Both the position numbers and the translations under genes were made by a program. A model generated the notes under the pieces. It ran no database searches, had not been told where the DNA came from, and saw nothing but the letters and a program-made list of their open reading frames with translations. A stretch of 64,000 bases of DNA from Deferribacterales bacterium Deferri_01 (GTDB lineage: Bacteria > Chrysiogenota > Deferribacteres > Deferribacterales > Geovibrionaceae), in assembly GCA_001603805.1 (NCBI GenBank), contig LUZY01000008.1, positions 62,001 through 126,000 on the forward strand, read 5' to 3'. Below are positions 1 through 64,000 of the stretch, in pieces. Numbering within the stretch: position 1 is the stretch's first letter; every line of letters begins with the position of its first letter.

Positions 1-2
1 AC

Positions 3-992
3 AAGCATTGCCTCAAATCCAACGAAGCGGGCGTTAAATACTTTCTCATGGGCGCATTCTCTTCAGGTCTTTTCCTGTATGGGCTTACGTTTATCTACGG
101 ACTTACAGGAAGCCTTACGTATACCGACATAGCCGCTGCCATTCAGGGCAACACCGGCTCACTTGGTATTAAGTTCGGTCTTCTGCTTATGCTTGTTGGA
201 TTTGCGTTCAAAATATCCGCAGTTCCTTTCCATATGTGGGCTCCGGATGTTTACACCGGCTCACCCACTCCCATAGCAGGGTTTATGACTGTTGCTCCCA
301 AAGCGGCTGCCTTCGGCGCTCTTATCCGCTTTACATGGGTTGCAATAGCTCCTGCTTCCGAACAGTGGACGCTTTTCTTCACAATTCTTGCCGTTCTCAC
401 TATGACATACGGCAACCTTGTGGCGCTTGCTCAGGATAATGTTAAGAGGATGCTTGCCTACTCAGCCATAGCTCATGCGGGCTACATGCTGATAGGTCTT
501 GTGACCATGACACCCGAAGGGTTCAGAGCAATCACAATTTACATGCTTATATACAGCTTCATGAATATTGGCGCTTTCACAATAATCGGTCTCCTTAAAA
601 ACAAGGGCATGATCGATGATGAAAGAATAGAGAGCTTTGCGGGACTTTCCAAAAAGAATCCTCTGGCTTCACTTGCCATGCTCCTTTTCATGTTCTCTCT
701 TGCGGGCATTCCCCCGCTTGCGGGATTTGTAGGCAAGTTCTATATTTTTATAGCTGCTATCAAGGCTGAAATATACTGGCTTGCTATCGTAGGCGTGCTT
801 AACAGTGCCCTTGCGTGCTACTACTACATGAGAGTTACAATATTCATGTACTTTAAAGAGCCGGAATACGAAACAGAACTTACGCTCAAAGCTCCCAGCT
901 TCGTTGCTACTTTTATAGCGGCAGTGCTTGTGGTTCTTGTTGGTTTCTTTCCCTCTTTCTTCGTAAACCTTGTAAGCTCGCTTACAGTATAA
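3..992 (+). CDS. nuoN: NADH-quinone oxidoreductase subunit N, C-terminal part
   Basis: The frame is open from the window edge, so the N-terminus lies upstream. NuoN is one of the antiporter-like membrane subunits of respiratory complex I. It carries proton-pumping half channels and sits in the cytoplasmic membrane. Visible features are many hydrophobic helices, a typical loop with PFHMWAPDVYTGSPTP, and a conserved lysine-containing segment near DNVKRMLAYSAIAHAG. It would be the last gene of a nuo operon. The ferritin-like gene begins 11 bases after its stop and may be co-transcribed. The family assignment is secure. Only the missing N-terminus limits the call. Confidence 0.95.
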   Translation, partial: KHCLKSNEAGVKYFLMGAFSSGLFLYGLTFIYGLTGSLTYTDIAAAIQGNTGSLGIKFGLLLMLVGFAFKISAVPFHMWAPDVYTGSPTPIAGFMTVAPKAAAFGALIRFTWVAIAPASEQWTLFFTILAVLTMTYGNLVALAQDNVKRMLAYSAIAHAGYMLIGLVTMTPEGFRAITIYMLIYSFMNIGAFTIIGLLKNKGMIDDERIESFAGLSKKNPLASLAMLLFMFSLAGIPPLAGFVGKFYIFIAAIKAEIYWLAIVGVLNSALACYYYMRVTIFMYFKEPEYETELTLKAPSFVATFIAAVLVVLVGFFPSFFVNLVSSLTV

Positions 993-1003
993 CGGGGTAA
1001 AAA

Positions 1004-1465
1004 ATGGATGTATCTGTAAGACAGGCTCTTGAAGAAGCTAAGGAAAAAAAGGCGCTCTCCTATGAGTTTTATGAGAAGCTGCTTAATGTGGTGAGCGACT
1101 TAAGCACAAAGGAACTTATAAAAGACCTTATGGAGCAGAAGAAAAAGCACACCGAGATCATTGAGCAGGCTCTTGCCACCGGTTCTCTTGAGAACCTTGG
1201 GCTTGATGTGAGCTGCCGCTGGAAGGGGCTTGGGATAGGACAGGGTGTGAAACCCGAAGTCGTTACAGGCGAACTTACAGTGCAGGATGTGCTTCTGATA
1301 GCTATCAGATACGAAGACAACTCTGTGAAATACTATGAAGATCTGGCTGAAAAGTTCAAAGGAACGCCCGCAGGGGATGTTTTCTTTAAGCTTGCAAGCG
1401 ATGAGGCATGCCATAGAAATGATGTTCAGCGCATGTACGATGACATAGTAAATCTTGAGAATTAA
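1004..1465 (+). CDS. ferritin-like / rubrerythrin-family protein
   Basis: A 153-residue all-helical protein resembling the ferritin-like (rubrerythrin) di-iron fold, with no C-terminal rubredoxin domain. It shows two pairs of helices: glutamates near residues 10-25 (EFYEKL) and 95-105 (YEDNSVKYYE), each followed by a His-containing helix. The second His motif has the normal ExxH form (EACH). In the first, the residue three before the His is Lys rather than Glu (KKKH), so the di-iron site may be incomplete. It follows nuoN by 11 bases and is followed by a strong terminator. The role is probably peroxide or oxygen protection or iron binding, but this is family-level inference. Confidence 0.7.
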   Translation: MDVSVRQALEEAKEKKALSYEFYEKLLNVVSDLSTKELIKDLMEQKKKHTEIIEQALATGSLENLGLDVSCRWKGLGIGQGVKPEVVTGELTVQDVLLIAIRYEDNSVKYYEDLAEKFKGTPAGDVFFKLASDEACHRNDVQRMYDDIVNLEN

Positions 1466-1496
1466 ATAAGGCGGCAGTATTGTTGTCTTTATATCC

Positions 1497-1528
1497 GGCG
1501 GGGGCTTATGCTCCCGCCTTTTTGCTTT
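1497..1528 (+). terminator. Rho-independent terminator after the nuoN/ferritin-like genes
   Basis: A GC-rich stem, GGCGGGGGC / GCTCCCGCC, with a TTAT loop is followed directly by a T-rich tail. It lies 31 bases after the stop of the ferritin-like gene and probably ends the nuo transcript. Confidence 0.85.
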
Positions 1529-1533
1529 TTATA

Positions 1534-1629
1534 ATCCAAAATTTACCATCCATGGAAATTTTGGATACACGCTCGCGGTCTGCAAAGCAGACCTTCGCTA
1601 CGCACGGCGCAACTCCATCCTTGGAGTTG
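1534..1629 (+). repeat. three-hairpin intergenic repeat, copy A
   Basis: Complete copy of a family seen four times in this window. Hairpin 1 (1534-1566) has 11-bp arms ATCCAAAATTT / AAATTTTGGAT. Then comes the linker ACACGCTCGC. Hairpin 2 (1577-1593) is GGTCTGC-AAA-GCAGACC. Then comes the linker TTCGCTACGCACGGCGC. Hairpin 3 (1610-1629) is CAACTCCA-TCCT-TGGAGTTG. Linkers are nearly the same in the other copies, whereas the arms differ but still pair. It lies between convergent transcription units. Any longer reading frame across it looks accidental. Confidence 0.8.
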
Positions 1630-1650
1630 TATTCGACAATAACAAGCCAT

Positions 1651-1738
1651 CTGCACATCCTGTCAGATTAACACACACGCTCACGCCGAACTTCGTTCGT
1701 CTCCGCTACGCACGGCGCAGTTCCATCCATGGAACTGC
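1651..1738 (+). repeat. three-hairpin intergenic repeat, copy B
   Basis: Second copy, 22 bases after copy A and in the same orientation. Hairpin 1 has lost its outer left arm. Hairpin 2 (1685-1701) is GCCGAAC-TTC-GTTCGTC. Hairpin 3 (1717-1738) is GCAGTTCCA-TCCA-TGGAACTGC, a perfect 9-bp stem. Positions 1651-1719 match the reverse complement of 5135-5203 at 68 of 69 bases, so copies B and C are recent duplicates in opposite orientation on either side of the nik operon. Confidence 0.8.
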
Positions 1739-1804
1739 TTAACCAAAGCAGTTTATACTTAGAAATTGAAAGAATAATTGATGAAACTTGGAAAGATGGG
1801 GAGT

Positions 1805-2455
1805 TTATCCTTCGATGAGTCCGTTTTCGGTCAGGAACATTTTGCGGGCGCCGATTTTTTCAATAAAACCTAGATCGTGGGATACGATAAGCATAGTCTT
1901 ATCTATTCCTTTGAGGATTTCGGCAAGCTTATTCTCACTCTTTGCGTCAAGAGCGGCTGAGGGCTCATCAAGGAGCAGTATTGCAGGCTTCATTACAAGT
2001 ACAGACGCCAGGGCAACCATTTTCTTCTCACCGCCGGAGAGGTTCAGAGTTATACGGTCACGAAGATGGGATATGTGCAGTTCATCAAGCATCGCTTCCG
2101 CTTTTGCAACTGCTTCAGATTGTTTCATTCCTTCATTGAGGAGACCAAAAGCGACCTCCTCTATCACTGTAGGCGCGATAATCTGATCGTCAGGATCCTG
2201 AAAAAGAAACCCAACTTCACGCCTTGCCAGTGCGAAATCCTTCTCTGTTTCAAGTCTTTTGTGATGTATCTCAAAATGACCGGTGCTGATAGTCTGCAAA
2301 CCGACAATAGCTTTAAGCAGAGTTGTCTTACCTGCGCCGTTAGGACCCAGCACAGCAATTTTATCTTTATGGGTGAGATTAATAGTAACGTTTCTGAACA
2401 ATGTTCTGTCGCCTAAACAGCATGAAATATTATTTAATGACAGAGTGCAGCTCAT
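1805..2455 (-). CDS. nikO: nickel/cobalt ECF transporter ATPase
   Basis: A 216-residue ABC ATPase of the CbiO/NikO (EcfA) family that powers metal uptake with the NikM/NikQ membrane parts. Walker A is GPNGAGKTTLL near residue 37. The Q-loop lies in FLFQDPDDQI, the signature is LSGGEKK, and Walker B is ILLLDEPSAALD followed by the switch His in IVSHDLG. The acidic Q-loop sequence is typical of ECF-type ATPases. It is the last gene of a five-gene operon and overlaps nikQ by four bases. The family is certain. Nickel rather than cobalt is inferred from the presence of nikK and nikL. Confidence 0.9.
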   Translation of the reverse strand: MSCTLSLNNISCCLGDRTLFRNVTINLTHKDKIAVLGPNGAGKTTLLKAIVGLQTISTGHFEIHHKRLETEKDFALARREVGFLFQDPDDQIIAPTVIEEVAFGLLNEGMKQSEAVAKAEAMLDELHISHLRDRITLNLSGGEKKMVALASVLVMKPAILLLDEPSAALDAKSENKLAEILKGIDKTMLIVSHDLGFIEKIGARKMFLTENGLIEG

Positions 2456-3108
2456 ATAACCTGCCAGAATGTTAAGATAGTCTGGGCAACGAGAACAATA
2501 GCGAGAAGCGTGTCCGAACCAGCGAGGGGGTGTGTGTTGAAAGGATAAAGTTTTCCCTTAAAGCCTCTCAGAATCATTGCATGATGAAGTGATTTTGCTT
2601 TTTCCATACTTTTTATAAACAGCATTCCCACTAGATACCCTAAGATTTTATATGTGAACAGATTGGTTTTCGGATTAAAGCACCGTATTTTAAGCGAGTC
2701 ACGCATTTTTTTATATTCAGCGCCAAGAATCTCTATGTATTTGATAACAAAAAACAGCAGAACAGTGAATTTATCGGGAAACCTCAATCCGCAGAATCCG
2801 TAATAGATGCCCATTTTACCGTGTGGGGTTATTAGAAGAAGGTTTGCGCTTAGAATAAGGTTTGCACGAAGAAAAATAAGCAGAGCATATGATGCGTCAT
2901 TGTGAAAAAATAGAATAGTTGCGCATATAAAGAGGATTATAAGATTAAGGCGTAAAAGCCTGAGGAGCGGGCGCAAACCCTCTTTTATAGAGACTAATAT
3001 TAGAAAGAGCGCAAAAAAAGCATCATAAACTGTAATATCTGTTCTGAAGGCTATCAGCAGTGAATAGATTACAGCAGCGAAAAGGGCAGCGGGCGGAGAA
3101 AATTTCAT
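2452..3108 (-). CDS. nikQ: nickel/cobalt ECF transporter transmembrane (T) component
   Basis: A 218-residue CbiQ/NikQ-family protein (EcfT). Several hydrophobic helices occupy roughly residues 5-115. A long cytoplasmic region follows, including KKMRDSLKIRCF and AMILRGFKG; the Ala-Met-x-x-Arg-Gly segment matches the coupling helices that contact the ATPase. Both ends overlap neighbours by four bases (nikL upstream, nikO downstream), which indicates translational coupling in one operon. Confidence 0.9.
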   Translation of the reverse strand: MKFSPPAALFAAVIYSLLIAFRTDITVYDAFFALFLILVSIKEGLRPLLRLLRLNLIILFICATILFFHNDASYALLIFLRANLILSANLLLITPHGKMGIYYGFCGLRFPDKFTVLLFFVIKYIEILGAEYKKMRDSLKIRCFNPKTNLFTYKILGYLVGMLFIKSMEKAKSLHHAMILRGFKGKLYPFNTHPLAGSDTLLAIVLVAQTILTFWQVI

Positions 3109-3620
3109 TTTTTCCTGAAAAGCATGAACAGTCCGAAAATGCCTAAAAGATAGCCTATTCCGGCTATAATTTTATCTGTCTGAGTGCGTCCTGCGTCTAT
3201 GGCTGTCTGAATTTCAGCGGTTTGTTTTGCAAGCTCCTGGCGTATTATAGTTCGGAGAGCCTCTGAATTAACAGAAGTCTGAGTATCGGAGGACACTGAA
3301 GATTGTGAATCTGCAGACGGCTCAGGTACTACTTCCATTTTGGCGAAGTGTCCCATGCCCGCATCAACATTAACCGTGAAGGAAGAAGGAAGCTCTCCGC
3401 TTAAGACAGCTTCGCCGCTGTTGCTTAGGGTTCCTTTAAAAATCACATGTCCGTCGGTGCCTGTTACTGTATATGCGCAGCGTTTGCAGAATGTTCCGTC
3501 AGCAAAATATGAAGATATATTCAGTGTTCCGCTCTCGTAAATGGCAAGAACATTAAGTTTGTGTGCATATGCGGGTGAAAGAGCGGTTAATAACAAAAAG
3601 ACTGTGAGTAATTTTTTCAT
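3105..3620 (-). CDS. nikL: nickel ECF transporter accessory protein NikL-like
   Basis: A 171-residue exported protein. A signal peptide (about residues 1-19, ending AYA) precedes a small beta-rich domain with CKRC. A linker rich in Ser and Gln follows, then a C-terminal membrane helix (IIAGIGYLLGIFGLFMLF) with a basic end. This layout matches the NikL/CbiN-like extra component of NikKLMQO systems, which sits beside the NikM substrate-binding subunit. It overlaps nikM and nikQ by four bases each. The exact name rests on position and topology. Confidence 0.75.
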   Translation of the reverse strand: MKKLLTVFLLLTALSPAYAHKLNVLAIYESGTLNISSYFADGTFCKRCAYTVTGTDGHVIFKGTLSNSGEAVLSGELPSSFTVNVDAGMGHFAKMEVVPEPSADSQSSVSSDTQTSVNSEALRTIIRQELAKQTAEIQTAIDAGRTQTDKIIAGIGYLLGIFGLFMLFRKK

Positions 3621-4225
3621 TTTGCACTCCGGTGATCAATAAGAGAAGGGTAAACCTTCATTATAAAATTTAAAATGAATACTGTTGCAATACCCTCAAT
3701 GAACATCACTGGGATGTGAGCTAGAAGTATTGCCTGAGCAGCCTGAAACAGTTTATCGCCACTGAGAAAAAGCATAAATGCAACTAAAATACTTGAAAGA
3801 GTAACAGGAATAAAGCCTGTGAGAAAAAAGAGGACAGTCTTTTTGAACCCCTGCACAGCGAGAGCCTGCCTGAAGATGAAGTAAGCACACAATGCAGGGA
3901 AGGCAGCATCAAATGTGTTTACACCGAGAGTGGTTATGCCTCCGAATTGGAACAGCAGTCCCTGGAGCAGGAGTGCCATAAATATTGCAGGAAATGCGGC
4001 AAAGCCCAACACAGCCCCCACAAGACCGTTAAGCAAAAGATGTACACTGGAGGGACCCAGCGGGACATGTATAAAAGAACCGACAAAAAACAGGCTGGAC
4101 ATCAGCGCTGTTTTTGTCAGCATTTCATCTTTCATTTTACTGAAGCCGTAAACAAGAAAGCCCAGCGAGGCGGCCGCTCCTGCGCCAAGCACAGGAGCTG
4201 AAAGAATGCCTTCGGATATATGCAT
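3617..4225 (-). CDS. nikM: nickel/cobalt ECF transporter substrate-binding (S) component
   Basis: A 202-residue membrane protein of the CbiM/NikM family that binds the metal ion. It begins MHISEG; His2 of this motif is one of the nickel or cobalt ligands in the family, so the start is fixed by the chemistry. At least six hydrophobic segments follow, including HVPLGPSSVHLLLNGLVGAVLG with further conserved His residues. The start lies one base after the nikK stop. The protein forms the transporter core with NikQ and NikO. Confidence 0.92.
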   Translation of the reverse strand: MHISEGILSAPVLGAGAAASLGFLVYGFSKMKDEMLTKTALMSSLFFVGSFIHVPLGPSSVHLLLNGLVGAVLGFAAFPAIFMALLLQGLLFQFGGITTLGVNTFDAAFPALCAYFIFRQALAVQGFKKTVLFFLTGFIPVTLSSILVAFMLFLSGDKLFQAAQAILLAHIPVMFIEGIATVFILNFIMKVYPSLIDHRSAK

Positions 4226-4226
4226 A

Positions 4227-4982
4227 TTATTTTGCTCCGTAAGTTTTCACCCAAAAGACAGCGCCAAGTTCAACAGGATAGTCTTTGCCTTCGTGTTTGA
4301 CTGTTACGTCATCTTCGATAAGCGCTGCAAACGCCCACCAGCCGGTAAAGGGCATAGAGTAACTGAAAATACCGTTTGAGTCTGCCTTAATGACCTGAGT
4401 TATATGGGCATCGGTGGGGCTTTTAATCTTACTGCCTTTGTTATAAAATTCAACCTCAATTTCAGCATCCGCAACAGGTTTGCCTTTGTAGAGTACCTGA
4501 CCTGTAAAAGTGTTGCCTGTCCAGAGACCGTATGGGCGTGTAAGAGGAACAATTTCAGCTTTAAGACCCGCCGGTGTATCCCACCCTTCTTCCATTCCGA
4601 ATGCGTTGACTACAGTTTTTGTTATATGCTGTATGAAAACGCCTTCGGCAGGTTCAAAATAGTAGTCGGGTGTTACAGCGAAAATATAGTCACCGGGTTT
4701 TGTAAAAGAATATTTGAAGTCCCATGCTGTTTTACCTTCAACAGCAGTCTTCGATATGGATTTCATGAGATCTGTTTTTTTGCCGCCTAAGAAAACAGAA
4801 ACATCTTTAGGTTTAACCATTTCCATAACAGGCCCCTGCTCAAAGGGGTGGGTGAATTCCATGTGGAAGGATGCGGTTCTGGAAGTGGGGGTGACAACAT
4901 CTGTCGAAGGGATCAATGTCTGGAAATGAGCAAAAGAAACAGATGAACAAAGTATAAACAGCAGTGTAATGACTTTTTTCAT
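4227..4982 (-). CDS. nikK: periplasmic DUF4198-type nickel uptake protein NikK-like
   Basis: A 251-residue secreted protein whose signal peptide (about residues 1-18) ends in SFAHF, so a His would lie at or near the new N-terminus. The body resembles DUF4198 proteins, which occur as NikK in nickel ECF operons and carry a carboxypeptidase-like beta-sandwich domain. The start at 4982 is preferred because GGAG lies seven bases upstream; a start 60 bases earlier is open but falls within the promoter region. It is the first gene of nikK-nikM-nikL-nikQ-nikO. Confidence 0.8.
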   Translation of the reverse strand: MKKVITLLFILCSSVSFAHFQTLIPSTDVVTPTSRTASFHMEFTHPFEQGPVMEMVKPKDVSVFLGGKKTDLMKSISKTAVEGKTAWDFKYSFTKPGDYIFAVTPDYYFEPAEGVFIQHITKTVVNAFGMEEGWDTPAGLKAEIVPLTRPYGLWTGNTFTGQVLYKGKPVADAEIEVEFYNKGSKIKSPTDAHITQVIKADSNGIFSYSMPFTGWWAFAALIEDDVTVKHEGKDYPVELGAVFWVKTYGAK

Positions 4983-4992
4983 GATAAACTCC

Positions 4993-5078
4993 GTGTTACG
5001 TATTATGAATACTGTGTTATCATGATGGCATGGAAATGTCAATACGTGTTATTGTTGTGGTCGATAACGTTTGTGTTA
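4993..5078 (-). promoter_or_regulatory. nik operon promoter with repeated TAACAC boxes
   Basis: On the minus strand TTGACA (5037-5042) is spaced 17 bases from TAACAC (5014-5019). The hexamer TAACAC occurs four times in direct orientation (4993-4998, 5014-5019, 5046-5051, 5073-5078). One copy covers the -10 position, one lies just downstream and two lie upstream of -35. A small inverted repeat GTATT-ATG-AATAC (5000-5012) lies between two boxes. The arrangement suggests an operator for a metal-responsive repressor such as NikR. The regulator identity is inference. Confidence 0.5.
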
Positions 5079-5134
5079 TGATGAATATAGGAATGTGAGT
5101 CAGTTTGAAAACGGTTGTCAGGGATGTGGATAGT

Positions 5135-5209
5135 TGCGCCGTGCGTAGCGGAGACGAACGAAGTTCGGCGTGAGCGTGTGTGTTAATCTGACAGGATGTA
5201 CAGATTAAC
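5135..5209 (-). repeat. three-hairpin intergenic repeat, copy C (inverted)
   Basis: Third copy, on the minus strand. Hairpin 1 is complete here (TTAATCTG paired with CAGATTAA around an ACA-TCC-TGT tip). The linker and hairpin 2 are identical to copy B. Hairpin 3 is missing: after GGCGCA the sequence no longer pairs. The copy lies between the tRNA terminator and the nik promoter. With copy B it brackets the whole nik operon as an inverted repeat. Confidence 0.8.
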
Positions 5210-5223
5210 ACTATTATATAAAG

Positions 5224-5258
5224 AAAAAAGGCTTGCTCATTCAATGAGCAAGCCTTTA
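5224..5258 (-). terminator. terminator of the initiator tRNA gene
   Basis: A 14-bp perfect stem (AAAGGCTTGCTCAT / ATGAGCAAGCCTTT) is followed, in minus-strand direction, by a run of T. It lies 13 bases past the tRNA 3' end. Confidence 0.9.
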
Positions 5259-5270
5259 AACTTGTTGAAA

Positions 5271-5344
<74 letters not shown>

Positions 5345-5356
5345 CCAAGGATTGCT

Positions 5357-5385
5357 AACATACACGCCGGATTATTTGTTGTCAA
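5357..5385 (-). promoter_or_regulatory. promoter of the initiator tRNA
   Basis: On the minus strand TTGACA (5380-5385) and TATGTT (5357-5362) are separated by 17 bases. The -10 box ends 13 bases before the tRNA 5' end. Confidence 0.7.
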
Positions 5386-5501
5386 GAATAAATATAAAAT
5401 TTTTTTTAAATCTATGGCAGTTGAAAAATAACGAAGACTATCATAGGATTGATATTAGCCACAGGCGCAGTCTGTGGGATTTAAAAATGAAGGTGAAAAC
5501 T

Positions 5502-6353
5502 ATGAATCTTTTTTATATATCCGCAGTTTTTTTTCTTGTAACGGGTGTTACCGCTTATATCTCTCCGCAGCTTCCCGCAGGAGCCAACGCATCTTTCCTG
5601 CTCACCCTGCTTGTGTTTGCCACAGCGGCGGTAACTGGCTATGGGTACTGGCGCTCAGTAAGGGATAAAAAACGTGAAGAGGAACTCAGCGGTATGATTC
5701 TCCGTGAGGAGAAACGCACTGTGGGCAGATTTCTCATCCACGAATGGCGTGGAGTTATCCAGAGCATAGGCATTCAGGCGGAAATGATGGAACGTGCGGA
5801 AAACATGGAAGGTGTGCGGGTGAACTGCGGAGTGATAAGAAAAATACTTCGTGAAGAGTCTGAAAAAACTGATAAGGCGGAGTTTTATTTCCGTAAAGAC
5901 GGACAGTCCATGAAGAAATCCTCGAAGGCTATACAGAAAGCAGTCTCCGATGCCGAGGTTTTCCACGGCAAAAACCGTATAAAGGTGCTGTACAATACGA
6001 ATAAAAAAGATACGAAGACCGATTTTGACAGGCTTCACCCTTGCATATTTTTTGCGCTGATGAATACTTTTTCAGCAATCACAGACAAAAACAGCACAGT
6101 CACTGTAAATGTTGCAGAAAGAACTCTTGGATTTACTGAATTCCTTGAGATTTCAGTTCAGGGCGGTGATATGCTCTTTGATAAGGAAACGGAAGATCTC
6201 TTTCAGCCGTTTAACATATCGCCGGATAAATTCAGGGGATATTTCGGACTTGCGACTGTACGGAGGCTTGCCGCTGACATGGGAGGCTTCGCCGAGGCGG
6301 AGCGGGGTATTGATAAAACCAGTGTGTATATTGTCGTTCCGGTGGCTAAATGA
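5502..6353 (+). CDS. membrane-bound histidine-kinase-like protein
   Basis: A 283-residue protein with two membrane helices (about residues 3-20 and 31-50), then a helical segment with a possible phospho-acceptor His80 in FLIHEWRGVIQ, and a GHKL-like C-terminal ATPase region ending in GYFGLATVRRLAADMGG. The N-box is poor (ALMNTFSAI) and no clear DxGxG box is seen, so catalysis may be weak or absent. AAGGTG six bases before 5502 favours this start; longer starts run into the tRNA gene. Its stop overlaps the glnE start (ATGA). No partner response regulator is adjacent. Confidence 0.65.
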   Translation: MNLFYISAVFFLVTGVTAYISPQLPAGANASFLLTLLVFATAAVTGYGYWRSVRDKKREEELSGMILREEKRTVGRFLIHEWRGVIQSIGIQAEMMERAENMEGVRVNCGVIRKILREESEKTDKAEFYFRKDGQSMKKSSKAIQKAVSDAEVFHGKNRIKVLYNTNKKDTKTDFDRLHPCIFFALMNTFSAITDKNSTVTVNVAERTLGFTEFLEISVQGGDMLFDKETEDLFQPFNISPDKFRGYFGLATVRRLAADMGGFAEAERGIDKTSVYIVVPVAK

Positions 6354-9190
6354 CGGATAAATTTAATAAAGTAATGAGTGTAACAGACCATCCTGATAAA
6401 AAAGATCTCGAAAAGGTGTTCAGGCATTCGCTGTTTATTGCCGGCTGGCTTGAGAAACACCCTGAGTATGCTGCAAAGGCTCTGGATTTGGCAAAGCTTG
6501 AGCGTAATGTTGACAGCATTCTGGATGACATCCTTACTCTGGATTTTCATGAACTTGATGAGAATGCTCTCTTAAAACATCTTCGTATGATCAAAATGAC
6601 GGAGTACACCGCCATAGCTCTCAAGGATCTGGTTTATGGTGCAGATGTGAAGGATATCACGGCGCATATTTCTTCATTTGCATCAGCTTCACTTGAAGCG
6701 GCATATAAATATGCTTATTTCAATCTGAGCCGTGAGCTTGGAAGACCACAGGACGAGAGCGGAGCCCGAATCGGCATGACGGTCATAGGGCTTGGCAAAC
6801 TGGGCGGCTGGGAGCTTAATTTCAGCTCTGACATAGATATAATGTATGTTTACGACACGGAGATGGGCCGAACAGACGACAGCGGCGAAAAGCCCTCTGT
6901 GGAGAATCATGTATTTTTTACCCGGCTGGCGGAAAAAATAACCAACTATATCGGAACAAGAACAGAGGACGGAATAGTGTTCCGTGTGGATCTCCGTCTT
7001 CGTCCCGATGGCGACAGGGGTGCTATAGTTCTTCCCGTGCGGAGCTGTGAGATCTACTACGAGTCCTACGGTCAGGGCTGGGAGCGTATGATGCTCCTTA
7101 AGGCGCGCCCAGTTGCGGGTGATAAACGTACCGGAGCAGATTTTCTCCGTGCTGTCCGTCCGTTTGTTTTCAGGCGCAGTCTGGATTATAAACTTCTGGA
7201 TGAGCTTAAAAACATAAAGCAGAAGATAGACCGCAGAGAGGAAAAACGGGGCAACAGAAATGTTAAACTGGGTTACGGCGGTATCAGAGAGATAGAGTTT
7301 GTTGTTCAGGCTTTTCAGATTCTTTACTACCCCAAGCATCCGGAGATTTATCATCCGTCAACTCTTGAGGGAATAGATCTTCTGGTCCGCTTCGGTCAGC
7401 TTGAGGCAGAGACGGCGGAGAGGCTGAAAAAAGAATACCGTTTTCTCCGCCGGCTTGAGCATATGGCGCAGATCGAGGATGAAAAGCAGACTCATGTGAT
7501 ACCGGAGGACAGTTCTTCATATCCTCTTTATCTTGAGCGCTGCGGGTTTGAGTCTGAAGATGAGTTCAACAGAAAGTATGAAAAAACCACAAACTTTGTG
7601 CATCAGGTCTTTTCAGGCATTTTTCGTGATCATGAAAACACAGACGCTTCCTCGCTGATTTTTGACAAAGAGCTTGAGCAGGAGGAAGTGGCGAGGATTA
7701 TTCAGGATAAGGGGATAAAGGACTCCGTAAAGTGTTCGTCCATAATAAAAGAGATACTTCAGGGGCGTAAAAACTTCATCCGCACACCGGAGGAGATACG
7801 GATAATAGAGATGGTGCTTACCCGTGTACTGGAGCATTTGCCGGAAAGGACAGACCCTGCGGGCACTCTGCTTAATTTTGAGAAGCTTCTCTCTCACCCT
7901 ACAACTGTTTATCTTCTTCAGGACATAATCACCGGAGCTCCTGCGATTCTGGATAAGCTGGAGAATATATTCTCCTTCAGCCGTTATATGTCAGACCAGA
8001 TAATAAGTGACCGCACGCTGCTTGATTATGTATACGACCCGAAGAATCCGGATTTTAAAAGCGGATCAATCAGGCTTGATTACCATGAACGTACAAGAAA
8101 ATACAAGGGCGATACCGAATATATAATGGAAATAGTCCGGCAGAGGCATAAGGCTTATATTTTTAATGTCGGCTATGCGTTTCTCAACGGAACTCTGAAT
8201 GTTATACATACAATGAAGGCTCTCACTGAGCTTGCCAAAGGAACCATACAGTTTGCTGTGGACAATGCTTATGAGCAGGTCACAGAGAGGTACGGCAGAC
8301 CCCTGACTGATGACGGCCGGATATGTGATTTTCTTGTGGTCGGCATGGGCAAGCTGGGCAGCTATGAGATGAGCTTCGGGTCTGATCTGGACATAATTTT
8401 TCTGTATGAGCAAAACGGCAGGACAGACGGTAAAAATCAGATAACAAATATGGAATTATTTACGAAGGTTCTTCAGCGTGCCATATCCTTTTTAAGCTCT
8501 TACACCACAAACGGCATTCTTTACAAAATCGACACAAGGCTGCGCCCAAGCGGTTCCAGCGGAACTCTGGTTACAAGCCTTCCCGCTTTCCGTGAGTATC
8601 AGCTCAAGGAGGCTATGGTATGGGAAAAACAGGCTCTGGCACGTTCGAGTGTTGTAAACACTGATTCCTCGCTTAATACTGTGTTTGACGAAATCAAGAT
8701 GGAGTGTCTTTTCAGTTCCCCTTTGTCAAAAGAAGGGCTAAAAGATATAAAAGAAATGCGTGCAAGGATAGAGACGGAAAAAGGTTCTCCTCCTGAAAAG
8801 AACGATATAAAAGCAGGTTACGGCGGGATGCTGGATATTGAATTTACAGTTCAGATGCTTCAGCTTCTCACCGGATATGAGGATGAAAACGTCCGCAACC
8901 CCAATACGCATGATGTGATGGTGCATCTTAAGAATAAAGGCTTCATAAAAGACAGGGACTATTATGCCCTGCATGACAGCTATCATTTTTACCGGACGCT
9001 GGAAAATGTTCTGCGTGTTTATGAAAATACCTCAACATCAAGGCTTCCGTCAAATGAAGAGATTTTGGCAAAGGCGGGGATGTTCTTTTGTTTTGAGAAA
9101 AACCCTGCGGAATGTTTAAGTGAAAAGTATGCGTGGGTGCGCAAAAGTGTTCGTGCCGCATACAACAGAGTTTTTGAGAGGTACATGTAA
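6350..9190 (+). CDS. glnE: bifunctional glutamine synthetase adenylyltransferase/deadenylase
   Basis: A 946-residue protein, full length for the family. It adenylylates and de-adenylylates glutamine synthetase according to nitrogen status. It contains two nucleotidyltransferase modules. The N-terminal one (about residue 140) shows GLGKLGGWELNFSSDIDIMYVYD and the C-terminal one (about residue 665) shows GKLGSYEMSFGSDLDIIFLYE; the paired aspartates are the metal ligands. A helical linker separates them and each module is followed by a regulatory helical bundle. It overlaps the upstream kinase-like gene by four bases. The next gene starts two bases after its stop. Confidence 0.95.
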   Translation: MTDKFNKVMSVTDHPDKKDLEKVFRHSLFIAGWLEKHPEYAAKALDLAKLERNVDSILDDILTLDFHELDENALLKHLRMIKMTEYTAIALKDLVYGADVKDITAHISSFASASLEAAYKYAYFNLSRELGRPQDESGARIGMTVIGLGKLGGWELNFSSDIDIMYVYDTEMGRTDDSGEKPSVENHVFFTRLAEKITNYIGTRTEDGIVFRVDLRLRPDGDRGAIVLPVRSCEIYYESYGQGWERMMLLKARPVAGDKRTGADFLRAVRPFVFRRSLDYKLLDELKNIKQKIDRREEKRGNRNVKLGYGGIREIEFVVQAFQILYYPKHPEIYHPSTLEGIDLLVRFGQLEAETAERLKKEYRFLRRLEHMAQIEDEKQTHVIPEDSSSYPLYLERCGFESEDEFNRKYEKTTNFVHQVFSGIFRDHENTDASSLIFDKELEQEEVARIIQDKGIKDSVKCSSIIKEILQGRKNFIRTPEEIRIIEMVLTRVLEHLPERTDPAGTLLNFEKLLSHPTTVYLLQDIITGAPAILDKLENIFSFSRYMSDQIISDRTLLDYVYDPKNPDFKSGSIRLDYHERTRKYKGDTEYIMEIVRQRHKAYIFNVGYAFLNGTLNVIHTMKALTELAKGTIQFAVDNAYEQVTERYGRPLTDDGRICDFLVVGMGKLGSYEMSFGSDLDIIFLYEQNGRTDGKNQITNMELFTKVLQRAISFLSSYTTNGILYKIDTRLRPSGSSGTLVTSLPAFREYQLKEAMVWEKQALARSSVVNTDSSLNTVFDEIKMECLFSSPLSKEGLKDIKEMRARIETEKGSPPEKNDIKAGYGGMLDIEFTVQMLQLLTGYEDENVRNPNTHDVMVHLKNKGFIKDRDYYALHDSYHFYRTLENVLRVYENTSTSRLPSNEEILAKAGMFFCFEKNPAECLSEKYAWVRKSVRAAYNRVFERYM

Positions 9191-9191
9191 A

Positions 9192-9722
9192 GTGCTGAGG
9201 TTTTTGGCAGTTATAGACTATGAAACCTTTGGTGACAGCTATCTTCAGGTTGCAGAAAGAGTCGCAGACCGATCGGAGATGATATGGTTCAGGGCGAAGA
9301 ATCTGGACGCCGGAGATATTTACCGAAAGGCGGCTAAAATGCGTGAGCTTCTGCCGGATGCGTTTCTTATTCTGTCCGAAAGACCGGACATAGCTATTGC
9401 GGCGGGTTTTGACGGTGTTCAGCTTAATGAGCGGACACTGCCGCCGGAAACGGTTGAAGAGGTTTTTCCTGAACTGGTCACAGGTTACTCCGCCCATTCT
9501 CTGGAAGAGATAGAGAAGGTTCAGGCGGATTTTTTTACGTTAAGTCCCATATTTATGACAGACAAACCTTACGAGGTTAAGCCTTTGGGTGCTGTTGATG
9601 TCACCGATACGGAGAAAAAAGTTTATGCTCTGGGAGGCGTTACTGTGAGTGCGCTTTCAGATTTGAATGAAAAAGGTTATTTCGGCTATGCCGGAATAGG
9701 GATTATAAAGGGTATGATATAG
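9192..9722 (+). CDS. ThiE/TenI-family thiamine phosphate synthase-like protein
   Basis: A 176-residue TIM-barrel protein starting at GTG two bases after glnE. An upstream in-frame ATG would lie inside glnE and is not favoured. Family traits include DGVQLNERTLP, GYSAHSLEEIEKV, FFTLSPIFMTDKP and the terminal phosphate-binding segment YALGGVTVSAL...GYAGIGIIKGM. True ThiE joins HMP-PP and thiazole phosphate; TenI-like relatives often act in other thiamine salvage steps. The protein is shorter than typical ThiE, so TenI or a divergent ThiE are both possible. thiD and thiSF lie elsewhere in the window. Confidence 0.7.
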   Translation: MLRFLAVIDYETFGDSYLQVAERVADRSEMIWFRAKNLDAGDIYRKAAKMRELLPDAFLILSERPDIAIAAGFDGVQLNERTLPPETVEEVFPELVTGYSAHSLEEIEKVQADFFTLSPIFMTDKPYEVKPLGAVDVTDTEKKVYALGGVTVSALSDLNEKGYFGYAGIGIIKGMI

Positions 9723-9827
9723 ATTTGACCCGAAATCAGCGTATATTTCAGATGCCTGTCTCTCCTGCACGGATAATCCGCTTCGTTGTGCAGACTTGTC
9801 AGGCAGAGGAAAGTTCTCAGATCTCAC

Positions 9828-9844
9828 TTGCAAATCATTTGCAA
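9828..9844. promoter_or_regulatory. Fur-family operator (probable Zur box)
   Basis: TTGCAAAT-C-ATTTGCAA is a perfect 17-bp palindrome with the 7-1-7 core TGCAAAT-n-ATTTGCA typical of Fur/Zur operators. It lies 17 bases before the chosen zur start, directly upstream of AAGGAA. Binding there would block transcription or ribosome access, giving autoregulation of the zur-znuACB operon. Confidence 0.7.
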
Positions 9845-9861
9845 AAGGAATATGTTTTTTC

Positions 9862-10290
9862 ATGGCAGTATGTGTTGCAGCGGATCTTCTCAGATCCAAA
9901 AAGCTCAAAATTACTGAAAGACGGGAGATTGTCCTCTCTCTGATTCTCTCTGCGGAGCGTCCTATGAGTGCAAAAGACTTGCACGAGGCGGCAACGGAGA
10001 AGGGGAATATCGATCTCGTCACGGTTTATCGTGTGGTATCCCTACTTCTTGAGAAGGGGCTTATCAGGGAAATTACCGGCGATTCGGGCACATCCTTCTA
10101 TGAAAAAGCGTGCGAGCATAATCCTGTACATCCTCATTTTCACTGCTGCGAATGCGGGAAAGTGTATTGTTTGGAGCCGCTTACTTTTGAGGAAGGTCTT
10201 ATTCTGGGACGTGTGGGCAAAGGCTTCCGCATCTCCTCCGTTTCGCTGGACATCAAAGGAGTATGTGAAAAATGCGCTTCCTTGCAGTGA
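9862..10290 (+). CDS. zur: Fur-family zinc uptake regulator
   Basis: A 142-residue Fur-family repressor. An N-terminal winged helix (about residues 1-80, with DLVTVYRVVSLLLEKGLI) precedes a dimerisation domain holding a His-rich loop (HNPVHPHFHC) and two Cys pairs, CCEC near residue 96 and CEKC near the end, which form the structural zinc site. The ATG at 9862 is chosen because the palindrome at 9828-9844 would otherwise lie inside the coding region. It overlaps znuA by 19 bases. The zinc role is inferred from the znuACB genes downstream. Confidence 0.82.
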   Translation: MAVCVAADLLRSKKLKITERREIVLSLILSAERPMSAKDLHEAATEKGNIDLVTVYRVVSLLLEKGLIREITGDSGTSFYEKACEHNPVHPHFHCCECGKVYCLEPLTFEEGLILGRVGKGFRISSVSLDIKGVCEKCASLQ

Positions 10291-11237
10291 TTACAGGTCT
10301 GTTAATTCTTCTTTCATCACAGGTTTATGCCGCAGATTTTAAAGCGGCGGTCAGCATTATCCCCCAGAAGTATCTTGCGGACAAGATAACCGGAGGACGC
10401 TTTGAAACAATGGCGGTTGTGGGCAAAGGCTCAAACCCTCACAACTATGAACCAAAGCCTCAGCAGATGGTTTTTATTTCCAAGGCTCAGGTTTATTTTT
10501 CAATTGACCTTTCCTTTGAGGATGTATGGCTTGAAAAGCTTCTTTCGACAAATAAAAATATAATACATGTGGACTGCGCTGATGCTGTGCCCAGATACCC
10601 TATTCCCGGTGAGATTATCGAACCCGATGAACACGGACATGAACACGGCGAGGAGCATGACCATGACCACGAGCATGGCGAAGACGAGCATCACCACGAT
10701 CATGAGCATGGTGAGGAAGAACATCACCACGACCATGACCACAGCGGGCTTGATCCGCACATATGGCTTTCTCCTATGAATATGAAAATAATGGCTAAAC
10801 TTATGGCGAATACTTTTTCAGAGATAGACCCGGCAGGTAAAAGTGTTTATGATGCCAACCTCTCAGCTCTTCTCAAAGAAATAGACACAGCAGACGCCAG
10901 AATACGTGAAAACCTCAAAGGCGTGCCGAAAGATTCTCCTTTCATGGTTTTTCATCCTTCATGGGGCTACTTTGCAAGGAAGTATAATCTTCGCCAGGTG
11001 GCTGTTGAGGTGGAAGGTAAAGAGCCCAAACCCGCACAGCTTCAGGAGCTTATAGGCTATGCCAAAGAAAGGGGAATAAAGGTTGTCTTTGTGCAGCCGC
11101 AGTTCTCCAAAAAAAGCGCACAGGCTATAGCATCCTCCATAGGCGGTGAAGTTGCGGAGCTTGACCCCCTTGCATACGAGTGGAGCAGCAACCTTATACA
11201 TGTTTCGGAAGTTCTCGGAAAGGTGCTGAAAAAATAA
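10272..11237 (+). CDS. znuA: zinc ABC transporter substrate-binding protein
   Basis: A 321-residue periplasmic protein with a signal peptide (about 1-20, ending VYA). It belongs to cluster A-I metal-binding proteins. Ligand motifs are GSNPHNYEPKP (His near residue 57), the DPHIWLSP His near 162 and VFHPSWGYFA near 227. A long loop around residues 118-158 is very rich in His, Asp and Glu (HEHGEEHDHDHEHGE-like), a hallmark of zinc-specific members. It is the second gene of zur-znuA-znuC-znuB and directly abuts znuC. Confidence 0.95.
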   Translation: MRFLAVITGLLILLSSQVYAADFKAAVSIIPQKYLADKITGGRFETMAVVGKGSNPHNYEPKPQQMVFISKAQVYFSIDLSFEDVWLEKLLSTNKNIIHVDCADAVPRYPIPGEIIEPDEHGHEHGEEHDHDHEHGEDEHHHDHEHGEEEHHHDHDHSGLDPHIWLSPMNMKIMAKLMANTFSEIDPAGKSVYDANLSALLKEIDTADARIRENLKGVPKDSPFMVFHPSWGYFARKYNLRQVAVEVEGKEPKPAQLQELIGYAKERGIKVVFVQPQFSKKSAQAIASSIGGEVAELDPLAYEWSSNLIHVSEVLGKVLKK

Positions 11238-11999
11238 ATGAACGCAATAGAAATCAATGATTTAGGGTTCTCCTACGGGGAGAACCCCATACTTACCGAT
11301 GTCAGCCTTGCTTTGCCGGAGGGGGAGTTTCTGGCTGTCATAGGTCCGAACGGCGGGGGAAAATCCACCCTGCTTAAGATTATTTTGGGCATTCTGCGTC
11401 AGAACAGGGGCGAGGTTCGAGTGTTCGGTAAAACAGTTTCGGACGCAGCAGGGCTTATAGGCTATGTACCGCAGGATGTTACTTCAGCAAGGGGTTTTCC
11501 CATAAATGCTTTTCAGGTCGCCATGATGGGCAGGATGAAGCTCAAAGGGCGCTTTGCCCGTGCGGACAGGGCAGATATAGAGAAGGTACGCTCTGTGATG
11601 GAGTATCTGGAAGTGGAACATCTGGCTGGTTCTCCTGTGGATAACCTTTCCGGAGGTCAGAAACAGAGGGTTTTCATATCCCGTGCCCTTGCCATGGAGC
11701 CGAAAATGCTCTTTCTGGATGAGCCCACCTCAAGCGTGGATACCAAAGGGCAGAAAGACCTTTTTGACAGACTCCGTGAGCTGAACAAAACAATGACAAT
11801 AGTGGTGGTTAGCCACGATTTAAGCATAATACCCAGATACGCCACAAGCGTTGCATGCATTAACAATAAGCTTCATTTTCACTCCTCACCGGAGGTAACA
11901 CCGGAGATGCTCCGCATGGCTTACGGCGGCACAGGCTGCGACGAATGCGATTCTTTGGGGATTCCGCAAAACCTCCACGGAGGTCACACCCATGCTTGA
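11238..11999 (+). CDS. znuC: zinc ABC transporter ATPase
   Basis: A 253-residue ATPase. Walker A is GPNGGGKSTLL near residue 35, the Q-loop is YVPQD, the signature is LSGGQKQR, Walker B is MLFLDEPTSSVD and the switch His lies in VVSHDLS. The C-terminus has a metal-ligand-like tail (CDECDSLG...HGGHTHA), common in zinc and manganese ATPases. It starts immediately after the znuA stop and overlaps znuB by eight bases. Confidence 0.93.
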   Translation: MNAIEINDLGFSYGENPILTDVSLALPEGEFLAVIGPNGGGKSTLLKIILGILRQNRGEVRVFGKTVSDAAGLIGYVPQDVTSARGFPINAFQVAMMGRMKLKGRFARADRADIEKVRSVMEYLEVEHLAGSPVDNLSGGQKQRVFISRALAMEPKMLFLDEPTSSVDTKGQKDLFDRLRELNKTMTIVVVSHDLSIIPRYATSVACINNKLHFHSSPEVTPEMLRMAYGGTGCDECDSLGIPQNLHGGHTHA

Positions 12000-12798
12000 G
12001 GCACTCTCCTTCGGATTTATGCAGAACGCACTTCTTGCGGGGCTGTTTGCCTGTATAGCCTGCGGCATTATAGGCACTCTGGTTGTTGTAAACCGCATAG
12101 TATTCATATCCGGCGGCATAGCCCATGCGGCTTACGGCGGTATAGGTCTTGCTTTTTTTCTGGGTATATTTCCCCTTTTCGGAGCTTTAGGCTTCTCTGT
12201 TGCGGTGGGCGTGCTTGTGGCTTTTATATCCATGAGCAATAAAAAGCGTGCGGATACTGTCATCGGCGTTGTCTGGTCTCTGGGTATGGCTGTGGGCATC
12301 ATCCTTACAGATCTTACGCCGGGATACAATGTTGATTTGATGAGCTATCTCTTCGGGAGCATTCTGGCTGTTCCGCAGTCTGACCTTTGGCTTATGGCCG
12401 TTCTTGATCTGGCTGTTGTCCTCTTTATTGTCTTCTTTTTCAGAGATCTTCAGGCAATGAGCTTTGATGAGGACTTTGCCGTTTCCATAGGTGTTCCGGT
12501 TAAGCCGCTTTATTATCTGCTGATAATAATGGTTGCGCTCACTGTTGTTCTGATAATACGTGTGGTGGGGCTGATTCTGGTTATAGCGATGATAAGCATC
12601 CCGCCTTATATTGCGGAGCGTTATGTCAAGGATCTGCGGCTGATGATGGTTTCATCCGTTGTGCTGAACCTGCTGTTTACCGTGACGGGGCTTTGGCTGT
12701 CATACACCTTTAACCTTACGTCAGGTGCGGCGATAATAATGGTGGCTTCTGCGGCGTTTTTCCTGTCCGAATTTTTCGGAAGGGTAATAAAAAGCTGA
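11992..12798 (+). CDS. znuB: zinc ABC transporter permease
   Basis: A 268-residue permease of the ABC-3 family with about eight membrane helices. It shows the family-typical segment GGIAHAAYGGIGLAFFLG near residue 45 and the late helix LILVIAMISIPPYIAE. It would pair with ZnuC and receive zinc from ZnuA. It is the last gene of the operon and is followed by a terminator hairpin. Confidence 0.93.
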   Translation: MLEALSFGFMQNALLAGLFACIACGIIGTLVVVNRIVFISGGIAHAAYGGIGLAFFLGIFPLFGALGFSVAVGVLVAFISMSNKKRADTVIGVVWSLGMAVGIILTDLTPGYNVDLMSYLFGSILAVPQSDLWLMAVLDLAVVLFIVFFFRDLQAMSFDEDFAVSIGVPVKPLYYLLIIMVALTVVLIIRVVGLILVIAMISIPPYIAERYVKDLRLMMVSSVVLNLLFTVTGLWLSYTFNLTSGAAIIMVASAAFFLSEFFGRVIKS

Positions 12799-12803
12799 TG
12801 AGA

Positions 12804-12838
12804 AGGGGAAACTAACCGTCAGTTTTCCCCTGCTTCTT
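12804..12838 (+). terminator. terminator of the zur-znuACB operon
   Basis: The stem GGGGAAACT / AGTTTTCCCC (one bulge) is followed after a few bases by a T-rich tract. It lies between convergent znuB and rsmB and may serve both directions. Confidence 0.75.
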
Positions 12839-12839
12839 T

Positions 12840-13994
12840 TTATTTTATTTTCTCAAGAACTGCGGCGAAGAAGCCGTCACAGTTTGATTTTGAGGGATCA
12901 GACACGAAGTAGTCCCCCCTTATGAACTCATCGGGGCAGGCGGGCTTAACCGCCCTGAAACCGGGGTTCTCCGTGAGAAAAGCGTTGACTATATCTGTTG
13001 TTTCCTCCGGCTCCGTGGTGCATACGCTGTAAATGAGTCTGCCATGTTTTGCCAGAAGCCTGCTTGTTTTTATCAGCATCTTTCTCTGGATTGAGGCTTT
13101 TTCTCTTATCTGCATCTCATTGCGTATCCAGCGTATTTCAGGGTGTTTGCGCATGGTTCCGATAGCCGTACATGGAGCATCAAGAAGGATGATGTCAAAA
13201 GCTTCGTCCCCTTCCATCTTCATTATGTCATTGTTGACAGGCTGAACATTATCAAGTCCGAACCTCTCAACAGTTTCTTCCAGAACCTCAAATCTTTTCG
13301 GATTTATCTCAACGGCGAATACTATCGACTCAGGATACATTTTTCCCAGAATAAGAGTTTTGCCGCCGGGTGCAGCGCAGCAGTCCAGAACGGATGCAGG
13401 CTCAAGTTTCCCGGCAAGGGTCGGTATCATAGCCGATGCCTTATCCATGTAGTAAAGGTTTTCGGCTTCCTCGTCATATTCCTCAACCTCTTCCACGGCA
13501 AGGTTCTCAACATTCAGCGCATATAAAGGGGGAGCCTGATTGTAAGCCGCCATTATCTTCTCTGCGGATATGTTGCCGTAGCGCTTGCGCCAACGGTCAG
13601 CAAGCCACGCGGGGAAATTATCACGCTCAACAGATGCGGCAAGTATCTCCTCTCGCTTTGCTATTATTTTGCGGAGAACAGCGTTGATAAACCCACGCTT
13701 GTTTTTGCCCACAAGGCTCACAGATTCATTAACGGCAGCATAGTCCGGTACATCGTTCATGTAAAGAAGCTGGGCGGAACCCATAACAAGAGCCGCCATC
13801 TGCTCCGGCGCCGGACGAAATTCAGTGAACCGCCCTATCGCCTTTTCTATGGTGCCGAGATTACGGAATATCTCAAAATACAGTTTGCGGTAAAAACGCC
13901 GCATGACCGCATCCTGAAAATAATCTTCCCTGTATTTCTTCGAGTAATAGTCTGTCAGCAGACTGTAAAGCCTGCCTCGCATCTTGTCGGACAT
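12840..13994 (-). CDS. rsmB: 16S rRNA (cytosine-967-C5)-methyltransferase
   Basis: A 384-residue protein with an N-terminal NusB-like RNA-binding domain (about 1-130) and a C-terminal SAM-dependent methyltransferase. SAM-binding motif I is VLDCCAAPGGKTLIL. The two catalytic cysteines lie in LLDAPCTAIG and YSVCTTEPEE, the pattern of m5C RNA methyltransferases. Pro before the first and the position of the second match RsmB/Sun. It is the last member of the fmt-DUF116-htpX-rsmB series on the minus strand, separated from htpX by 286 bases. Confidence 0.92.
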   Translation of the reverse strand: MSDKMRGRLYSLLTDYYSKKYREDYFQDAVMRRFYRKLYFEIFRNLGTIEKAIGRFTEFRPAPEQMAALVMGSAQLLYMNDVPDYAAVNESVSLVGKNKRGFINAVLRKIIAKREEILAASVERDNFPAWLADRWRKRYGNISAEKIMAAYNQAPPLYALNVENLAVEEVEEYDEEAENLYYMDKASAMIPTLAGKLEPASVLDCCAAPGGKTLILGKMYPESIVFAVEINPKRFEVLEETVERFGLDNVQPVNNDIMKMEGDEAFDIILLDAPCTAIGTMRKHPEIRWIRNEMQIREKASIQRKMLIKTSRLLAKHGRLIYSVCTTEPEETTDIVNAFLTENPGFRAVKPACPDEFIRGDYFVSDPSKSNCDGFFAAVLEKIK

Positions 13995-14059
13995 ATGTTT
14001 CTTTATCCTTTGGTTTTGGATTTTCTTATTTCAGACAGGTTAATAAATTATTATAACTT

Positions 14060-14095
14060 GAGAAACCCTTTTTTAACGGGAAAAAAGGGTTTCTC
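14060..14095. terminator. long A/T-flanked inverted repeat, probable bidirectional terminator
   Basis: A perfect 15-bp stem GAGAAACCCTTTTTT / AAAAAAGGGTTTCTC with a six-base loop lies between htpX and rsmB (both minus strand). The A and T runs are built into the stem, so it could end the htpX transcript or the repeat-derived RNA from either side. Confidence 0.6.
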
Positions 14096-14174
14096 ATACT
14101 CTTCCCAAAAAACCGGATTTTTGAAAAGCTTAAATTAGATGCAAAGCTATGCCTACATCGCTTCTGACTTTATG

Positions 14175-14270
14175 ATGTCAAATTTATCATCCTGAAAATT
14201 TGTCATACACGCTCGCGCCGTGGTAAACACGGCTTCGCTTCGCACGGCGCATCTCCATCCTTGGAGATGC
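14175..14270 (+). repeat. three-hairpin intergenic repeat, copy D
   Basis: Complete copy. Hairpin 1 (14175-14206) has arms ATGTCAAATTT / AAATTTGTCAT (one mismatch) around TCA-TCC-TGA. Linker ACACGCTCGC follows. Hairpin 2 (14217-14233) is GCCGTG-GTAAA-CACGGC, again 17 bases. The linker is TTCGCTTCGCACGGCGC. Hairpin 3 (14249-14270) is GCATCTCCA-TCCT-TGGAGATGC. It lies just past the htpX stop. Arms differ from copy A yet pairing is kept. Confidence 0.8.
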
Positions 14271-14280
14271 AAAGCTATAC

Positions 14281-15123
14281 TTACATAGCTTCAAGTCGGG
14301 CGATTCTCTCCTCAACAGGGGGGTGAGTGGAGAAAAGGTTCATAGCCTGCCTGCCGGAGAAGGGGTTCATTATAAACATGTGGGCTGTTGCAGGCTGTGC
14401 CTCATCCATTGGCGCTGCCGCCACGCCGCCGGAAATTTTGCGGAGTGCGTTTGCAAGTGCTTTCGGTTTGCCGCAGAGCTTTGCGCCTCTGGCATCGGCT
14501 ATATATTCTCTGGATCTTGAGATCGCCATCTGTATCATCATCGCAGCAATCGGAGCTATTATCATTGCCGCAATAGCCGCTATGGGGTTGCTGTTTTCGC
14601 CGTTCTCGCTTCTGCCGCCGCCGAAAATCATAGCCCACTTTGCAGTATTTGCTATCATCATGATTGCGCCGGCGAAGGTTGCCGCAACTGTGCCGATAAG
14701 TATGTCACGCCCGTAGATGTGCGCCAGCTCGTGAGCGAGAACTCCCTCAAGTTCATCATCGCTGAGAAGGTCAACTATCCCTGTGGTTACTGCAACTGCT
14801 GCGTTTTCAGGGTTTCTGCCCGTAGCGAATGCGTTGGGGGTCTCGCTGTGCATAACATATACCTTAGGCATGGGTATTCCGCCCTTCGCCGTGAGGTTAC
14901 GGACTATTCTGTGAATGCCCGGTGCTTCGGTCTCGTCAACCTCAACCGCTTTGTACATCTTCAGCACAAGTTTGTCACTGAACCAGTAGGAGAAGAAGTT
15001 CATTCCTATCGCAAGGATAAAAGCGAACATCATTCCTCCTCTTCCGCCTATGAGACTTCCCACAAACATGAAAAGCACGGTGAGAAGCGCCATGAAGAAT
15101 GCTGTTTTCATAGAGTTGCTCAT
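14281..15123 (-). CDS. htpX: M48-family zinc metalloprotease HtpX
   Basis: A 280-residue membrane metalloprotease for quality control of membrane proteins. Two N-terminal helices precede the catalytic zinc motif HELAH (within [13 protein letters not shown], about residue 136). Two more hydrophobic segments follow, then [13 protein letters not shown], which supplies the third ligand Glu. The length fits HtpX. A 28-base gap separates it from the upstream DUF116 gene, so co-transcription is likely. Confidence 0.93.
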
Positions 15124-15151
15124 TTTTTATACCTCAATTTTTATTATATCC

Positions 15152-15709
15152 TTAATCTGTTGTTCTTATTCCGCCTGCTGCCCTGAGTGCTTCCTCAATA
15201 TCGCTGATATCCACACGGGTATTGCGGCAGGGACCGTCAGGGCGGCGGTTGCATATTCCTATTACGGGTATGGGGTATATGTCTCTGATGCCGCTGATTA
15301 AGTCCCGTTCGCAGGCAACGGCTGCAATCACTTGCGGTTTTGCCTCTTTCACAATCCTGATGGCAGAGGAACCGCCTGTAGCTATATTTATTGATAAATT
15401 ATATCTTTCTCCGGCGGATGCAAGCTTTTCCAGATCGCATCTGCCGCACCGTTTACACTTATAGATGTCTGAAGTTATTTTGAGTTCACAGTTTTCGTTC
15501 TGGAGACAGTGGGGAAGTATCACAATAATCTGATCAGCTTTGATTTGTCTTGCCATCTTTATCACAAGGCGGTTGTTCAGCCTGATCAGCCTTGCCGAAA
15601 GTCTGTCCCTGTCTGCTTTTATGAGCTTTCCCGCCGCCAGAACCAGCGGGAAAACTGCTTTAATGGTGATAAATCTGATTAATCTCTGCATTCGGGGGGA
15701 ATCAGTCAA
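15152..15709 (-). CDS. DUF116 family protein
   Basis: A 185-residue protein of the DUF116 family, function not established. It has an N-terminal hydrophobic or amphipathic stretch (about 14-28) and a cysteine cluster from about residue 87 (LPHCLQNENC, then CKRCGRC), with further Cys residues near 144, 162 and 171. The spacing suggests a metal or iron-sulfur site. It overlaps the end of fmt by eight bases and precedes htpX. The fmt-DUF116 linkage is familiar from delta-proteobacteria, but its meaning is unknown. Confidence 0.75.
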   Translation of the reverse strand: MTDSPRMQRLIRFITIKAVFPLVLAAGKLIKADRDRLSARLIRLNNRLVIKMARQIKADQIIVILPHCLQNENCELKITSDIYKCKRCGRCDLEKLASAGERYNLSINIATGGSSAIRIVKEAKPQVIAAVACERDLISGIRDIYPIPVIGICNRRPDGPCRNTRVDISDIEEALRAAGGIRTTD

Positions 15710-16622
15710 ACTTTTTCCCTTCTTCCAGCTTGAAACCGCTTAAAAAGCTTGCTGCGGGCATGCGTTTTTTGCCTTCCGCCTGAAGCTCTTTTACAATGAG
15801 AGCGCCTGTTCCGCACGCAACAGAGAAGCTTTTCTTGGTTACGTCAAATATTGTACCAGCGGGCTTTGAGCAGTTTTCTGCCACGTCAGCGGCGAAAAAC
15901 TTGAACATCTGCCCGTCAAGAACGGAGTAAGCCACAGGCCACGGCTGGAAGCCCCTGATCATTCTTTCGATTACCACAGCGTCTTTATTCCAGTCAATGA
16001 GCCCGTCTTCCTTTTTCATCATCGGAGCATATGTATGTTCCGCATCGTTCTGTTTTCCGGGTGTTATGCTGTCAAACTTGTCTATTGTTTCAATGAGCAG
16101 TTCTGCCCCTGTCACCGCAAGTTCAGCAAGCAGATCCTCGGTTGTTTTGCGTTCGATGGGTGTTGCAGCTTTCATAAGCATGTCGCCAGTATCGAGTCCG
16201 ATATCCATAAGCATCGTGGTAACGCCTGCATCTGCCTCACCGTTTACTATTGCCCAGTTGACGGGCGCTGCGCCTCTGTATTTAGGCAGGAGGGAGAAGT
16301 GAACATTTATGGGGGCTTTCTTTGGTGATTTCAGCACTCGCTCGGAAAGTATTTTTCCGTATGCCACAACCACGAGAAAATCTGCCTCAAGGCTTTCAAG
16401 AAGGCTCATAAACTCTTCATTATTTTTCAGCTTTTCCGGCTGAACAACCTTTAACCCCGCCTGAAGGGCATATGCTTTAACAGGGGTGGGCACAAGGGCA
16501 GAGCTTCTGCCTTTGGGCTTATCCGGCTGAGTTACTACAAGCGGTACTTCGTGACCTTTTTCAACTATGGCTTTAAGGGTAGGCACGGCTGTTTCCGGCG
16601 TTCCCATAAAAATTATTTTCAT
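15702..16622 (-). CDS. fmt: methionyl-tRNA formyltransferase
   Basis: A 306-residue enzyme that formylates initiator Met-tRNA using 10-formyl-THF. The N-terminal Rossmann domain begins MKIIFMGTPETAVPTL. The family signature HFSLLPKYRGAAPVNWAI carries the catalytic His and the SLLPxxRG segment. A C-terminal OB-fold tRNA-binding domain follows. It is the first gene of the fmt-DUF116-htpX-rsmB series. Its substrate tRNA is encoded at 5271-5344 and the partner deformylase at 57485. Confidence 0.95.
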   Translation of the reverse strand: MKIIFMGTPETAVPTLKAIVEKGHEVPLVVTQPDKPKGRSSALVPTPVKAYALQAGLKVVQPEKLKNNEEFMSLLESLEADFLVVVAYGKILSERVLKSPKKAPINVHFSLLPKYRGAAPVNWAIVNGEADAGVTTMLMDIGLDTGDMLMKAATPIERKTTEDLLAELAVTGAELLIETIDKFDSITPGKQNDAEHTYAPMMKKEDGLIDWNKDAVVIERMIRGFQPWPVAYSVLDGQMFKFFAADVAENCSKPAGTIFDVTKKSFSVACGTGALIVKELQAEGKKRMPAASFLSGFKLEEGKKFD

Positions 16623-16759
16623 CTGTATTGTCCTTTAAGCGTGTTTCAAAGGCTTAATTTATCTGTTTTATGCCCCTGTTGTAAAGCAGATTCGCCTTAA
16701 TTTTTCATGAAATGCACTGTTTTAAGCATCCTATTATGTACAGAGTACCTTTTTTTAAG

Positions 16760-16787
16760 TTGCATTATGTTTTTTTTCCATTAAAAT
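16760..16787 (+). promoter_or_regulatory. candidate promoter of the korDABC operon
   Basis: TTGCAT (16760-16765) and TAAAAT (16782-16787) are separated by 16 bases, about 25 bases before the korD start. GGAGGAAAG precedes the ATG. Confidence 0.45.
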
Positions 16788-16811
16788 TTTCCTTCATCTC
16801 GGAGGAAAGTT

Positions 16812-17033
16812 ATGAACAAAGTTCTTATTAACGGCGAGAAATGCAAGGGATGCGGTCTGTGCATTCAGGTCTGTCCGAAAAAAATTCTCTCGTTTTCCGA
16901 AAATATAAACTCCATGGGCTACAACATCATTATGTGTACGGATCAGGATGCGTGTATTCTCTGTAAAAGCTGCGCGCTTGTCTGTCCGGATGTGGTCTTT
17001 ACCCTTCAGAAACAGGATTCAGGCGGTAGATAA
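16812..17033 (+). CDS. korD: 2-oxoacid:ferredoxin oxidoreductase, ferredoxin-like delta subunit
   Basis: A 73-residue ferredoxin-like subunit with two [4Fe-4S] motifs, CKGCGLCIQVCP near residue 14 and CILCKSCALVCP near residue 48. It passes electrons from the TPP-dependent reaction to free ferredoxin. Its stop overlaps the start of the alpha subunit by one base (TAATG), and GGAGG lies just before its ATG. It leads a four-gene operon. Confidence 0.88.
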   Translation: MNKVLINGEKCKGCGLCIQVCPKKILSFSENINSMGYNIIMCTDQDACILCKSCALVCPDVVFTLQKQDSGGR

Positions 17034-18082
17034 TGAGCAAAAAGGTACTGATGAAGGGGAACGAAGCCATAGCCGAAGCCTCGATAAGAGCGGGACTTGC
17101 GGGCTATTTCGGTTATCCCATTACTCCCCAGAACGAATTTACGTCATATATGTCATACCACATGCCGGCAAAGGGGCGTGCATTTGTGCAGGCCGAAAGC
17201 GAAGTGGCTGCCATAAACATGGTTTACGGGGCAGCAGCTACCGGATGCAGGGTTATGACATCATCCTCAAGCCCCGGCATCGCACTTATGCAGGAAGCCA
17301 TATCATACATGTGCGGAGCGGAAGTTCCCGCTGTTATAGTGAACATTATGAGGGGCGGTCCCGGTCTGGGCAACATAGGTCCCAGCCAGGGCGACTATAA
17401 TCAGGCTACAAGAGGCGGCGGAAACGGTGATTACAAGATGATCGTTTATGCTCCCTCCACTGTTCAGGAAGCTGTTGACCTCACTTACAATGCTTTTGAT
17501 GTAGCTGATAAATATAAAATTCCGGTCTTCATCCTCGGTGACGGCGCATTGGGACAGATGGCTGAACCTGTTCTTCTCCCTGAAGAAAAGCCTGAAATGA
17601 AAGGCGATCAGGGATGGGGCTTAAGCGGAGCAAAAGGCAGAGACCCTAGAGCGGTTATGTCTCTCCGTCTGGCTGAAGGCGAACTTCGTAAGCACAACTG
17701 GGATCTGGTCAGCAAGTTTGAAAAGATCACGGAAGCAGAAACAAAATACGAACTCACCGATACAGATTATGATGTGCTGATAGCTGCCTTCGGAACTTCC
17801 GCCAGGGTTGCCAAAACAGCCATACGCCAGCTTAAGGAGCAGGGGATCAAGGCAGCGCTTTTCCGCCCTATAACTATATGCCCATTCCCATATGCCGCAC
17901 TCGCAGAAGCGGCAAAGAAGGCGAAAAAGGTTCTTGTTGCGGAGATGAACACCGGGCAGATGCTTTTTGATGTCAAGGTGGCGGTTGAAGGTGCTGTGCC
18001 TGTTGAGTTCATGGGATGTCCGGGCGGCGAATCCTTCTCACCGGAAGAGATAACCGCCAAGATAAAAGAGATGCAGGGGTAG
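17033..18082 (+). CDS. korA: 2-oxoacid:ferredoxin oxidoreductase alpha subunit (KorA/VorB type)
   Basis: A 349-residue alpha subunit. It starts with the pyrimidine-binding type domain (KVLMKGNEAIAEASIRAG...YFGYPITPQNE) and ends with a transketolase C-terminal-like domain. The YPITP motif is typical of 2-oxoacid:ferredoxin oxidoreductases. With the other subunits it converts a 2-oxoacid, CoA and oxidised ferredoxin to acyl-CoA and CO2. The order delta-alpha-beta-gamma fits either 2-oxoglutarate (Kor) or branched-chain 2-oxoacid (Vor) enzymes. The substrate cannot be decided from sequence alone. Confidence 0.85.
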   Translation: MSKKVLMKGNEAIAEASIRAGLAGYFGYPITPQNEFTSYMSYHMPAKGRAFVQAESEVAAINMVYGAAATGCRVMTSSSSPGIALMQEAISYMCGAEVPAVIVNIMRGGPGLGNIGPSQGDYNQATRGGGNGDYKMIVYAPSTVQEAVDLTYNAFDVADKYKIPVFILGDGALGQMAEPVLLPEEKPEMKGDQGWGLSGAKGRDPRAVMSLRLAEGELRKHNWDLVSKFEKITEAETKYELTDTDYDVLIAAFGTSARVAKTAIRQLKEQGIKAALFRPITICPFPYAALAEAAKKAKKVLVAEMNTGQMLFDVKVAVEGAVPVEFMGCPGGESFSPEEITAKIKEMQG

Positions 18083-18086
18083 TGAA

Positions 18087-18836
18087 ATGAGCATTGTTTT
18101 TCAGAAACCGGAAAGCTTAACGGAAAAAACAACGATCTTCTGCCCCGGATGCAGCCACGGAATTATCCACAGACTTGTGGGCGAGGCTCTGGATGAGCTT
18201 GAACTGCGTGAAACTGCTGTGGGTGTTGCTCCGGTGGGATGCGCCGTTCTTCTTTATGAATATTTCAGGACAGATATAGTGGAAGCACCCCACGGCAGAG
18301 CCCCTGCTCTTGCTACGGGTATAAAAAGGGTGAGACCGGATCTCACCGTATTCAGCTATCAGGGTGACGGCGACCTTGCCTCCATAGGCATGGGCGAGAT
18401 TATGCACGCCGCAAACAGAGGCGAGATGATCACCGTTATCTTTGTGAACAACGCCAACTACGGCATGACCGGCGGACAGATGGCTCCCACCACTCTCCCC
18501 GGACAGAGAACAACCACAACCCCCACAGGCAGGGATTGTGCCGCTCACGGCTCACCGTTCAGAATGGCGGAGATAATGGGCGCTCTTGAGCCTGTGGTTT
18601 ACAGCGCAAGGGTAAGCGCAGCTACACCGGCTAAGATTATGAAGGCTAAAAGAGCTATCAAGAAAGCCTTCCAGAACCAGAAGGATAAGAAAGGTTTCTC
18701 ATTTGTAGAGGTTCTTTCCACATGCCCGACTAACTGGGGCATGACTCCTCTTGATGCTGTTCAGTTTGTTGAAAAGGACATGGAGGCGTATTATCCCCTC
18801 GGAGTGTTTAAGGATGCAGACGGGGGTGATAAATGA
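18087..18836 (+). CDS. korB: 2-oxoacid:ferredoxin oxidoreductase beta subunit
   Basis: A 249-residue TPP-binding subunit. CPGCSHGIIH lies near residue 20. The TPP and magnesium motif runs from GDGDLASIGMGE to VNNANYGMTGGQMAPTTLPGQ. It directly follows the alpha subunit and overlaps the gamma subunit by four bases. The motifs define the catalytic subunit of the Kor/Vor enzyme. Confidence 0.88.
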   Translation: MSIVFQKPESLTEKTTIFCPGCSHGIIHRLVGEALDELELRETAVGVAPVGCAVLLYEYFRTDIVEAPHGRAPALATGIKRVRPDLTVFSYQGDGDLASIGMGEIMHAANRGEMITVIFVNNANYGMTGGQMAPTTLPGQRTTTTPTGRDCAAHGSPFRMAEIMGALEPVVYSARVSAATPAKIMKAKRAIKKAFQNQKDKKGFSFVEVLSTCPTNWGMTPLDAVQFVEKDMEAYYPLGVFKDADGGDK

Positions 18837-19381
18837 TTTTTGAAAGCGTAATGGCAGGTTTCGGCGGGCAGGGTATCCTCAGTGCCGGAATGATGCTTGC
18901 ACATATTGCCTCACACAAGGGGCTCAATGTTACGTGGTTTCCCTCATACGGAGCGGAACAGCGAGGCGGAACGGCAAACTGCACAGTGGTTATATCTGAC
19001 CTTGAAATAGGTTCGCCCATCGTGACAGCTCCTGCTTACGGACTGATAATGAACATGCCTTCGTTCAATAAATTTCAGCCTCGTTTCCGCAAAGGGGCTA
19101 AAGCGGTGCTTGACACAACCCTTGTTGATCCTTCTGCGGTTACAAGGACTGATGTGGAGTTCTACGGGCTCAGTGCAGGGGATATAGCAAGGGATCTCGG
19201 AAATGTGAAAGTCGCCAACATGGTTATGATAGGCGGTCTTCTGGCTGTTTCCGGTCTTTTTACCCTTGATGAGGCGGTGATTGAGCTTCCCAATGCTCTC
19301 TCGAAAAAACATCATGATCTGATACCTCTGAACGAGCAGGCTTTGTCCAAAGGGTTCAGTGAGATTAAAAAAATAAACTAA
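18833..19381 (+). CDS. korC: 2-oxoacid:ferredoxin oxidoreductase gamma subunit
   Basis: A 182-residue gamma subunit. It opens with a glycine-rich segment (AGFGGQGILSAGMMLAHIA) and contains the family motif FPSYGAEQRGGTANC. It holds part of the CoA-binding region. It is the last gene of korDABC, and a strong terminator begins ten bases after its stop. Confidence 0.88.
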   Translation: MIFESVMAGFGGQGILSAGMMLAHIASHKGLNVTWFPSYGAEQRGGTANCTVVISDLEIGSPIVTAPAYGLIMNMPSFNKFQPRFRKGAKAVLDTTLVDPSAVTRTDVEFYGLSAGDIARDLGNVKVANMVMIGGLLAVSGLFTLDEAVIELPNALSKKHHDLIPLNEQALSKGFSEIKKIN

Positions 19382-19391
19382 TAATTAAACA

Positions 19392-19421
19392 GGGCGTCCT
19401 TCGGGACGCCCGCTTTGCTTT
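19392..19421 (+). terminator. terminator of the korDABC operon
   Basis: The stem GGGCGTCC / GGACGCCC is closed by a TTCG tetraloop and followed by a T-rich stretch. Confidence 0.85.
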
Positions 19422-19511
19422 AAGAGTCAAAAATACATACTGGATAAAACCCTGCTGAACAAAGGGCTGCGGTACATTTATAAGGATGTGCGGGATTCAT
19501 AAAATTTTCTA

Positions 19512-19540
19512 TTGAGTTTTTTAATGTAATCCTCTAAAAC
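19512..19540 (+). promoter_or_regulatory. candidate promoter of pta-ackA
   Basis: TTGAGT (19512-19517) and TAAAAC (19535-19540) are 17 bases apart. GGAGG at about 19560 precedes the pta ATG. Confidence 0.45.
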
Positions 19541-19571
19541 AAAATACTTTTCTATTTTCGGAGGTTCTGAT

Positions 19572-20561
19572 ATGTCGCTAATGAATAAGTTCTGGGACAT
19601 CGCCAAGTCCAGAAACAAGACAATTGTTTTGCCGGAAGGAACTGATGAAAGGACAATAGACGCCGCAAACGCCATAGTTGAAAACGGACTCGCCAAAGTT
19701 ATAGTTCTGGGGGACGAAAATGAGGTCAGGGGACTTTTTGAGAAAAAAGGCTACGCAGTAAAATGCGAAATTATCGACCCCAAAACCAGTAAATATCTTG
19801 AAGACTTTACCAATGCCTACTACGAAAAAAGAAAATCCAAGGGCATGACAATGGAGGAAGCCGCCGAAAGCATGAAAGACGTGCTTTACTTCGGTTCCAT
19901 GCTTGTGGAGAAAGGCATAGCTGACGGTGCAGTGACCGGCGCCTGCCACACCACGGGTGATGTTCTCCGTGCGGCTATCCGTGTTATCGGAACAAAAAAG
20001 GGGATGAGAACAGTTTCGAGCTGTTTTATCATGGTTACTCCCAAGCCCGAATTCGGAAAAGACGGCGCAGTCCTTTTTGCAGACTGTGCGGTTATACCTA
20101 ATCCCGATGCGAGAACACTGGCTGAAATTGCCCTCGCCACTGCGGACAGCTGCAAGGCTTTTCTTGAGGTTGAACCCAAGGTTGCTCTTCTCTCCTTTTC
20201 CACAAAGGGGAGCGCACAGCACGAGGATGTGGACAAGGTGACCGAAGCTCTCAAAATAGCCAAAGAGCTTGCACCTGAACTTGCCATCGACGGTGAGCTT
20301 CAGGCGGATGCTGCGCTTCTCTCATCTGTCGGCGCTAAGAAAGCACCGGGAAGCAATGTCGCAGGTATGGCAAATGTGCTTGTTTTCCCTGATCTCGATT
20401 CAGGAAACATCGGCTACAAACTAGTGGAGAGGATAGCCGGAGCGGAAGCTATTGGTCCTGTGATTCAGGGTCTCGCCAAGCCTGTTAATGACCTTTCCAG
20501 AGGCTGTAAATATATGGATATAGTAAACGTTGCCGCCATCACGGCTGTTCAGGCTGACTAA
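19572..20561 (+). CDS. pta: phosphate acetyltransferase
   Basis: A 329-residue enzyme interconverting acetyl-CoA and acetyl phosphate. The length matches the short Pta class without the N-terminal DRTGG domain. The C-terminal signature [20 protein letters not shown] is typical of Pta rather than phosphate butyryltransferase. GGAGG eight bases upstream supports the start. ackA follows 13 bases after the stop, so the two form the acetate activation/ATP-forming pathway, next to the 2-oxoacid oxidoreductase that makes acyl-CoA. Confidence 0.95.
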
Positions 20562-20574
20562 GGGGGAAACGCTT

Positions 20575-21825
20575 ATGTTTATACTTGCGCTTAACTGCGG
20601 AAGCTCATCCGCAAAATACCAGCTTTACGACTGGGACAATAAACTTGTTATCGCCAAGGGAGTGGTGGAGCGTGTCGGTATCGGTGACTCGTTCATTGTT
20701 CACGAAGTCGAAGGCAGACCAACCTACAGAGACGAGTATGAGTGTCACGACCACGGCACTGCTGTGGAGCTTATAGTAAAAACCCTTACCTCTTCGGAAA
20801 CGGGAGTTATCAAAAGCATGACCGAAATATCCGCCGTGGGGCACAGGGTTGTCCACGGAGGAGATAAGTTTAAAAGAAGCGTGAGGCTTGATGCTGACGT
20901 TATAAAAACCATTGAGGATGTTCAGCACCTTGCACCGCTGCATAACCCGCCCAACCTTGCAGGTATCAGGGCAGCTTATGAAGTTCTGCCGGATGTTCCT
21001 CAGGTTGCGATATTTGACACTGCATTTCACCAGACAATGCCCGACTACGCCTATATGTATGCTGTTCCCTATGAATGGTATGAGCATTACGGCGTAAGGC
21101 GCTATGGTTTCCACGGAACAAGCCATCTTTATGTATCAAAAAGAGCCGCTGCTCTCCTCGGTAAAAATTCCAAGGACTGCAATATCATCACAATGCACAT
21201 CGGCAACGGTGTTTCCCACACTGCAATCAAGAACGGAATCTCCGTTGATACATCAATGGGGCTTACACCTCTTGAGGGCGCTATAATGGGAACAAGATGC
21301 GGTGATATTGATCCGGCTATTCCTCTGTTCATGCAGGGACAGCTGGATATTGACTACCGCAAGATGGACACGATCCTTAACAAAAAGTCCGGTATGCTGG
21401 GCATCAGCGGTAAATATACCGACAGAAGGGATATTCTTCAGTGCAATTTCCCTGACAGTAAAGACAGATGCCGGCTTGCCATAGATATGGAAGCTTACAG
21501 GCTCAAGAAATATATAGGCACGTACTATGCTGTTCTCGGCAGGCTGGATGCCATAGTTTTCACCGCAGGTGTGGGTGAAAATGCGGGAATAATCCGCCAG
21601 AAGGCGTTGGAAGGGCTCGAAGGTATGGGGATAGTGGTTGATGAGCAGAAAAACCTTTCGACCTTTTCCAAACACGGTGAAACTGAAATTTCTACTCCGG
21701 AATCAAAGGTTAAAGTTTACGTTATCCCAACTAATGAAGAGCTTGTGTTTGTTGAGGATGTTGTGGCTATTCTTAATGGAACTTATAAGGACCACACTGA
21801 GTATGAGTATTCATTTTTAAAGTAA
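20575..21825 (+). CDS. ackA: acetate kinase
   Basis: A 416-residue kinase that interconverts acetyl phosphate plus ADP with acetate plus ATP. It begins with the phosphate motif LALNCGSSSAKY. It also has GHRVVHGG near residue 85, the second family signature GFHGTSHLYVS and the late ATP-site segment FTAGVGENA. The ATG at 20575 sits after AGGGGGAAA; an in-frame longer start would overlap pta. Together with pta it can run in either direction. Confidence 0.95.
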   Translation: MFILALNCGSSSAKYQLYDWDNKLVIAKGVVERVGIGDSFIVHEVEGRPTYRDEYECHDHGTAVELIVKTLTSSETGVIKSMTEISAVGHRVVHGGDKFKRSVRLDADVIKTIEDVQHLAPLHNPPNLAGIRAAYEVLPDVPQVAIFDTAFHQTMPDYAYMYAVPYEWYEHYGVRRYGFHGTSHLYVSKRAAALLGKNSKDCNIITMHIGNGVSHTAIKNGISVDTSMGLTPLEGAIMGTRCGDIDPAIPLFMQGQLDIDYRKMDTILNKKSGMLGISGKYTDRRDILQCNFPDSKDRCRLAIDMEAYRLKKYIGTYYAVLGRLDAIVFTAGVGENAGIIRQKALEGLEGMGIVVDEQKNLSTFSKHGETEISTPESKVKVYVIPTNEELVFVEDVVAILNGTYKDHTEYEYSFLK

Positions 21826-21848
21826 ATCAGAAAAAGCTTTTCTTAATA

Positions 21849-21893
21849 ACCGCCGTATCGTGAGTAATGTTGATACGGCGGTTTTGTCTTTTT
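21849..21893 (+). terminator. terminator of pta-ackA
   Basis: An 11-bp perfect stem ACCGCCGTATC / GATACGGCGGT with a 12-base loop is followed by a T-rich tract, 24 bases past the ackA stop. Confidence 0.85.
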
Positions 21894-22192
21894 AAACACT
21901 GAATTATTGAGAGGATTTGAGCGCCGTTTAGTTTGCTAATAATAAAATTTTGTCTGATTACACTTGAATTTTATTTTTTACGGCACATCTTTTAAACAGC
22001 ACTTATCAGAACCTGAAAACACAATAATTAGGATTTTAAATTTTTGATGTGCGGGGCACAATTCAAAATATTTGTTAAACCCTGATTAAACAAGGCTCAG
22101 CTGAATTTTAAGAAAAACACAAGGAAATATTTCTTAGTTGCATGCTGACTAAGCCGATAGGTATGGTATAATATTATAAACTGGAGGGTGCG
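21894..22192. other. AT-rich intergenic region with candidate extended -10 promoter
   Basis: No open frame of note was seen. Near its right end TGGTATAAT (about 22163-22171) forms an extended -10 box upstream of the 22193 gene. No repeat or tRNA was recognised in the rest. Confidence 0.4.
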
Positions 22193-22570
22193 ATGATGAA
22201 ACGCTTGGAAATTGCCCTGCAGGAGCAGGAAAAACTTAGGGTTGAAACTGTAATAGGCAAGCTCGCCGTGCATATAGAAGAACGCAGTGAGGCTATGCGT
22301 ATTGTCGGAACTACGGAAGATCCTTACATAGTTGAAAACGGCGGGCTCAAACTCATAGCCGAGAAACTGGACTTCCTTTTTGATGACACGCTTTCCTTTG
22401 ACTGGTTCAGAGAAAATGTGCATGAAGGCTACGGCATAAGCCTCAGCCGTGAAAGAGATGAATTTTTGAACCTTGATGATCTTTTCGATATTGACGCTAT
22501 CGAAGACAGAGAGGAAAAAGAGGTGGACATCCCGGAGTATGTGGTGATGGCAGCCGCAATATCAAGATAA
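22193..22570 (+). CDS. hypothetical protein, acidic, 125 residues
   Basis: I do not recognise this protein. It has no signal peptide or membrane helix. It is charged, with an acidic second half (LNLDDLFDIDAIEDREEKEVDIPE), and ends in a hydrophobic segment VVMAAAIS. GGAGGG seven bases before the ATG, an extended -10 box upstream and a terminator after it indicate a real monocistronic gene. A second ATG directly follows the first. It lies alone between ackA and a signalling operon, so context says little. A regulatory or adaptor role is only a guess. Confidence 0.6.
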   Translation: MMKRLEIALQEQEKLRVETVIGKLAVHIEERSEAMRIVGTTEDPYIVENGGLKLIAEKLDFLFDDTLSFDWFRENVHEGYGISLSRERDEFLNLDDLFDIDAIEDREEKEVDIPEYVVMAAAISR

Positions 22571-22576
22571 TCCGCA

Positions 22577-22608
22577 GCCCTGCCTGTTTAAACGGCGGGG
22601 CTTTTTTT
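22577..22608 (+). terminator. terminator after the 22193 gene
   Basis: The stem GCCCTGCC / GGCGGGGC (one G-T pair) is followed by seven T. It also lies at the end of the convergent GGDEF gene. Confidence 0.85.
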
Positions 22609-23500
22609 ATAAGGGCGCATTTCTGCGTTTCTTTTTCTCCTCGTACATCACTTCATCGGCCATTTCCAGAAGGGCGTCCAGTCCCGAACAACTGTCGCTA
22701 CAAAAAGCACAGCCGATACTTGCTGCAAGAGTGTATGAGCGTATATCTGAACCGTTGAGCTTGCTTATTTTATCCTGAAGTCTTTCTTTGACAGTACCTG
22801 CATCCGCAGAAGATTCCAGAACGACTGCCGCTGCGAACTCATCCCCGCCGAGGCGGGCGAGAACATCTGACTCTCTGAATGACTTCCGCATAATGTCAGC
22901 CATATCAATGAGCGCCTTATCTCCTTCAGAGTGCCCTAGGGTGTCGTTAATGCGTTTCATGCCGTCCAGATCAATGAAATAGATGGTGAAAATACCGGTA
23001 CTTCTCCGGCTTATCTTCAGCAGCTCGTCCGCTTTGATCATGAATCCACGCCTGTTGTTAAGCCCTGTCAGCTCATCCTTGAATGACATGGTATGAAGCT
23101 GAAGAACGGTTTTCTGGCGTTCAATGGCATAGTTTATCGCTCTTACAAGCTGTTTTTCATCAAACTGTCCCTTAACTATGTAATCCTGCGCTCCTTCACG
23201 TACGGCTGAAAGTGCTATTGTCTCGTCATCATTTCCGGTTAATACCACAATGGGAGTCTGAGGCGTTGCTTCCTTCGCCTTGGTGAATGTTTCCAGTCCG
23301 AAGCTGTCCGGCAGGGCAAGATCAAGCAGAACCACATCAAAGGCTGACGCCGAGATTGCATCAAGGGCAAAAGAAAGCCTGTCCGCTTTTTTACACCTGA
23401 AATCAAACTGGGGACAGTCGTGGAGCATTATTTCAATAAGCCTTGCATCGCCCGGATTATCTTCCACTATAAGAACATTCAAATGCGTCTCTTTGTCCAT
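22607..23500 (-). CDS. response regulator diguanylate cyclase (REC-GGDEF)
   Basis: A 297-residue protein. An N-terminal receiver domain has an acidic pocket VEDN and phospho-acceptor Asp60 in VVLLDLALPD. A linker and a GGDEF domain follow, with an intact RLGGDEF active site near residue 217. RESD lies five residues before GGDEF, an RxxD inhibitory site for product feedback. It should make cyclic di-GMP on phosphorylation. It is the third gene of a kinase-regulator-cyclase operon, with four bases between it and the regulator gene. Confidence 0.9.
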   Translation of the reverse strand: MDKETHLNVLIVEDNPGDARLIEIMLHDCPQFDFRCKKADRLSFALDAISASAFDVVLLDLALPDSFGLETFTKAKEATPQTPIVVLTGNDDETIALSAVREGAQDYIVKGQFDEKQLVRAINYAIERQKTVLQLHTMSFKDELTGLNNRRGFMIKADELLKISRRSTGIFTIYFIDLDGMKRINDTLGHSEGDKALIDMADIMRKSFRESDVLARLGGDEFAAAVVLESSADAGTVKERLQDKISKLNGSDIRSYTLAASIGCAFCSDSCSGLDALLEMADEVMYEEKKKRRNAPL

Positions 23501-23503
23501 ACA

Positions 23504-23947
23504 TCACCCTTCCGGCAGGAAAGCAAGCTTAAGCCAGAACTGCTCAATCGTTTTCACCACATGCTCGAATTCGTCCAGATCCACCGGTTTCTTTATATAT
23601 GAATTCGCATACAGCCCGTATGCGGTTTGTATATCCTTTTCAGATGAGGATGTTGTCAGCACGATAACCGGAATGCTTTTCACACTTTCGTTCTGTTTAA
23701 CGTCCGCCAGAACTTCCCTTCCATCCTTGCGGGGAAGGTTTAGATCAAGAAGTATAAGATCCGGTCTGGGGGAGCTGAAAAATTCGTCCTGCCTGTAGAG
23801 AAAACGCAGGGCATCCACTCCGTCTTTTACTACATTTATGTTGCAGGGTGTATCAATATCTCGGAAAGCTTCCTTGAGGAGGCGTGCGTCTCCTGCATTG
23901 TCTTCCACAAGAAGGATTTCAAACGGAGTGATTCTGTTAGTTCCCAT
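23504..23947 (-). CDS. single-domain response regulator (Rcp1-like)
   Basis: A 147-residue receiver domain with no output domain. The acidic pocket is LLVEDNAGDA, phospho-acceptor Asp68 lies in LILLDLNLPRKDG, and the conserved Thr and Lys are in IVLTTSS and YIKKPVD. The LNLPRKDG and IKKPV pattern resembles Rcp1-type regulators that partner bacteriophytochrome-like kinases. It overlaps the kinase stop by one base, so the kinase is its likely partner. Confidence 0.88.
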   Translation of the reverse strand: MGTNRITPFEILLVEDNAGDARLLKEAFRDIDTPCNINVVKDGVDALRFLYRQDEFFSSPRPDLILLDLNLPRKDGREVLADVKQNESVKSIPVIVLTTSSSEKDIQTAYGLYANSYIKKPVDLDEFEHVVKTIEQFWLKLAFLPEG

Positions 23948-25728
23948 TATTCACGTCCCTTTCCCTGCAAGGTGAAAGTGAAGTCAGAGCCTTTTCCTTC
24001 TGCGGATTCCACAGAAATCTCACCGCCGTGGCGCTCGACTATTTTCTTGCATATGGCAAGCCCTATGCCTGTTCCGGGGAACTCTTCCTTGGTGTGGAGC
24101 CTCTGGAATATTACAAAAATTCTGTCCAGATATTTTTTATCTATGCCTATACCGTTATCTTTTACCACAAACCTGAACAGATTGCCTTCTTTTTTGGAAG
24201 TTATTTCAATTTCAGGTGTTACTCCTTCTCTGCGGAACTTAACCGCATTGCCTATGAGGTTCTGAAAAAGCTGTATCATCTGTGAATTATCAGCCATAAC
24301 GGTGGGCAGCTTGCTGTACTTTATCACAGCGCCTGTTTCTTCTATGACTCCCTTAAGGTTTGCCTTAACAGCCTCAAGCACGCTGTTTAAGTCCACATGG
24401 CTGAAGTCCTCGCCCTTTGTTCCCACACGGGAATAGCTGAGAAGGTCGTTTATCAGCACCTGCATACGGTTTGCACCGTCGACAGCGTAGTTTATGAATT
24501 CATTTGCATCGTTGTCCAGCTGGTCTTTGTAGCGTTTTGCCAGAAGCTGAGTGTAGCTTGAGATCATGCGCAGAGGCTCCTGAAGATCATGGCTTGCGAT
24601 GTAGGCAAACTGCTCCAGTTCCTCGTTAGAGCGTTCAAGCTCTTCTGTCTGTGCCTCAAGCTCACGGTCACGCTCCTGCAATGCTTCCGCCATCGAGTCA
24701 AATGCCCTTGCGAGCTGCCCCAGATCTCCCCGTCCGGATCTGATTCCTGTACGGATGGAGAGATTGCCTGTGCTTAGTTCCTTGGTGACGTTTACCAGCC
24801 TGTTTATTTTATTCAGGGCAAATAGACTGCCTGCAACCCATGCCGTTATTAATACTATGGTGCTGAAAACTATCCATACGCCAATATAGAAGAAGACTTT
24901 TTTCACAGGCTCCATGGCGAGTTTTTCGGGGATGCCGACCATAAGGCGGAGGTTTGTGCCCTGTCCGGTCATTGTGGTGAAACCAAACAGACGCTTTTCA
25001 CCGTCTAAACCAATGGCACGGAACATACCGTCATTATTGTTCTGCATCATTTCCACTGCTTTTGATCTGCCTATGCTTTTGCCTATCCAGTCGCCGGCAT
25101 CGGGATACATAGCAAGTATTTTGCCTGAGCTGTCCAAAACTGTAAGGGTTGTGCCTTCGGGAAGCTGTGAGCCAGCGGCTATGGCACGAAACCATGAGAG
25201 GTTGAAGGTTGTGGAGAGAACGCTCTTCACCGCTCCGTTGTCTTCAACAGGGAAGGAGAGGCTGAACTCCGTTGCTCCGGTCACAAGCCCCAGCCTGTAT
25301 GAACCGAAGTAAAACGAACCTTCGGAAACAGCTTTTGTAAACCATTCTGTGTTGGTGGGGATGCGGGTTATTGTGAGAGGTCTGCCGGAACAGACTATAG
25401 AGCCTGAGGCATCCACCAGAAGTATGTTTTCGTATGATGGGTAAACATCTATTAGGTCAGTAAAAATCTTCTCACATGCAGGAGCGTCCATATCCCTTAT
25501 CTGGGGTATTTTGGAGAGTCCCAGAAGCAGATGCTTTGTCCCGTTCATTGCGCTGTTGTTGTGTTCCGCTGCGTAGCGGGCAAAGCGGTGCGCATCCTTC
25601 AGGGCTCTGTCCATTTCATAGCGTATTTCAGAAAACGCAGTGAACAGCAGAACTCCCAGAGCAGGAATCACCGCGAACAGCACCAGAAGAACCAGTCTGC
25701 CCCGCAGTCCAGAGATACCTATTGCCAT
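23947..25728 (-). CDS. membrane sensor histidine kinase with double Cache-like sensor
   Basis: A 593-residue kinase. Membrane helix 1 (about 12-31) is followed by a periplasmic sensor of about 240 residues of dCACHE type. Helix 2 (about 279-303), a HAMP region (about 304-355) and a coiled coil (about 350-375) come next. The HisKA domain has His380 in ASHDLQEPLRMIS. The HATPase shows NLIGNAVKF, DNGIGID and GTGIGLAICKKIVERHGG. It senses an external small molecule and probably phosphorylates both downstream receivers. It is the first gene of the trio. Confidence 0.9.
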   Translation of the reverse strand: MAIGISGLRGRLVLLVLFAVIPALGVLLFTAFSEIRYEMDRALKDAHRFARYAAEHNNSAMNGTKHLLLGLSKIPQIRDMDAPACEKIFTDLIDVYPSYENILLVDASGSIVCSGRPLTITRIPTNTEWFTKAVSEGSFYFGSYRLGLVTGATEFSLSFPVEDNGAVKSVLSTTFNLSWFRAIAAGSQLPEGTTLTVLDSSGKILAMYPDAGDWIGKSIGRSKAVEMMQNNNDGMFRAIGLDGEKRLFGFTTMTGQGTNLRLMVGIPEKLAMEPVKKVFFYIGVWIVFSTIVLITAWVAGSLFALNKINRLVNVTKELSTGNLSIRTGIRSGRGDLGQLARAFDSMAEALQERDRELEAQTEELERSNEELEQFAYIASHDLQEPLRMISSYTQLLAKRYKDQLDNDANEFINYAVDGANRMQVLINDLLSYSRVGTKGEDFSHVDLNSVLEAVKANLKGVIEETGAVIKYSKLPTVMADNSQMIQLFQNLIGNAVKFRREGVTPEIEITSKKEGNLFRFVVKDNGIGIDKKYLDRIFVIFQRLHTKEEFPGTGIGLAICKKIVERHGGEISVESAEGKGSDFTFTLQGKGRE

Positions 25729-25845
25729 ATCCGGTAACCCCTCCTTCTACATGCTGAATTTAACACATAAAAGCCCAATAATTCAACTCCCTTGACAGCT
25801 TATGCCTCGGGGATTAAACTCGAATGTTATATATACGGAGTATAA

Positions 25846-26322
25846 ATGGCGAGAATTGACGAGAGTGAATTTTTTCACAAAGCAATGATGATAACCAAAG
25901 CGATGTTCCCCGGAGTGTTTATTTACCTTGTATTTGCCGGATTCGCCGAGGTTCTTGAGTGGAATATTTTTCTGTATCTTTCACCGGATTATGTAAAGCA
26001 GACGGGCTTTGTGTTCGTTGCTTTGTCTGTTATCTCTTTCCCTGTTTCCAGAGAGATTGAAAAACATGCGGCAAAGAATGCCGAAACCGGTGATGGACTG
26101 CTTAAAAGACTGTATTACGCAACACTTATTAATTTGGGAATAGGTGAGATTTCAGCATTTTTCGGCATAATTATCTATCTTATGTCCGGGGATATAAGAT
26201 ATTTTTTCCTGTTTTTCAATATATGCCTCCTGCATATAATCCTTAACAGACCCACGTATGATAAATGGAAAAAGTACATGCGTGACCGTTTCACGTCACT
26301 GCCTGAAGAGGATGACGAATGA
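25846..26322 (+). CDS. small membrane protein of unknown function
   Basis: A 158-residue protein with about four membrane helices (roughly 20-35, 52-72, 92-115 and 118-138) and charged ends. No family is recognised. The final segment NRPTYDKWKKYMRDRFTSLPEEDDE is cytoplasmic-looking. It overlaps the RseC-like gene by four bases (ATGA), so the two probably form one unit, and a partner role in membrane redox or envelope homeostasis is possible but unproven. Confidence 0.65.
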   Translation: MARIDESEFFHKAMMITKAMFPGVFIYLVFAGFAEVLEWNIFLYLSPDYVKQTGFVFVALSVISFPVSREIEKHAAKNAETGDGLLKRLYYATLINLGIGEISAFFGIIIYLMSGDIRYFFLFFNICLLHIILNRPTYDKWKKYMRDRFTSLPEEDDE

Positions 26323-26729
26323 AGGCGGGAACTAACCTTTCCCACAAAGGCTTAGTGGTGGAGGCGGACAGCGGCAAAGGCGTGCTTGTTGAGGTTGTCA
26401 GAAGCGGTGCATGCGGAGACTGCAAGGAAAAAGGCTCATGCGGAATGACCGAAAGCGGTTCAATGTTTCTGCGTCTGAAAAGTACCCGTTCCCTTAAAAA
26501 AGGGGATGAGGTGACTGTGGAAATATCCCGCCGTGAGTTTTACCGCTCTGTGGGATTGGTGTATATCGTACCTGTGGTGCTGATGCTCATTGCTGCTGTT
26601 TCTGCTGATTCTGCGGGCTTTTCCGAGCTTATGACCGCCGCTGTGACTCTTGCCGCTCCTGCGGTGTATTTTCCCCTTCTGCGCATTTTACTCAAAAACA
26701 GCAGCCGCACAAGCTATAAGCTGAAGTAG
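26319..26729 (+). CDS. RseC/MucC-family membrane protein
   Basis: A 136-residue protein of the SoxR-reducing system/RseC family. The N-terminal domain carries cysteines in GACGDCKEKGSCG (about residues 28-40), which could bind a cluster or act in redox. Two membrane helices (about 76-95 and 101-122) follow. In other bacteria RseC acts with the Rsx/Rnf electron-transfer complex or sigma-E regulation. Here it stands apart from such genes, with only the unknown membrane gene upstream. Confidence 0.78.
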   Translation: MKAGTNLSHKGLVVEADSGKGVLVEVVRSGACGDCKEKGSCGMTESGSMFLRLKSTRSLKKGDEVTVEISRREFYRSVGLVYIVPVVLMLIAAVSADSAGFSELMTAAVTLAAPAVYFPLLRILLKNSSRTSYKLK

Positions 26730-26735
26730 ACGGCA

Positions 26736-26758
26736 GGGAAGCTTTTTGAAGGCTTCCC
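26736..26758. terminator. bidirectional terminator between rseC-like and hisD
   Basis: The stem GGGAAGC / GCTTCCC lies between convergent genes; a pyrimidine-rich stretch follows. Confidence 0.6.
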
Positions 26759-26772
26759 CGGTATGCTTTTGA

Positions 26773-28050
26773 TTATTTCTTCTTCTGCCTTATTGCGGCA
26801 GAATTGCGGTGGGCTATCAGCTCTTCGTGTTCTGCGAGTGTGATTATATCCTCCATGTCTTCAGCAAGCTGCTTCTTGGAGTAGTAGAGTATGCTTGAAC
26901 GCTTCACGAAGTCGTAAACTCCGAGGGGTGAGAAAAAGCGTGCCGTCCCTCCGGTGGGGAGAACGTGGTTGGGACCTGCTATGTAGTCTCCCACTGGTTC
27001 CGGCGTGTATTCACCGAGGAATATAGCTCCGGCATTTTTAATTTTAAGCATCATCTCCATGGGGTTTTCCACACAGAGTTCAAGGTGTTCCGGGGCTATT
27101 TCATTCGCCACCTCGCATGCCTCTTCCATGTCTTTCACGACGATGATTGCCCCGTAGTTAGCCAGTGATTTCCCTGCTATCTCCTTCTTGGGGAGTGCTT
27201 CAAGCTGTTTTTTAAGCTCTTCTTCAACCTTTTCGGCGAGTTTTTTATTATCTGTAACCACAACGGAGCTTGCCAGCTCATCGTGTTCTGCCTGCGAGAG
27301 CATATCTGCGGCTATGTATTTGGCTTTTGCGGATTTATCCGCAATTATGAGTATTTCACTGGGACCTGCGATCATGTCAATATCCACCTGACCGAAAACC
27401 ATTTTCTTGGCAAGTGCCACATAAATGTTGCCGGGTCCCACAATTTTGTCCACTCTGGGGACAGTTGCCGTTCCGTATGCGAGGGCTGCTATTGCCTGTG
27501 CCCCGCCGATTTTAAAGCCCCTGTCCACTCCTGCGAGGTACGCCGCAGCAAGCACCACAGGGTTAACTTCTCCGCCTGTGGCGGGCGTGGTCATTATGAT
27601 TTCCTTAACCCCTGCAACCTTTGCCGGAAGGGTGTTCATTAGTACGCTTGAAGGATAAACCGCTTTGCCGCCGGGAACGTAAACACCCGCTCTTTCCAGA
27701 GGAGTGACCTTCTGCCCGAGGAATGTGCCTTCGCTTTTTTCATACATCCATGTTTTTTCAAGCTGTTTTTCATGGAAGGAGACTATGTTGTCCCTTGCCT
27801 TTTCCAGAGATTTCTTTAAGGCGGGGTCAAGGGCTTTGTATGCTTTTTCCATTTCACTGCGGGTGATTTCCATCTTTTTACAGTCAAAACAGTCAAACTT
27901 CTGAGTGAGTTCCACAAGGGCGGTATCACCCTCTTTTCTGATTCTGCTTATTATCGAGAGAACAGTCTCAAGATACTGCTCATCAAAGGATTCGTTTCTG
28001 CCGAGTATTGTTTTAAGTTTTTCGTCTGTTCTTTTTATTATCATTTTCAA
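26773..28050 (-). CDS. hisD: histidinol dehydrogenase
   Basis: A 425-residue zinc enzyme catalysing the last two steps of histidine synthesis. Motifs include VPGGKAVYPSS near residue 128, GPGNIYVALAKK, the GPSEILIIAD segment, the SQAEHDELASS segment with catalytic and zinc-binding residues, and EIAPEHLELC with further His/Glu. The length fits. It overlaps the upstream diguanylate cyclase gene by four bases. No other his gene is near, so it is the end of a polA-cyclase-hisD unit rather than part of a his operon. Confidence 0.95.
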   Translation of the reverse strand: MKMIIKRTDEKLKTILGRNESFDEQYLETVLSIISRIRKEGDTALVELTQKFDCFDCKKMEITRSEMEKAYKALDPALKKSLEKARDNIVSFHEKQLEKTWMYEKSEGTFLGQKVTPLERAGVYVPGGKAVYPSSVLMNTLPAKVAGVKEIIMTTPATGGEVNPVVLAAAYLAGVDRGFKIGGAQAIAALAYGTATVPRVDKIVGPGNIYVALAKKMVFGQVDIDMIAGPSEILIIADKSAKAKYIAADMLSQAEHDELASSVVVTDNKKLAEKVEEELKKQLEALPKKEIAGKSLANYGAIIVVKDMEEACEVANEIAPEHLELCVENPMEMMLKIKNAGAIFLGEYTPEPVGDYIAGPNHVLPTGGTARFFSPLGVYDFVKRSSILYYSKKQLAEDMEDIITLAEHEELIAHRNSAAIRQKKK

Positions 28051-29099
28051 ATACCTGTAAATTTGTTTTTGCCGTCGTTCTTGCTTTCATAAAGCCTTGA
28101 GTCGGCAAGTTTTACTATCTCCACACTTTCCGTTCCGGCGGGCAGATCTTTGGGAATCGCCACCACTCCGCCGCTTATTCCGGCGATTCCTTTATAGCCT
28201 GTTTTTTCAAACACCTCACCCGCAACTTCTCCAAGCTTGGAGCAGATGGAGGCTATATTAACTTTTTCGTCCTCAGGGATTATAATAAAAAATTCATCTC
28301 CGCCGAAACGCCCCAGTATGTCGCTTGCTCTGAGGTTTTTTCTGAAACCGCTGCATATATCAACAAGGATGTTGTCGCCTACCAGATGACCTTCTCTGTC
28401 GTTAATAGCCTTAAAGTTGTCTATGTCAGCCATTATGAAGTAAAAGCCTTTGCCGTAACGCTGATGCCTGCTTATCTGGGCGCTTATCAGCTCTCCCATT
28501 GCCATTTTGTTATAGACCCCCGTGAGGAAGTCTGTTCTTGCCTGCCTGTATATTATCTCTGTGTTATGAAGTTTTTTAAGGGCAACCATCACCACGAAGG
28601 AAAGCTCCTTCACAAAATCCATTGAACCTGAGTCCTCAAATCTTTCTGTATCTTTACTGAAGAGGGCAAGGGCGGCGATTATTTTTCCATTTTCGGTGAT
28701 GGGCGCAATAAGATATGAACCTATCTGCTCCTCAACCCTGAACTCGCTTATAATGTTCATGGTATCTTTGCCGGAGTAGGGGCGTTTTTCAAGAAAGAAG
28801 TATTTAAACACCTTTTCAGGATGGAAGAATATTTTATCAGCCATGTTGTCTGTTCTGCGTTCAAAGTCCAGAATATCTGAATTGAGGAACAGGACAGCCT
28901 TATCTATATCAAAGATTTCGGCAAGATAGGTAAGCGGTTTTTCTGTTACTTCCGCCAAAGAACCTGAAAGGAGGAAAGCGTATTCCACTATTCTGAAACC
29001 GCCGTGCTTTGCCTCATTTTCCCTTACGAGAGTGATAAGCTTCTCAAGCTCGTCCTTAAGCTCTCTGTTTTCTTTGATTACCGTGTCGAGTCTTCCCAT
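28047..29099 (-). CDS. diguanylate cyclase with GAF-like sensor
   Basis: A 350-residue soluble protein. An N-terminal coiled coil (about 5-32) precedes a GAF-like region (about 35-170) and a GGDEF domain with intact GRFGGDEF near residue 270. RASD lies five residues before it, an RxxD inhibitory site. The sequence suggests a cytoplasmic signal sensor that makes cyclic di-GMP. It sits two bases after polA and overlaps hisD by four bases, an unusual setting between two housekeeping genes. Confidence 0.88.
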   Translation of the reverse strand: MGRLDTVIKENRELKDELEKLITLVRENEAKHGGFRIVEYAFLLSGSLAEVTEKPLTYLAEIFDIDKAVLFLNSDILDFERRTDNMADKIFFHPEKVFKYFFLEKRPYSGKDTMNIISEFRVEEQIGSYLIAPITENGKIIAALALFSKDTERFEDSGSMDFVKELSFVVMVALKKLHNTEIIYRQARTDFLTGVYNKMAMGELISAQISRHQRYGKGFYFIMADIDNFKAINDREGHLVGDNILVDICSGFRKNLRASDILGRFGGDEFFIIIPEDEKVNIASICSKLGEVAGEVFEKTGYKGIAGISGGVVAIPKDLPAGTESVEIVKLADSRLYESKNDGKNKFTGI

Positions 29100-29101
29100 T
29101 G

Positions 29102-31498
29102 TTATTTAAGCTCCCCGAGATTTTTACCTGTAGAACCGTTGACCGAAAGCGGAACCCGCAGACTGGCGGCGCTTTCCATTATGTCTTTCACTGCCGGAAA
29201 GAAGCTGTCTGCCAGTTCTTGCCTCACCTCGAAAACAAGTTCATCATGAAGCTGAAGAATAAGGTGGGCATCCAGCTTATTCTCTTTAATATATTTATCG
29301 CAGTTCAGCATTGCCACCTTGATTATGTCTGCAGCAGAACCCTGCATCTGGGTGTTCACGGCAACACGTTCGCCTTTCATCGCAACCGTTCTGTTTCTGC
29401 TTTTTATGTCAGATATAAATCTTTTTCGTCCGAAAATCGTTTTTGCAAAGCCGTTTCTTTTCGCTTCTTCAACAGTTTCGGCTATAAACGTTTTTACTCC
29501 GCCGTATGTGGCGAAGTATTTGTCTATAAAGATCTGCGCTTCCTTGGGGTTTACTCCGGTATCTCTTGAGAGCCCGTAAGCGGAAAGCCCGTATATTATA
29601 CCGAAGTTGACGGCTTTTGCCATGCGGCGCATTTTTGAATCAACATCCTCTTCCGGCACTCCGAAAACCTTTGAGGCGGTCTGCGTATGAATATCCAATC
29701 CCTTTGAATAAGCGTCAACTAGAGCTGTATCCCCTGTGAGGTGAGCGAGGATTCGCAGCTCGATCTGCGAATAGTCGAACGATACAAAAACATAGCCGTC
29801 CTCCGGCACAAAGGCGGAGCGGATTGCTTTTGCAAACTCTCCCTTCTGGGGAATGTTCTGCATGTTGGGCGCAGTGGACGAAAGTCTGCCAGTTGCTGTT
29901 CCCGTCTGCTTGAATTCCGTGTGGATGCGCTTTGTGCGGGAATCTATGAAGTTTATCAGCGTGTATGTGTAGGTTGAGAGCAGTTTGCTCAATTCCCGAT
30001 GGCGCAGGATATTCAATATAACTTCTGCGTGGTCAGGGTTGTAGACTATAAGATCACGCAGAGCCTCTTCCGATGTGGAGAATCCGGTTTTGGTCTTTTT
30101 AACAGCCTTTATACCGAGTTCGTCATAAAGAAATGCGGAGAGCTGTTTGGGGGAATTGAGGTTGATTTCATGCCCCACAGCGTTTATCAGAGTGTTCTGA
30201 AGCTGGATAAGCTCTGTCTCAAGGGTTTTTGCCACTTCCCGTATTCTTTCCGGATCAAGCTTCACACCCTTTTTTTCCATCTCCGCCAGAACGTATGATG
30301 TTTCTATCTCCATCTCTTCATAGAGCTTTTTCAGGTCATTTTTTTCAAGATTATCTATTTCATCCGCCGCAGACTGTCTGATGCGTGAGATAAAATCCTC
30401 CGCCTGTTCATCCTTCATGGGACGCAGTCCGCCCTGATCAGGCTCGTTCATCCAGCTTATCAGCATTATATCTCTGGGGTTTTCCGGCTTAAGCCCTGTT
30501 TCCTTGTAGATATGCTTGAGGTCATAAAGTACAGCATCCTGCGGGATGGAATCCGGCGTTTTTACTTCCGCCTCCTGATCCTTATGCTGTGTCCATATTT
30601 CGCCGTTTATGCTTGCGATCACTGTGAAATCCGTATCCACAGGCGGTTTGTCCGCCGCAGGGGCATTCGGCTTTGCAGATCCCTCGCCGAAGAGTCTGCG
30701 GAGAATTGAGTTCATCTCAAGGTCACGGAGCTTTTCTTCAAGCACCGCATCATCCTTAGGCGGAATTTCCGTTTTCAGGTCATCAATGAACTGCAATGTG
30801 GCAAGCTCACGGCTGAAAAACGCTTTTTCCTTATCATTCTCAAGCTTTTCCTTAAGTTTACCTTTGACTTTGTCTATATTTTCATACACTCCTTCCAGAG
30901 TGCCGAATTCATTTAAAAGCTTCTGCGCCGTTTTTTCACCGACTCCGGCAACGCCGGGGATGTTGTCAGATGTGTCTCCGCTGAGGGCGAGCATGTCCAG
31001 TATCTTTTCCGGCGGAAGACCGAACTTCTCAGTGACTTCTGCCGAACCCATAGGTGTATTTGTGGAGAGATCAAGGATTTTTACCTTGCCGTTCACAAGC
31101 TGGTGAAGATCCTTATCCTTTGTGGCTATATAAACTTCGCCTTCAAGGGTGAGTGCAAGGGTATTTATGGTGTCATCAGCCTCAAACCCGTCAATACAGA
31201 GAACAGGTATCCCCATAAGAGGAATCATCTCTTTTAATGCTTCAAGCTGTGGTATCATATCCTCCGGCATCGACTCACGGGTGGCTTTGTATGCTTCGTG
31301 CATTTCATGGCGTTTTGTTTTTTCCTTTGAGTCGAAAACAACGTATATCCCGTCGGGACTGAGTTTTTCCTTCATTGATAAAATAAACTGGAGAAAACCG
31401 TGTATTACCGCAGTGGGAAAGCCTTTGCTGTTGGTCAGCGGGCGTGTGGCATAGAATGCCCTGTATGCTATGTAATTGCCGTCGACTACTAATTTCAT
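29102..31498 (-). CDS. polA: DNA polymerase I, proofreading site not visible
   Basis: A 798-residue family A polymerase for repair and Okazaki fragment processing. The N-terminal 5'-nuclease domain (about 1-285) carries acidic residues in VVFDSKEKTKRHE and GFEADDTINTLA, and GDTSDNIPGVAGVGEKTA. The polymerase domain has motif A FVSFDYSQIELR, motif B RRMAKAVNFGIIYGLS and motif C LILQLHDELVFE. The middle region (about 285-410) is short and lacks the usual DTE exonuclease motif, so 3'-5' proofreading is probably lost, as in Taq and Bacillus enzymes. It is shorter than E. coli PolA (928). Confidence 0.93.
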   Translation of the reverse strand: MKLVVDGNYIAYRAFYATRPLTNSKGFPTAVIHGFLQFILSMKEKLSPDGIYVVFDSKEKTKRHEMHEAYKATRESMPEDMIPQLEALKEMIPLMGIPVLCIDGFEADDTINTLALTLEGEVYIATKDKDLHQLVNGKVKILDLSTNTPMGSAEVTEKFGLPPEKILDMLALSGDTSDNIPGVAGVGEKTAQKLLNEFGTLEGVYENIDKVKGKLKEKLENDKEKAFFSRELATLQFIDDLKTEIPPKDDAVLEEKLRDLEMNSILRRLFGEGSAKPNAPAADKPPVDTDFTVIASINGEIWTQHKDQEAEVKTPDSIPQDAVLYDLKHIYKETGLKPENPRDIMLISWMNEPDQGGLRPMKDEQAEDFISRIRQSAADEIDNLEKNDLKKLYEEMEIETSYVLAEMEKKGVKLDPERIREVAKTLETELIQLQNTLINAVGHEINLNSPKQLSAFLYDELGIKAVKKTKTGFSTSEEALRDLIVYNPDHAEVILNILRHRELSKLLSTYTYTLINFIDSRTKRIHTEFKQTGTATGRLSSTAPNMQNIPQKGEFAKAIRSAFVPEDGYVFVSFDYSQIELRILAHLTGDTALVDAYSKGLDIHTQTASKVFGVPEEDVDSKMRRMAKAVNFGIIYGLSAYGLSRDTGVNPKEAQIFIDKYFATYGGVKTFIAETVEEAKRNGFAKTIFGRKRFISDIKSRNRTVAMKGERVAVNTQMQGSAADIIKVAMLNCDKYIKENKLDAHLILQLHDELVFEVRQELADSFFPAVKDIMESAASLRVPLSVNGSTGKNLGELK

Positions 31499-31553
31499 TA
31501 ACTTCTACCTTCCTGATAATTCAGAAAATCAGCTCTCTGCCGAAATTCCGGAT

Positions 31554-31601
31554 ACACATTGAAATGTGTGTCTGTATTTATGAAAAATGCCATTAATGGC
31601 A
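31554..31601. promoter_or_regulatory. two perfect palindromes upstream of polA
   Basis: ACACATT-GA-AATGTGT (31554-31569) and TGCCATTAATGGCA (31588-31601) lie 55 and 90 bases before polA on the minus strand, between the divergent polA and ilvE genes. Either may be an operator. No matching consensus is recognised. Confidence 0.45.
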
Positions 31602-31666
31602 CGATTTTAGATACGCATTTATCTATTTTATGATAAATTGGGGTTCTTGTATATGGTTTTATCCCC

Positions 31667-31738
31667 TTGACAGGGCGGTTTTGTTCCGTTAATCTTAAAT
31701 AAGTCTAGGTTGACTAAACTGTATCGCATTTTTTATAT
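31667..31738 (+). promoter_or_regulatory. two tandem promoters for ilvE
   Basis: P1 has TTGACA (31667-31672), a 17-base spacer and TAATCT (31690-31695). P2 has TTGACT (31710-31715), a 17-base spacer and TTATAT (31733-31738). Both read towards ilvE and would give leaders of roughly 120 and 75 bases. Confidence 0.6.
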
Positions 31739-31750
31739 GTAAACTGTACC

Positions 31751-31792
31751 GGTCTGCGGCGGACTTCTGTGCAGATCAACCCCGCCGTTTTT
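31751..31792 (+). promoter_or_regulatory. ilvE leader with two mutually exclusive hairpins
   Basis: GGTCTGC (31751-31757) can pair with GCAGATC (31771-31777). Alternatively CGGCGG (31757-31762) can pair with CCGCCG (31782-31787), which is followed by five T and would act as a terminator. The two pairings exclude each other. This resembles a transcription attenuator ahead of a branched-chain amino acid gene. No separate leader peptide is evident. Confidence 0.35.
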
Positions 31793-31819
31793 GTACGGCA
31801 ATTTATAGAAGGTGTTAGG

Positions 31820-32905
31820 ATGAAAATCGAATTAAAACTCAAACCCCAATCAGAAAGACGTCAGGACCTCTTTAAGCCCGAAAAGCCTCTGCCTTTCGGA
31901 CAGCTCCGCACTGATCACATGTTTGTCGTAGATTATGCGGACGGAGTCTGGAAAGACGCAAGGATTGTCCCTTACGCCAATTTCAGCATAGCCCCCGGAG
32001 CAACAGCCCTTCATTATTCTCAGGAAATTTTTGAAGGTGCAAAGGCTTTCATGCACCCGGACGGTGAAATTTACTCATTCCGTATAGATAAAAATGCAAA
32101 AAGGATTAATATCTCAGCAGATATAGTCTGTATGCCCCGTATAGACGAAGAGCTTCAGATAGAAGGAATCCAGAGGCTGATCGATGTTGACAGAAAATGG
32201 TTTCCCATTCAGGAAGGAGCATCGCTTTACATACGTCCGTTTATGTTCGGAACGGAAGACATGCTCGGCGTTAAACCAAGCAAAACATATACTTATGCAG
32301 TTATTCTTTCACCCAGCGGTCCATACTACCCCAAAGGGATAAGCGAACCAGTGAAACTGCTCATAACTGACCGTTTCCACAGGGCAGCCCCCGGTGGAAC
32401 AGGCTCATCCAAAACCGGCGGGAACTACGCTTCCTCACTCCGTGCCGGCGAATACGCATACTCCAAGGGTGCAAGTCAGGTTCTGTATCTTGACTGTACC
32501 AACACATACATTGAAGAATGCGGCGCCATGAACCACTATCACGTTATGAAAGACGGCACTGTGGTTATTCCTGAATTTGTTGAATCTGTACTCCGTGCCA
32601 TCACTTCCGAATCTGTTATTGAGCTTCAGAAGGAACTTGGACGCAAGGTTATTCAGGAGAAAATACGCATAGACGACTTTATCAAAGGAATAGAAAACGG
32701 TGATATAGTTGAGGCGGGCGGTTTCGGAACTGCTGCTGTTGTATCTCCAGTGGGTTCTTACATTTTTGAGGACGGACGTGAGCTTAAAGTCGGTGACGGT
32801 AAGATAGGCAGCGTCAGCAAATCCATCTACGAATACTACACAGGCATTCAGAACGGCAGGGTGAAGGCTCCTGCAGGATGGCTGAAAAAGGTCGAGAGAT
32901 ACTGA
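31820..32905 (+). CDS. ilvE: branched-chain amino acid aminotransferase
   Basis: A 361-residue fold-type IV PLP enzyme that transfers amino groups between glutamate and the keto acids of Leu, Ile and Val. The PLP lysine lies in GGTGSSKTGGNYASS near residue 200. Other motifs are LHYSQEIFEGAKAF and YIEECGAMNHYHV. Its length matches the long, eukaryote-like BCAT class. AAGGTG five bases before 31820 decides the start; an in-frame GTG at 31769 falls in the leader hairpin. Confidence 0.93.
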   Translation: MKIELKLKPQSERRQDLFKPEKPLPFGQLRTDHMFVVDYADGVWKDARIVPYANFSIAPGATALHYSQEIFEGAKAFMHPDGEIYSFRIDKNAKRINISADIVCMPRIDEELQIEGIQRLIDVDRKWFPIQEGASLYIRPFMFGTEDMLGVKPSKTYTYAVILSPSGPYYPKGISEPVKLLITDRFHRAAPGGTGSSKTGGNYASSLRAGEYAYSKGASQVLYLDCTNTYIEECGAMNHYHVMKDGTVVIPEFVESVLRAITSESVIELQKELGRKVIQEKIRIDDFIKGIENGDIVEAGGFGTAAVVSPVGSYIFEDGRELKVGDGKIGSVSKSIYEYYTGIQNGRVKAPAGWLKKVERY

Positions 32906-32914
32906 AAAATTAAC

Positions 32915-32945
32915 AGGGCGGGGCTTGAAACCCCGCCTTTTTGTT
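32915..32945. terminator. bidirectional terminator between ilvE and an MCP gene
   Basis: The stem GGCGGGG / CCCCGCC is followed by TTTTTGTTTT. It lies between convergent genes. Confidence 0.85.
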
Positions 32946-34628
32946 TTAGATTTTAAACTTATTTACCAGAAGTTTGAGTTCATCTGCCTGAATCTGCAGG
33001 CTGGATATTGTGGAGGCGACCTCCTGAAGAGCTGATGAGCTTTCCTCAACGCCGGAAGCTATCATCTGGGTGCTTTCGTTTATGTTCTGAATAGCCCCCA
33101 CCTGTTCCTCTACTGCGGACTGTATTATGCCGTTTACTCTGCTCATAGTATCCACAGCCTGAACAATGTGTTCAAAGGTGGCTTTAGTGTCATTGATTAT
33201 TTCCACGCCGCCTTCAACCTTGTTTTTAGCATTTGTCATCTCCGTTGAAGCGAGTCTTGCCTCTTTCTGAAGGTTTTGAATTATGTTGGATATTTCTCCT
33301 GTGGATGTCTGGGTGCGCTCTGCAAGTTTACGTACCTCATCAGCAACTACTGCAAAGCCCCGTCCGTGTTCTCCGGCTCTTGCCGCTTCTATTGCCGCAT
33401 TAAGGGCAAGCAGGTTTGTCTGGTCTGCTATATCTGTGATAACATTGAGTATGTCACCAATGCGTGAGGATGATTCCAGCAGCCCCTGAATTGTTGTGCC
33501 GAGAGTTTCCACATTTCCTTTAATCACAGTCATTTCATTGACTGCATCCTGAAGCTTGTTGTTTCCTTCTATTGTGAGAGCGTTTGTCTCGTCTATATTT
33601 TTTCTTCCTTCATCAATGGAGCCTGAAACTTCCGCAGCAGATGCCGTCATCTGTTCTGTGGCGCTTGCCACTCCTGAAATCTGCGCTGCCTGATTGTTCA
33701 TGGTGGTGGAAAGCTCTTCTGTGGATGCGGCAAGCTGTGTGCTGCTGGATGCCACTGTATCGGCATTCATCATCACTGCCTGAATTATGTCACGGAGCTT
33801 GCTGATAAATTCGTTGAAATATCTGCTCAGTTCACCGACTTCGTCATTAGTGTCCACAACAATTGCCTTGGTGAGGTCACCTTCCCCTTCTGCTATCTCT
33901 TTCAGTGAGGATGAAACATTTTTGATGCTGCCTGAAATGCGCCGTGAAATATATATGGCTGCGGCGATAATCAGTCCGATGGATATTACCGCTATTAAAA
34001 TAAACTTAATAACGACCGCACCGATCTCACCGGCGGTTCTTTCCCTGATCTTTGCGACTTCCTTGTCTATGTCGTCAATGTAGAAGCCTGTGCCAAGCAC
34101 CCAGTCCCAGTCACTGACAGGAACAGAGTAGGAAAGCTTTTTTGCAATGGTTTTTTCCGAAGGCTTATCCCACAGGTAAACAAGATAGCCGCCGCCATTC
34201 TGCGCATTTTTGACAAGTTCACGGATGAGGTACAGCCCTTCCTTGTCCTGCACATCCCACATAAGCGTTCCTTCTCTCTGGGGAGTAGGCGGCAGAAGAA
34301 CGTTAACGCCTTCATAAGTGTATATAAAGTAGTAGCCGTCTGCTCCGTAAAAGAGATGGCGTATTGCTTCCTTAACTTTGTACTGTGCCTCCTCTTTTGT
34401 GAGGGTTGTATCTGACATTATGGTTTTTACGGATGTCTTTGCCAAATCAATATAGTTGCTCAGTTCGGCTTTTTTGAGATTCATCATGGTTGTTTCAACA
34501 AGAGTAATTTCCTCGTTCCCCATTTTCCGTATGTTGCTTATGCTTATAAATGCAAGCACGAAAGATAGGATCAGTACGGGAATTACCGCTGAAAGCAGGA
34601 TCTTGGAACCGATCTTCAAATTAAACAT
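32946..34628 (-). CDS. methyl-accepting chemotaxis protein (single Cache sensor)
   Basis: A 560-residue chemoreceptor. Helix 1 (about 8-30) precedes a periplasmic single-Cache sensor with [22 protein letters not shown] and [13 protein letters not shown]. Helix 2 (about 203-226), HAMP and a long coiled-coil signalling domain follow. The hairpin tip region shows [39 protein letters not shown]. There is no C-terminal methyltransferase-tethering pentapeptide. It is a tandem paralogue of the next gene, separated by 177 bases. Confidence 0.92.
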
Positions 34629-34775
34629 TTACACACCGCCTGAAAAAATGATTGTGAATGAACTGTAGTATTACCTAATAATAAGTAATTAATTTTAGTA
34701 TTATTTTTATGATTATTCCACAGAAGTGGAAAAAACAGCAGAAAAAAATGATGAAGGGTGAATAAATGAAAAGAA

Positions 34776-34793
34776 GGGGGGCAGGTGCCCCCT
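34776..34793 (-). terminator. terminator of the second MCP gene
   Basis: The stem GGGGGCA / TGCCCCC is followed in minus-strand direction by a T-rich stretch (CTTCTTTTCATTT). It separates the two MCP genes into distinct transcripts. Confidence 0.7.
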
Positions 34794-34805
34794 TAAGCTG
34801 TATTG

Positions 34806-36488
34806 CTAAACTTTGAATTTATTGACAAGAGTTTTAAGTTCGTCTGCCTGAACCTGCAGGTTTGATATGGTTGCTGAAACTTCCTGAAGAGCAGCGGAGC
34901 TTTGTTCGACTCCGGATGCTATCATCTGGGCGTTTCCGTTTATGTTCAGAATTGCTTTTGACTGCTCCTCAACAGCAGACTGAATCACGCCGTTTACTGT
35001 GCTTAAAGTGTCCACTGAATTTACAATACGCTCAAATGTGTTTTTGGTGTCATCAATTATCTGCACACCGTTTTCCACTCTTCCTCTGGCGTTGACCATT
35101 TCATGCGAAGCAGCTTTTGCCTCGTTCTGAAGAGTTCCGATGATTCTTGAGATTTCTCCGGTTGATGTCTGGGTTCTCTCAGCGAGTTTCCTCACTTCGT
35201 CAGCTACGACAGCAAAACCCCGTCCATGTTCACCTGCCCTTGCAGCTTCAATTGCTGCGTTGAGCGCCAGCAGGTTTGTTTGATCTGCTATGTCAGTGAT
35301 AACGTTTATTATCTCTCCTATGGTAGATGAAGATTCCATGAGGTTCTCTACTGTTTTGCCCAAGGTCTCCACATTGCCTCTGATGAGCATCATCTCTTTT
35401 ACTGCCTGCTGAAGTTTATTGTTTCCTTCAATTGTGAGACTGTGGGTTTCATCAATGTTGTTTCGTCCTTCGCCAACCGAGTTTGTTACCTCTCCGGCGG
35501 AGACGCTCATTTCCTCTGTTGCTGTGGCGACACCGGAAACCTGCGAGGACTGGTCGTTCATTGTTGTTGAAAGCTCTTCAACCGATGCGGCAAGCTCTGT
35601 GCTGCTGGATGCCACGGTATCAGCATTCATTTTGACAATGTTGATTATGTCACGGAGTTTGGCGAGGAAAGTATTAAAATATCCGGCAAGCTGACCGGCT
35701 TCATCTGTGGAGTTTATGGGGAGCTGTACGGTGAGGTCTCCCTCTCCTTCCGCTATTTCTTTCAGGGAGAGAGATACGGAAGCCACGCTTGATGAGATTT
35801 TTTTCGATATGAAATACGCCACAATGGCAACCGCAAGAAGACAGACAACGGAAAGTGACATGAAGAATATTACAATGCTGTTGATTTCATGTTTTATGCT
35901 TGCGTCTATTCTTGCTGTTTCTTCTTCTATATCATCTATGTAGAAACCTGTACCTATGACCCATCCCCATTTCGGTATTTGTACAGAGTATGAGAGCTTG
36001 TCGGCTTCGGCGTTTTTGGATGCCTTAAACCATGAATAAACTATGAAACCGTCCCCTGATACGGCGGCATTAATAACTTCCCTTGTCACGTAGAATCCGG
36101 CGGCATTTTTTACATCCCACTGGCTTGTGCCTTCAAGATCTCTGTTTGAGGGCTGAACGATACATGTTCCTTTTTTATCATAAACAAAGAAATATCCATC
36201 CTGTCCGTATGTTTGCCTAAGTAGGATCTCTTTTGCTTCCGCTTTTGCGTTTTCTTCGGTGAACTCAGGGTTGTCAACCATGAATTTTATGGAGTTTACA
36301 GCAATATCAATATAGCTTTCCAGTTCTGTCTTTTTCATAGTCATCATGTTGTTCTCGACCATTTCAACATGAGATCTGCCCATGCTGCTGATGTTACGGA
36401 CAGCTATTACTGTCAGAACAAAGGAAAGAAAAACAGACGGAATAAGCGCAGAGAGGAGAATTTTAGTTCCGATTTTAAGTTGAATCAT
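34806..36488 (-). CDS. methyl-accepting chemotaxis protein (single Cache sensor), paralogue
   Basis: About 560 residues with the same plan as the preceding MCP: helix 1, single Cache with [22 protein letters not shown] and [13 protein letters not shown], helix 2, HAMP and signalling domain. The signalling domains are nearly alike while the sensors differ more, pointing to gene duplication and ligand divergence. The ATG at 36488 follows AAGGTGG and is preferred over a GTG 30 bases upstream. It sits upstream of the other MCP but has its own terminator. Confidence 0.92.
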
Positions 36489-36722
36489 TGTCGCACCACC
36501 TTTCAGATATTTAATCACTCGTATAAGGAAGCTTATCCCTGCTTAAATGAGTGTGCAAGAAATGTTGAGTGAACAAAGTTTAATAGTTGTTTATCTCAAT
36601 AACCAATAAAAGATAATGATATTGAATACAATATGAGTGATTAAGAGTGATGGATAAAAATTGGATATGATAGATTTTGTTAATATCTATCATGGCAGTA
36701 AGATATAAAGACACGACAATGC

Positions 36723-36748
36723 GCCTGCGGCAGAAAACCGCAGGCTTT
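36723..36748. terminator. hairpin after gpsA
   Basis: A perfect 8-bp stem GCCTGCGG / CCGCAGGC lies ten bases past the gpsA stop. The short T run is on the plus-strand side only, so termination of gpsA by it is plausible but not certain. Confidence 0.5.
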
Positions 36749-36756
36749 AACAAAAA

Positions 36757-37743
36757 TTATTCTTTTCTTAAAGGACGCTCCATGAGTGCCATTACAGAAT
36801 CTTTCGGGTTCTTATTTTCGTAAATAACTTTGTATACCTGTTCGGTTATGGGCATTTCGATGCCTGCTTTTTCGGCGTAGGCGTAAGCTGCTTTGGCTGT
36901 ATAAACACCTTCTGCAACCATGTTCATTTTTCCTGTGATATCTTCTATGCTGAAACCTTCGGCGAGTTTAAGCCCCACCTGCCTGTTTCTGCTCAAATCT
37001 CCGGTACAGGTCAGAACAAGGTCTCCCATGCCGGAGAGCCCCATGAAGGTTTCAGGTTTTGCTCCCATTGCTGCGCCAAGGCGTGCTATCTCCGCCAGAC
37101 CTCTGGTGATAAGTCCCGCTCTGGCGTTGTAGCCGAAGCCCAGTCCGTCTGATATTCCTGCGGCGACTGCGATTACGTTTTTGATTGCTCCGCCAATCTC
37201 TACCCCTGCCACATCATCCGTGCAGTAACAGCGGAAGGAAGGGGCGGAAAGTGCGTTCTGCCACCATCCGGCGCGCTCAGGGTTCTTGGAGGCAACACTG
37301 ACCGCTGTCGGTTTGCCGAGTGCGACCTCCTTAGCGAATGAGGGACCTGATATTATGGAATATTCCGCCTCGGCGGATTCCGAAAGCATCTCTATGACAA
37401 GCTTGCCTGTGGCTATTTCGATCCCTTTAGTGGCGATTATTATATCTTTATTTTTCAGTGCTTCCCTGTTTGCTTCGGCAACCCTTCTGGAAAACTGCGT
37501 AGGCACAGCCCAGACTATGTGTTTCTCTGTCATTGTGCTGATATCAGAGAAGCTTTTTGCGCTCACATTTGCTGAGAGCTTGATTTCCTGGAGAAAGATC
37601 GGGTTCTCGTTTTTCTCATTTACGCCTTTTATTACTTCGTCTTCGAATGCGTAGAGGGTTACTTTGTAACCTGATGAACCGAGGAGACTTGCGAGGGCTG
37701 TTCCCCAGCTTCCTGCGCCTATTACGGCTATTTTATCTTGCAT
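36757..37743 (-). CDS. gpsA: glycerol-3-phosphate dehydrogenase [NAD(P)+]
   Basis: A 328-residue enzyme that makes sn-glycerol-3-phosphate for phospholipids. The N-terminal dinucleotide-binding motif is IAVIGAGSWGTALA. Family motifs include SGPSFAKEVALGKPTAVS near residue 135, the catalytic lysine region EIGGAIKNVIAVAAGISDGLGFG, and GLSGMGDLVLTCTGDLSRNR. GGAG eight bases before 37743 fixes the start; a longer frame upstream lacks the family N-terminus. Confidence 0.95.
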   Translation of the reverse strand: MQDKIAVIGAGSWGTALASLLGSSGYKVTLYAFEDEVIKGVNEKNENPIFLQEIKLSANVSAKSFSDISTMTEKHIVWAVPTQFSRRVAEANREALKNKDIIIATKGIEIATGKLVIEMLSESAEAEYSIISGPSFAKEVALGKPTAVSVASKNPERAGWWQNALSAPSFRCYCTDDVAGVEIGGAIKNVIAVAAGISDGLGFGYNARAGLITRGLAEIARLGAAMGAKPETFMGLSGMGDLVLTCTGDLSRNRQVGLKLAEGFSIEDITGKMNMVAEGVYTAKAAYAYAEKAGIEMPITEQVYKVIYENKNPKDSVMALMERPLRKE

Positions 37744-37841
37744 GGGCAGACTCCGGATGTTATCTTTTAACAGTAACAGTGCAGAATTATACAACGTATA
37801 AAATCCGCCCTGAAACGGGGTAGGGAATAGTAAGGCGATTT

Positions 37842-38123
37842 ATGGCTAAAATCAACTATTATGACGTTGACGCCCTGCGCAACGTGAATGAAAAACGTGT
37901 ATGGGACATGCTCCCTTTTTTCCTTGAAAGAAATCCCGGTATCTGCGCCTGCGGAAGCTGTGCGCTGGATATAGTGGCTGTTACACTGAATAATATTCAG
38001 CCATGCTATCAGGTTTATGAAGATGGGGTGGACAGAGCCCGTGAAAAAGTGAGTGAAGAGGAAATCTACCGCCAGATGACAAATGCGGCTAAACTTGTAA
38101 GTTCTAATCCCCGTCACGATTGA
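37842..38123 (+). CDS. ComFB-family protein with CxCGxC metal motif
   Basis: A 93-residue protein of the ComFB (late competence development) family. The core is CACGSCALDIVAVTLNNIQPCYQV near residues 36-60; the three close cysteines plus a fourth suggest a zinc site. Some ComFB-like proteins have been reported to bind cyclic dinucleotides, and this window encodes two diguanylate cyclases, so a receptor role is possible. A secreted protein gene follows immediately (ATG three bases past the stop). Confidence 0.75.
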   Translation: MAKINYYDVDALRNVNEKRVWDMLPFFLERNPGICACGSCALDIVAVTLNNIQPCYQVYEDGVDRAREKVSEEEIYRQMTNAAKLVSSNPRHD

Positions 38124-38125
38124 GA

Positions 38126-38578
38126 ATGAAAAAACCGGCGTTTTTCCTGCTTGTTTTTCTTTGTTCATTATCCGTTTCGGCGGACTTCAGGGTTCTTATG
38201 GATTTGCTGCCGGAAATAAGCGGCTACTCTTCTTCTCCTGCTGAGGGCAGTTCTCTGCCTCTTCCACGGGGTGATGTTGATACTGCGTCAAGAGAATACT
38301 CTTCGGAGCATGCTTCTCTCAGGCTTTCAATCTATTCCGGTGCAGACGTGCATGTGCTTGAAGAACATGGGATTAAAGCAGGAAATGTTACCAGAACAGA
38401 AAAATATGATAACTATACCGCCATGTTTACAGGCAGCGGTTATAATAAAGGATATATAACCTTGACTTCGGGCGGATCACCACTGACAGTTGTTTTAGAG
38501 TATAAGGGCATCGAACCTGAAAAAGCGGCAGATACCCTCCGCAGCATAAACCCCGAAAGGTTTTTTAAAGCCCGCTAA
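38126..38578 (+). CDS. secreted hypothetical protein
   Basis: A 150-residue protein with a signal peptide (about 1-19, ending VSA). The mature part has a Ser/Pro/Gly-rich segment and then a beta-rich region with RTEKYDNYTAMFTGSGYNKGYITLTS. No family is recognised. It starts just after the ComFB-like gene and its stop overlaps that of the convergent arsR-type gene by four bases. The periplasmic location sets it apart from its cytoplasmic partner. Confidence 0.6.
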   Translation: MKKPAFFLLVFLCSLSVSADFRVLMDLLPEISGYSSSPAEGSSLPLPRGDVDTASREYSSEHASLRLSIYSGADVHVLEEHGIKAGNVTRTEKYDNYTAMFTGSGYNKGYITLTSGGSPLTVVLEYKGIEPEKAADTLRSINPERFFKAR

Positions 38579-38922
38579 ACACTCTGGTACTTGGTGCAGA
38601 CAGATTCGGGAAGGGTGGAAAGCTTGATTCTGTCTCCGCTCAGAATAACGTCGTCAGCCAGTTTCCTTTCAAAAATGTCCATTACTTCCGTTACAAATTC
38701 ATTGTCTTCATTGATACTGTAAATGACCCAGCGTCCATCCTTTTTGTCCTTTATGATTCCGGACGTTTTAAGGATTTTCAGATGCGACGACACAGTTGAG
38801 AGAGCGATGTCCAGAACCGAATCAATTTCGCACACACACATAGGCCTTTCTCTGAGCATCATTGCAATACGCACTCTGTTTTCGTCTCCGAGTGCTTTGA
38901 AGACCTCAATCTCGTTTCTCAC
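38575..38922 (-). CDS. ArsR/SmtB-family transcriptional regulator
   Basis: A 115-residue winged-helix repressor. The first helices show KALGDENRVRIAMMLRERPMCVCEID and the recognition helix lies in ALSTVSSHLKILKTSGII. The CVCE pair in helix 3 matches arsenic/antimony-type sites, and a third Cys near the C-terminus could complete it. GGAGG seven bases before a GTG decides the start. No resistance gene is adjacent, so its targets lie elsewhere or are itself. Confidence 0.85.
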   Translation of the reverse strand: MRNEIEVFKALGDENRVRIAMMLRERPMCVCEIDSVLDIALSTVSSHLKILKTSGIIKDKKDGRWVIYSINEDNEFVTEVMDIFERKLADDVILSGDRIKLSTLPESVCTKYQSV

Positions 38923-39069
38923 GATAAGCCTCCGCAGAATATAAAAGCTGTGTATATGAATAATAGAATATTGTTAACGGTAATAATCATTCCTGCCGCA
39001 TGAAAAGTCAACAATTTTCGGAAACTATTAACAAAATTAACTATTCAAAATACAGATAAAAAAATAATA

Positions 39070-39092
39070 AACTATCTTCCGCAAAGATAGTT
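39070..39092 (-). terminator. terminator of glgA
   Basis: A perfect 9-bp stem AACTATCTT / AAGATAGTT is followed, in minus direction, by TATTATTTTTTTAT. It lies 16 bases past the glgA stop. Confidence 0.75.
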
Positions 39093-39107
39093 GTAAGCTA
39101 GCTGATC

Positions 39108-40562
39108 TTATACAGCGGTGATGCTTTTGTAAAGTTCAATGTATCTTGCTGCTGATTTTTCCCAGCCGAAGTTTTCCTTCATGGCTGAAAGGCGCATTTG
39201 TTTAATATGTGCGGGTCTGTCATAATAAGTGCTGACAGCCCAGCCGATAGTATTGTAAAGGGCTTCTCCGTCAATTAAATTAAACTTGAAGCCTGTTCCG
39301 CCGCCTGTTTGCTCGTTGTAGTTCTTAACAGTATCGTCAAGTCCGCCTGTGGCACGTACAACAGGAAGGGTACCGTAAGCGAGGCTGTACATCTGGTTCA
39401 GTCCGCAGGGCTCATAAAGCGAAGGCATAACGAAAAAATCAGCGCCTGCTTCAAGAAGATGAGCCGCTTCTTCGCTGTAGCCTATATATGAACCCGCTCT
39501 TGAAGGGTATTTAGCCGGAAGTTCCCCGAAATATCGCTCGTATTCTGTTTCCCCGCTACCTATTATTATAAATTGGCAAACCATAGTATCCAGGGCTTTC
39601 TCGACTGCATAACGCATGAGATTCAGCCCTTTTTGCTCCGCAAACCTGCCCACAAAACCAAAAAGAGCGACATTTTCATCGGGTGTGAGCATGAAACGTT
39701 TCTGAAGGGCAAGCTTGTTGTCTTTCTTCAGATGAATTGTCTCTGCGGTGAAGTTCCGGGGAATGTAACTGTCAGCAGCAGGGTTCCATTCTTCTGTATC
39801 TATGCCGTTCAGGATGCCTTCAAGGTCGTACTTTCGGTATGAGAGAAGCTTATGCAGTCCGCCGCCGCCTGTTTCCCCCTGAATCTCCTGCGCATAAGAC
39901 GGGCTGACAGTGGTTATTTTGTCTGCATAGGCTATGCCGCCTTTGAGGAAATTGACTCCGCCGAATGATTCAAAACTTTCCGCATGAAAATCAGCAATGT
40001 CAATTCTGGCGTATTCCAGTACATCAGCTCCGAATATTCCCTGATATCCTATGTTGTGTATTGTGATTACAGTTTTGCTTCCGTTGAAGAAAAAATCTTC
40101 CTCTTTGCGTATGTAGTAAGGGATCAGCCCTGTCTGCCAGTCGTTGCAGTGGATGATATCCGGCTTGAACTTAAGATCCTTGGCTGTCTGCATGGCTGCA
40201 CGGCAGAAAAAGGCGAAGCGGTATGCGTTGTCTGCGTATTCTCCTGCCTTGGTGTGATATATTCCGGAACGGTCAAAGTATTTTGAGAATTCTATGAAAT
40301 AGGTGTCAACACCGCTGAGGGAGGCCTTATAAACGCTGTACCATTCCTCGCAGTTGCCCATATGCACGCAGGCGGACTGAAATACCTGCGTGAGGTTGAA
40401 TTTTTCACGGTTTACAGAGGAGTACAGGGGCATGACGCTTATCACGTCCGCCCCTGCGGATTTTAATGCCTTGGGAAGGGAGGAGCCGACATCCGCCAGT
40501 CCGCCTGTTTTTGCGTAGGGAGCAATTTCGCTCGATACAAAAAGCACCTTCGGCATATTCAT
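39108..40562 (-). CDS. glgA: glycogen (starch) synthase
   Basis: A 484-residue GT5 glycosyltransferase that extends alpha-1,4-glucan from ADP-glucose. The N-terminal ADP-glucose motif is YAKTGGLADVGSSLPKAL. The C-terminal half has the family motif GFVGRFAEQKGL and the catalytic-site stretch MPSLYEPCGLNQMYSLAYGTLPVVRATGGL. No other glycogen genes are adjacent. The mrp-like gene ends four bases upstream. Confidence 0.95.
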   Translation of the reverse strand: MNMPKVLFVSSEIAPYAKTGGLADVGSSLPKALKSAGADVISVMPLYSSVNREKFNLTQVFQSACVHMGNCEEWYSVYKASLSGVDTYFIEFSKYFDRSGIYHTKAGEYADNAYRFAFFCRAAMQTAKDLKFKPDIIHCNDWQTGLIPYYIRKEEDFFFNGSKTVITIHNIGYQGIFGADVLEYARIDIADFHAESFESFGGVNFLKGGIAYADKITTVSPSYAQEIQGETGGGGLHKLLSYRKYDLEGILNGIDTEEWNPAADSYIPRNFTAETIHLKKDNKLALQKRFMLTPDENVALFGFVGRFAEQKGLNLMRYAVEKALDTMVCQFIIIGSGETEYERYFGELPAKYPSRAGSYIGYSEEAAHLLEAGADFFVMPSLYEPCGLNQMYSLAYGTLPVVRATGGLDDTVKNYNEQTGGGTGFKFNLIDGEALYNTIGWAVSTYYDRPAHIKQMRLSAMKENFGWEKSAARYIELYKSITAV

Positions 40563-40566
40563 GGGA

Positions 40567-41451
40567 TTACCCCTCTTTTTTTATGGTCTGCTCAAGAATC
40601 TTTATTGTAGCTTCTTTCATGGCTTTTGCCACGGCAGAGCCGGGATGTCCTATAACATGAGGCGTGCCGGAGTCTCCGTCCTGAACAACCTGAGGCTCAA
40701 GGGGTATTTTCCCGAGGAAAGTTACGCCAAGCTCCTCTGCTGCTTTTTCGCCGCCGCCTGTTTTGAAGAGATCAATTGTCTCTCCGCAGTGGGGACAGCA
40801 CAAGCCGCTCATATTTTCAATTATACCAAAAATCGGCACATTAAGCTTTCTGCTGAATGTTACGGATTTACGTGAGTCAAGAAGTGCCACATCCTGAGGA
40901 GTGGTAACAATCACGCTGCCGTCAACATTACCGATTACATGCGCCACTGAAAGAGGCTCATCACCTGTTCCGGGGGGAAGGTCAATTACGAGGAAATCGA
41001 TCTCGCCCCATGAAACATCGCTGATGAACTGCTGTATCATGCTGTGTTTTATGGCAGCACGCCAGATTATTGCATCGTCGTCATTTTCAATGAGAAATCC
41101 CACAGACATGACCTTAAGCCCGTCAATGGGTTCAAAGGGAACTATGCCGTCTTCACTGCTCATGGCGCCTTTTTTTGTGATACCCAGCATCTTGGGGATG
41201 TTGGGTCCGTGTATGTCCGCATCAAGTATGCCTACGGTATAGCCCATGGCGTTCAGCATGGATGCAAGGCTGACGCTGACGGTGGATTTACCCACTCCGC
41301 CTTTGCCGCTCATGACCATGATTTTGTATTTGATGCCTGAGAGTCTCTTCTGAATTAACTCGTCCGTGTGCTTCTGCTTTTCGTCGGTACTGCATGCGCC
41401 GGCGGAACTGCAGCTGCTGCAGCTCGAATCGTCCTGTGAGCAACCGCCCAT
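40567..41451 (-). CDS. mrp: Mrp/NBP35-family iron-sulfur carrier ATPase
   Basis: A 294-residue P-loop ATPase involved in iron-sulfur cluster transfer. The N-terminus is Cys-rich (C4, C11, C14, C20; CxxC plus two more), recalling the extra cluster site of NBP35-type proteins. A deviant Walker A follows (MSGKGGVGKSTVSVSLA), then DLPPGTGDEPL. The C-terminal CxxC (CCPHCG) is the conserved bridging-cluster motif. GGAGG eight bases before 41451 sets the start; a longer frame would add a hydrophobic run unlike the family. Confidence 0.9.
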   Translation of the reverse strand: MGGCSQDDSSCSSCSSAGACSTDEKQKHTDELIQKRLSGIKYKIMVMSGKGGVGKSTVSVSLASMLNAMGYTVGILDADIHGPNIPKMLGITKKGAMSSEDGIVPFEPIDGLKVMSVGFLIENDDDAIIWRAAIKHSMIQQFISDVSWGEIDFLVIDLPPGTGDEPLSVAHVIGNVDGSVIVTTPQDVALLDSRKSVTFSRKLNVPIFGIIENMSGLCCPHCGETIDLFKTGGGEKAAEELGVTFLGKIPLEPQVVQDGDSGTPHVIGHPGSAVAKAMKEATIKILEQTIKKEG

Positions 41452-41784
41452 CTTATATACCTCCGCAATGTTGAATATGACTGCGAATATATAGAGAAAA
41501 GATTTATAATGCCAGAACAAATTTTAACCGCAGACGCTCTATGAGCTTGATTTGTGTGAGCATTTGTGCAAAACTGTTCGTTTTGCCTCTTTGGGCGGGC
41601 TTTTTGGACTGATTAAAAAAATGCACCTTGTAATTCCTGTAAAATTATATGTTACAATTAACCTAGGCAGTAATATACATATAAATAATTAGTGTATCTT
41701 TGAAAAAAACTTGACATTTTTTATATAAAACAGCATTTAATATTACTTGAACAGCGTAAGTTACTTAAATCTTTTATAAAAAAG

Positions 41785-41826
41785 TTAGCAGCCTGCTAAT
41801 TTTGCGGTGGCGGTTACCTTAAGGTG
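41785..41826. promoter_or_regulatory. palindromes before the 41828 response regulator
   Basis: TTAGCAG-C-CTGCTAA (41785-41799) is a perfect 7-1-7 palindrome, and ACCTTAAGGT (41817-41826) is a 10-bp palindrome covering the ribosome-binding site. The rest of 41452-41827 is AT-rich; TTGACA occurs at 41711-41716 without a good -10 at 17 bases. Regulator unknown. Confidence 0.4.
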
Positions 41827-41827
41827 A

Positions 41828-42202
41828 GTGAAATTGGAAGCTGACTCTCTGACAGTGCTTTATGTAGAAGATGATTTTTATGTACGGGAATCTCTTCTGC
41901 GTCTTCTCCGCAGGCGTTTTTCAAAGGTGATTGAAGCGTGCGACGGTAGGGAAGGTCTTGAGATGCACAGACTGCACAATCCGGATTTTGTCATTACTGA
42001 CATACAGATGCCCGTCATGGACGGGCTCGAAATGTGCGAGTGCATAATGAAGGAAAAACCGGACGCCAAGGTCATTGTAACCACTGCCTTCAATGACCGT
42101 GAGCTGATTTCAAAAGCGGAGTGCCTCGGTGTGAAAGCCTACATAAGCAAGCCTGTGATGAAAGAAGCCCTGATGAGTGCAATAAAGACTATTTTTTCCT
42201 AA
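41828..42202 (+). CDS. CheY-like single-domain response regulator
   Basis: A 124-residue receiver domain. The acidic pocket is YVEDD, the phospho-acceptor Asp lies in FVITDIQMPVMDG (about residue 58), the Thr is in VIVTTAFND and the Lys in YISKPV. There is no output domain. GTG at 41828 and TTG at 41834 are both possible; AAGGTG spacing favours the latter by seven bases. Its stop overlaps that of convergent thiS by three bases. A partner kinase is not adjacent. Confidence 0.85.
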   Translation: MKLEADSLTVLYVEDDFYVRESLLRLLRRRFSKVIEACDGREGLEMHRLHNPDFVITDIQMPVMDGLEMCECIMKEKPDAKVIVTTAFNDRELISKAECLGVKAYISKPVMKEALMSAIKTIFS

Positions 42203-42402
42203 CCGCCGCCCACAAAGTTTATCAGTTCAACCTTGTCTCCGTTGTTTACCAGCGTATCAGCGTATTTATCCCTTGTGAGAACATTTCCGTTAACTTCAGC
42301 AACCACTCTTTCCGGATTAAGCTTGTAAAGGGAGATAATCTCCGCAAGGGTTGAGTCTTTTTTTACTTCCGCCTCTTTTCCGTTTATCACAGCTTTTATC
42401 AT
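42199..42402 (-). CDS. thiS: sulfur carrier protein ThiS
   Basis: A 67-residue ubiquitin-like protein ending in Gly-Gly-Gly, the C-terminal glycine needed for adenylation and thiocarboxylate formation in thiazole synthesis. LAEII and VVAEVNGNVL match the family. It overlaps thiF by four bases. Its length is normal for ThiS. Confidence 0.9.
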   Translation of the reverse strand: MIKAVINGKEAEVKKDSTLAEIISLYKLNPERVVAEVNGNVLTRDKYADTLVNNGDKVELINFVGGG

Positions 42403-43211
42403 TTCTTTACCTCCTGCAAATCCCCCAGAATATATCTGACAGCGAGATTCGCCTGCATATTTGCAGCCACAGCAACACGGGGAGCCATAAGCCCTTGACC
42501 CGGTTTTGCTTCATTGACAAAATCACCTACTATGGCCATTCTGCCTGCAAAGCGGACACTTATAACTGATGTGTCAGCATATCCGGCGAGTCCGCTTGCG
42601 CCTATTATGAAGCTTTCCCTGCACTTTGCTGCACATTCGCGTATTATCATAGCTTTTGTTTCGGCTTTGTCTATTGCTTCTATTATCACATCGTAATCTT
42701 TAAAAATATCTGCGGTGTTTTCTTCTGTAAGAAAAACGTCTTTATAGGTGTATGAAGCATATGGATTGATGCGCTCAAGACTTACTCTGAGAGCGTCTGT
42801 TTTCTTCATGCCTATCTGATCCACAAAATACTGCTGACGATTGATGTTTGAAGGCTCCACAACATCGTAGTCCACAAGGAGCATATCTCCCACACCCATT
42901 CTGGCGAGGCTCATAGCAATGTTTGACCCGAGACCGCCCAGACCTGCCACGGCGATTCTCGCTTTCTTCATTTTGTCATGAACACCGGGAGTGTGGCGGG
43001 ACACAAGAAGGCTTTCCAGTTCGTCAGCGGGGGGGATTTCACCTTTTTTGATGAGGGATATTTTGTCACCGTTTTTAAGGGGCATGTCAGTTCCGATGAG
43101 ATGCCCGTTCAGAATAACAACATCTGCATCCGCCTTGAAAAAGCTCCTCACTTCAAAGGCTGTTGCGCCTTTTTCCACTGTTCTTTCCTTTTCATTGACA
43201 AATATATTCAT
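42399..43211 (-). CDS. thiF: ThiS adenylyltransferase ThiF with N-terminal ThiS-like domain
   Basis: A 270-residue fusion. Residues about 1-65 form a ThiS/MoaD-like domain (MNIFVNEKERTVEKGATAFEV...NGDKISLIKKG) with no terminal Gly-Gly. The E1-like domain then has the ATP motif GLGGLGSNIAMSLARMGVG, DYDVVEPSNINRQQY and a later Cys/Arg region. It activates ThiS, encoded four bases into its end. AAGGGA before 43211 supports this start. The comEC stop lies just upstream. Confidence 0.88.
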   Translation of the reverse strand: MNIFVNEKERTVEKGATAFEVRSFFKADADVVILNGHLIGTDMPLKNGDKISLIKKGEIPPADELESLLVSRHTPGVHDKMKKARIAVAGLGGLGSNIAMSLARMGVGDMLLVDYDVVEPSNINRQQYFVDQIGMKKTDALRVSLERINPYASYTYKDVFLTEENTADIFKDYDVIIEAIDKAETKAMIIRECAAKCRESFIIGASGLAGYADTSVISVRFAGRMAIVGDFVNEAKPGQGLMAPRVAVAANMQANLAVRYILGDLQEVKK

Positions 43212-44917
43212 CTTTCCCTTATCCACTCCGGTTTATAGTACAGCGGTGCAGAGTCATAAAGCTCCGTAATATTTTCCGCCTCGAATTTGTTTTTATATAC
43301 AAAATAGAATTTATCTGTGTTGATGTTTGATTTTGTTATGGTGTTCGATCTTGTCATATAAATCAAGGGTTTTAAACATTCCGGATTATTCACACATATG
43401 CGGGAGAAACTGCCAGACGGCTCTAAGTTTCTGAAAATAATGTTTTCATTGCCATAGACCTCAATCTCTGCGTAATCGAAATCAGTTACCCCGAAACGGG
43501 CGGCGAAGGGTATGAATGAGTACAGGTAGTTTGATCTCATTCCGGAATAAAATGCTTCGATTCTGTCCCCTTCTTTGTAGATGAAGGCTCTGTATCTTCC
43601 CAGTTCTGGGAAATATAGTCCGTCTTCCATTTTAACAGGGATAAATACAGCGAGAAATACCGCCGCAGAGAGAAGAACATGCTTAGTGCGGGACACAATT
43701 GCCAGAAACAGTGTGAGAAAAATAAACAGGTGCAGACCTATATGCTTTAGAACAAAAAAGACGCCAGTAGCAGATGCCATGAGGTCTGATGTGCATATAT
43801 TCAGTTTCTCCAGCATCACGAGCGGTTCAAGGCTTACCGAAGGGAAAAGAATATACATAAAACCTGCAATAAGCTGAAGATACACCACCGGTACCATGAC
43901 TATTGTGCTGAAAATGCTTGCAGGGTTGAATGTCCCGAAAATGTACATGGAAAGAGGCATGGTGAAAGCCGTTGCTACTATGCCGACTTTGATTGTTCCC
44001 TCCAGCCAGCCTATACCCCTGAACTGCAATGATGTTATGCCGTAAACCGCAGTGAATGAAAGAAGAAATGATATGTTGCCCAGAAGTGAAGGAGCAATAA
44101 GAATGAAAAATCCCCAGAGAAAAAGCACAAGCTTGCGCAGATCCGTCCGGCAGTCCAGCATCCATGCTGTCATAGCGGTTATTGCTGTGACTGCAGCCCT
44201 CATCACCGTGACTTTGAATCCCGCCAGAGGAACAAACGCAGCCAGAGCAAAGCAGGCTGCAAGCATACGCACTTTCCACGGCAGAAAAAACAGCAGACTG
44301 AAGCATATGAGTGTGATAACGCCCACATGGGTTCCCGATACCGCAAGGAGATGGCTTAAGCCTGTCAGCAGATATACATCCTGCACCCTTCCGTCAAGGT
44401 AGGATTTATCCCCAAGGAGGAGTGCCTGAACTATTCTGAGTCTGCCTGCTGAGTGCTGATACATTCTGTCGGAGAGGTTTTGTCTTTTTTCCAGAATCCA
44501 CGAAACAAAAGGAATTTCTGTGCGGAAATATACTTTATCCAGAACCAGATAGCCCGGTGCAAGCCTGCCTGTGCGCCCTCTGTAGGGGACTTTGGTGTAA
44601 CTGCCTATTACAGCCTCTCCTGCTTTGAGGGCGTATGTGTTATCGGCAAGAACTGTCCCTCTGGTTGTTTCATATGTGGTTCGTTCGCTGCCGGGGTTTT
44701 TCTCTGCTGTTACAAGGGCAGTGAAATGAATGAACAGTGTAAGGGAAATGATAAGCAGACTCATAACGGCAAGCATACGCCGTGAAAGAAAAAATGCTAA
44801 AACCACTAATGCGGCGGCAATTTGGGCGTAAATATAACCTGCTGTCAGAACAGCGGAAATAACTGACATAAAAAAGAAGGCTTCAATCTTGTGCCTGCGG
44901 ACTATATGTAGTAGCAT
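43208..44917 (-). CDS. comEC: ComEC/Rec2-family DNA uptake channel
   Basis: A 569-residue polytopic membrane protein with about ten helices. The competence domain is marked by GLSHLLAVSGTHVGVITLICFSLLFFLPW (around residue 190) and LLGDKSYLDG. Typical ComEC carries a C-terminal metallo-beta-lactamase-like domain; here the last 150 residues show no HxHxDH motif, so the protein is a shorter form. It overlaps thiF by four bases. It would move single-stranded DNA across the inner membrane during transformation. Confidence 0.85.
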   Translation of the reverse strand: MLLHIVRRHKIEAFFFMSVISAVLTAGYIYAQIAAALVVLAFFLSRRMLAVMSLLIISLTLFIHFTALVTAEKNPGSERTTYETTRGTVLADNTYALKAGEAVIGSYTKVPYRGRTGRLAPGYLVLDKVYFRTEIPFVSWILEKRQNLSDRMYQHSAGRLRIVQALLLGDKSYLDGRVQDVYLLTGLSHLLAVSGTHVGVITLICFSLLFFLPWKVRMLAACFALAAFVPLAGFKVTVMRAAVTAITAMTAWMLDCRTDLRKLVLFLWGFFILIAPSLLGNISFLLSFTAVYGITSLQFRGIGWLEGTIKVGIVATAFTMPLSMYIFGTFNPASIFSTIVMVPVVYLQLIAGFMYILFPSVSLEPLVMLEKLNICTSDLMASATGVFFVLKHIGLHLFIFLTLFLAIVSRTKHVLLSAAVFLAVFIPVKMEDGLYFPELGRYRAFIYKEGDRIEAFYSGMRSNYLYSFIPFAARFGVTDFDYAEIEVYGNENIIFRNLEPSGSFSRICVNNPECLKPLIYMTRSNTITKSNINTDKFYFVYKNKFEAENITELYDSAPLYYKPEWIRER

Positions 44918-44987
44918 AGGTGATTATCACTGAATTATTGCAAGCAAAGCAAGAAAGTTTTCAAACCATCAGGACGGTATCATCAAA

Positions 44988-47900
44988 ATGGCAAACGAAT
45001 TTGTTCACCTTCATTTACATACACAGTATTCACTTCTGGACGGAGCGATAAAAATCGCCGATCTTATGGATAAGCTCAAGGATCATGGCAGTAAGTCCGC
45101 CGCCATAACCGACCACGGAACAATGTACGGCATTGTGGATTTCTACAAGAAAGCTAAAGCTGCGGATCTCAAACCGATTCTGGGGTGCGAGGTTTATGTC
45201 GCCCCGGATGACAGGTTTAACAAAAACTATGAAAAAGGCGAGGACAAAAACCACCACTTTATCCTGCTGGCAAAGGACGATAAAGGACTTGCCAACCTGC
45301 GTATTCTCGCCTCTAAGGCACAGCTTGAGGGCTTTCACTACAAACCAAGGATAGATAAGGAACTGCTGGCACAGTATTCCGAAGGGCTTATCGGTCTTTC
45401 TGCCTGCCTCGCCGGCGAGATCCCCAGAGCAATAATGCGCAACGATCTGCCCCATGCGGTCCGCACGGCTGATCTTTACAGGGAGATTCTCGGAAAAGAA
45501 AACTTTTTCCTTGAGATACAGGATAACGGACTTGCGGAACAGGTGCAGGTAAACAGGCAGCTTATGAAGATGTCCAAGGATATGGGCATTCCCCTTGTTG
45601 CTACGAATGACTGCCATTACCTTGAAAAAGGCGATCACCTCTCCCATGAGGTGCTTATGTGCATCCAGACCCAGTCCGTACTAAGCTCACCGAACAGGAT
45701 GGAAATTCACACGGATCAGCTCTGGGTCAAGTCGCCGGAGGAGATGTGGGCTTCATTCAGGGATGTGCCGGAGGCTCTTACTAATACCCTTGAGATAGCC
45801 GAACGATGCAACACATCAATAGAATTCGGAAATCTTCACCTGCCGGAGTATGATGTACCGGAAGGTTTCACAATCAATTCATACCTTGAACATCTTTCCC
45901 GTGAGGGGCTGAAAAGAAAACTTGCCCATATTCCGGAGGATATGCACAAGGAGTATTACGACAGGCTTCTGATGGAGCTTAAAATTATCGTGATGAAGGG
46001 CTTTGCCGGCTACTTTCTCATAGTTTGGGACTTCATCAACTACGCTCATACACAGAAAATTCCCGTGGGACCCGGAAGGGGATCCGGTGCGGGTTCACTT
46101 GTGGCTTACTGCCTCGGTATTACAGATATAGACCCCATCCGCTTTAATCTGCTCTTTGAGCGTTTCCTTAACCCGGAAAGGGAGTCCATGCCTGACTTTG
46201 ATATAGACTTCTGCGTAAACGGAAGGGAAGAAGTGATCAAGTACGTCCGCCGCAGATACGGTGATGACAGAGTGGCGCAGATTGTAACCTTCGGTCAGCT
46301 TCTGGGCAGGGGCTCGGTGCGTGACGTGGGCAGGGTACTTGAAGTACCCCTCAAAGATGTTGATAAACTTGCCAAAACCATACCCGAATCACCGGGTATG
46401 ACTATAAACAAGGCACTTAAGACAGACAGTGACCTTGAGGCGGCATTCGCCGAAGTGGAAAAAGGCACGGAGATCCTCCGTCACGCCCGGAAGCTTGAAG
46501 GGCTGCTGAGAAACTCAGGCATGCACGCCGCCGGAATTGTTATAGGCGATAAACCCCTTGATGTATATGTTCCCCTCTGCAAAGGGCAGAATGATGAAGT
46601 TGTCACCCAGTTTGAGAAGGATACGCTGGAGCAGGTAGGGCTTGTTAAGTTCGACTTCCTCGGGCTGAAAAACCTTACGATCATTGACACTGCGGTGAAG
46701 AATATCAAGGCTGTTCATGGCTTTGAGCTTGATATGCAGAAACTTGATCTGGAAGATCAGAAGACTTATGACATGCTCTCCGCAGGGGATACCACAGGTG
46801 TTTTCCAGCTTGAAAGTGAGGGCATGAAAAACCTTCTTAAAAAACTCCGCCCTGAATGTATTGAGGATGTTATCGCCCTTGTGGCTCTTTACCGTCCGGG
46901 TCCCATCGGCAGCGGGATGCTTGACTCTTTTGTTAAGAGGAAGCACGGAGAGGAAGTGATAGACTATCCCCTTCAGGAACTTGTGCCCATATTGAGTGAG
47001 ACATACGGCATTATCGTTTATCAGGAACAGGTAATGCAGATCGCCCAGATAGTTGGCGGCTACTCCCTTGGTAATGCGGATATTCTCCGCCGTGCAATGG
47101 GTAAAAAGAAAGCATCTTTGATGGAGGAGCATAAGAACATCTTCATCAACGGCGATGAGAAAATGGGCGTTGAGGGAGCAATACATAAGGGGTTCAGCAA
47201 AGACAAAGCAGAAGAGCTTTTCAACCTTATGGAAAAGTTCGCTGATTACGGCTTTAACAAGAGCCACTCCGCAGCTTATGCTATTGTCGCTTACCAAACT
47301 GCGTGGCTCAAGGCAAATTACCCTGTGGAGTATATGGCTGCTCTGCTCTCCTGCGAGCTTGATAAGGGTGAAAAGGTAGTAACTTTCAAGGAAGAGACGG
47401 AGAAGATGGGAATCCTTGTTCTCCCGCCTGATATAAACGAAAGTGAGAAAGACTTCAGCATAAAAAACGGCAACATCCGTTTCGGAATGGGCGCCATAAA
47501 AAACGTGGGGTTCGGTGCTATAGATTCTATCGTTCAGCACAGGCTGGAGAGCCCTTATACATCAATTTACGACCTTTGCGAGCGCATCGATCTCCGCCTT
47601 GCCAATAAAAAAGTTCTGGAATCCCTCATAAAAGCAGGTGCTATGGACTGCTTCGGCAAAAACCGCAGGCAGCACCTTCAGGTTCTTGAACAGGCTCTAG
47701 AACAGGGGCAGCGAAAACAGAAAATGAAGGAACAGGGCATAATGTCCATAGAAGACTTCCTTAACGGTGACGATGATGAAGACGGCGGAAACGATGAATA
47801 CTACCCCGATGTTGAAGAGATACCGGAAAACGAGCTTCTTGTTTTTGAGAAAGAGGTTCTCGGCTTCTATGTTACCAACCATCCCCTTGCACGTTACAGC

Positions 47901-48536
47901 TCCGTGCTTGACACTTTTACTGTTTCATCAAAAGAACTGGCGGAAAAAGATGATGACACATTTGCAATAGCCGGCGGTATGGTTAAAACCGTTAAGCACC
48001 ATATTACCAAAGCCAAACAGGAAAAAATGGCGTTTATTACTCTTGAGGATATGCAAGGCGAAGTGGACGTTCTGGTGTTTCCTAAGATATATCAGGAGAA
48101 TATCCGTTATCTGGAAGAGGACAGAATCATTGTAATAAAAGGCAGGGTCAGCCGCAAGGACGACCGTGTTAGTTTCAAAGCGGAGGAGATATTCGACGCT
48201 GATGAGACAGTGGAAAAGCTCACTGAAACTGTTGTTATAAAGCTGAACGCTGTTGCCTTCTCGGAGGAGAGGATGCAGAAACTCCGTCAGCTTCTTGCCG
48301 CTCATCAGGGAGAGGTCGCTGTTATGTTTGAAGTGGAAATGCCCTCCAGATTCAAAGTGAGAATGACTGTGGGCGCTGATTATAAGGTTAAGCCTAGCTT
48401 CACTCTTTTTAAAGAGATTGAGGATATTTTCGGTGAAAAACGCTTTGACGTAAAAGTCAAAACAGAAGAGCTTCAGGATAACGGAAACGGGCGTAATAAC
48501 TGGCGTAAGAAGCAGTATGCGGGGGGAGCGGCATGA
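44988..48536 (+). CDS. dnaE: DNA polymerase III alpha subunit
   Basis: A 1182-residue replicative polymerase. The N-terminal PHP domain shows FVHLHLHTQYSLLDGAI and ITDHGTMYG. The polymerase core has the catalytic PDFDIDFC motif near residue 405 and GPGRGSGAGSL just before. A helix-hairpin-helix region and a C-terminal OB fold (around residue 970-1060, GGMVKTVKHHITKAKQEKMAFITLED) follow. An acidic run near 925 (NGDDDEDGGNDE) is unusual but probably a linker. Its stop overlaps thiD by four bases. Confidence 0.97.
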   Translation: MANEFVHLHLHTQYSLLDGAIKIADLMDKLKDHGSKSAAITDHGTMYGIVDFYKKAKAADLKPILGCEVYVAPDDRFNKNYEKGEDKNHHFILLAKDDKGLANLRILASKAQLEGFHYKPRIDKELLAQYSEGLIGLSACLAGEIPRAIMRNDLPHAVRTADLYREILGKENFFLEIQDNGLAEQVQVNRQLMKMSKDMGIPLVATNDCHYLEKGDHLSHEVLMCIQTQSVLSSPNRMEIHTDQLWVKSPEEMWASFRDVPEALTNTLEIAERCNTSIEFGNLHLPEYDVPEGFTINSYLEHLSREGLKRKLAHIPEDMHKEYYDRLLMELKIIVMKGFAGYFLIVWDFINYAHTQKIPVGPGRGSGAGSLVAYCLGITDIDPIRFNLLFERFLNPERESMPDFDIDFCVNGREEVIKYVRRRYGDDRVAQIVTFGQLLGRGSVRDVGRVLEVPLKDVDKLAKTIPESPGMTINKALKTDSDLEAAFAEVEKGTEILRHARKLEGLLRNSGMHAAGIVIGDKPLDVYVPLCKGQNDEVVTQFEKDTLEQVGLVKFDFLGLKNLTIIDTAVKNIKAVHGFELDMQKLDLEDQKTYDMLSAGDTTGVFQLESEGMKNLLKKLRPECIEDVIALVALYRPGPIGSGMLDSFVKRKHGEEVIDYPLQELVPILSETYGIIVYQEQVMQIAQIVGGYSLGNADILRRAMGKKKASLMEEHKNIFINGDEKMGVEGAIHKGFSKDKAEELFNLMEKFADYGFNKSHSAAYAIVAYQTAWLKANYPVEYMAALLSCELDKGEKVVTFKEETEKMGILVLPPDINESEKDFSIKNGNIRFGMGAIKNVGFGAIDSIVQHRLESPYTSIYDLCERIDLRLANKKVLESLIKAGAMDCFGKNRRQHLQVLEQALEQGQRKQKMKEQGIMSIEDFLNGDDDEDGGNDEYYPDVEEIPENELLVFEKEVLGFYVTNHPLARYSSVLDTFTVSSKELAEKDDDTFAIAGGMVKTVKHHITKAKQEKMAFITLEDMQGEVDVLVFPKIYQENIRYLEEDRIIVIKGRVSRKDDRVSFKAEEIFDADETVEKLTETVVIKLNAVAFSEERMQKLRQLLAAHQGEVAVMFEVEMPSRFKVRMTVGADYKVKPSFTLFKEIEDIFGEKRFDVKVKTEELQDNGNGRNNWRKKQYAGGAA

Positions 48537-49312
48537 AAAAAGCACTCACAATAGCAGGAAGCGATTCCGGAGGCGGAGCGGGTATTCAGGCTGATATAAA
48601 ATCTTTCAGTGCCAACGGAGTTTTCGGCATGAGCGTAATCACCGCCATCACTGCCCAGAACACCTTTGGTGTTACGGATGTCTTTGATCTGCCCCTGAGT
48701 ATAATAAATGCCCAGATAGATGCTATATTCACTGATATGGGTGCTGATGCTGTGAAAACAGGTATGCTTTCATCACCGGAGATAGTCTTAACAGTCGCTG
48801 ATGCCGTAAAAAAATATGGTGTGAAAAAGCTTGTGGTTGACCCTGTTATGGTTGCAAAAGGCGGAAGCCAGCTTTTAAGAGAAGAGGCTGTGGAGACTGT
48901 AAAAACGCATCTGATCCCGCTGGCATTTGTTATTACGCCCAACATTCCCGAAGCTGAAGTGCTTCTGGGACACAAGATAGACTGCTTTGAAGAGGCGGCA
49001 AAGGAGCTTTTCGCCCTCGGCTGCTCAAATGTTATACTGAAAGGCGGTCACGGAACAGGTGAACAGAGCAGAGATCTCCTGTATGACGGAAAGGAGTTTA
49101 TCTATCTGGACGCACCAAGAGTAATCACTCGGAATACCCACGGCACAGGCTGTACATTCGCCTCAGCGGTGGCAGCGTGGCTCGCCAAAGGCTATGAGAT
49201 AACCGAGGCATCCTTCGAGGCGAAACGCTATATCACCGAAGCTATACGCCATGCAGATTCGATGCATATCGGCGGCGGGCAGGGTCCGGTTAATCACTTT
49301 TTTCATTATTGA
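48533..49312 (+). CDS. thiD: hydroxymethylpyrimidine/phosphomethylpyrimidine kinase
   Basis: A 259-residue ribokinase-like enzyme that phosphorylates HMP to HMP-PP in thiamine synthesis. It begins with ALTIAGSDSGGGAGIQADIKSFSANG, has DPVMVAKGG near residue 103 and ends with the anion-hole motif NTHGTGCTFASAVAAWLAKG. It is translationally coupled to dnaE (4-base overlap), an odd pairing. The ThiE/TenI-like protein at 9192 could use its product. Confidence 0.95.
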   Translation: MKKALTIAGSDSGGGAGIQADIKSFSANGVFGMSVITAITAQNTFGVTDVFDLPLSIINAQIDAIFTDMGADAVKTGMLSSPEIVLTVADAVKKYGVKKLVVDPVMVAKGGSQLLREEAVETVKTHLIPLAFVITPNIPEAEVLLGHKIDCFEEAAKELFALGCSNVILKGGHGTGEQSRDLLYDGKEFIYLDAPRVITRNTHGTGCTFASAVAAWLAKGYEITEASFEAKRYITEAIRHADSMHIGGGQGPVNHFFHY

Positions 49313-49377
49313 AGAGGCAGGGCTGCCTAATATGCTCAAGGCAGCCTGAAGCATCTTCAGGGCTCATTAGTCGTCTG

Positions 49378-49605
49378 TCAGTTTTTCTTCATGCTCACTG
49401 ACATTTCCAGAAAATCACCGGCAGAGAGGAACATTTCATTGCTTACTGTCTGCACAGGTGTTTCCCTGTCGATCTCTTCGGCAAGCTCATCGGACATTCT
49501 GTTTCTTTCCGCTATGTACTCGCCAAATGAGCCAAAATCCGTTTTGGCAGTCATTTTTAAGGCTTCGGTTAGATAAAACTCAAAGCCCGTTCCTGTAACT
49601 TTCAT
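49378..49605 (-). CDS. small hypothetical protein
   Basis: A 75-residue soluble, acidic protein with two predicted helices (about 13-50). No family is recognised. AAGGATG upstream of the ATG at 49605 supports a real start. It is alone between thiD (convergent) and the transaldolase terminator. The GGCTGCCT / AGGCAGCC stem at 49321-49346 lies between the two 3' ends. Confidence 0.45.
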   Translation of the reverse strand: MKVTGTGFEFYLTEALKMTAKTDFGSFGEYIAERNRMSDELAEEIDRETPVQTVSNEMFLSAGDFLEMSVSMKKN

Positions 49606-49674
49606 AATGCACATCCTTGTGCCCTACTAATCGTCAGGTTACGGGAAACTTTAGGTATTACTGAAAAAGGTCAT

Positions 49675-49702
49675 AAAAAAAGCCGCCTTTCAAAGGCGGC
49701 TT
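49675..49702 (-). terminator. terminator of the rpmH-to-transaldolase series
   Basis: The stem AAGCCGCCTTT / AAAGGCGGCTT is followed in minus direction by a T run, 11 bases past the transaldolase stop. Confidence 0.9.
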
Positions 49703-49712
49703 GGGTTGTTTG

Positions 49713-50360
49713 TTACTGCTGTGTTTTTTTCCAGTCGGAAAGAAATTTTTCGATGCCGATGTCAGTCAGTGGATGTTTAAACATCTGCATAAGCACGCCG
49801 TAGGGGATTGTGGCTATGTCGATTCCCATGAGGGCGCAGTCAAGAACGTGAGTAGTTGTTCTTATGCTCGCAGCAATTATTTCCGTGTCATAATCATATG
49901 CGGAAACAATATCCTGACACTGCTGAACAACTTCAAGCCCGTCATGCCCTATATCGTCAAGCCTGCCAGCGAAGGGGCTTATGTAGGCTGCACCTGCTTT
50001 TGCTGCAAGGAGAGCCTGATTGGGGGAGAAAACCAGCGTGACGTTTACGTTTATACCGTCTGCTGCGAGTATGCTTGTAGCCTTTACACCGTCTCTGGTG
50101 AAGGGGATTTTAACCACAACATGATTATTGAGCTTGGCAAGTTCCCTGCCTTCCTTAACCATGTTTTCCCAGTCAAGGGCGATAACTTCCGCACTTACGG
50201 GACCGTTAACGATTCCGCATATCTCTTTTATAACTTCTTTAAAATCGCAGCCCTGCTCTTTTGCAATGAGCGAGGGGTTTGTGGTAACACCGTCAATTAT
50301 GCCGATGTCAACTGCGTCTTTAATCTCTTTTATATTTGCCGTATCAAGGAAAATTTTCAT
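49713..50360 (-). CDS. tal: transaldolase / fructose-6-phosphate aldolase family
   Basis: A 215-residue TIM-barrel aldolase of the short (Fsa/TalC) class. Motifs are LDTANIKEI near the start, [12 protein letters not shown], the Schiff-base lysine in [11 protein letters not shown] (about residue 85) and [12 protein letters not shown]. Members are transaldolases of the pentose phosphate pathway or fructose-6-phosphate aldolases; sequence alone does not decide. It overlaps the YHS-like gene by four bases. Confidence 0.9.
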
Positions 50361-50605
50361 TCTTCACCCTTCTTGTCAGCGATAAATTTGTCCATATTCG
50401 CCTTAGTGGCGAAGTAGTACATCTTATCGTAGTATTTCACCTTGAACTGAGTGTCCTTATCTATGTAGAGTCCGCTCACCGGATCCTGCACAAGTTCCAC
50501 TGCCTGTTCTTCGGTCTTGCCTTTTACCTCTTTTTTAGCCCTTCCAGTGAAGAGCTTGTAAGTTGCGAATAAAATGAGTGCAAGCACTAAGTATTTAATT
50601 ATCAT
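50357..50605 (-). CDS. small membrane-anchored YHS-like protein
   Basis: An 82-residue protein with one N-terminal membrane helix (about 2-16) and a YHS/TRASH-like segment ([36 protein letters not shown]). Unlike many YHS domains it has no cysteine, so metal binding by the usual mode is unlikely. It overlaps jag by 11 bases and tal by four. Conserved next to the jag-yidC cluster here, but its role is unknown. Confidence 0.65.
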
Positions 50606-51257
50606 TCTGCCTTGGGGGTCTCCTGCGTACCCTGTTCTCAGGTATTATGAGAATTTCTTTTACGTTTCCTTCGCCTTTGCTTTTTGTGGTAATGCCCGCA
50701 ACTTCTTTCAGGCTCAGATGGATTTCTTTTCTTATCATGGTCACCATAGGAGGAAGTTTAACGGTTTTACCAGTCTTCACAGCATTTTTGGCGAGCCTTA
50801 CCGCTTTTTCCTTGAACTGCTTAACGGTTCTGAGGCGGTAATCTTCCACATCGATGACAACGCTGGTGTCGCTTCTGTCATCAGATTTAAGCATTTTATC
50901 CAGTATATACTGGAAAGAGTCAAGTGTCTGCGCTGTTTTTCCTATGAGAAGGCTGGAGTCCTCTGACTTAACGTTGAGAATTATATCTCCGCCCTGTTCT
51001 TTTACTTCAATGCTGAAGTCGCTGAAACCTGCTTTTTCAAGGAGTTCTGAAAGAATAAGCTTTGCCTTTCTTTTCAGGAACTCGCCATCATCAAATTTGA
51101 CTTTTATGAGGGCAGGTTTGCTGCCTATTCCGAGGAAGCCTTTGGAACCCTGCGCTATAACTTCGTGTTCCACGAAGTCTTTGGAGATTCCCTTTTCGGT
51201 AAGGAATTTTTCCAGAGCCTCGTCCGCAGTTCTTCCTTCTATTTCAAAATATCTCAT
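50595..51257 (-). CDS. jag: RNA-binding protein Jag/KhpB (SpoIIIJ-associated)
   Basis: A 220-residue protein with the Jag N-terminal domain (about 1-55, EHEVIAQGSKGFLGIGSKPALIKV), a KH domain (about 90-145, SLLIGKTAQTLDSFQYIL) and a C-terminal R3H-like domain. It binds RNA and is linked to cell envelope processes. It follows yidC by eight bases, the classical arrangement of the rpmH-rnpA-yidD-yidC-jag cluster. Confidence 0.88.
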   Translation of the reverse strand: MRYFEIEGRTADEALEKFLTEKGISKDFVEHEVIAQGSKGFLGIGSKPALIKVKFDDGEFLKRKAKLILSELLEKAGFSDFSIEVKEQGGDIILNVKSEDSSLLIGKTAQTLDSFQYILDKMLKSDDRSDTSVVIDVEDYRLRTVKQFKEKAVRLAKNAVKTGKTVKLPPMVTMIRKEIHLSLKEVAGITTKSKGEGNVKEILIIPENRVRRRPPRQNDN

Positions 51258-51265
51258 TAATTACC

Positions 51266-52795
51266 TCAAGCTGCTGTTTTTTTGTTTATAAAATACTGCT
51301 GGGCAATAGAAAGTATGTTGTTCGTAAGCCAGTACAGAACCAGTCCCGACTGAAACTGAAGGAACAGGAATGTGAAAATAATAGGCATGAACATAAAAAC
51401 TTTCTGCTGCATAGGATCGCCCGACTGGGGGCTGAGTCTCTGCTGTACGAACATAGTAATGCCCATAAGCACAGGGGTGATGTAGTAGGGATCTTTAAGT
51501 GAAAGATCCGCAATGTGCAGTATAAAGGGTGAACCTTTAAGCTCTATGGAAACAAGCAGTGCCTTGTAAAGTGCGAAAAATACCGGAATCTGTATAACGA
51601 TGGGAAGACAGCCTCCGAACGGGTTGACGCCCTCTTTCTTATAAAGCTCCATAACAGCCTGGTTAAGTTTCTGCTTATCTTTAGCGTATTTTTCTCTCAG
51701 CTCAGTCATTTTGGGCTGGAGAAGCTGCATTCTCTTCATGGAAACCATGCTTTTCTGCGTGAGAGGGAAGGTAACAAGCTTCACTACCACAGTGAGAAGA
51801 ATGATTGCCGCGCCGTAGTTATGAACATATCCGTAAAAGAAGTTCATAAGGTTGAGAAGAGGGATAGCGAGGAACGAAAAATAGCCGAAGTCTATACTTT
51901 TGGTGAGCCCGAATCCGGTTTCTTTAAGGAGAGTGTACTTCTTGGGTCCGATATAGAGTTTAAATTCCTTGGTGTATTTTGACGCGGGGTTTACAACCGC
52001 TTTGTCTGTTCCCTTAATAACTGCGGAATCACCTGATTTCTGGATGATTCCTTCGGTAAATCCGCCGCCGGCTGCGGCAAAGAGAAAATAGGTAGAGGTA
52101 TAGCCTATCCATTCGGGGTTTGCATAAACCTCAGGTGCTTTGATCTTGTCTTCTTTTTCTCTTCTTACCTTTTTGCCGTCGTACATAATGGGACCCTGAA
52201 AGACGAGTCTGCTGTCGGCAACGCCGTCACCGAGACCGGGTCCTATCTGAACTGAAATAGGCAGTTCAACCGACCTGTTGCCGGTGTTTGCCACTTCTAC
52301 AGAAGCGTCGATAAGGTATGAGCCTTCTTTGATTTCATACTTTTTTGTTATTACAAGGTCATTCTGCGTTGAGGTGAATACGAGGGATGTCGTATCGCCT
52401 TTTTTGATTTCCTTGGATGAAAAAGCTGCGGAAGTGCCTGTTCCGGCTGTCATATAGTCCTGTTTGCCGTCACCGAAGCCGATGTGAATCGGTTTTTCGT
52501 TGTACTGCTGGATTTCTGCTTTCAGGATATTGCCGCTGATTTCATTGAAAGTAAGCGTGAGATCCGCTGTGGAGATGGTTTTAAGCTTGTCTGCTGAAAC
52601 GGGAGCCGTTTCACCGAGAACAAGAGGGGCGGATGTCTGTGTGTCAGCCGTCTCGTCTGCGGACGGAGTTGCTGCCGCTGTTTCTGTTGCTGTTGTGGCA
52701 TTGTCCGCCACGGGAGCCTTCGGTGCAAAAAATGCCTGAAAGCCTATGAGTACAAGCGCGCTGAGCGCGACTGCAAGCAGGGTTTTCTTGTCCAT
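51266..52795 (-). CDS. yidC: membrane protein insertase YidC
   Basis: A 509-residue insertase. An N-terminal anchor (about 5-24) is followed by a Thr/Ala-rich linker, a large periplasmic domain (about 60-310), and five helices with YGAAIILLTVVVKLVTFPLT. The conserved arginine of the hydrophilic groove is not certain to me; family motifs GCLPIVIQIPVFFALYKALLVSIELKGSPF and QRLSPQSGDPMQQKVFMFMPIIFTFLF are clear. It inserts membrane proteins with or without SecYEG. Confidence 0.95.
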   Translation of the reverse strand: MDKKTLLAVALSALVLIGFQAFFAPKAPVADNATTATETAAATPSADETADTQTSAPLVLGETAPVSADKLKTISTADLTLTFNEISGNILKAEIQQYNEKPIHIGFGDGKQDYMTAGTGTSAAFSSKEIKKGDTTSLVFTSTQNDLVITKKYEIKEGSYLIDASVEVANTGNRSVELPISVQIGPGLGDGVADSRLVFQGPIMYDGKKVRREKEDKIKAPEVYANPEWIGYTSTYFLFAAAGGGFTEGIIQKSGDSAVIKGTDKAVVNPASKYTKEFKLYIGPKKYTLLKETGFGLTKSIDFGYFSFLAIPLLNLMNFFYGYVHNYGAAIILLTVVVKLVTFPLTQKSMVSMKRMQLLQPKMTELREKYAKDKQKLNQAVMELYKKEGVNPFGGCLPIVIQIPVFFALYKALLVSIELKGSPFILHIADLSLKDPYYITPVLMGITMFVQQRLSPQSGDPMQQKVFMFMPIIFTFLFLQFQSGLVLYWLTNNILSIAQQYFINKKTAA

Positions 52796-52820
52796 TGTGA
52801 GAATGTCCTCCGAGTGTGTC

Positions 52821-53078
52821 CTATTTTACAGGATCATAACCTCCGGCTGATAGGGGGTTGCATCTTAGAATTCTCCAGACGGCAAGAAAAAAGCCTTTGA
52901 AAATACCTTTCTTTTGTATTGCTTCAATTGCATATTCGGAGCAGGTGGGGTAAAACCTGCATCTGGGTCCCAGCATGGGGGAAATAAACAGCTGATAAAA
53001 CCTAATCGGTCCTATCAGCAGGTATTTCGGATGCAATTTTTTCCATAAGCCTGTGTGCTTCATTATATATCTCATCAT
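52821..53078 (-). CDS. yidD: membrane protein insertion efficiency factor YidD
   Basis: An 85-residue protein with the family core [31 protein letters not shown] and a C-terminal [11 protein letters not shown]. The cysteines and Arg-rich start are typical. The longest frame overlaps rnpA by 77 bases; a start nearer MKHTG (53063) or later is possible. It lies between rnpA and yidC as in many bacteria. Confidence 0.9.
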
Positions 53079-53367
53079 ATGAGGCTTTGCCCGCTCCGGG
53101 CATAGCTCTGAAAACGAAATCTGTTCCTGCGGGAAAAAGGGCTTTGTTTCTCCGGCAGAACTCTTTGAAGTACCGCCTCAGCCTGTTTCGGTCAACAGCT
53201 CTTTTGCTGACCTTTTTTCCCGTAATAAAGCCGAATCTGCTTTCTTCACAATCACATATGCGCCAGTAGACTGTTATGAGTCTTCCGGCACATCTTTTCC
53301 CTCTAAGAACTTTCAAGTAGTCAGACTTTTTCTTGAGCCGTTCGGAAGTTTTCAGCCGTTGGTTCAT
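53002..53367 (-). CDS. rnpA: ribonuclease P protein component
   Basis: A 121-residue basic protein that assists the RNase P RNA in tRNA 5' maturation. The family signature is [23 protein letters not shown] (residues about 50-72). It begins 18 bases after the rpmH stop and overlaps yidD. Confidence 0.93.
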
Positions 53368-53385
53368 AAACCTGGGGGCCGAAGA

Positions 53386-53529
53386 TTAAACTGCCAGACG
53401 TTTACGTCCTTTAGCGCGTCTTCTGTTGATAACGAGACGTCCGCCCTTTGTTTTCATACGAGCCCTGAAGCCGTGCTTGCGCTTTCTTTTCAGATTGCTG
53501 GGCTTTTTCATTGTCAGCATCTGTGCCAT
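53386..53529 (-). CDS. rpmH: 50S ribosomal protein L34
   Basis: A 47-residue highly basic protein: [14 protein letters not shown], then [24 protein letters not shown], which is the L34 signature. GGAGG six bases before the ATG at 53529 (MAQML) chooses this start, giving a few residues more than the usual MKRTFQP-like beginning. It leads the rpmH-rnpA-yidD-yidC-jag operon. Confidence 0.95.
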
Positions 53530-53566
53530 GGTTGTCCTCCAATTGCTTATATCGGTAGAGCCCGAA

Positions 53567-53595
53567 ATTATAGTGGGGCATATGCCCTTTGTCAA
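53567..53595 (-). promoter_or_regulatory. consensus promoter of rpmH with a palindrome in the spacer
   Basis: On the minus strand TTGACA (53590-53595), a 17-base spacer and TATAAT (53567-53572) match the sigma-70 consensus exactly. The spacer holds the perfect 12-bp palindrome GGGCATATGCCC. The -10 box lies about 38 bases before the rpmH ATG. Confidence 0.8.
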
Positions 53596-53800
53596 CTACT
53601 ATTCTGCGGGCGTTTTTTCACTGTCCGCACCTTTAAATGATCTGTGCGGATGATCAAAAGTTCACCTTGAAGGTTAAGAGGTATTTTATTATCATTATTA
53701 AGTCAAGGGAAAACCGTCCTTATATATATTATTAACATTTCATCATGAAGACAGCGGCTCTCCTCTTTTTCCGCTGCGTAATATTTTTTGATCTTTTCTG

Positions 53801-53829
53801 TTGACTGCTCTTTATATTGCGTATATGAT
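53801..53829 (+). promoter_or_regulatory. promoter of rplU-rpmA
   Basis: TTGACT (53801-53806), 17 bases, TATGAT (53824-53829), about 50 bases before the rplU ATG. The gap 53596-53800 also contains an inverted repeat TCCGCAC / GTGCGGA (about 53625-53648); otherwise it is AT-rich with no gene seen. Confidence 0.7.
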
Positions 53830-53878
53830 TTCGTTCCTTTTGGATCAATTTGTAATTATGTTTTCGTGAGGTATAGAT

Positions 53879-54190
53879 ATGTTCGCGGTAATCAAGCAGG
53901 GCGGGAGACAGTACACTGTTAAGCCCGGTGACGTTATTAAGGTTGACAGGCTTGAAGCCGATGTTGACAGCGCAGTAGAGCTTACGGATGTTCTCGTAGT
54001 ATCCGGCGATAAGCTCCTTGTAGGCGCACCCGTTGTGGACGGCGCAAAAGTTCAGGCTACAGTAGTTAGACATGAGAAAGGCGACAAAATTCTCGTTTTC
54101 AAACGTAAACGCAGAAAAGACTACAAAAAACGCATTGGTCACCGTACTCATTACACAACTCTTAAAATCAACGACATCAAAGTCGGTTAA
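53879..54190 (+). CDS. rplU: 50S ribosomal protein L21
   Basis: A 103-residue protein beginning [20 protein letters not shown] and ending with [23 protein letters not shown], the L21 signature. It is the first gene of rplU-rpmA, 11 bases ahead of rpmA. Confidence 0.97.
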
Positions 54191-54201
54191 GGAGGCGCAT
54201 A

Positions 54202-54468
54202 ATGGCTCATAAAAAGGCAGGCGGTTCTACCCGTAACGGCAGAGACAGTAACAGTAAGCGTCTCGGTGTTAAAAGATACGCTGGTCAGTTCGTGACCGCA
54301 GGAAGCATCATCGTTCGTCAGAGAGGCACTCAGTTCAAACCCGGCACTAACATGGGCATGGGCAGAGACTACACTCTTTTCGCTCTTGTTGACGGATATG
54401 TTGAATTTAAAGACAGAGGCAGCATGGGCAAACATGTGTCCGTAGTCGCCGCTGAAGCTTCCGCTTAA
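54202..54468 (+). CDS. rpmA: 50S ribosomal protein L27
   Basis: An 88-residue protein starting [20 protein letters not shown], the L27 signature, with [16 protein letters not shown]-like core. There is no N-terminal cleavable extension like that of Firmicutes. A strong terminator follows. Confidence 0.97.
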
Positions 54469-54502
54469 CACAAAGCTTTAAAAAAAATCAGGCTAATTTC
54501 GC

Positions 54503-54540
54503 AAAAGCCCGCCGCACATAATGCGCTGCGGGCTTTTTTG
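54503..54540 (+). terminator. terminator of rplU-rpmA
   Basis: The stem AAAAGCCCGC / GCGGGCTTTT carries an inner CGCA/TGCG extension and is followed by T. It separates the ribosomal genes from the DUF4139 gene. Confidence 0.85.
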
Positions 54541-54613
54541 TTTTGCACTTTTCTTGAGAAACTCTGTCAGCAATATTAGTATTTGTATAATACGTTCTAA
54601 GGAGAAAGCTGAT

Positions 54614-55990
54614 ATGAAACCTGTAATAGCAACTCTTGTTTTCCTGATGTGTGCCGGAGCATTCGCATCGGATTTTTATCTTTATAGAGATAAAGCAGAA
54701 TACCGCACTGGCAGCACTGGCGGCGTACTTGGTTATTCCGAAACGTTGAAGGCTTACTGCGGCGAAAGTGAGATACTGACCGCTCCCTCAAATGCACCCG
54801 TTAAGGGAACGTGGCTGGGCGCAATAGATGGTGAGATCACAAAGAACGAATCAGCTTACGAATCGGCCGAAAAGAGAAAGCAGGTTGCTGAGTTCATGCT
54901 CGGCAGTCTGGGTGAGGTTTCTTACGATAAGCTTGCTGACGGCAAGATCCGCAAATATGTAACAGGACTTTTTGAAGAGATTTCCAAAGCCGAAGCCGAT
55001 ATGAAAAAAGCAAATGAAGGTATTGAGATTCTCAAGGCTCTCTTTGCGAAAGGAACTGACGGAAGATATGCAGTGCGTGCGGATTCATCCTGCGCTGACT
55101 TAAGGCTGGTGCTTGATAAAATAACCGCAGACTATGAAAATGTTCTTCGCATTAACGGCAATTCAGCTAAAACCGAACTGGTACTGAAGGCTGTGAACAG
55201 AAGCGGGGTGGATATTGATGCGTCAAACGCCTATCTTCTGCCGTCATATCTGAATGCACCGATAAATATTCCACAGTTTGATTCATGGTATGTTCGTCCG
55301 TTTGAGCCTGTAGTTCTTTCCAGAACTATGAAGACCAGCGCCGCTCCGCTCATGACCGAGGCTGCGGATTTTGACGCTTCGGAAGTTACGAGAGAAGCGC
55401 CTTCGCAGTTCAGGGTAACAAACTTCAAGCTCGCCTCAAGCGGACAGGAGACACGATTTGTCCTTGACTCCGCCGATGTGGATACTGAAAGCAGGCTTGC
55501 CGTGTACCCTTTCAGAAGTCCGGTTGTCTACAGAGAGACAGTTTTTACCCCCAGGTCTGAGGTTTACGGCAATAAATGGCGTGTAATCAAAGACAGGGAA
55601 AACTTTGACAATGTTTACTCAACTGTTGAAAACGGCAAAATACGCCTTGCCGCAGGAACAGACAAGGATATATCTGTTAAAAGAAGTGATCTGCCCCTCA
55701 CAAGGGAGTCAGACGGCTTTTTCGGCACCAAGAAGAGAATGAAAAGGGGGTATACCATTGAGGTGTCAAACCTTTCCGGAGTTTCAAAAAAACTCAGCAT
55801 AACCGACCGTGTGCCCGTGGCTGCGGATGACAGAATAAGCATAGAAAATACGGTAGTGAACGGAAAGAAACTTTCCCCCTCAAAGGACGGAAAGCTTGAA
55901 ATAATAACCGAAATCGCCGCAGGCGGAACTGTAAAGTATGAAGTGACCTTTGAACTGGTCGCTGACAAAGACATGGATGTGGTATTTTAA
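54614..55990 (+). CDS. secreted DUF4139-family protein
   Basis: A 458-residue exported protein with a signal peptide (about 1-18, ending FAS). Helices around 100-160 may form a short coiled coil. The C-terminal half matches the DUF4139 style of beta-rich domain (NKWRVIKDRENF..., RGYTIEVSNLSGVSKKLSITDRVPVAADDRISIE...KYEVTFELV). AAGGAG nine bases before 54614 supports the start; a longer frame overlaps the terminator. The obgE ATG follows its stop directly. Function unknown. Confidence 0.75.
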   Translation: MKPVIATLVFLMCAGAFASDFYLYRDKAEYRTGSTGGVLGYSETLKAYCGESEILTAPSNAPVKGTWLGAIDGEITKNESAYESAEKRKQVAEFMLGSLGEVSYDKLADGKIRKYVTGLFEEISKAEADMKKANEGIEILKALFAKGTDGRYAVRADSSCADLRLVLDKITADYENVLRINGNSAKTELVLKAVNRSGVDIDASNAYLLPSYLNAPINIPQFDSWYVRPFEPVVLSRTMKTSAAPLMTEAADFDASEVTREAPSQFRVTNFKLASSGQETRFVLDSADVDTESRLAVYPFRSPVVYRETVFTPRSEVYGNKWRVIKDRENFDNVYSTVENGKIRLAAGTDKDISVKRSDLPLTRESDGFFGTKKRMKRGYTIEVSNLSGVSKKLSITDRVPVAADDRISIENTVVNGKKLSPSKDGKLEIITEIAAGGTVKYEVTFELVADKDMDVVF

Positions 55991-57025
55991 ATGAAATTTG
56001 TCGATTCACTTATTATAGACGTTGAAGGCGGAACGGGCGGCAACGGATGCTGCAGCTTCCGCCGTGAGGCATATGTGCCCAGAGGCGGTCCCAACGGCGG
56101 AAACGGCGGAAACGGCGGGAGTGTTATCCTTGAAGGGGATGACTCCAAGACGACTCTGCTGGATCTCACCTACAATGCGATTTATAAAGGCAAGCGTGGT
56201 ATTCACGGCAAAGGAAGTGACCTTCAGGGAAGACGGGGGGAAGATATCCTTCTTAAAGTTCCTGTGGGGACAATGGTCTATGATGTAGAAACCGAAGAGC
56301 TTGTTGCAGATATTACAAAAAATGGCGAGCAGGTTGTGGCTGCGGCCGGCGGCAGGGGCGGACGAGGCAATGCCTCATTTGTTTCCTCCACTCACCGTGC
56401 GCCCAGAGAGTTTACAAACGGAGTCCCCGGAGAGAAGAAGCGTCTTCGCCTTGAACTTAAGCTCATAGCAGATGTGGGAATTATAGGTATGCCCAATGCC
56501 GGCAAATCTACATTTATATCCGCCGTTTCTGCGGCAAAACCGAAGGTAGCGGATTATCCGTTTACCACTCTTGTTCCGCACCTCGGCGTTGTGAGGGGCG
56601 AGCTTGGGGATGCGTTTGTTCTGGCTGATATGCCGGGGCTTGTGGAAGGCGCACACGAAGGGATAGGGCTGGGAACACGCTTTCTCCGCCATATAGAAAG
56701 AACAAGGGTTCTGGTTCACTTTGTGGACTCTTCGGATTACGACAGCAGTATGATAGAACGCTATAAGATGATCAGAAACGAGCTTGAGAAATACGGAACA
56801 GACGTTTCGGACAAAGTTGAGCTTGTTGCCGCAACAAAAACCGATGCGGCTGTGCCTGAAAATCTTGCAGAGTTTGAGGGGTTTATACAGAAAGAAGGGA
56901 AACCTTTTTTTAAGATATGCTCACTCACCAAGGACGGCGTAAAAGACCTCCTGAATGCAGCGGAGAAAGTCCTCGCCGAAACGGAAAAAGCGAATGAAGA
57001 AGATCTCGGAGATTCTGAACAGTAA
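55991..57025 (+). CDS. obgE: GTPase ObgE/CgtA
   Basis: A 344-residue GTPase for late 50S assembly and stress responses. The glycine-rich Obg fold (residues 1-155) has GGTGGNGCCSFRREAYVPRGGPNGG. The G domain has G1 GMPNAGKST, G3 DMPGLVEGAHEG and a G4-like AATKTD. It directly follows the DUF4139 gene. Usually obgE follows rpmA; here that gene is interposed. The DUF721 gene overlaps its end by 32 bases. Confidence 0.96.
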   Translation: MKFVDSLIIDVEGGTGGNGCCSFRREAYVPRGGPNGGNGGNGGSVILEGDDSKTTLLDLTYNAIYKGKRGIHGKGSDLQGRRGEDILLKVPVGTMVYDVETEELVADITKNGEQVVAAAGGRGGRGNASFVSSTHRAPREFTNGVPGEKKRLRLELKLIADVGIIGMPNAGKSTFISAVSAAKPKVADYPFTTLVPHLGVVRGELGDAFVLADMPGLVEGAHEGIGLGTRFLRHIERTRVLVHFVDSSDYDSSMIERYKMIRNELEKYGTDVSDKVELVAATKTDAAVPENLAEFEGFIQKEGKPFFKICSLTKDGVKDLLNAAEKVLAETEKANEEDLGDSEQ

Positions 57026-57434
57026 AATCACAGGCGCGGCGAGGGAGTTTTCTTCCCTTGCCCGTACGTGGCATCACGCAGTGGGTGACACTGTTGCGGG
57101 TGTTGCTATGCCAATAAAGATTGACGGCACATGTCTTATTGTCGGTGTAGGTGATAACATGTGGTTGAGTGAACTTGTCCATATGAAGGATGAGATAATG
57201 GAAAACCTTGCTGATAAAGGGCTTAAGGTTGAGGATATCCGCTTTGTTTTCCGGCAGGCGGCAAAAAAGAAGATCAAACCTGCATTTCAGCCCCGAAAAA
57301 TCACGGAGAAAGAAGAACGCACTGTGAGAAATATGTGCGGCGTGATTAAAGACGAAACCCTTAGAAACAGCGCTGAAAAGGCTATGCGCGCTTATTTCGG
57401 AAAATATTCATATGATGATTTCATAGGGCGTTGA
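56994..57434 (+). CDS. DUF721 (DciA-like) protein
   Basis: A 146-residue protein with the DUF721 domain in its first two-thirds (AREFSSLARTWHHAVGDTVAGVAMPIKI...LIVGVGDNMWLSELVHMKDEIMENL). DciA-type members load the replicative helicase, so a replication role is likely. A short C-terminal tail follows. The ATG at 56994 overlaps obgE by 32 bases. It sits upstream of def. Confidence 0.78.
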   Translation: MKKISEILNSKITGAAREFSSLARTWHHAVGDTVAGVAMPIKIDGTCLIVGVGDNMWLSELVHMKDEIMENLADKGLKVEDIRFVFRQAAKKKIKPAFQPRKITEKEERTVRNMCGVIKDETLRNSAEKAMRAYFGKYSYDDFIGR

Positions 57435-57484
57435 AAATTCGGAGTAAATCTATTATTTTATCCTTTACATAGGAGACGAAAACA

Positions 57485-58012
57485 GTGATTCTTGATATAA
57501 AAACCTTTCCTGACGAGGTATTGAGAAAGAAAAACGAGCCCGTTAGTGTTGTTGACGATTCGGTGAAAAAGCTTCTTGACGATATGGTTGATACCATGCG
57601 CAGTGCCAAGGGGGTCGGTCTTGCCGCACCTCAGGTCGGCGTTAATAAACGGGTTATAATTGTTGATATAAGTGCGGGAGAAGATCCTGATTCTTTGATG
57701 AGAATAATCAACCCGGAAATTCTGGAACTTTCCGGCGAGCCGGACGTCAATGAAGAAGGATGCTTAAGTGTTCCCGGTGAGTACGAAGTAGTGGCAAGAC
57801 CCTCTAAAGCCGTGATAAAGTATCTGAAAGAGAACGGAAGTGAGGAAATAGTAAAGGCTGATGGGTTTCTGGCAAGAGCCCTGCAGCATGAGATTGACCA
57901 TCTTAACGGGGTTCTTTTCATAGACAGGCTCTCCATGAGCAAAAGAGAGACTGTTAAAAAACGCATACGCAAACGTATCAGCATTGGTGATTATGTCGCC
58001 GGAAGAGGCTGA
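57485..58012 (+). CDS. def: peptide deformylase
   Basis: A 175-residue metal enzyme removing N-formyl groups from nascent proteins. Motif 1 is GVGLAAPQVG, motif 2 is EEGCLSVPG (Cys ligand) and motif 3 is QHEIDHLNGVLF (two His ligands). It starts at GTG after AGGAGA. It is the counterpart of fmt at 15702, but the two genes are far apart. A CcmD-like small gene follows. Confidence 0.95.
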   Translation: MILDIKTFPDEVLRKKNEPVSVVDDSVKKLLDDMVDTMRSAKGVGLAAPQVGVNKRVIIVDISAGEDPDSLMRIINPEILELSGEPDVNEEGCLSVPGEYEVVARPSKAVIKYLKENGSEEIVKADGFLARALQHEIDHLNGVLFIDRLSMSKRETVKKRIRKRISIGDYVAGRG

Positions 58013-58040
58013 TGGACAAAAGTAAAAAGGAGAGCTTATT

Positions 58041-58178
58041 ATGCAGGATTTCTGGTATATAGTGGGAGCATATTCGATTATATGGGTACTTCTCGGCGGA
58101 TACATGCTGGGGCTGGGTTCAAAAATTTCAGAACTTAACAAAAGGATTGACGCCGTAGAGGCCGATAAAGAAAGATAA
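58041..58178 (+). CDS. CcmD-family small membrane protein
   Basis: A 45-residue peptide. A single helix (about 5-27, YIVGAYSIIWVLLGGYMLGLG) is followed by a charged coiled-coil-like tail (KISELNKRIDAVEADKER). This is the CcmD plan (aromatic AY..IW motif, Tyr in the helix, basic tail). AAGGAG nine bases upstream supports translation. CcmD helps release holo-CcmE during cytochrome c maturation, but no other ccm gene is near. Confidence 0.72.
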   Translation: MQDFWYIVGAYSIIWVLLGGYMLGLGSKISELNKRIDAVEADKER

Positions 58179-58197
58179 TTAAATCGCCGTACGTACA

Positions 58198-58267
58198 GCA
58201 ACCCCGCATGTGGGGTTGCGTCTGGTGCGGGAACACATGTAAAAAACTGCGTTATGCAGCTTTTTAC
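58198..58267. terminator. two hairpins between ccmD-like and csrA
   Basis: Stem 1 is GCAACCCC / GGGGTTGC (58198-58219), without a T run. Stem 2 (58239-58267) is GTAAAAAACTGC / GCAGCTTTTTAC with one mismatch and A/T tails on both sides, a bidirectional terminator between convergent genes. Confidence 0.75.
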
Positions 58268-58275
58268 AATATAAA

Positions 58276-58506
58276 TCAGGTTCCCTGGTTCTTAAAGAAA
58301 TCCACAAGAGATACAAGGTTTTCCTTGGTGGCTGCCTGAATGTTTTCATCCTTTATCGCCTCAAAAATCTCCTTGCGGTGGACACTTACATCTCTGGGGG
58401 CATCAATTCCGAGCTTAACGCTCTTGCCCGCCACCTCCACTATGCGGATCTCGATATTTTCACCAATAATTATACTTTCATTTGTCTTTCTGGAGAGTAC
58501 AAGCAT
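58276..58506 (-). CDS. csrA: carbon storage regulator CsrA
   Basis: A 76-residue RNA-binding protein starting [25 protein letters not shown], with the RxKxN and [15 protein letters not shown] motifs that make the GGA-binding surface. It blocks translation of target mRNAs, in FliW-containing bacteria mainly flagellin-related. Its ATG overlaps the fliW stop (TGATG). Confidence 0.95.
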
Positions 58507-58985
58507 CACTTATCCTTGGCGGCAAAAAGCGGAGCTTTTATCATCCACCTGTCATCTTCAAGTATAACCTGTTTCGCCAGTTTTTTCTCCGGATTTAAAA
58601 GAATAGGCGCACGCAGATTTACTGTCGCATTTTTCGGATCTTCGGGAACAACCACAATTGCGGCAAGCTTAAGATCCTCTTCTTTTTCTATGCCAAGAAT
58701 CTTAAGCTCACGTTTATTGATTTTCGGGTCATAATTCGGATGAAAGATCTTCGGCTCAATGAGTATGAAGCATACATCAGGGTCTTGTGTTGCCTGAAAC
58801 CAAATAAACGGGAATGATTTATCACCTGAGATCAGGAGAAAGTCGCTGAGTTCGGGAAACCCGAGCAGCGGAGCAGACAGAGTGATTATATCATTCTCCG
58901 TATATTCAATCGGACCCAGTTTGGTTGAGGACATTTTTATTTTTTCCATTGAAACCTCTGTGTTTTCTGCAAGGTTTGATTTCAT
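58506..58985 (-). CDS. fliW: flagellar assembly factor FliW
   Basis: A 159-residue protein of the FliW family: [28 protein letters not shown] near residue 25 and [17 protein letters not shown] near the end. It binds CsrA and is displaced by flagellin, linking filament assembly to translation. AAGGAGT lies nine bases before the ATG. It lies between flgL and csrA. Confidence 0.93.
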
Positions 58986-59002
58986 TGTTTTTTACTCCTT
59001 AC

Positions 59003-62000
59003 CTACGAAAGAAAGTTAAGAAGCGAGAGATTCATAATCTTCGCTGTCGCCTGAAGCGCACTCTGGTAAGCCTGCAAAGCAAGCTGGTACGAGGTGATAG
59101 CCGCACTCTGATCTGTTGCAGATGCCCCAAGGTATTCCGCCTTGATACTTTCATTAGTGGTACTCATCACTGTGTAATAGTTGATGGAGGTTTCCACTCT
59201 GTTCTCTCTGGTACCTACGGTTGTAAGAGAGTTGACTATCTGTGTTTCAGCCTGTTCAAGAACGGGCAGCTCGTACTCTATACCTGAACCAACGGCAGTG
59301 GTGAATGAATCTGTGGAGTAAAGGTAGCCTGCATCAAAACCTCCGTAAACGCCGTCAGCCACATGGTATGTTTCATTGGCGGTGTCTACGGTGTACATGG
59401 CTATCATTTCTCCGTCAGTTCCTGTAACTTTTATCTGAGCCTCGGTGCCTGCTTTCTGGAAACCGAGTGTGCCTGTGTAGTCGCCGGAAACATGGAAACT
59501 GCTTAATGCGGTGTCATCATAAACGAAAGAAAGATTTCCTCCGTCAACTATTTCCGCATTTATTATTCCTCCCAGCCCGGCATCCGTGAGTTTAGAGTTT
59601 ACCTCATTCATTAATTCGTCCACGGATTCATAATCTTTAGCTTCAATTGTTATTGAAGCTCTTTTGGCTGTTCCGTCATTGTACATGAAGCTTATTGTTC
59701 TTTCTCCGGTGGATTTATCCTTGAGAAGGAGTGCAGGCTGATTGGCCGCAGTTACACTGTTCTCGGAAGCAGTCTGATAAAAGCCAAGGACGGAAGTTGT
59801 TTCATTGGGATCTGCACTGAGAGCCGTATTACCTGAAACTGAGAGATGTGTGAGTGTACCTGATGCGTTAAATACAAGGCTTCCGCTGCTGTCAGCCGTG
59901 ACTGTTACGCCTGCCGGTAAACCGACTGCTGCTGCCGTAAGGGCAGCAGGATCAGCGTATGTGCCTGTGGGATCCGGAGGGAAGGTGACCTGTGTTGTGG
60001 TCCATGTATCTGTTGCAGTATCGTAATATGTGAGATCAAGCACCTTATTTGAGGAGAAGGAAAGCGGAGCAGCACTCTGACCTTTTGTGGGGCTGTTTGC
60101 CTGAAAGAAGGTCATTCTTGTACCTTCATTATTAGCGTTCATGCTTATTTCCTGAGTTCCGGAACCGGAGAATATTTCAAGCTTTCCATTATTGTTGTAC
60201 GCACGAACCCCAAGTCCTGCAAGTTCAGGGTCTGTGGAGATCATGTCATTGATTGAGTCAATTATAAGGCTATCTGGATCGAAAGATTCAAACCCTAAAG
60301 CTCCATCCTTATCCCCTGAGACATAAAGGCTGCTAACAGTACCGCCTGCGCTGAAACCTATTGTTCCGTCAGGATTGGCGTTTGCGGTGATACCGGCAGG
60401 GAGTGTGGGATCAGAGTTGATTGCAGTGACAATATCCCCCACACTGGCGTAAGTTCCCGCAGGAACACTTATAGAGCTTTCAGTCCATACTCCGCCGTCC
60501 TGATAATAGAATGTGAGGTTTGAGCCTTCAGTAAAGTTTAACCGTGCAGGTTCTGCTCCTGTAGTGGGGTTCTCTACGGAAGAAAAGATATTGTCACGAT
60601 CTATAAAAAAGTTTCTGGTGAAAATATTATTGCCGTCTCTGACAACTATATCGAAATCGATATCGCTGTTTGCGGTGTATTTTACCTCAGAAGTGACACT
60701 CTTAAGCTCAGACTGGATGTACATCTCACTTAAATTATTGGTGGTGAGTATCTCAAAATTGAAGAGATCATTGTAATTACCTCTGAATGTACCGTCAAAA
60801 TAAGGCGTGGCGGTTGAGTTCAGAGACGTGTCTTTCCATGCGCTGGGCGCTCCTATGCCCTGTTTGGGTATATTGAGATTGAGGGCGTTGTAAAGGTTGG
60901 TAAGAGAACGGAAAGTATCTACATTCTTGCCTTCCTCTATTACGTTAATGTCGCCGAAACTGACATTTGAAGAGGCGTTAAGATCAAGAGTGAAGCTAGT
61001 GGAGTTTGTAACCTGACCGAGGGAAATTTTTACCCCTTTGGTTATTTCAATCTCCTGCCCGTAGTAGGCGTCCTGCCTTAAAGTCTGCGTGGATATTCTG
61101 TTCCCTGCGGAGTCACGGACGTTGACTACAATTTTGTCATAATCTAACGGATCGCTGGGGTCTGCTGCCTGCATTACCACATTGAATGACCATTTATCGT
61201 CTTTTGTTCCTGTGTATTTGCCGCTGACTTTAACTGACTGCTCAATCATGGAGTAGCCTATGCCTGTATTCTCTTCATTTATATTGAAAGTAAGTTTGCT
61301 GTTTCCGCTTCTGATATCCTGAACAACCAGTTTGCCGTCAACCAGTGAAGCGTCAACTGCGTTATCATAAAGGTCTTCAACAAATGTAAGGAAATCACCG
61401 AGTCTTTTTTCTGTTGCGGTGGGGTAGTCGGAGTTTCTGGGTGTAGATGTCAGGTAGTTGTTCACTCCGTCTGCCGTTGTAACTTTGGATGAAAGGAAAG
61501 TGTCATCGCCGTAATTTACATTATGCAGTTTGAGAGTGAGATCATACATGTCCGCAGTGGGAGTTGATTCCACCTCTGCTGTTACGGTAAAGGCAAAGCC
61601 GCTGTCCTTGAGGGTTTGGTTTATTGTGTTCTGTATGTCTTCCGCTGTGTCTCCGGCGTTAACCGTAAAACTCATGGCTGTGCCGTTTACATAAAATGTA
61701 TTTGTGCCCACAGGGAAATTTGCTCTGTTGTCGTTTCCGCCTGAAAGGCTTTCATTTTTATATTCTATTACAACCGGCTGGTCAAAGCCGCTGTAGCCTA
61801 TCTCAAATACAGTATCCTTACCTGTTGCTGAATATGTAAAGTCTGTTGTTGACGAAGGAGTGGGATCAGGGAAACCAAGCTTATTGTTCACTGTCCCTTT
61901 GAGGTCAAGCTGAACATGATCTCCGCTTCTGTTGGTGATGAACATAACTCTGTCGCCGTCGTTTACAGCCTGAATTTCATCAGCAAGACCTTCATTTTCA

Positions 62001-63217
62001 AGCTTTCTGTTAAGCTCAAAGATCACATCGTCTATGTCGCTGTATCCTTTCTGGTCCAGAGTGATTTTAAATTCTTCGTCGGCGTATTTCAGGGTTACTG
62101 TTCTTTCCGATTCGGTAGCCGTTGACATGTCAAGGGTGACTGCTGAAGGTGCCGTAAGTTTAGCTATACCTATTTTGTAGCCGTTGTGGTCTGTACCGTT
62201 TACGGTTATACCGTCAGCCAGAGCGGCGTTGGCTGCGTCAAGGGCGGAAAAATAAGTGGTGGATGTTGCGTAGAGACCGTTTGTCTTATTGGTTACAGTT
62301 CCACGGAGTGTTTTATAGGTAGCCATGAATATTTCCTGCCCCGAAAGGTTTATATCCACATCCTGACTGTAGCCTATTTTTGTTGTGATTATACCGTCAT
62401 CTCCGTAGTAACTTACGTTATCTCCGGGTTTGTAGTAGAAACTGGTGGTGAGGCTTCGCCCTTCCATGTCTGTATCGGGAAGCTTGATGCCTGCTCCTGT
62501 ACCTGTATTAATTACCATACCCTTGGTGTAGGCAGTTGTAAGGGTATATGAAGTATTGTTGCCTTTTGCCGCTGTTTCATCAGTACCGTTGGTGTCTATG
62601 AGGATTTTGTTGTTGTTTTTGTCAAAAAGCTGAACTGTTGCTATTCCATTGGTTACAGTAACTTTCGCAGTGTAAGAGCCTTCGGTGAGTTCAGGCATGT
62701 CGTTATACTGTTTCTGAACCATGGCATCAGCGCCAGATATGCTGGATGTTACAGAGCTGACCTGCCTTTCCTGAGTCTGAAATGGCTTTGTCTGTGTTTC
62801 AAAACCGGCGAAAAGGTAACGTCCGTTGTAGTATGCGTTGCCGGAGTTAAGAAGACCTTCGATAATTCCTTTAACATCTCCGGCGAGAGCCTTACGGCTT
62901 TCAGCACTCTGGCTGTCGTTCATGCCGTATATGGCGTATTCATTCAGCGCCTTGCTTATAAGATCTGAAGCGGACTGAAGCTCGTTATCCGCATTTTTAA
63001 GCCATGTCTGCGCACTTTCCGCATTTCTTTTGAACTGCGCTGATTCGTCAAGCATAGTCTGAATGGTGAGAGCGGAGATATAGCTCACCGGGTCCTGCTC
63101 CGGAGTGAGAAGGTTACGTCCTTTTGTCACTGCGGAGAGGCTGTTTGATACCGAGTTAAGGTTGTTCTGGATACCCGTAAGATATCTCATTGTCATATAA
63201 TTTTGTGTAACTCTCAT
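59003..63217 (-). CDS. flgL: giant flagellar hook-filament junction protein FlgL
   Basis: A 1404-residue FlgL; typical members have about 300. The first 140 residues (MRVTQNYMTMRYLTGIQNNLNSV) and the last 80 (TTVGTRENRVETSINYY to ALQATAKIMNLSLLNFLS) carry the conserved helices that build the junction core. Between them are about 1150 beta-rich, Thr/Asn/Gly-rich residues. At least four similar modules ending in Leu-Gly-Phe (about 370-450, 890-976, 1050-1146, 1170-1253) suggest internal duplication. It lies ten bases after flgK and before fliW-csrA. Confidence 0.9.
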   Translation of the reverse strand: MRVTQNYMTMRYLTGIQNNLNSVSNSLSAVTKGRNLLTPEQDPVSYISALTIQTMLDESAQFKRNAESAQTWLKNADNELQSASDLISKALNEYAIYGMNDSQSAESRKALAGDVKGIIEGLLNSGNAYYNGRYLFAGFETQTKPFQTQERQVSSVTSSISGADAMVQKQYNDMPELTEGSYTAKVTVTNGIATVQLFDKNNNKILIDTNGTDETAAKGNNTSYTLTTAYTKGMVINTGTGAGIKLPDTDMEGRSLTTSFYYKPGDNVSYYGDDGIITTKIGYSQDVDINLSGQEIFMATYKTLRGTVTNKTNGLYATSTTYFSALDAANAALADGITVNGTDHNGYKIGIAKLTAPSAVTLDMSTATESERTVTLKYADEEFKITLDQKGYSDIDDVIFELNRKLENEGLADEIQAVNDGDRVMFITNRSGDHVQLDLKGTVNNKLGFPDPTPSSTTDFTYSATGKDTVFEIGYSGFDQPVVIEYKNESLSGGNDNRANFPVGTNTFYVNGTAMSFTVNAGDTAEDIQNTINQTLKDSGFAFTVTAEVESTPTADMYDLTLKLHNVNYGDDTFLSSKVTTADGVNNYLTSTPRNSDYPTATEKRLGDFLTFVEDLYDNAVDASLVDGKLVVQDIRSGNSKLTFNINEENTGIGYSMIEQSVKVSGKYTGTKDDKWSFNVVMQAADPSDPLDYDKIVVNVRDSAGNRISTQTLRQDAYYGQEIEITKGVKISLGQVTNSTSFTLDLNASSNVSFGDINVIEEGKNVDTFRSLTNLYNALNLNIPKQGIGAPSAWKDTSLNSTATPYFDGTFRGNYNDLFNFEILTTNNLSEMYIQSELKSVTSEVKYTANSDIDFDIVVRDGNNIFTRNFFIDRDNIFSSVENPTTGAEPARLNFTEGSNLTFYYQDGGVWTESSISVPAGTYASVGDIVTAINSDPTLPAGITANANPDGTIGFSAGGTVSSLYVSGDKDGALGFESFDPDSLIIDSINDMISTDPELAGLGVRAYNNNGKLEIFSGSGTQEISMNANNEGTRMTFFQANSPTKGQSAAPLSFSSNKVLDLTYYDTATDTWTTTQVTFPPDPTGTYADPAALTAAAVGLPAGVTVTADSSGSLVFNASGTLTHLSVSGNTALSADPNETTSVLGFYQTASENSVTAANQPALLLKDKSTGERTISFMYNDGTAKRASITIEAKDYESVDELMNEVNSKLTDAGLGGIINAEIVDGGNLSFVYDDTALSSFHVSGDYTGTLGFQKAGTEAQIKVTGTDGEMIAMYTVDTANETYHVADGVYGGFDAGYLYSTDSFTTAVGSGIEYELPVLEQAETQIVNSLTTVGTRENRVETSINYYTVMSTTNESIKAEYLGASATDQSAAITSYQLALQAYQSALQATAKIMNLSLLNFLS

Positions 63218-63226
63218 ATCTTCACC

Positions 63227-64000
63227 TTATCTGCCCACAAGCCCTGTACCGTTAATCAGCTTGTCGATCATGCTGTCAACAGTGGTTATGAATCTTGCGC
63301 TGGCTTCGTATGAACGTTGAAATCTCATGAGGTTGGTGAGTTCCTCATCCATTGAAACACCCTGTATTTCTTCCATTTTCAGTTCAAGTTCGCTTAAGGA
63401 ATATTTTACCGTGGTTACAAATGTATCCACCTGCTGCTTTTCGGCAGCTATGCCTGTTACGAAATAGCTGTAAAAGCCGTCTATGGTTATGCCTTGATTC
63501 TCAAAAACTTTTTCATATTTCAAACCTGCTATGTCTCTTGCCACGGTGTTGTCACCGTCAGCATCGCTTTTGCCTGTTGCAATATAAAGGTTGTTTTCCT
63601 GTATCTGCGTTGAAAGCTGTATATCGCCTGCTCCGGTTCCTGAGAAAAATGAGTTAAGCCCGGCGGCAACGAGGAAGTTTGAGGTATCTTCCGTAAAGGC
63701 AAAGGTATAGCCGGCTTCTGTGGATATCTTTATTGTGTTGTCCAGGGATACGTTTGCCTGAAGCTTGCCGCCTGCCATATCGCCGTCAGCGGCGGATATT
63801 TTCTGTATGATACTGTTAAGGTTGTCCTTACTGGGGTCAATATCTATGTCATAGGTTCCGGCGACATTGTCTTCGGAATCATAAACTGTTACTCTAAGTG
63901 TTCCTTTCGTAATTTCAGCAGTCGGGAATGCTCCTGCAGTCTCAGCGAACACAAAAGATGTATTCGGCACTCCGTTATTTGATGTTATTTGGGTAAACCT
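63227..64000 (-). CDS. flgK: flagellar hook-associated protein FlgK, C-terminal part
   Basis: The frame is open to the window edge, so the N-terminus is missing. The C-terminus (MEEIQGVSMDEELTNLMRFQRSYEASARFITTVD) is the FlgK signature. A segment FAFTEDTSNFLVAAGLNSFFSGTGA matches the FlgK domain before it. FlgK and FlgL together join hook and filament. It is the first gene seen of flgK-flgL-fliW-csrA. Confidence 0.95.
   Translation of the reverse strand, partial: RFTQITSNNGVPNTSFVFAETAGAFPTAEITKGTLRVTVYDSEDNVAGTYDIDIDPSKDNLNSIIQKISAADGDMAGGKLQANVSLDNTIKISTEAGYTFAFTEDTSNFLVAAGLNSFFSGTGAGDIQLSTQIQENNLYIATGKSDADGDNTVARDIAGLKYEKVFENQGITIDGFYSYFVTGIAAEKQQVDTFVTTVKYSLSELELKMEEIQGVSMDEELTNLMRFQRSYEASARFITTVDSMIDKLINGTGLVGR

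What the first reader, a model, noticed from the sequence alone, without database searches (positions are those of the whole stretch)
1534..14270. Dispersed three-hairpin intergenic repeat with compensatory arm changes
Seen directly: four intergenic copies (1534-1629, 1651-1738, 5135-5209 on minus, 14175-14270). The plan is hairpin 1, linker ACACGCTC(G/A)C, a 17-base hairpin 2, linker T(T/C)CGCT(A/T)CGCACGGCGC, hairpin 3. Linkers are nearly invariant, but hairpin arms differ and still pair: GGTCTGC/GCAGACC, GCCGAAC/GTTCGTC, GCCGTG/CACGGC for hairpin 2; CAACTCCA, GCAGTTCCA and GCATCTCCA, each with its complement, for hairpin 3. Tips of hairpins 1 and 3 share TCC. Inference: selection acts on structure, so it may be a structured RNA, a processing site, or a non-autonomous mobile or REP-like element. 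I know no family of this exact form.
Basis: partly seen in the sequence, partly recalled or inferred. Interest (0 to 1): 0.75.

Follow-up and report, generated by a model that had tools for sequence, protein, structure and literature searches.

The report
Mobile hairpin repeat with CsrA-like sites
Bacteria of the order Deferribacterales carry over a hundred copies of a small mobile DNA repeat that lands at gene ends and, when copied into messenger RNA, should fold into paired hairpins that look like docking sites for the global regulator CsrA; binding itself is untested.

Summary
All four copies are real (copy 3 lacks hairpin 3). The genome has about 140 copies in about 69 clusters; two congeners have 136 and over 200. 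Diverged relatives occur across the family and in a second family of the order (Deferribacterales). Covariation is overwhelming. There is no Rfam match, and neither Y1 (REP-type) transposase nor reverse transcriptase was found in the complete high-copy relatives tested. On the other strand hairpins 1 and 3 carry C-A-(N)-GGA-N-G in their loops, the CsrA/RsmA recognition loop, while most other stem pairs vary freely. That strand is sense to the upstream gene in 53/62 and 57/73 sites, often starting right after its stop codon. csrA and fliW lie in this window. Some copies are flanked by direct repeats of about 20-70 bp, and a congener has the window's 14.2-kb site empty with one repeat copy, so the element is or was mobile. 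Best reading: a non-autonomous mobile repeat that places paired CsrA-type hairpins in 3'UTRs and intercistronic mRNA, as dispersed sponge or local regulator. The mobile structured element is well supported. CsrA binding is inferred from sequence and untested; the mobilising enzyme is unknown.

The parts
1531..1629 (-). Copy 1, complete. Strand given is the GGA (probable RNA) strand. On the + strand: hairpin 1 1534-1566, linker 1567-1576, hairpin 2 1577-1593, linker 1594-1609, hairpin 3 1610-1629
   Evidence: 112.5 bits
1643..1737 (-). Copy 2 of the same array; hairpin 1 shortened (tip 1649-1668), linker 1675-1684, hairpin 2 1685-1701, linker 1702-1717, hairpin 3 1718-1737
   Evidence: the orthologous two-unit array in G002 has different but paired stems
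5135..5214 (+). Copy 3, GGA strand is +; hairpin 3 missing; lies between tRNA-Met (5271-5344 -) and a DUF4198 gene (4227-5042 -)
14165..14270 (-). Copy 4, complete insert of 106 nt between target duplications. On the + strand: TGACTTT end 14165-14171, hairpin 1 14172-14206, linker 14207-14216, hairpin 2 14217-14233, linker 14234-14249, hairpin 3 14250-14269
   Evidence: empty site in G001, same insertion in G002
14143..14164 (.). Target duplication, first copy AAAGCTATGCCTACATCGCTTC
14271..14292 (.). Target duplication, second copy AAAGCTATACTTACATAGCTTC; holds the last codons and stop codon of the M48 peptidase gene (14281-15123 -)
58276..58509 (-). csrA, the candidate protein partner (77 aa, Pfam CsrA E 1.6e-25; the only csrA match in this genome)
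58506..58985 (-). fliW, CsrA antagonist gene (Pfam FliW E 4.8e-37); context only

Best explanation
That RNA folds as hairpin(GGA) - linker - hairpin 2 - linker - hairpin(GGA). It lies in 3'UTRs and between cistrons, often directly after a stop codon and sometimes ending just before a ribosome-binding site. Both GGA loops have the form C-A-(N)-GGA-N-G, so the RNA probably binds the CsrA dimer; in tandem arrays each unit adds one or two sites. Binding would either titrate CsrA (a dispersed CsrB-like sponge) or control stability or translation of the host mRNA. Shown: copies, structure, loop motif, orientation, target duplications, presence of csrA and fliW. Inferred: transcription, CsrA binding, effect on expression.
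For: Covariation. CsrA-type loop in 108/118 (hairpin 1) and 97/118 (hairpin 3) distinct G002 copies, N positions variable, closing C-G pair nearly fixed while most neighbouring pairs vary. Same loops in a second family with diverged arms and linkers. Published CsrA motifs (PMC7652899; PMC6692469). GGA strand sense to the upstream gene 53/62, 57/73, 24/30 and 11/11; 19/19 shared sites keep orientation. More G.U pairs on the GGA strand. Single csrA next to fliW in the window. Mobility: long direct repeats and an empty site.
Against: No binding or expression data. GGA-loop conservation within one genome partly reflects common descent. Stems of 8-14 pairs are longer than in most E. coli SELEX winners, although long stem-loops were selected with Campylobacter CsrA. 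The two GGA sites are far apart in primary sequence. Some genomes of the order have csrA without the element. G.U bias is weak in G000 at locus level (p 0.24).
Confidence: 0.55

Rival explanations
1. A purely selfish mobile DNA element, comparable to YPAL/RU-2. Hairpins form in single-stranded DNA and are recognised by an unknown recombinase, or copies arise by replication template switching. GGA tips belong to that recognition, and the position after stop codons only reflects where insertions are tolerated.
For: Real insertions with 20-70 bp duplications and empty sites; stems almost all Watson-Crick with few G.U, as expected if arms are matched at DNA level; YPAL has variable duplications of 3-26 bp (PMC2229807).
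Against: Does not explain the sense bias to the upstream gene and its conservation, the exact match of both loop classes to CsrA sites with free N positions, or their persistence in a second family.
Confidence: 0.25
2. A CsrA-independent mRNA element: a stable 3'-end or intercistronic structure that blocks exonucleases or is cut by RNase III, as proposed for ERIC and NEMIS.
For: Sense orientation, position after stop codons and between cistrons; stable fold, z -3.6 to -5.1 on the GGA strand; ERIC and NEMIS act on mRNA (PMC2229807).
Against: Does not require GGA in two of three loops with a fixed closing C-G pair.
Confidence: 0.15
3. A REP element mobilised by a RAYT (Y1 transposase).
For: High copy number, palindromes with compensatory changes, intergenic clusters.
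Against: No Y1_Tnp in G000, G001, G002, G003 or G023. IS200/IS605 transposases do not make larger target duplications (PMC2817692), but these copies have them.
Confidence: 0.03

Closest known systems
CsrB/CsrC and RsmX/Y/Z CsrA-sponge RNAs
   Same: Several hairpins with GGA in the loop of the form CAGGA(U/A/C)G or ANGGAN; repeated units
   Different: Not one sRNA gene but a mobile repeat dispersed over dozens of mRNA ends; conserved middle hairpin without GGA; occurs with FliW; binding untested
YPAL/RU-2 of Yersinia
   Same: Small mobile repeat with internal inverted repeats and target duplications of variable length (3-26 bp)
   Different: Three hairpins, duplications up to about 70 bp, CsrA-type loops, different phylum and sequence
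REP/BIME with RAYT
   Same: More than 100 intergenic palindromic copies, compensatory changes, composite arrays
   Different: No Y1 transposase, head-to-tail rather than alternating arrays, long target duplications
ERIC and NEMIS (Correia) elements
   Same: Dispersed structured repeats co-transcribed with genes and thought to act on mRNA
   Different: No MITE-like terminal inverted repeats seen; GGA loops; strict sense orientation

Membership tests
CsrA-binding RNA (CsrB/RsmZ-like) | GGA in hairpin loops with CAGGA(U/A/C)G or CANGGANG context | tested here: met
CsrA-binding RNA (CsrB/RsmZ-like) | CsrA protein encoded in the genome | tested here: met
CsrA-binding RNA (CsrB/RsmZ-like) | Binds CsrA with high affinity | not testable with these tools
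   needs gel shift or CLIP
CsrA-binding RNA (CsrB/RsmZ-like) | Discrete sRNA gene with its own promoter and terminator | not tested
   dispersed copies beside genes; no promoter search was made
REP/RAYT system | Cognate Y1 transposase (RAYT) in the genome or close relatives | tested here: not met
REP/RAYT system | GT(A/G)G head next to the palindrome | tested here: not met
   no such head in the aligned copies or between the duplications
YPAL/RU-2-like mobile repeat | Variable-length target duplications at insertion sites | tested here: met
YPAL/RU-2-like mobile repeat | Sequence similarity to YPAL | not tested
   YPAL sequence was not at hand
Retro-element | Reverse transcriptase in genomes with many copies | tested here: not met
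   PF00078 absent in G001, G002, G003, G023; one copy in G000
Rfam RNA family | Covariance-model match at gathering score | tested here: not met

The most novel reading that the evidence does not exclude
A mobile repeat family that spreads ready-made pairs of CsrA sites into the 3'UTRs and intercistronic gaps of many mRNAs, so that the CsrA regulon and the total CsrA-titrating capacity of a FliW-type bacterium are rewired by transposition and by the number of tandem units: a decentralised counterpart of CsrB-type sponge RNAs.
Probability: 0.35. Interest if true: 0.85.

Novelty: new variant of a known kind. Interest (0 to 1): 0.64.

Why it matters
CsrA control by sponge RNAs is described mainly for Gammaproteobacteria, and control by FliW for flagellated bacteria that lack those sRNAs. 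A review says it is undetermined whether FliW and RNAs act together in any species (PMC7652899). Here csrA-fliW coexists with 140 or more dispersed copies bearing CsrA-type loops, which makes that question testable. It would also be a mobile element whose conserved content is a pair of protein-binding RNA loops. The long, variable target duplications point to an insertion mechanism that is not identified.

Tried and rejected
REP/RAYT: no Y1 transposase. Retro-element: no RT in the high-copy complete genomes. Known RNA family: none at gathering score and nothing credible at permissive E-values. Intrinsic terminator: no U-run after hairpin 1 or 3 in the copies read. Pairing of the two linkers with each other on the GGA strand appears in the minimum-energy fold but rests on G.U pairs with variable bases, so I do not rely on it. 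The first gene calls counted ORFs overlapping arrays; repeated without them, the result was the same. Model R2's automatic structure missed hairpin 1, so it was used for searching only. Several literature searches found nothing on these repeats.

Full report
WHAT IS THERE. The window is C8:62001-126000 of a 2.85-Mb genome. Denitrovibrio belongs to Geovibrionaceae, Deferribacterales. The window's own genus is unnamed in the data. The complete element is about 98-106 nt: hairpin 1, linker ACACGCTC(G/A)C, hairpin 2 (17 nt), linker TTCGCTNCGCACGGCG, hairpin 3. Copy 3 lacks hairpin 3. Hairpin 1 has 14 pairs, with one unpaired base below the three pairs that carry the loop.

COPY NUMBER AND SPREAD. 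The linker-2 core occurs 112 times in this genome and 136 and 301 times in two congeners, with almost none elsewhere. It also finds diverged relatives in three other genera of the family and in a second family of the order. A second model for that family finds 113 copies in G023 and 17-30 in related species. About half the clusters hold two or more units in tandem, up to six, with a period specific to each site, 91 to about 200 nt. Internal units in some arrays lack hairpin 3 and are joined by a short spacer.

STRUCTURE IS MAINTAINED. On 20 diverse copies 92.3% of cells pair (66.8% shuffled) and 24 of 29 pairs have two-sided changes. On 118 distinct G002 copies the covariation score is 0.653 against 0.186 +/- 0.006 shuffled and at most 0.13 for slid structures. 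Copies in one genome are related, so cells are not independent, and the alignment was fitted to the structure. The same pattern holds between species: at the shared 14.2-kb site hairpin 2 reads GCCGTGGTAAACACGGC here and GGTTTGCAGAGCAAACC in G002, both well paired. Gene conversion from other copies could contribute to this.

THE OTHER STRAND IS THE INFORMATIVE ONE. The tips read C-A-N-GGA-N-G (hexaloop) or C-A-GGA-N-G (pentaloop) in 108/118 (hairpin 1) and 97/118 (hairpin 3) distinct G002 copies, and in 110/135 and 94/135 in G000, where some units lack hairpin 3. Both N positions vary. The C-G pair closing this motif is almost fixed, while most other stem pairs use several Watson-Crick types. 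This is the published CsrA/RsmA recognition loop: CsrB repeats CAGGA(U/A/C)G, SELEX consensus RUACARGGAUGU, RsmE loop ANGGAN (PMC7652899), and A_GGA in stem-loops for Campylobacter (PMC6692469). The GGA loops persist in the second family, where arms and linkers have diverged. A simple hairpin finder there scores 31/50 and 34/50, a lower estimate because it mis-picks some hairpins.

ORIENTATION. The GGA strand is sense to the gene upstream in 53/62 clusters of G000 (binomial p 1e-8), 57/73 of G002 (p 1.5e-6), 24/30 loci in the second family and 11/11 in other genera of the same family. Divergent promoter gaps are nearly empty (2 and 4 clusters). Many copies start 0-30 nt after the stop codon, and a group ends 14-24 nt before the next start codon. 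In the second family several sit directly before a ribosome-binding site and ATG. All 19 sites shared by G000 and G002 keep the same orientation. Genes were called by a simple ORF rule, so single cases may be wrong. Mismatches that would be G.U pairs on the GGA strand outnumber those that would be G.U on the other (48:20 in G002; 68:43 in G000, where the locus-level sign test gives p 0.24). That is supporting, not decisive.

IT IS OR WAS MOBILE. Direct repeats (alignment score 20 or more) flank 20 of 148 clusters, against 2 of 438 in shuffled pairings; at score 25 or more it is 18 against 0. Lengths run from about 20 to 76 bp and often contain a gene end or start, so the gene stays whole. In the window, copy 4 lies between 22-bp repeats that hold the last codons of an M48 peptidase gene. 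G001 has the empty site with one repeat copy, G002 has the same insertion, and the comparison gives an insert of 106 nt that begins TGACTTTATGATG and ends with hairpin 3. A second clean case is L187 (61-bp repeats) against the empty site L223. No Y1 transposase was found in G000, G001, G002, G003 or G023, and no reverse transcriptase in G001, G002, G003 or G023. The enzyme is therefore unknown. Template switching during replication is a possible enzyme-free route (inference).

CANDIDATE PARTNER. The one csrA found in this genome is in this window at 58276-58509 (-), next to fliW (58506-58985) and, by sequence, flgL. Nine of ten genomes of the order tested have csrA, including some without the element, so presence of csrA alone does not predict the element.

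MECHANISM. Most likely steps: the element is transcribed with its upstream gene (inferred from orientation); the RNA presents two CsrA-type loops per full unit and more in arrays (shown in sequence; folding predicted); CsrA binds (inferred); the outcome is titration of CsrA, or protection or repression of the host mRNA (inferred). I give this reading 0.55. A selfish DNA-hairpin element or a CsrA-independent mRNA element are the main rivals.

LITERATURE. No paper found in the held library describes these repeats, or CsrA with dispersed repeats, in Deferribacteres. The main text of the Mucispirillum genome paper mentions neither CsrA nor intergenic repeats. Subscription papers are not covered. 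The closest mobile analogue is YPAL/RU-2, with 3-26 bp target duplications (PMC2229807). Verdict: a real family that I could not find described; a new variant of a known kind.

Noticed in passing
L219, L221, L237 (G002); L276, L283, L287, L301 (G023): Other dispersed hairpin-like repeats inside or beside the arrays: GTCATTGCGAACCCTGCAAGGGTGAAGCAATCTC, GTCATTCTGAGCAGAGCGAAGAATCT and AGATACTTCGCC..GGCTCAGTATGAC.
   Followed up: no
L191 (G000:C10:27244-27537): The first 44 bp of a gene that starts like fliM (ATGGCAGATATTTTAAGTCAGGAAGAG) occurs three times around two elements; the sequence before the last copies carries a new ribosome-binding site.
   Followed up: partly
L213:17227-17324 versus L218 about 3804-4020: The G002 site that scored as empty keeps a solo GGA hairpin (GCTTTTCAGGAAGAAAAGC) right after the stop codon, so it is a deletion remnant or a pre-existing hairpin.
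   Followed up: partly
G000:C3:114810-115451 (L302): A reverse transcriptase ORF (501 aa) in this genome that is absent from the congeners with more copies.
   Followed up: no
L190 and L254:12739: Flanking duplications resemble each other more within a species than between species, which suggests recombination or gene conversion between the repeats.
   Followed up: partly
window 32947-33246 and 34807-35106: Two adjacent minus-strand genes share a 300-bp stretch at 71% identity, probably paralogues.
   Followed up: no
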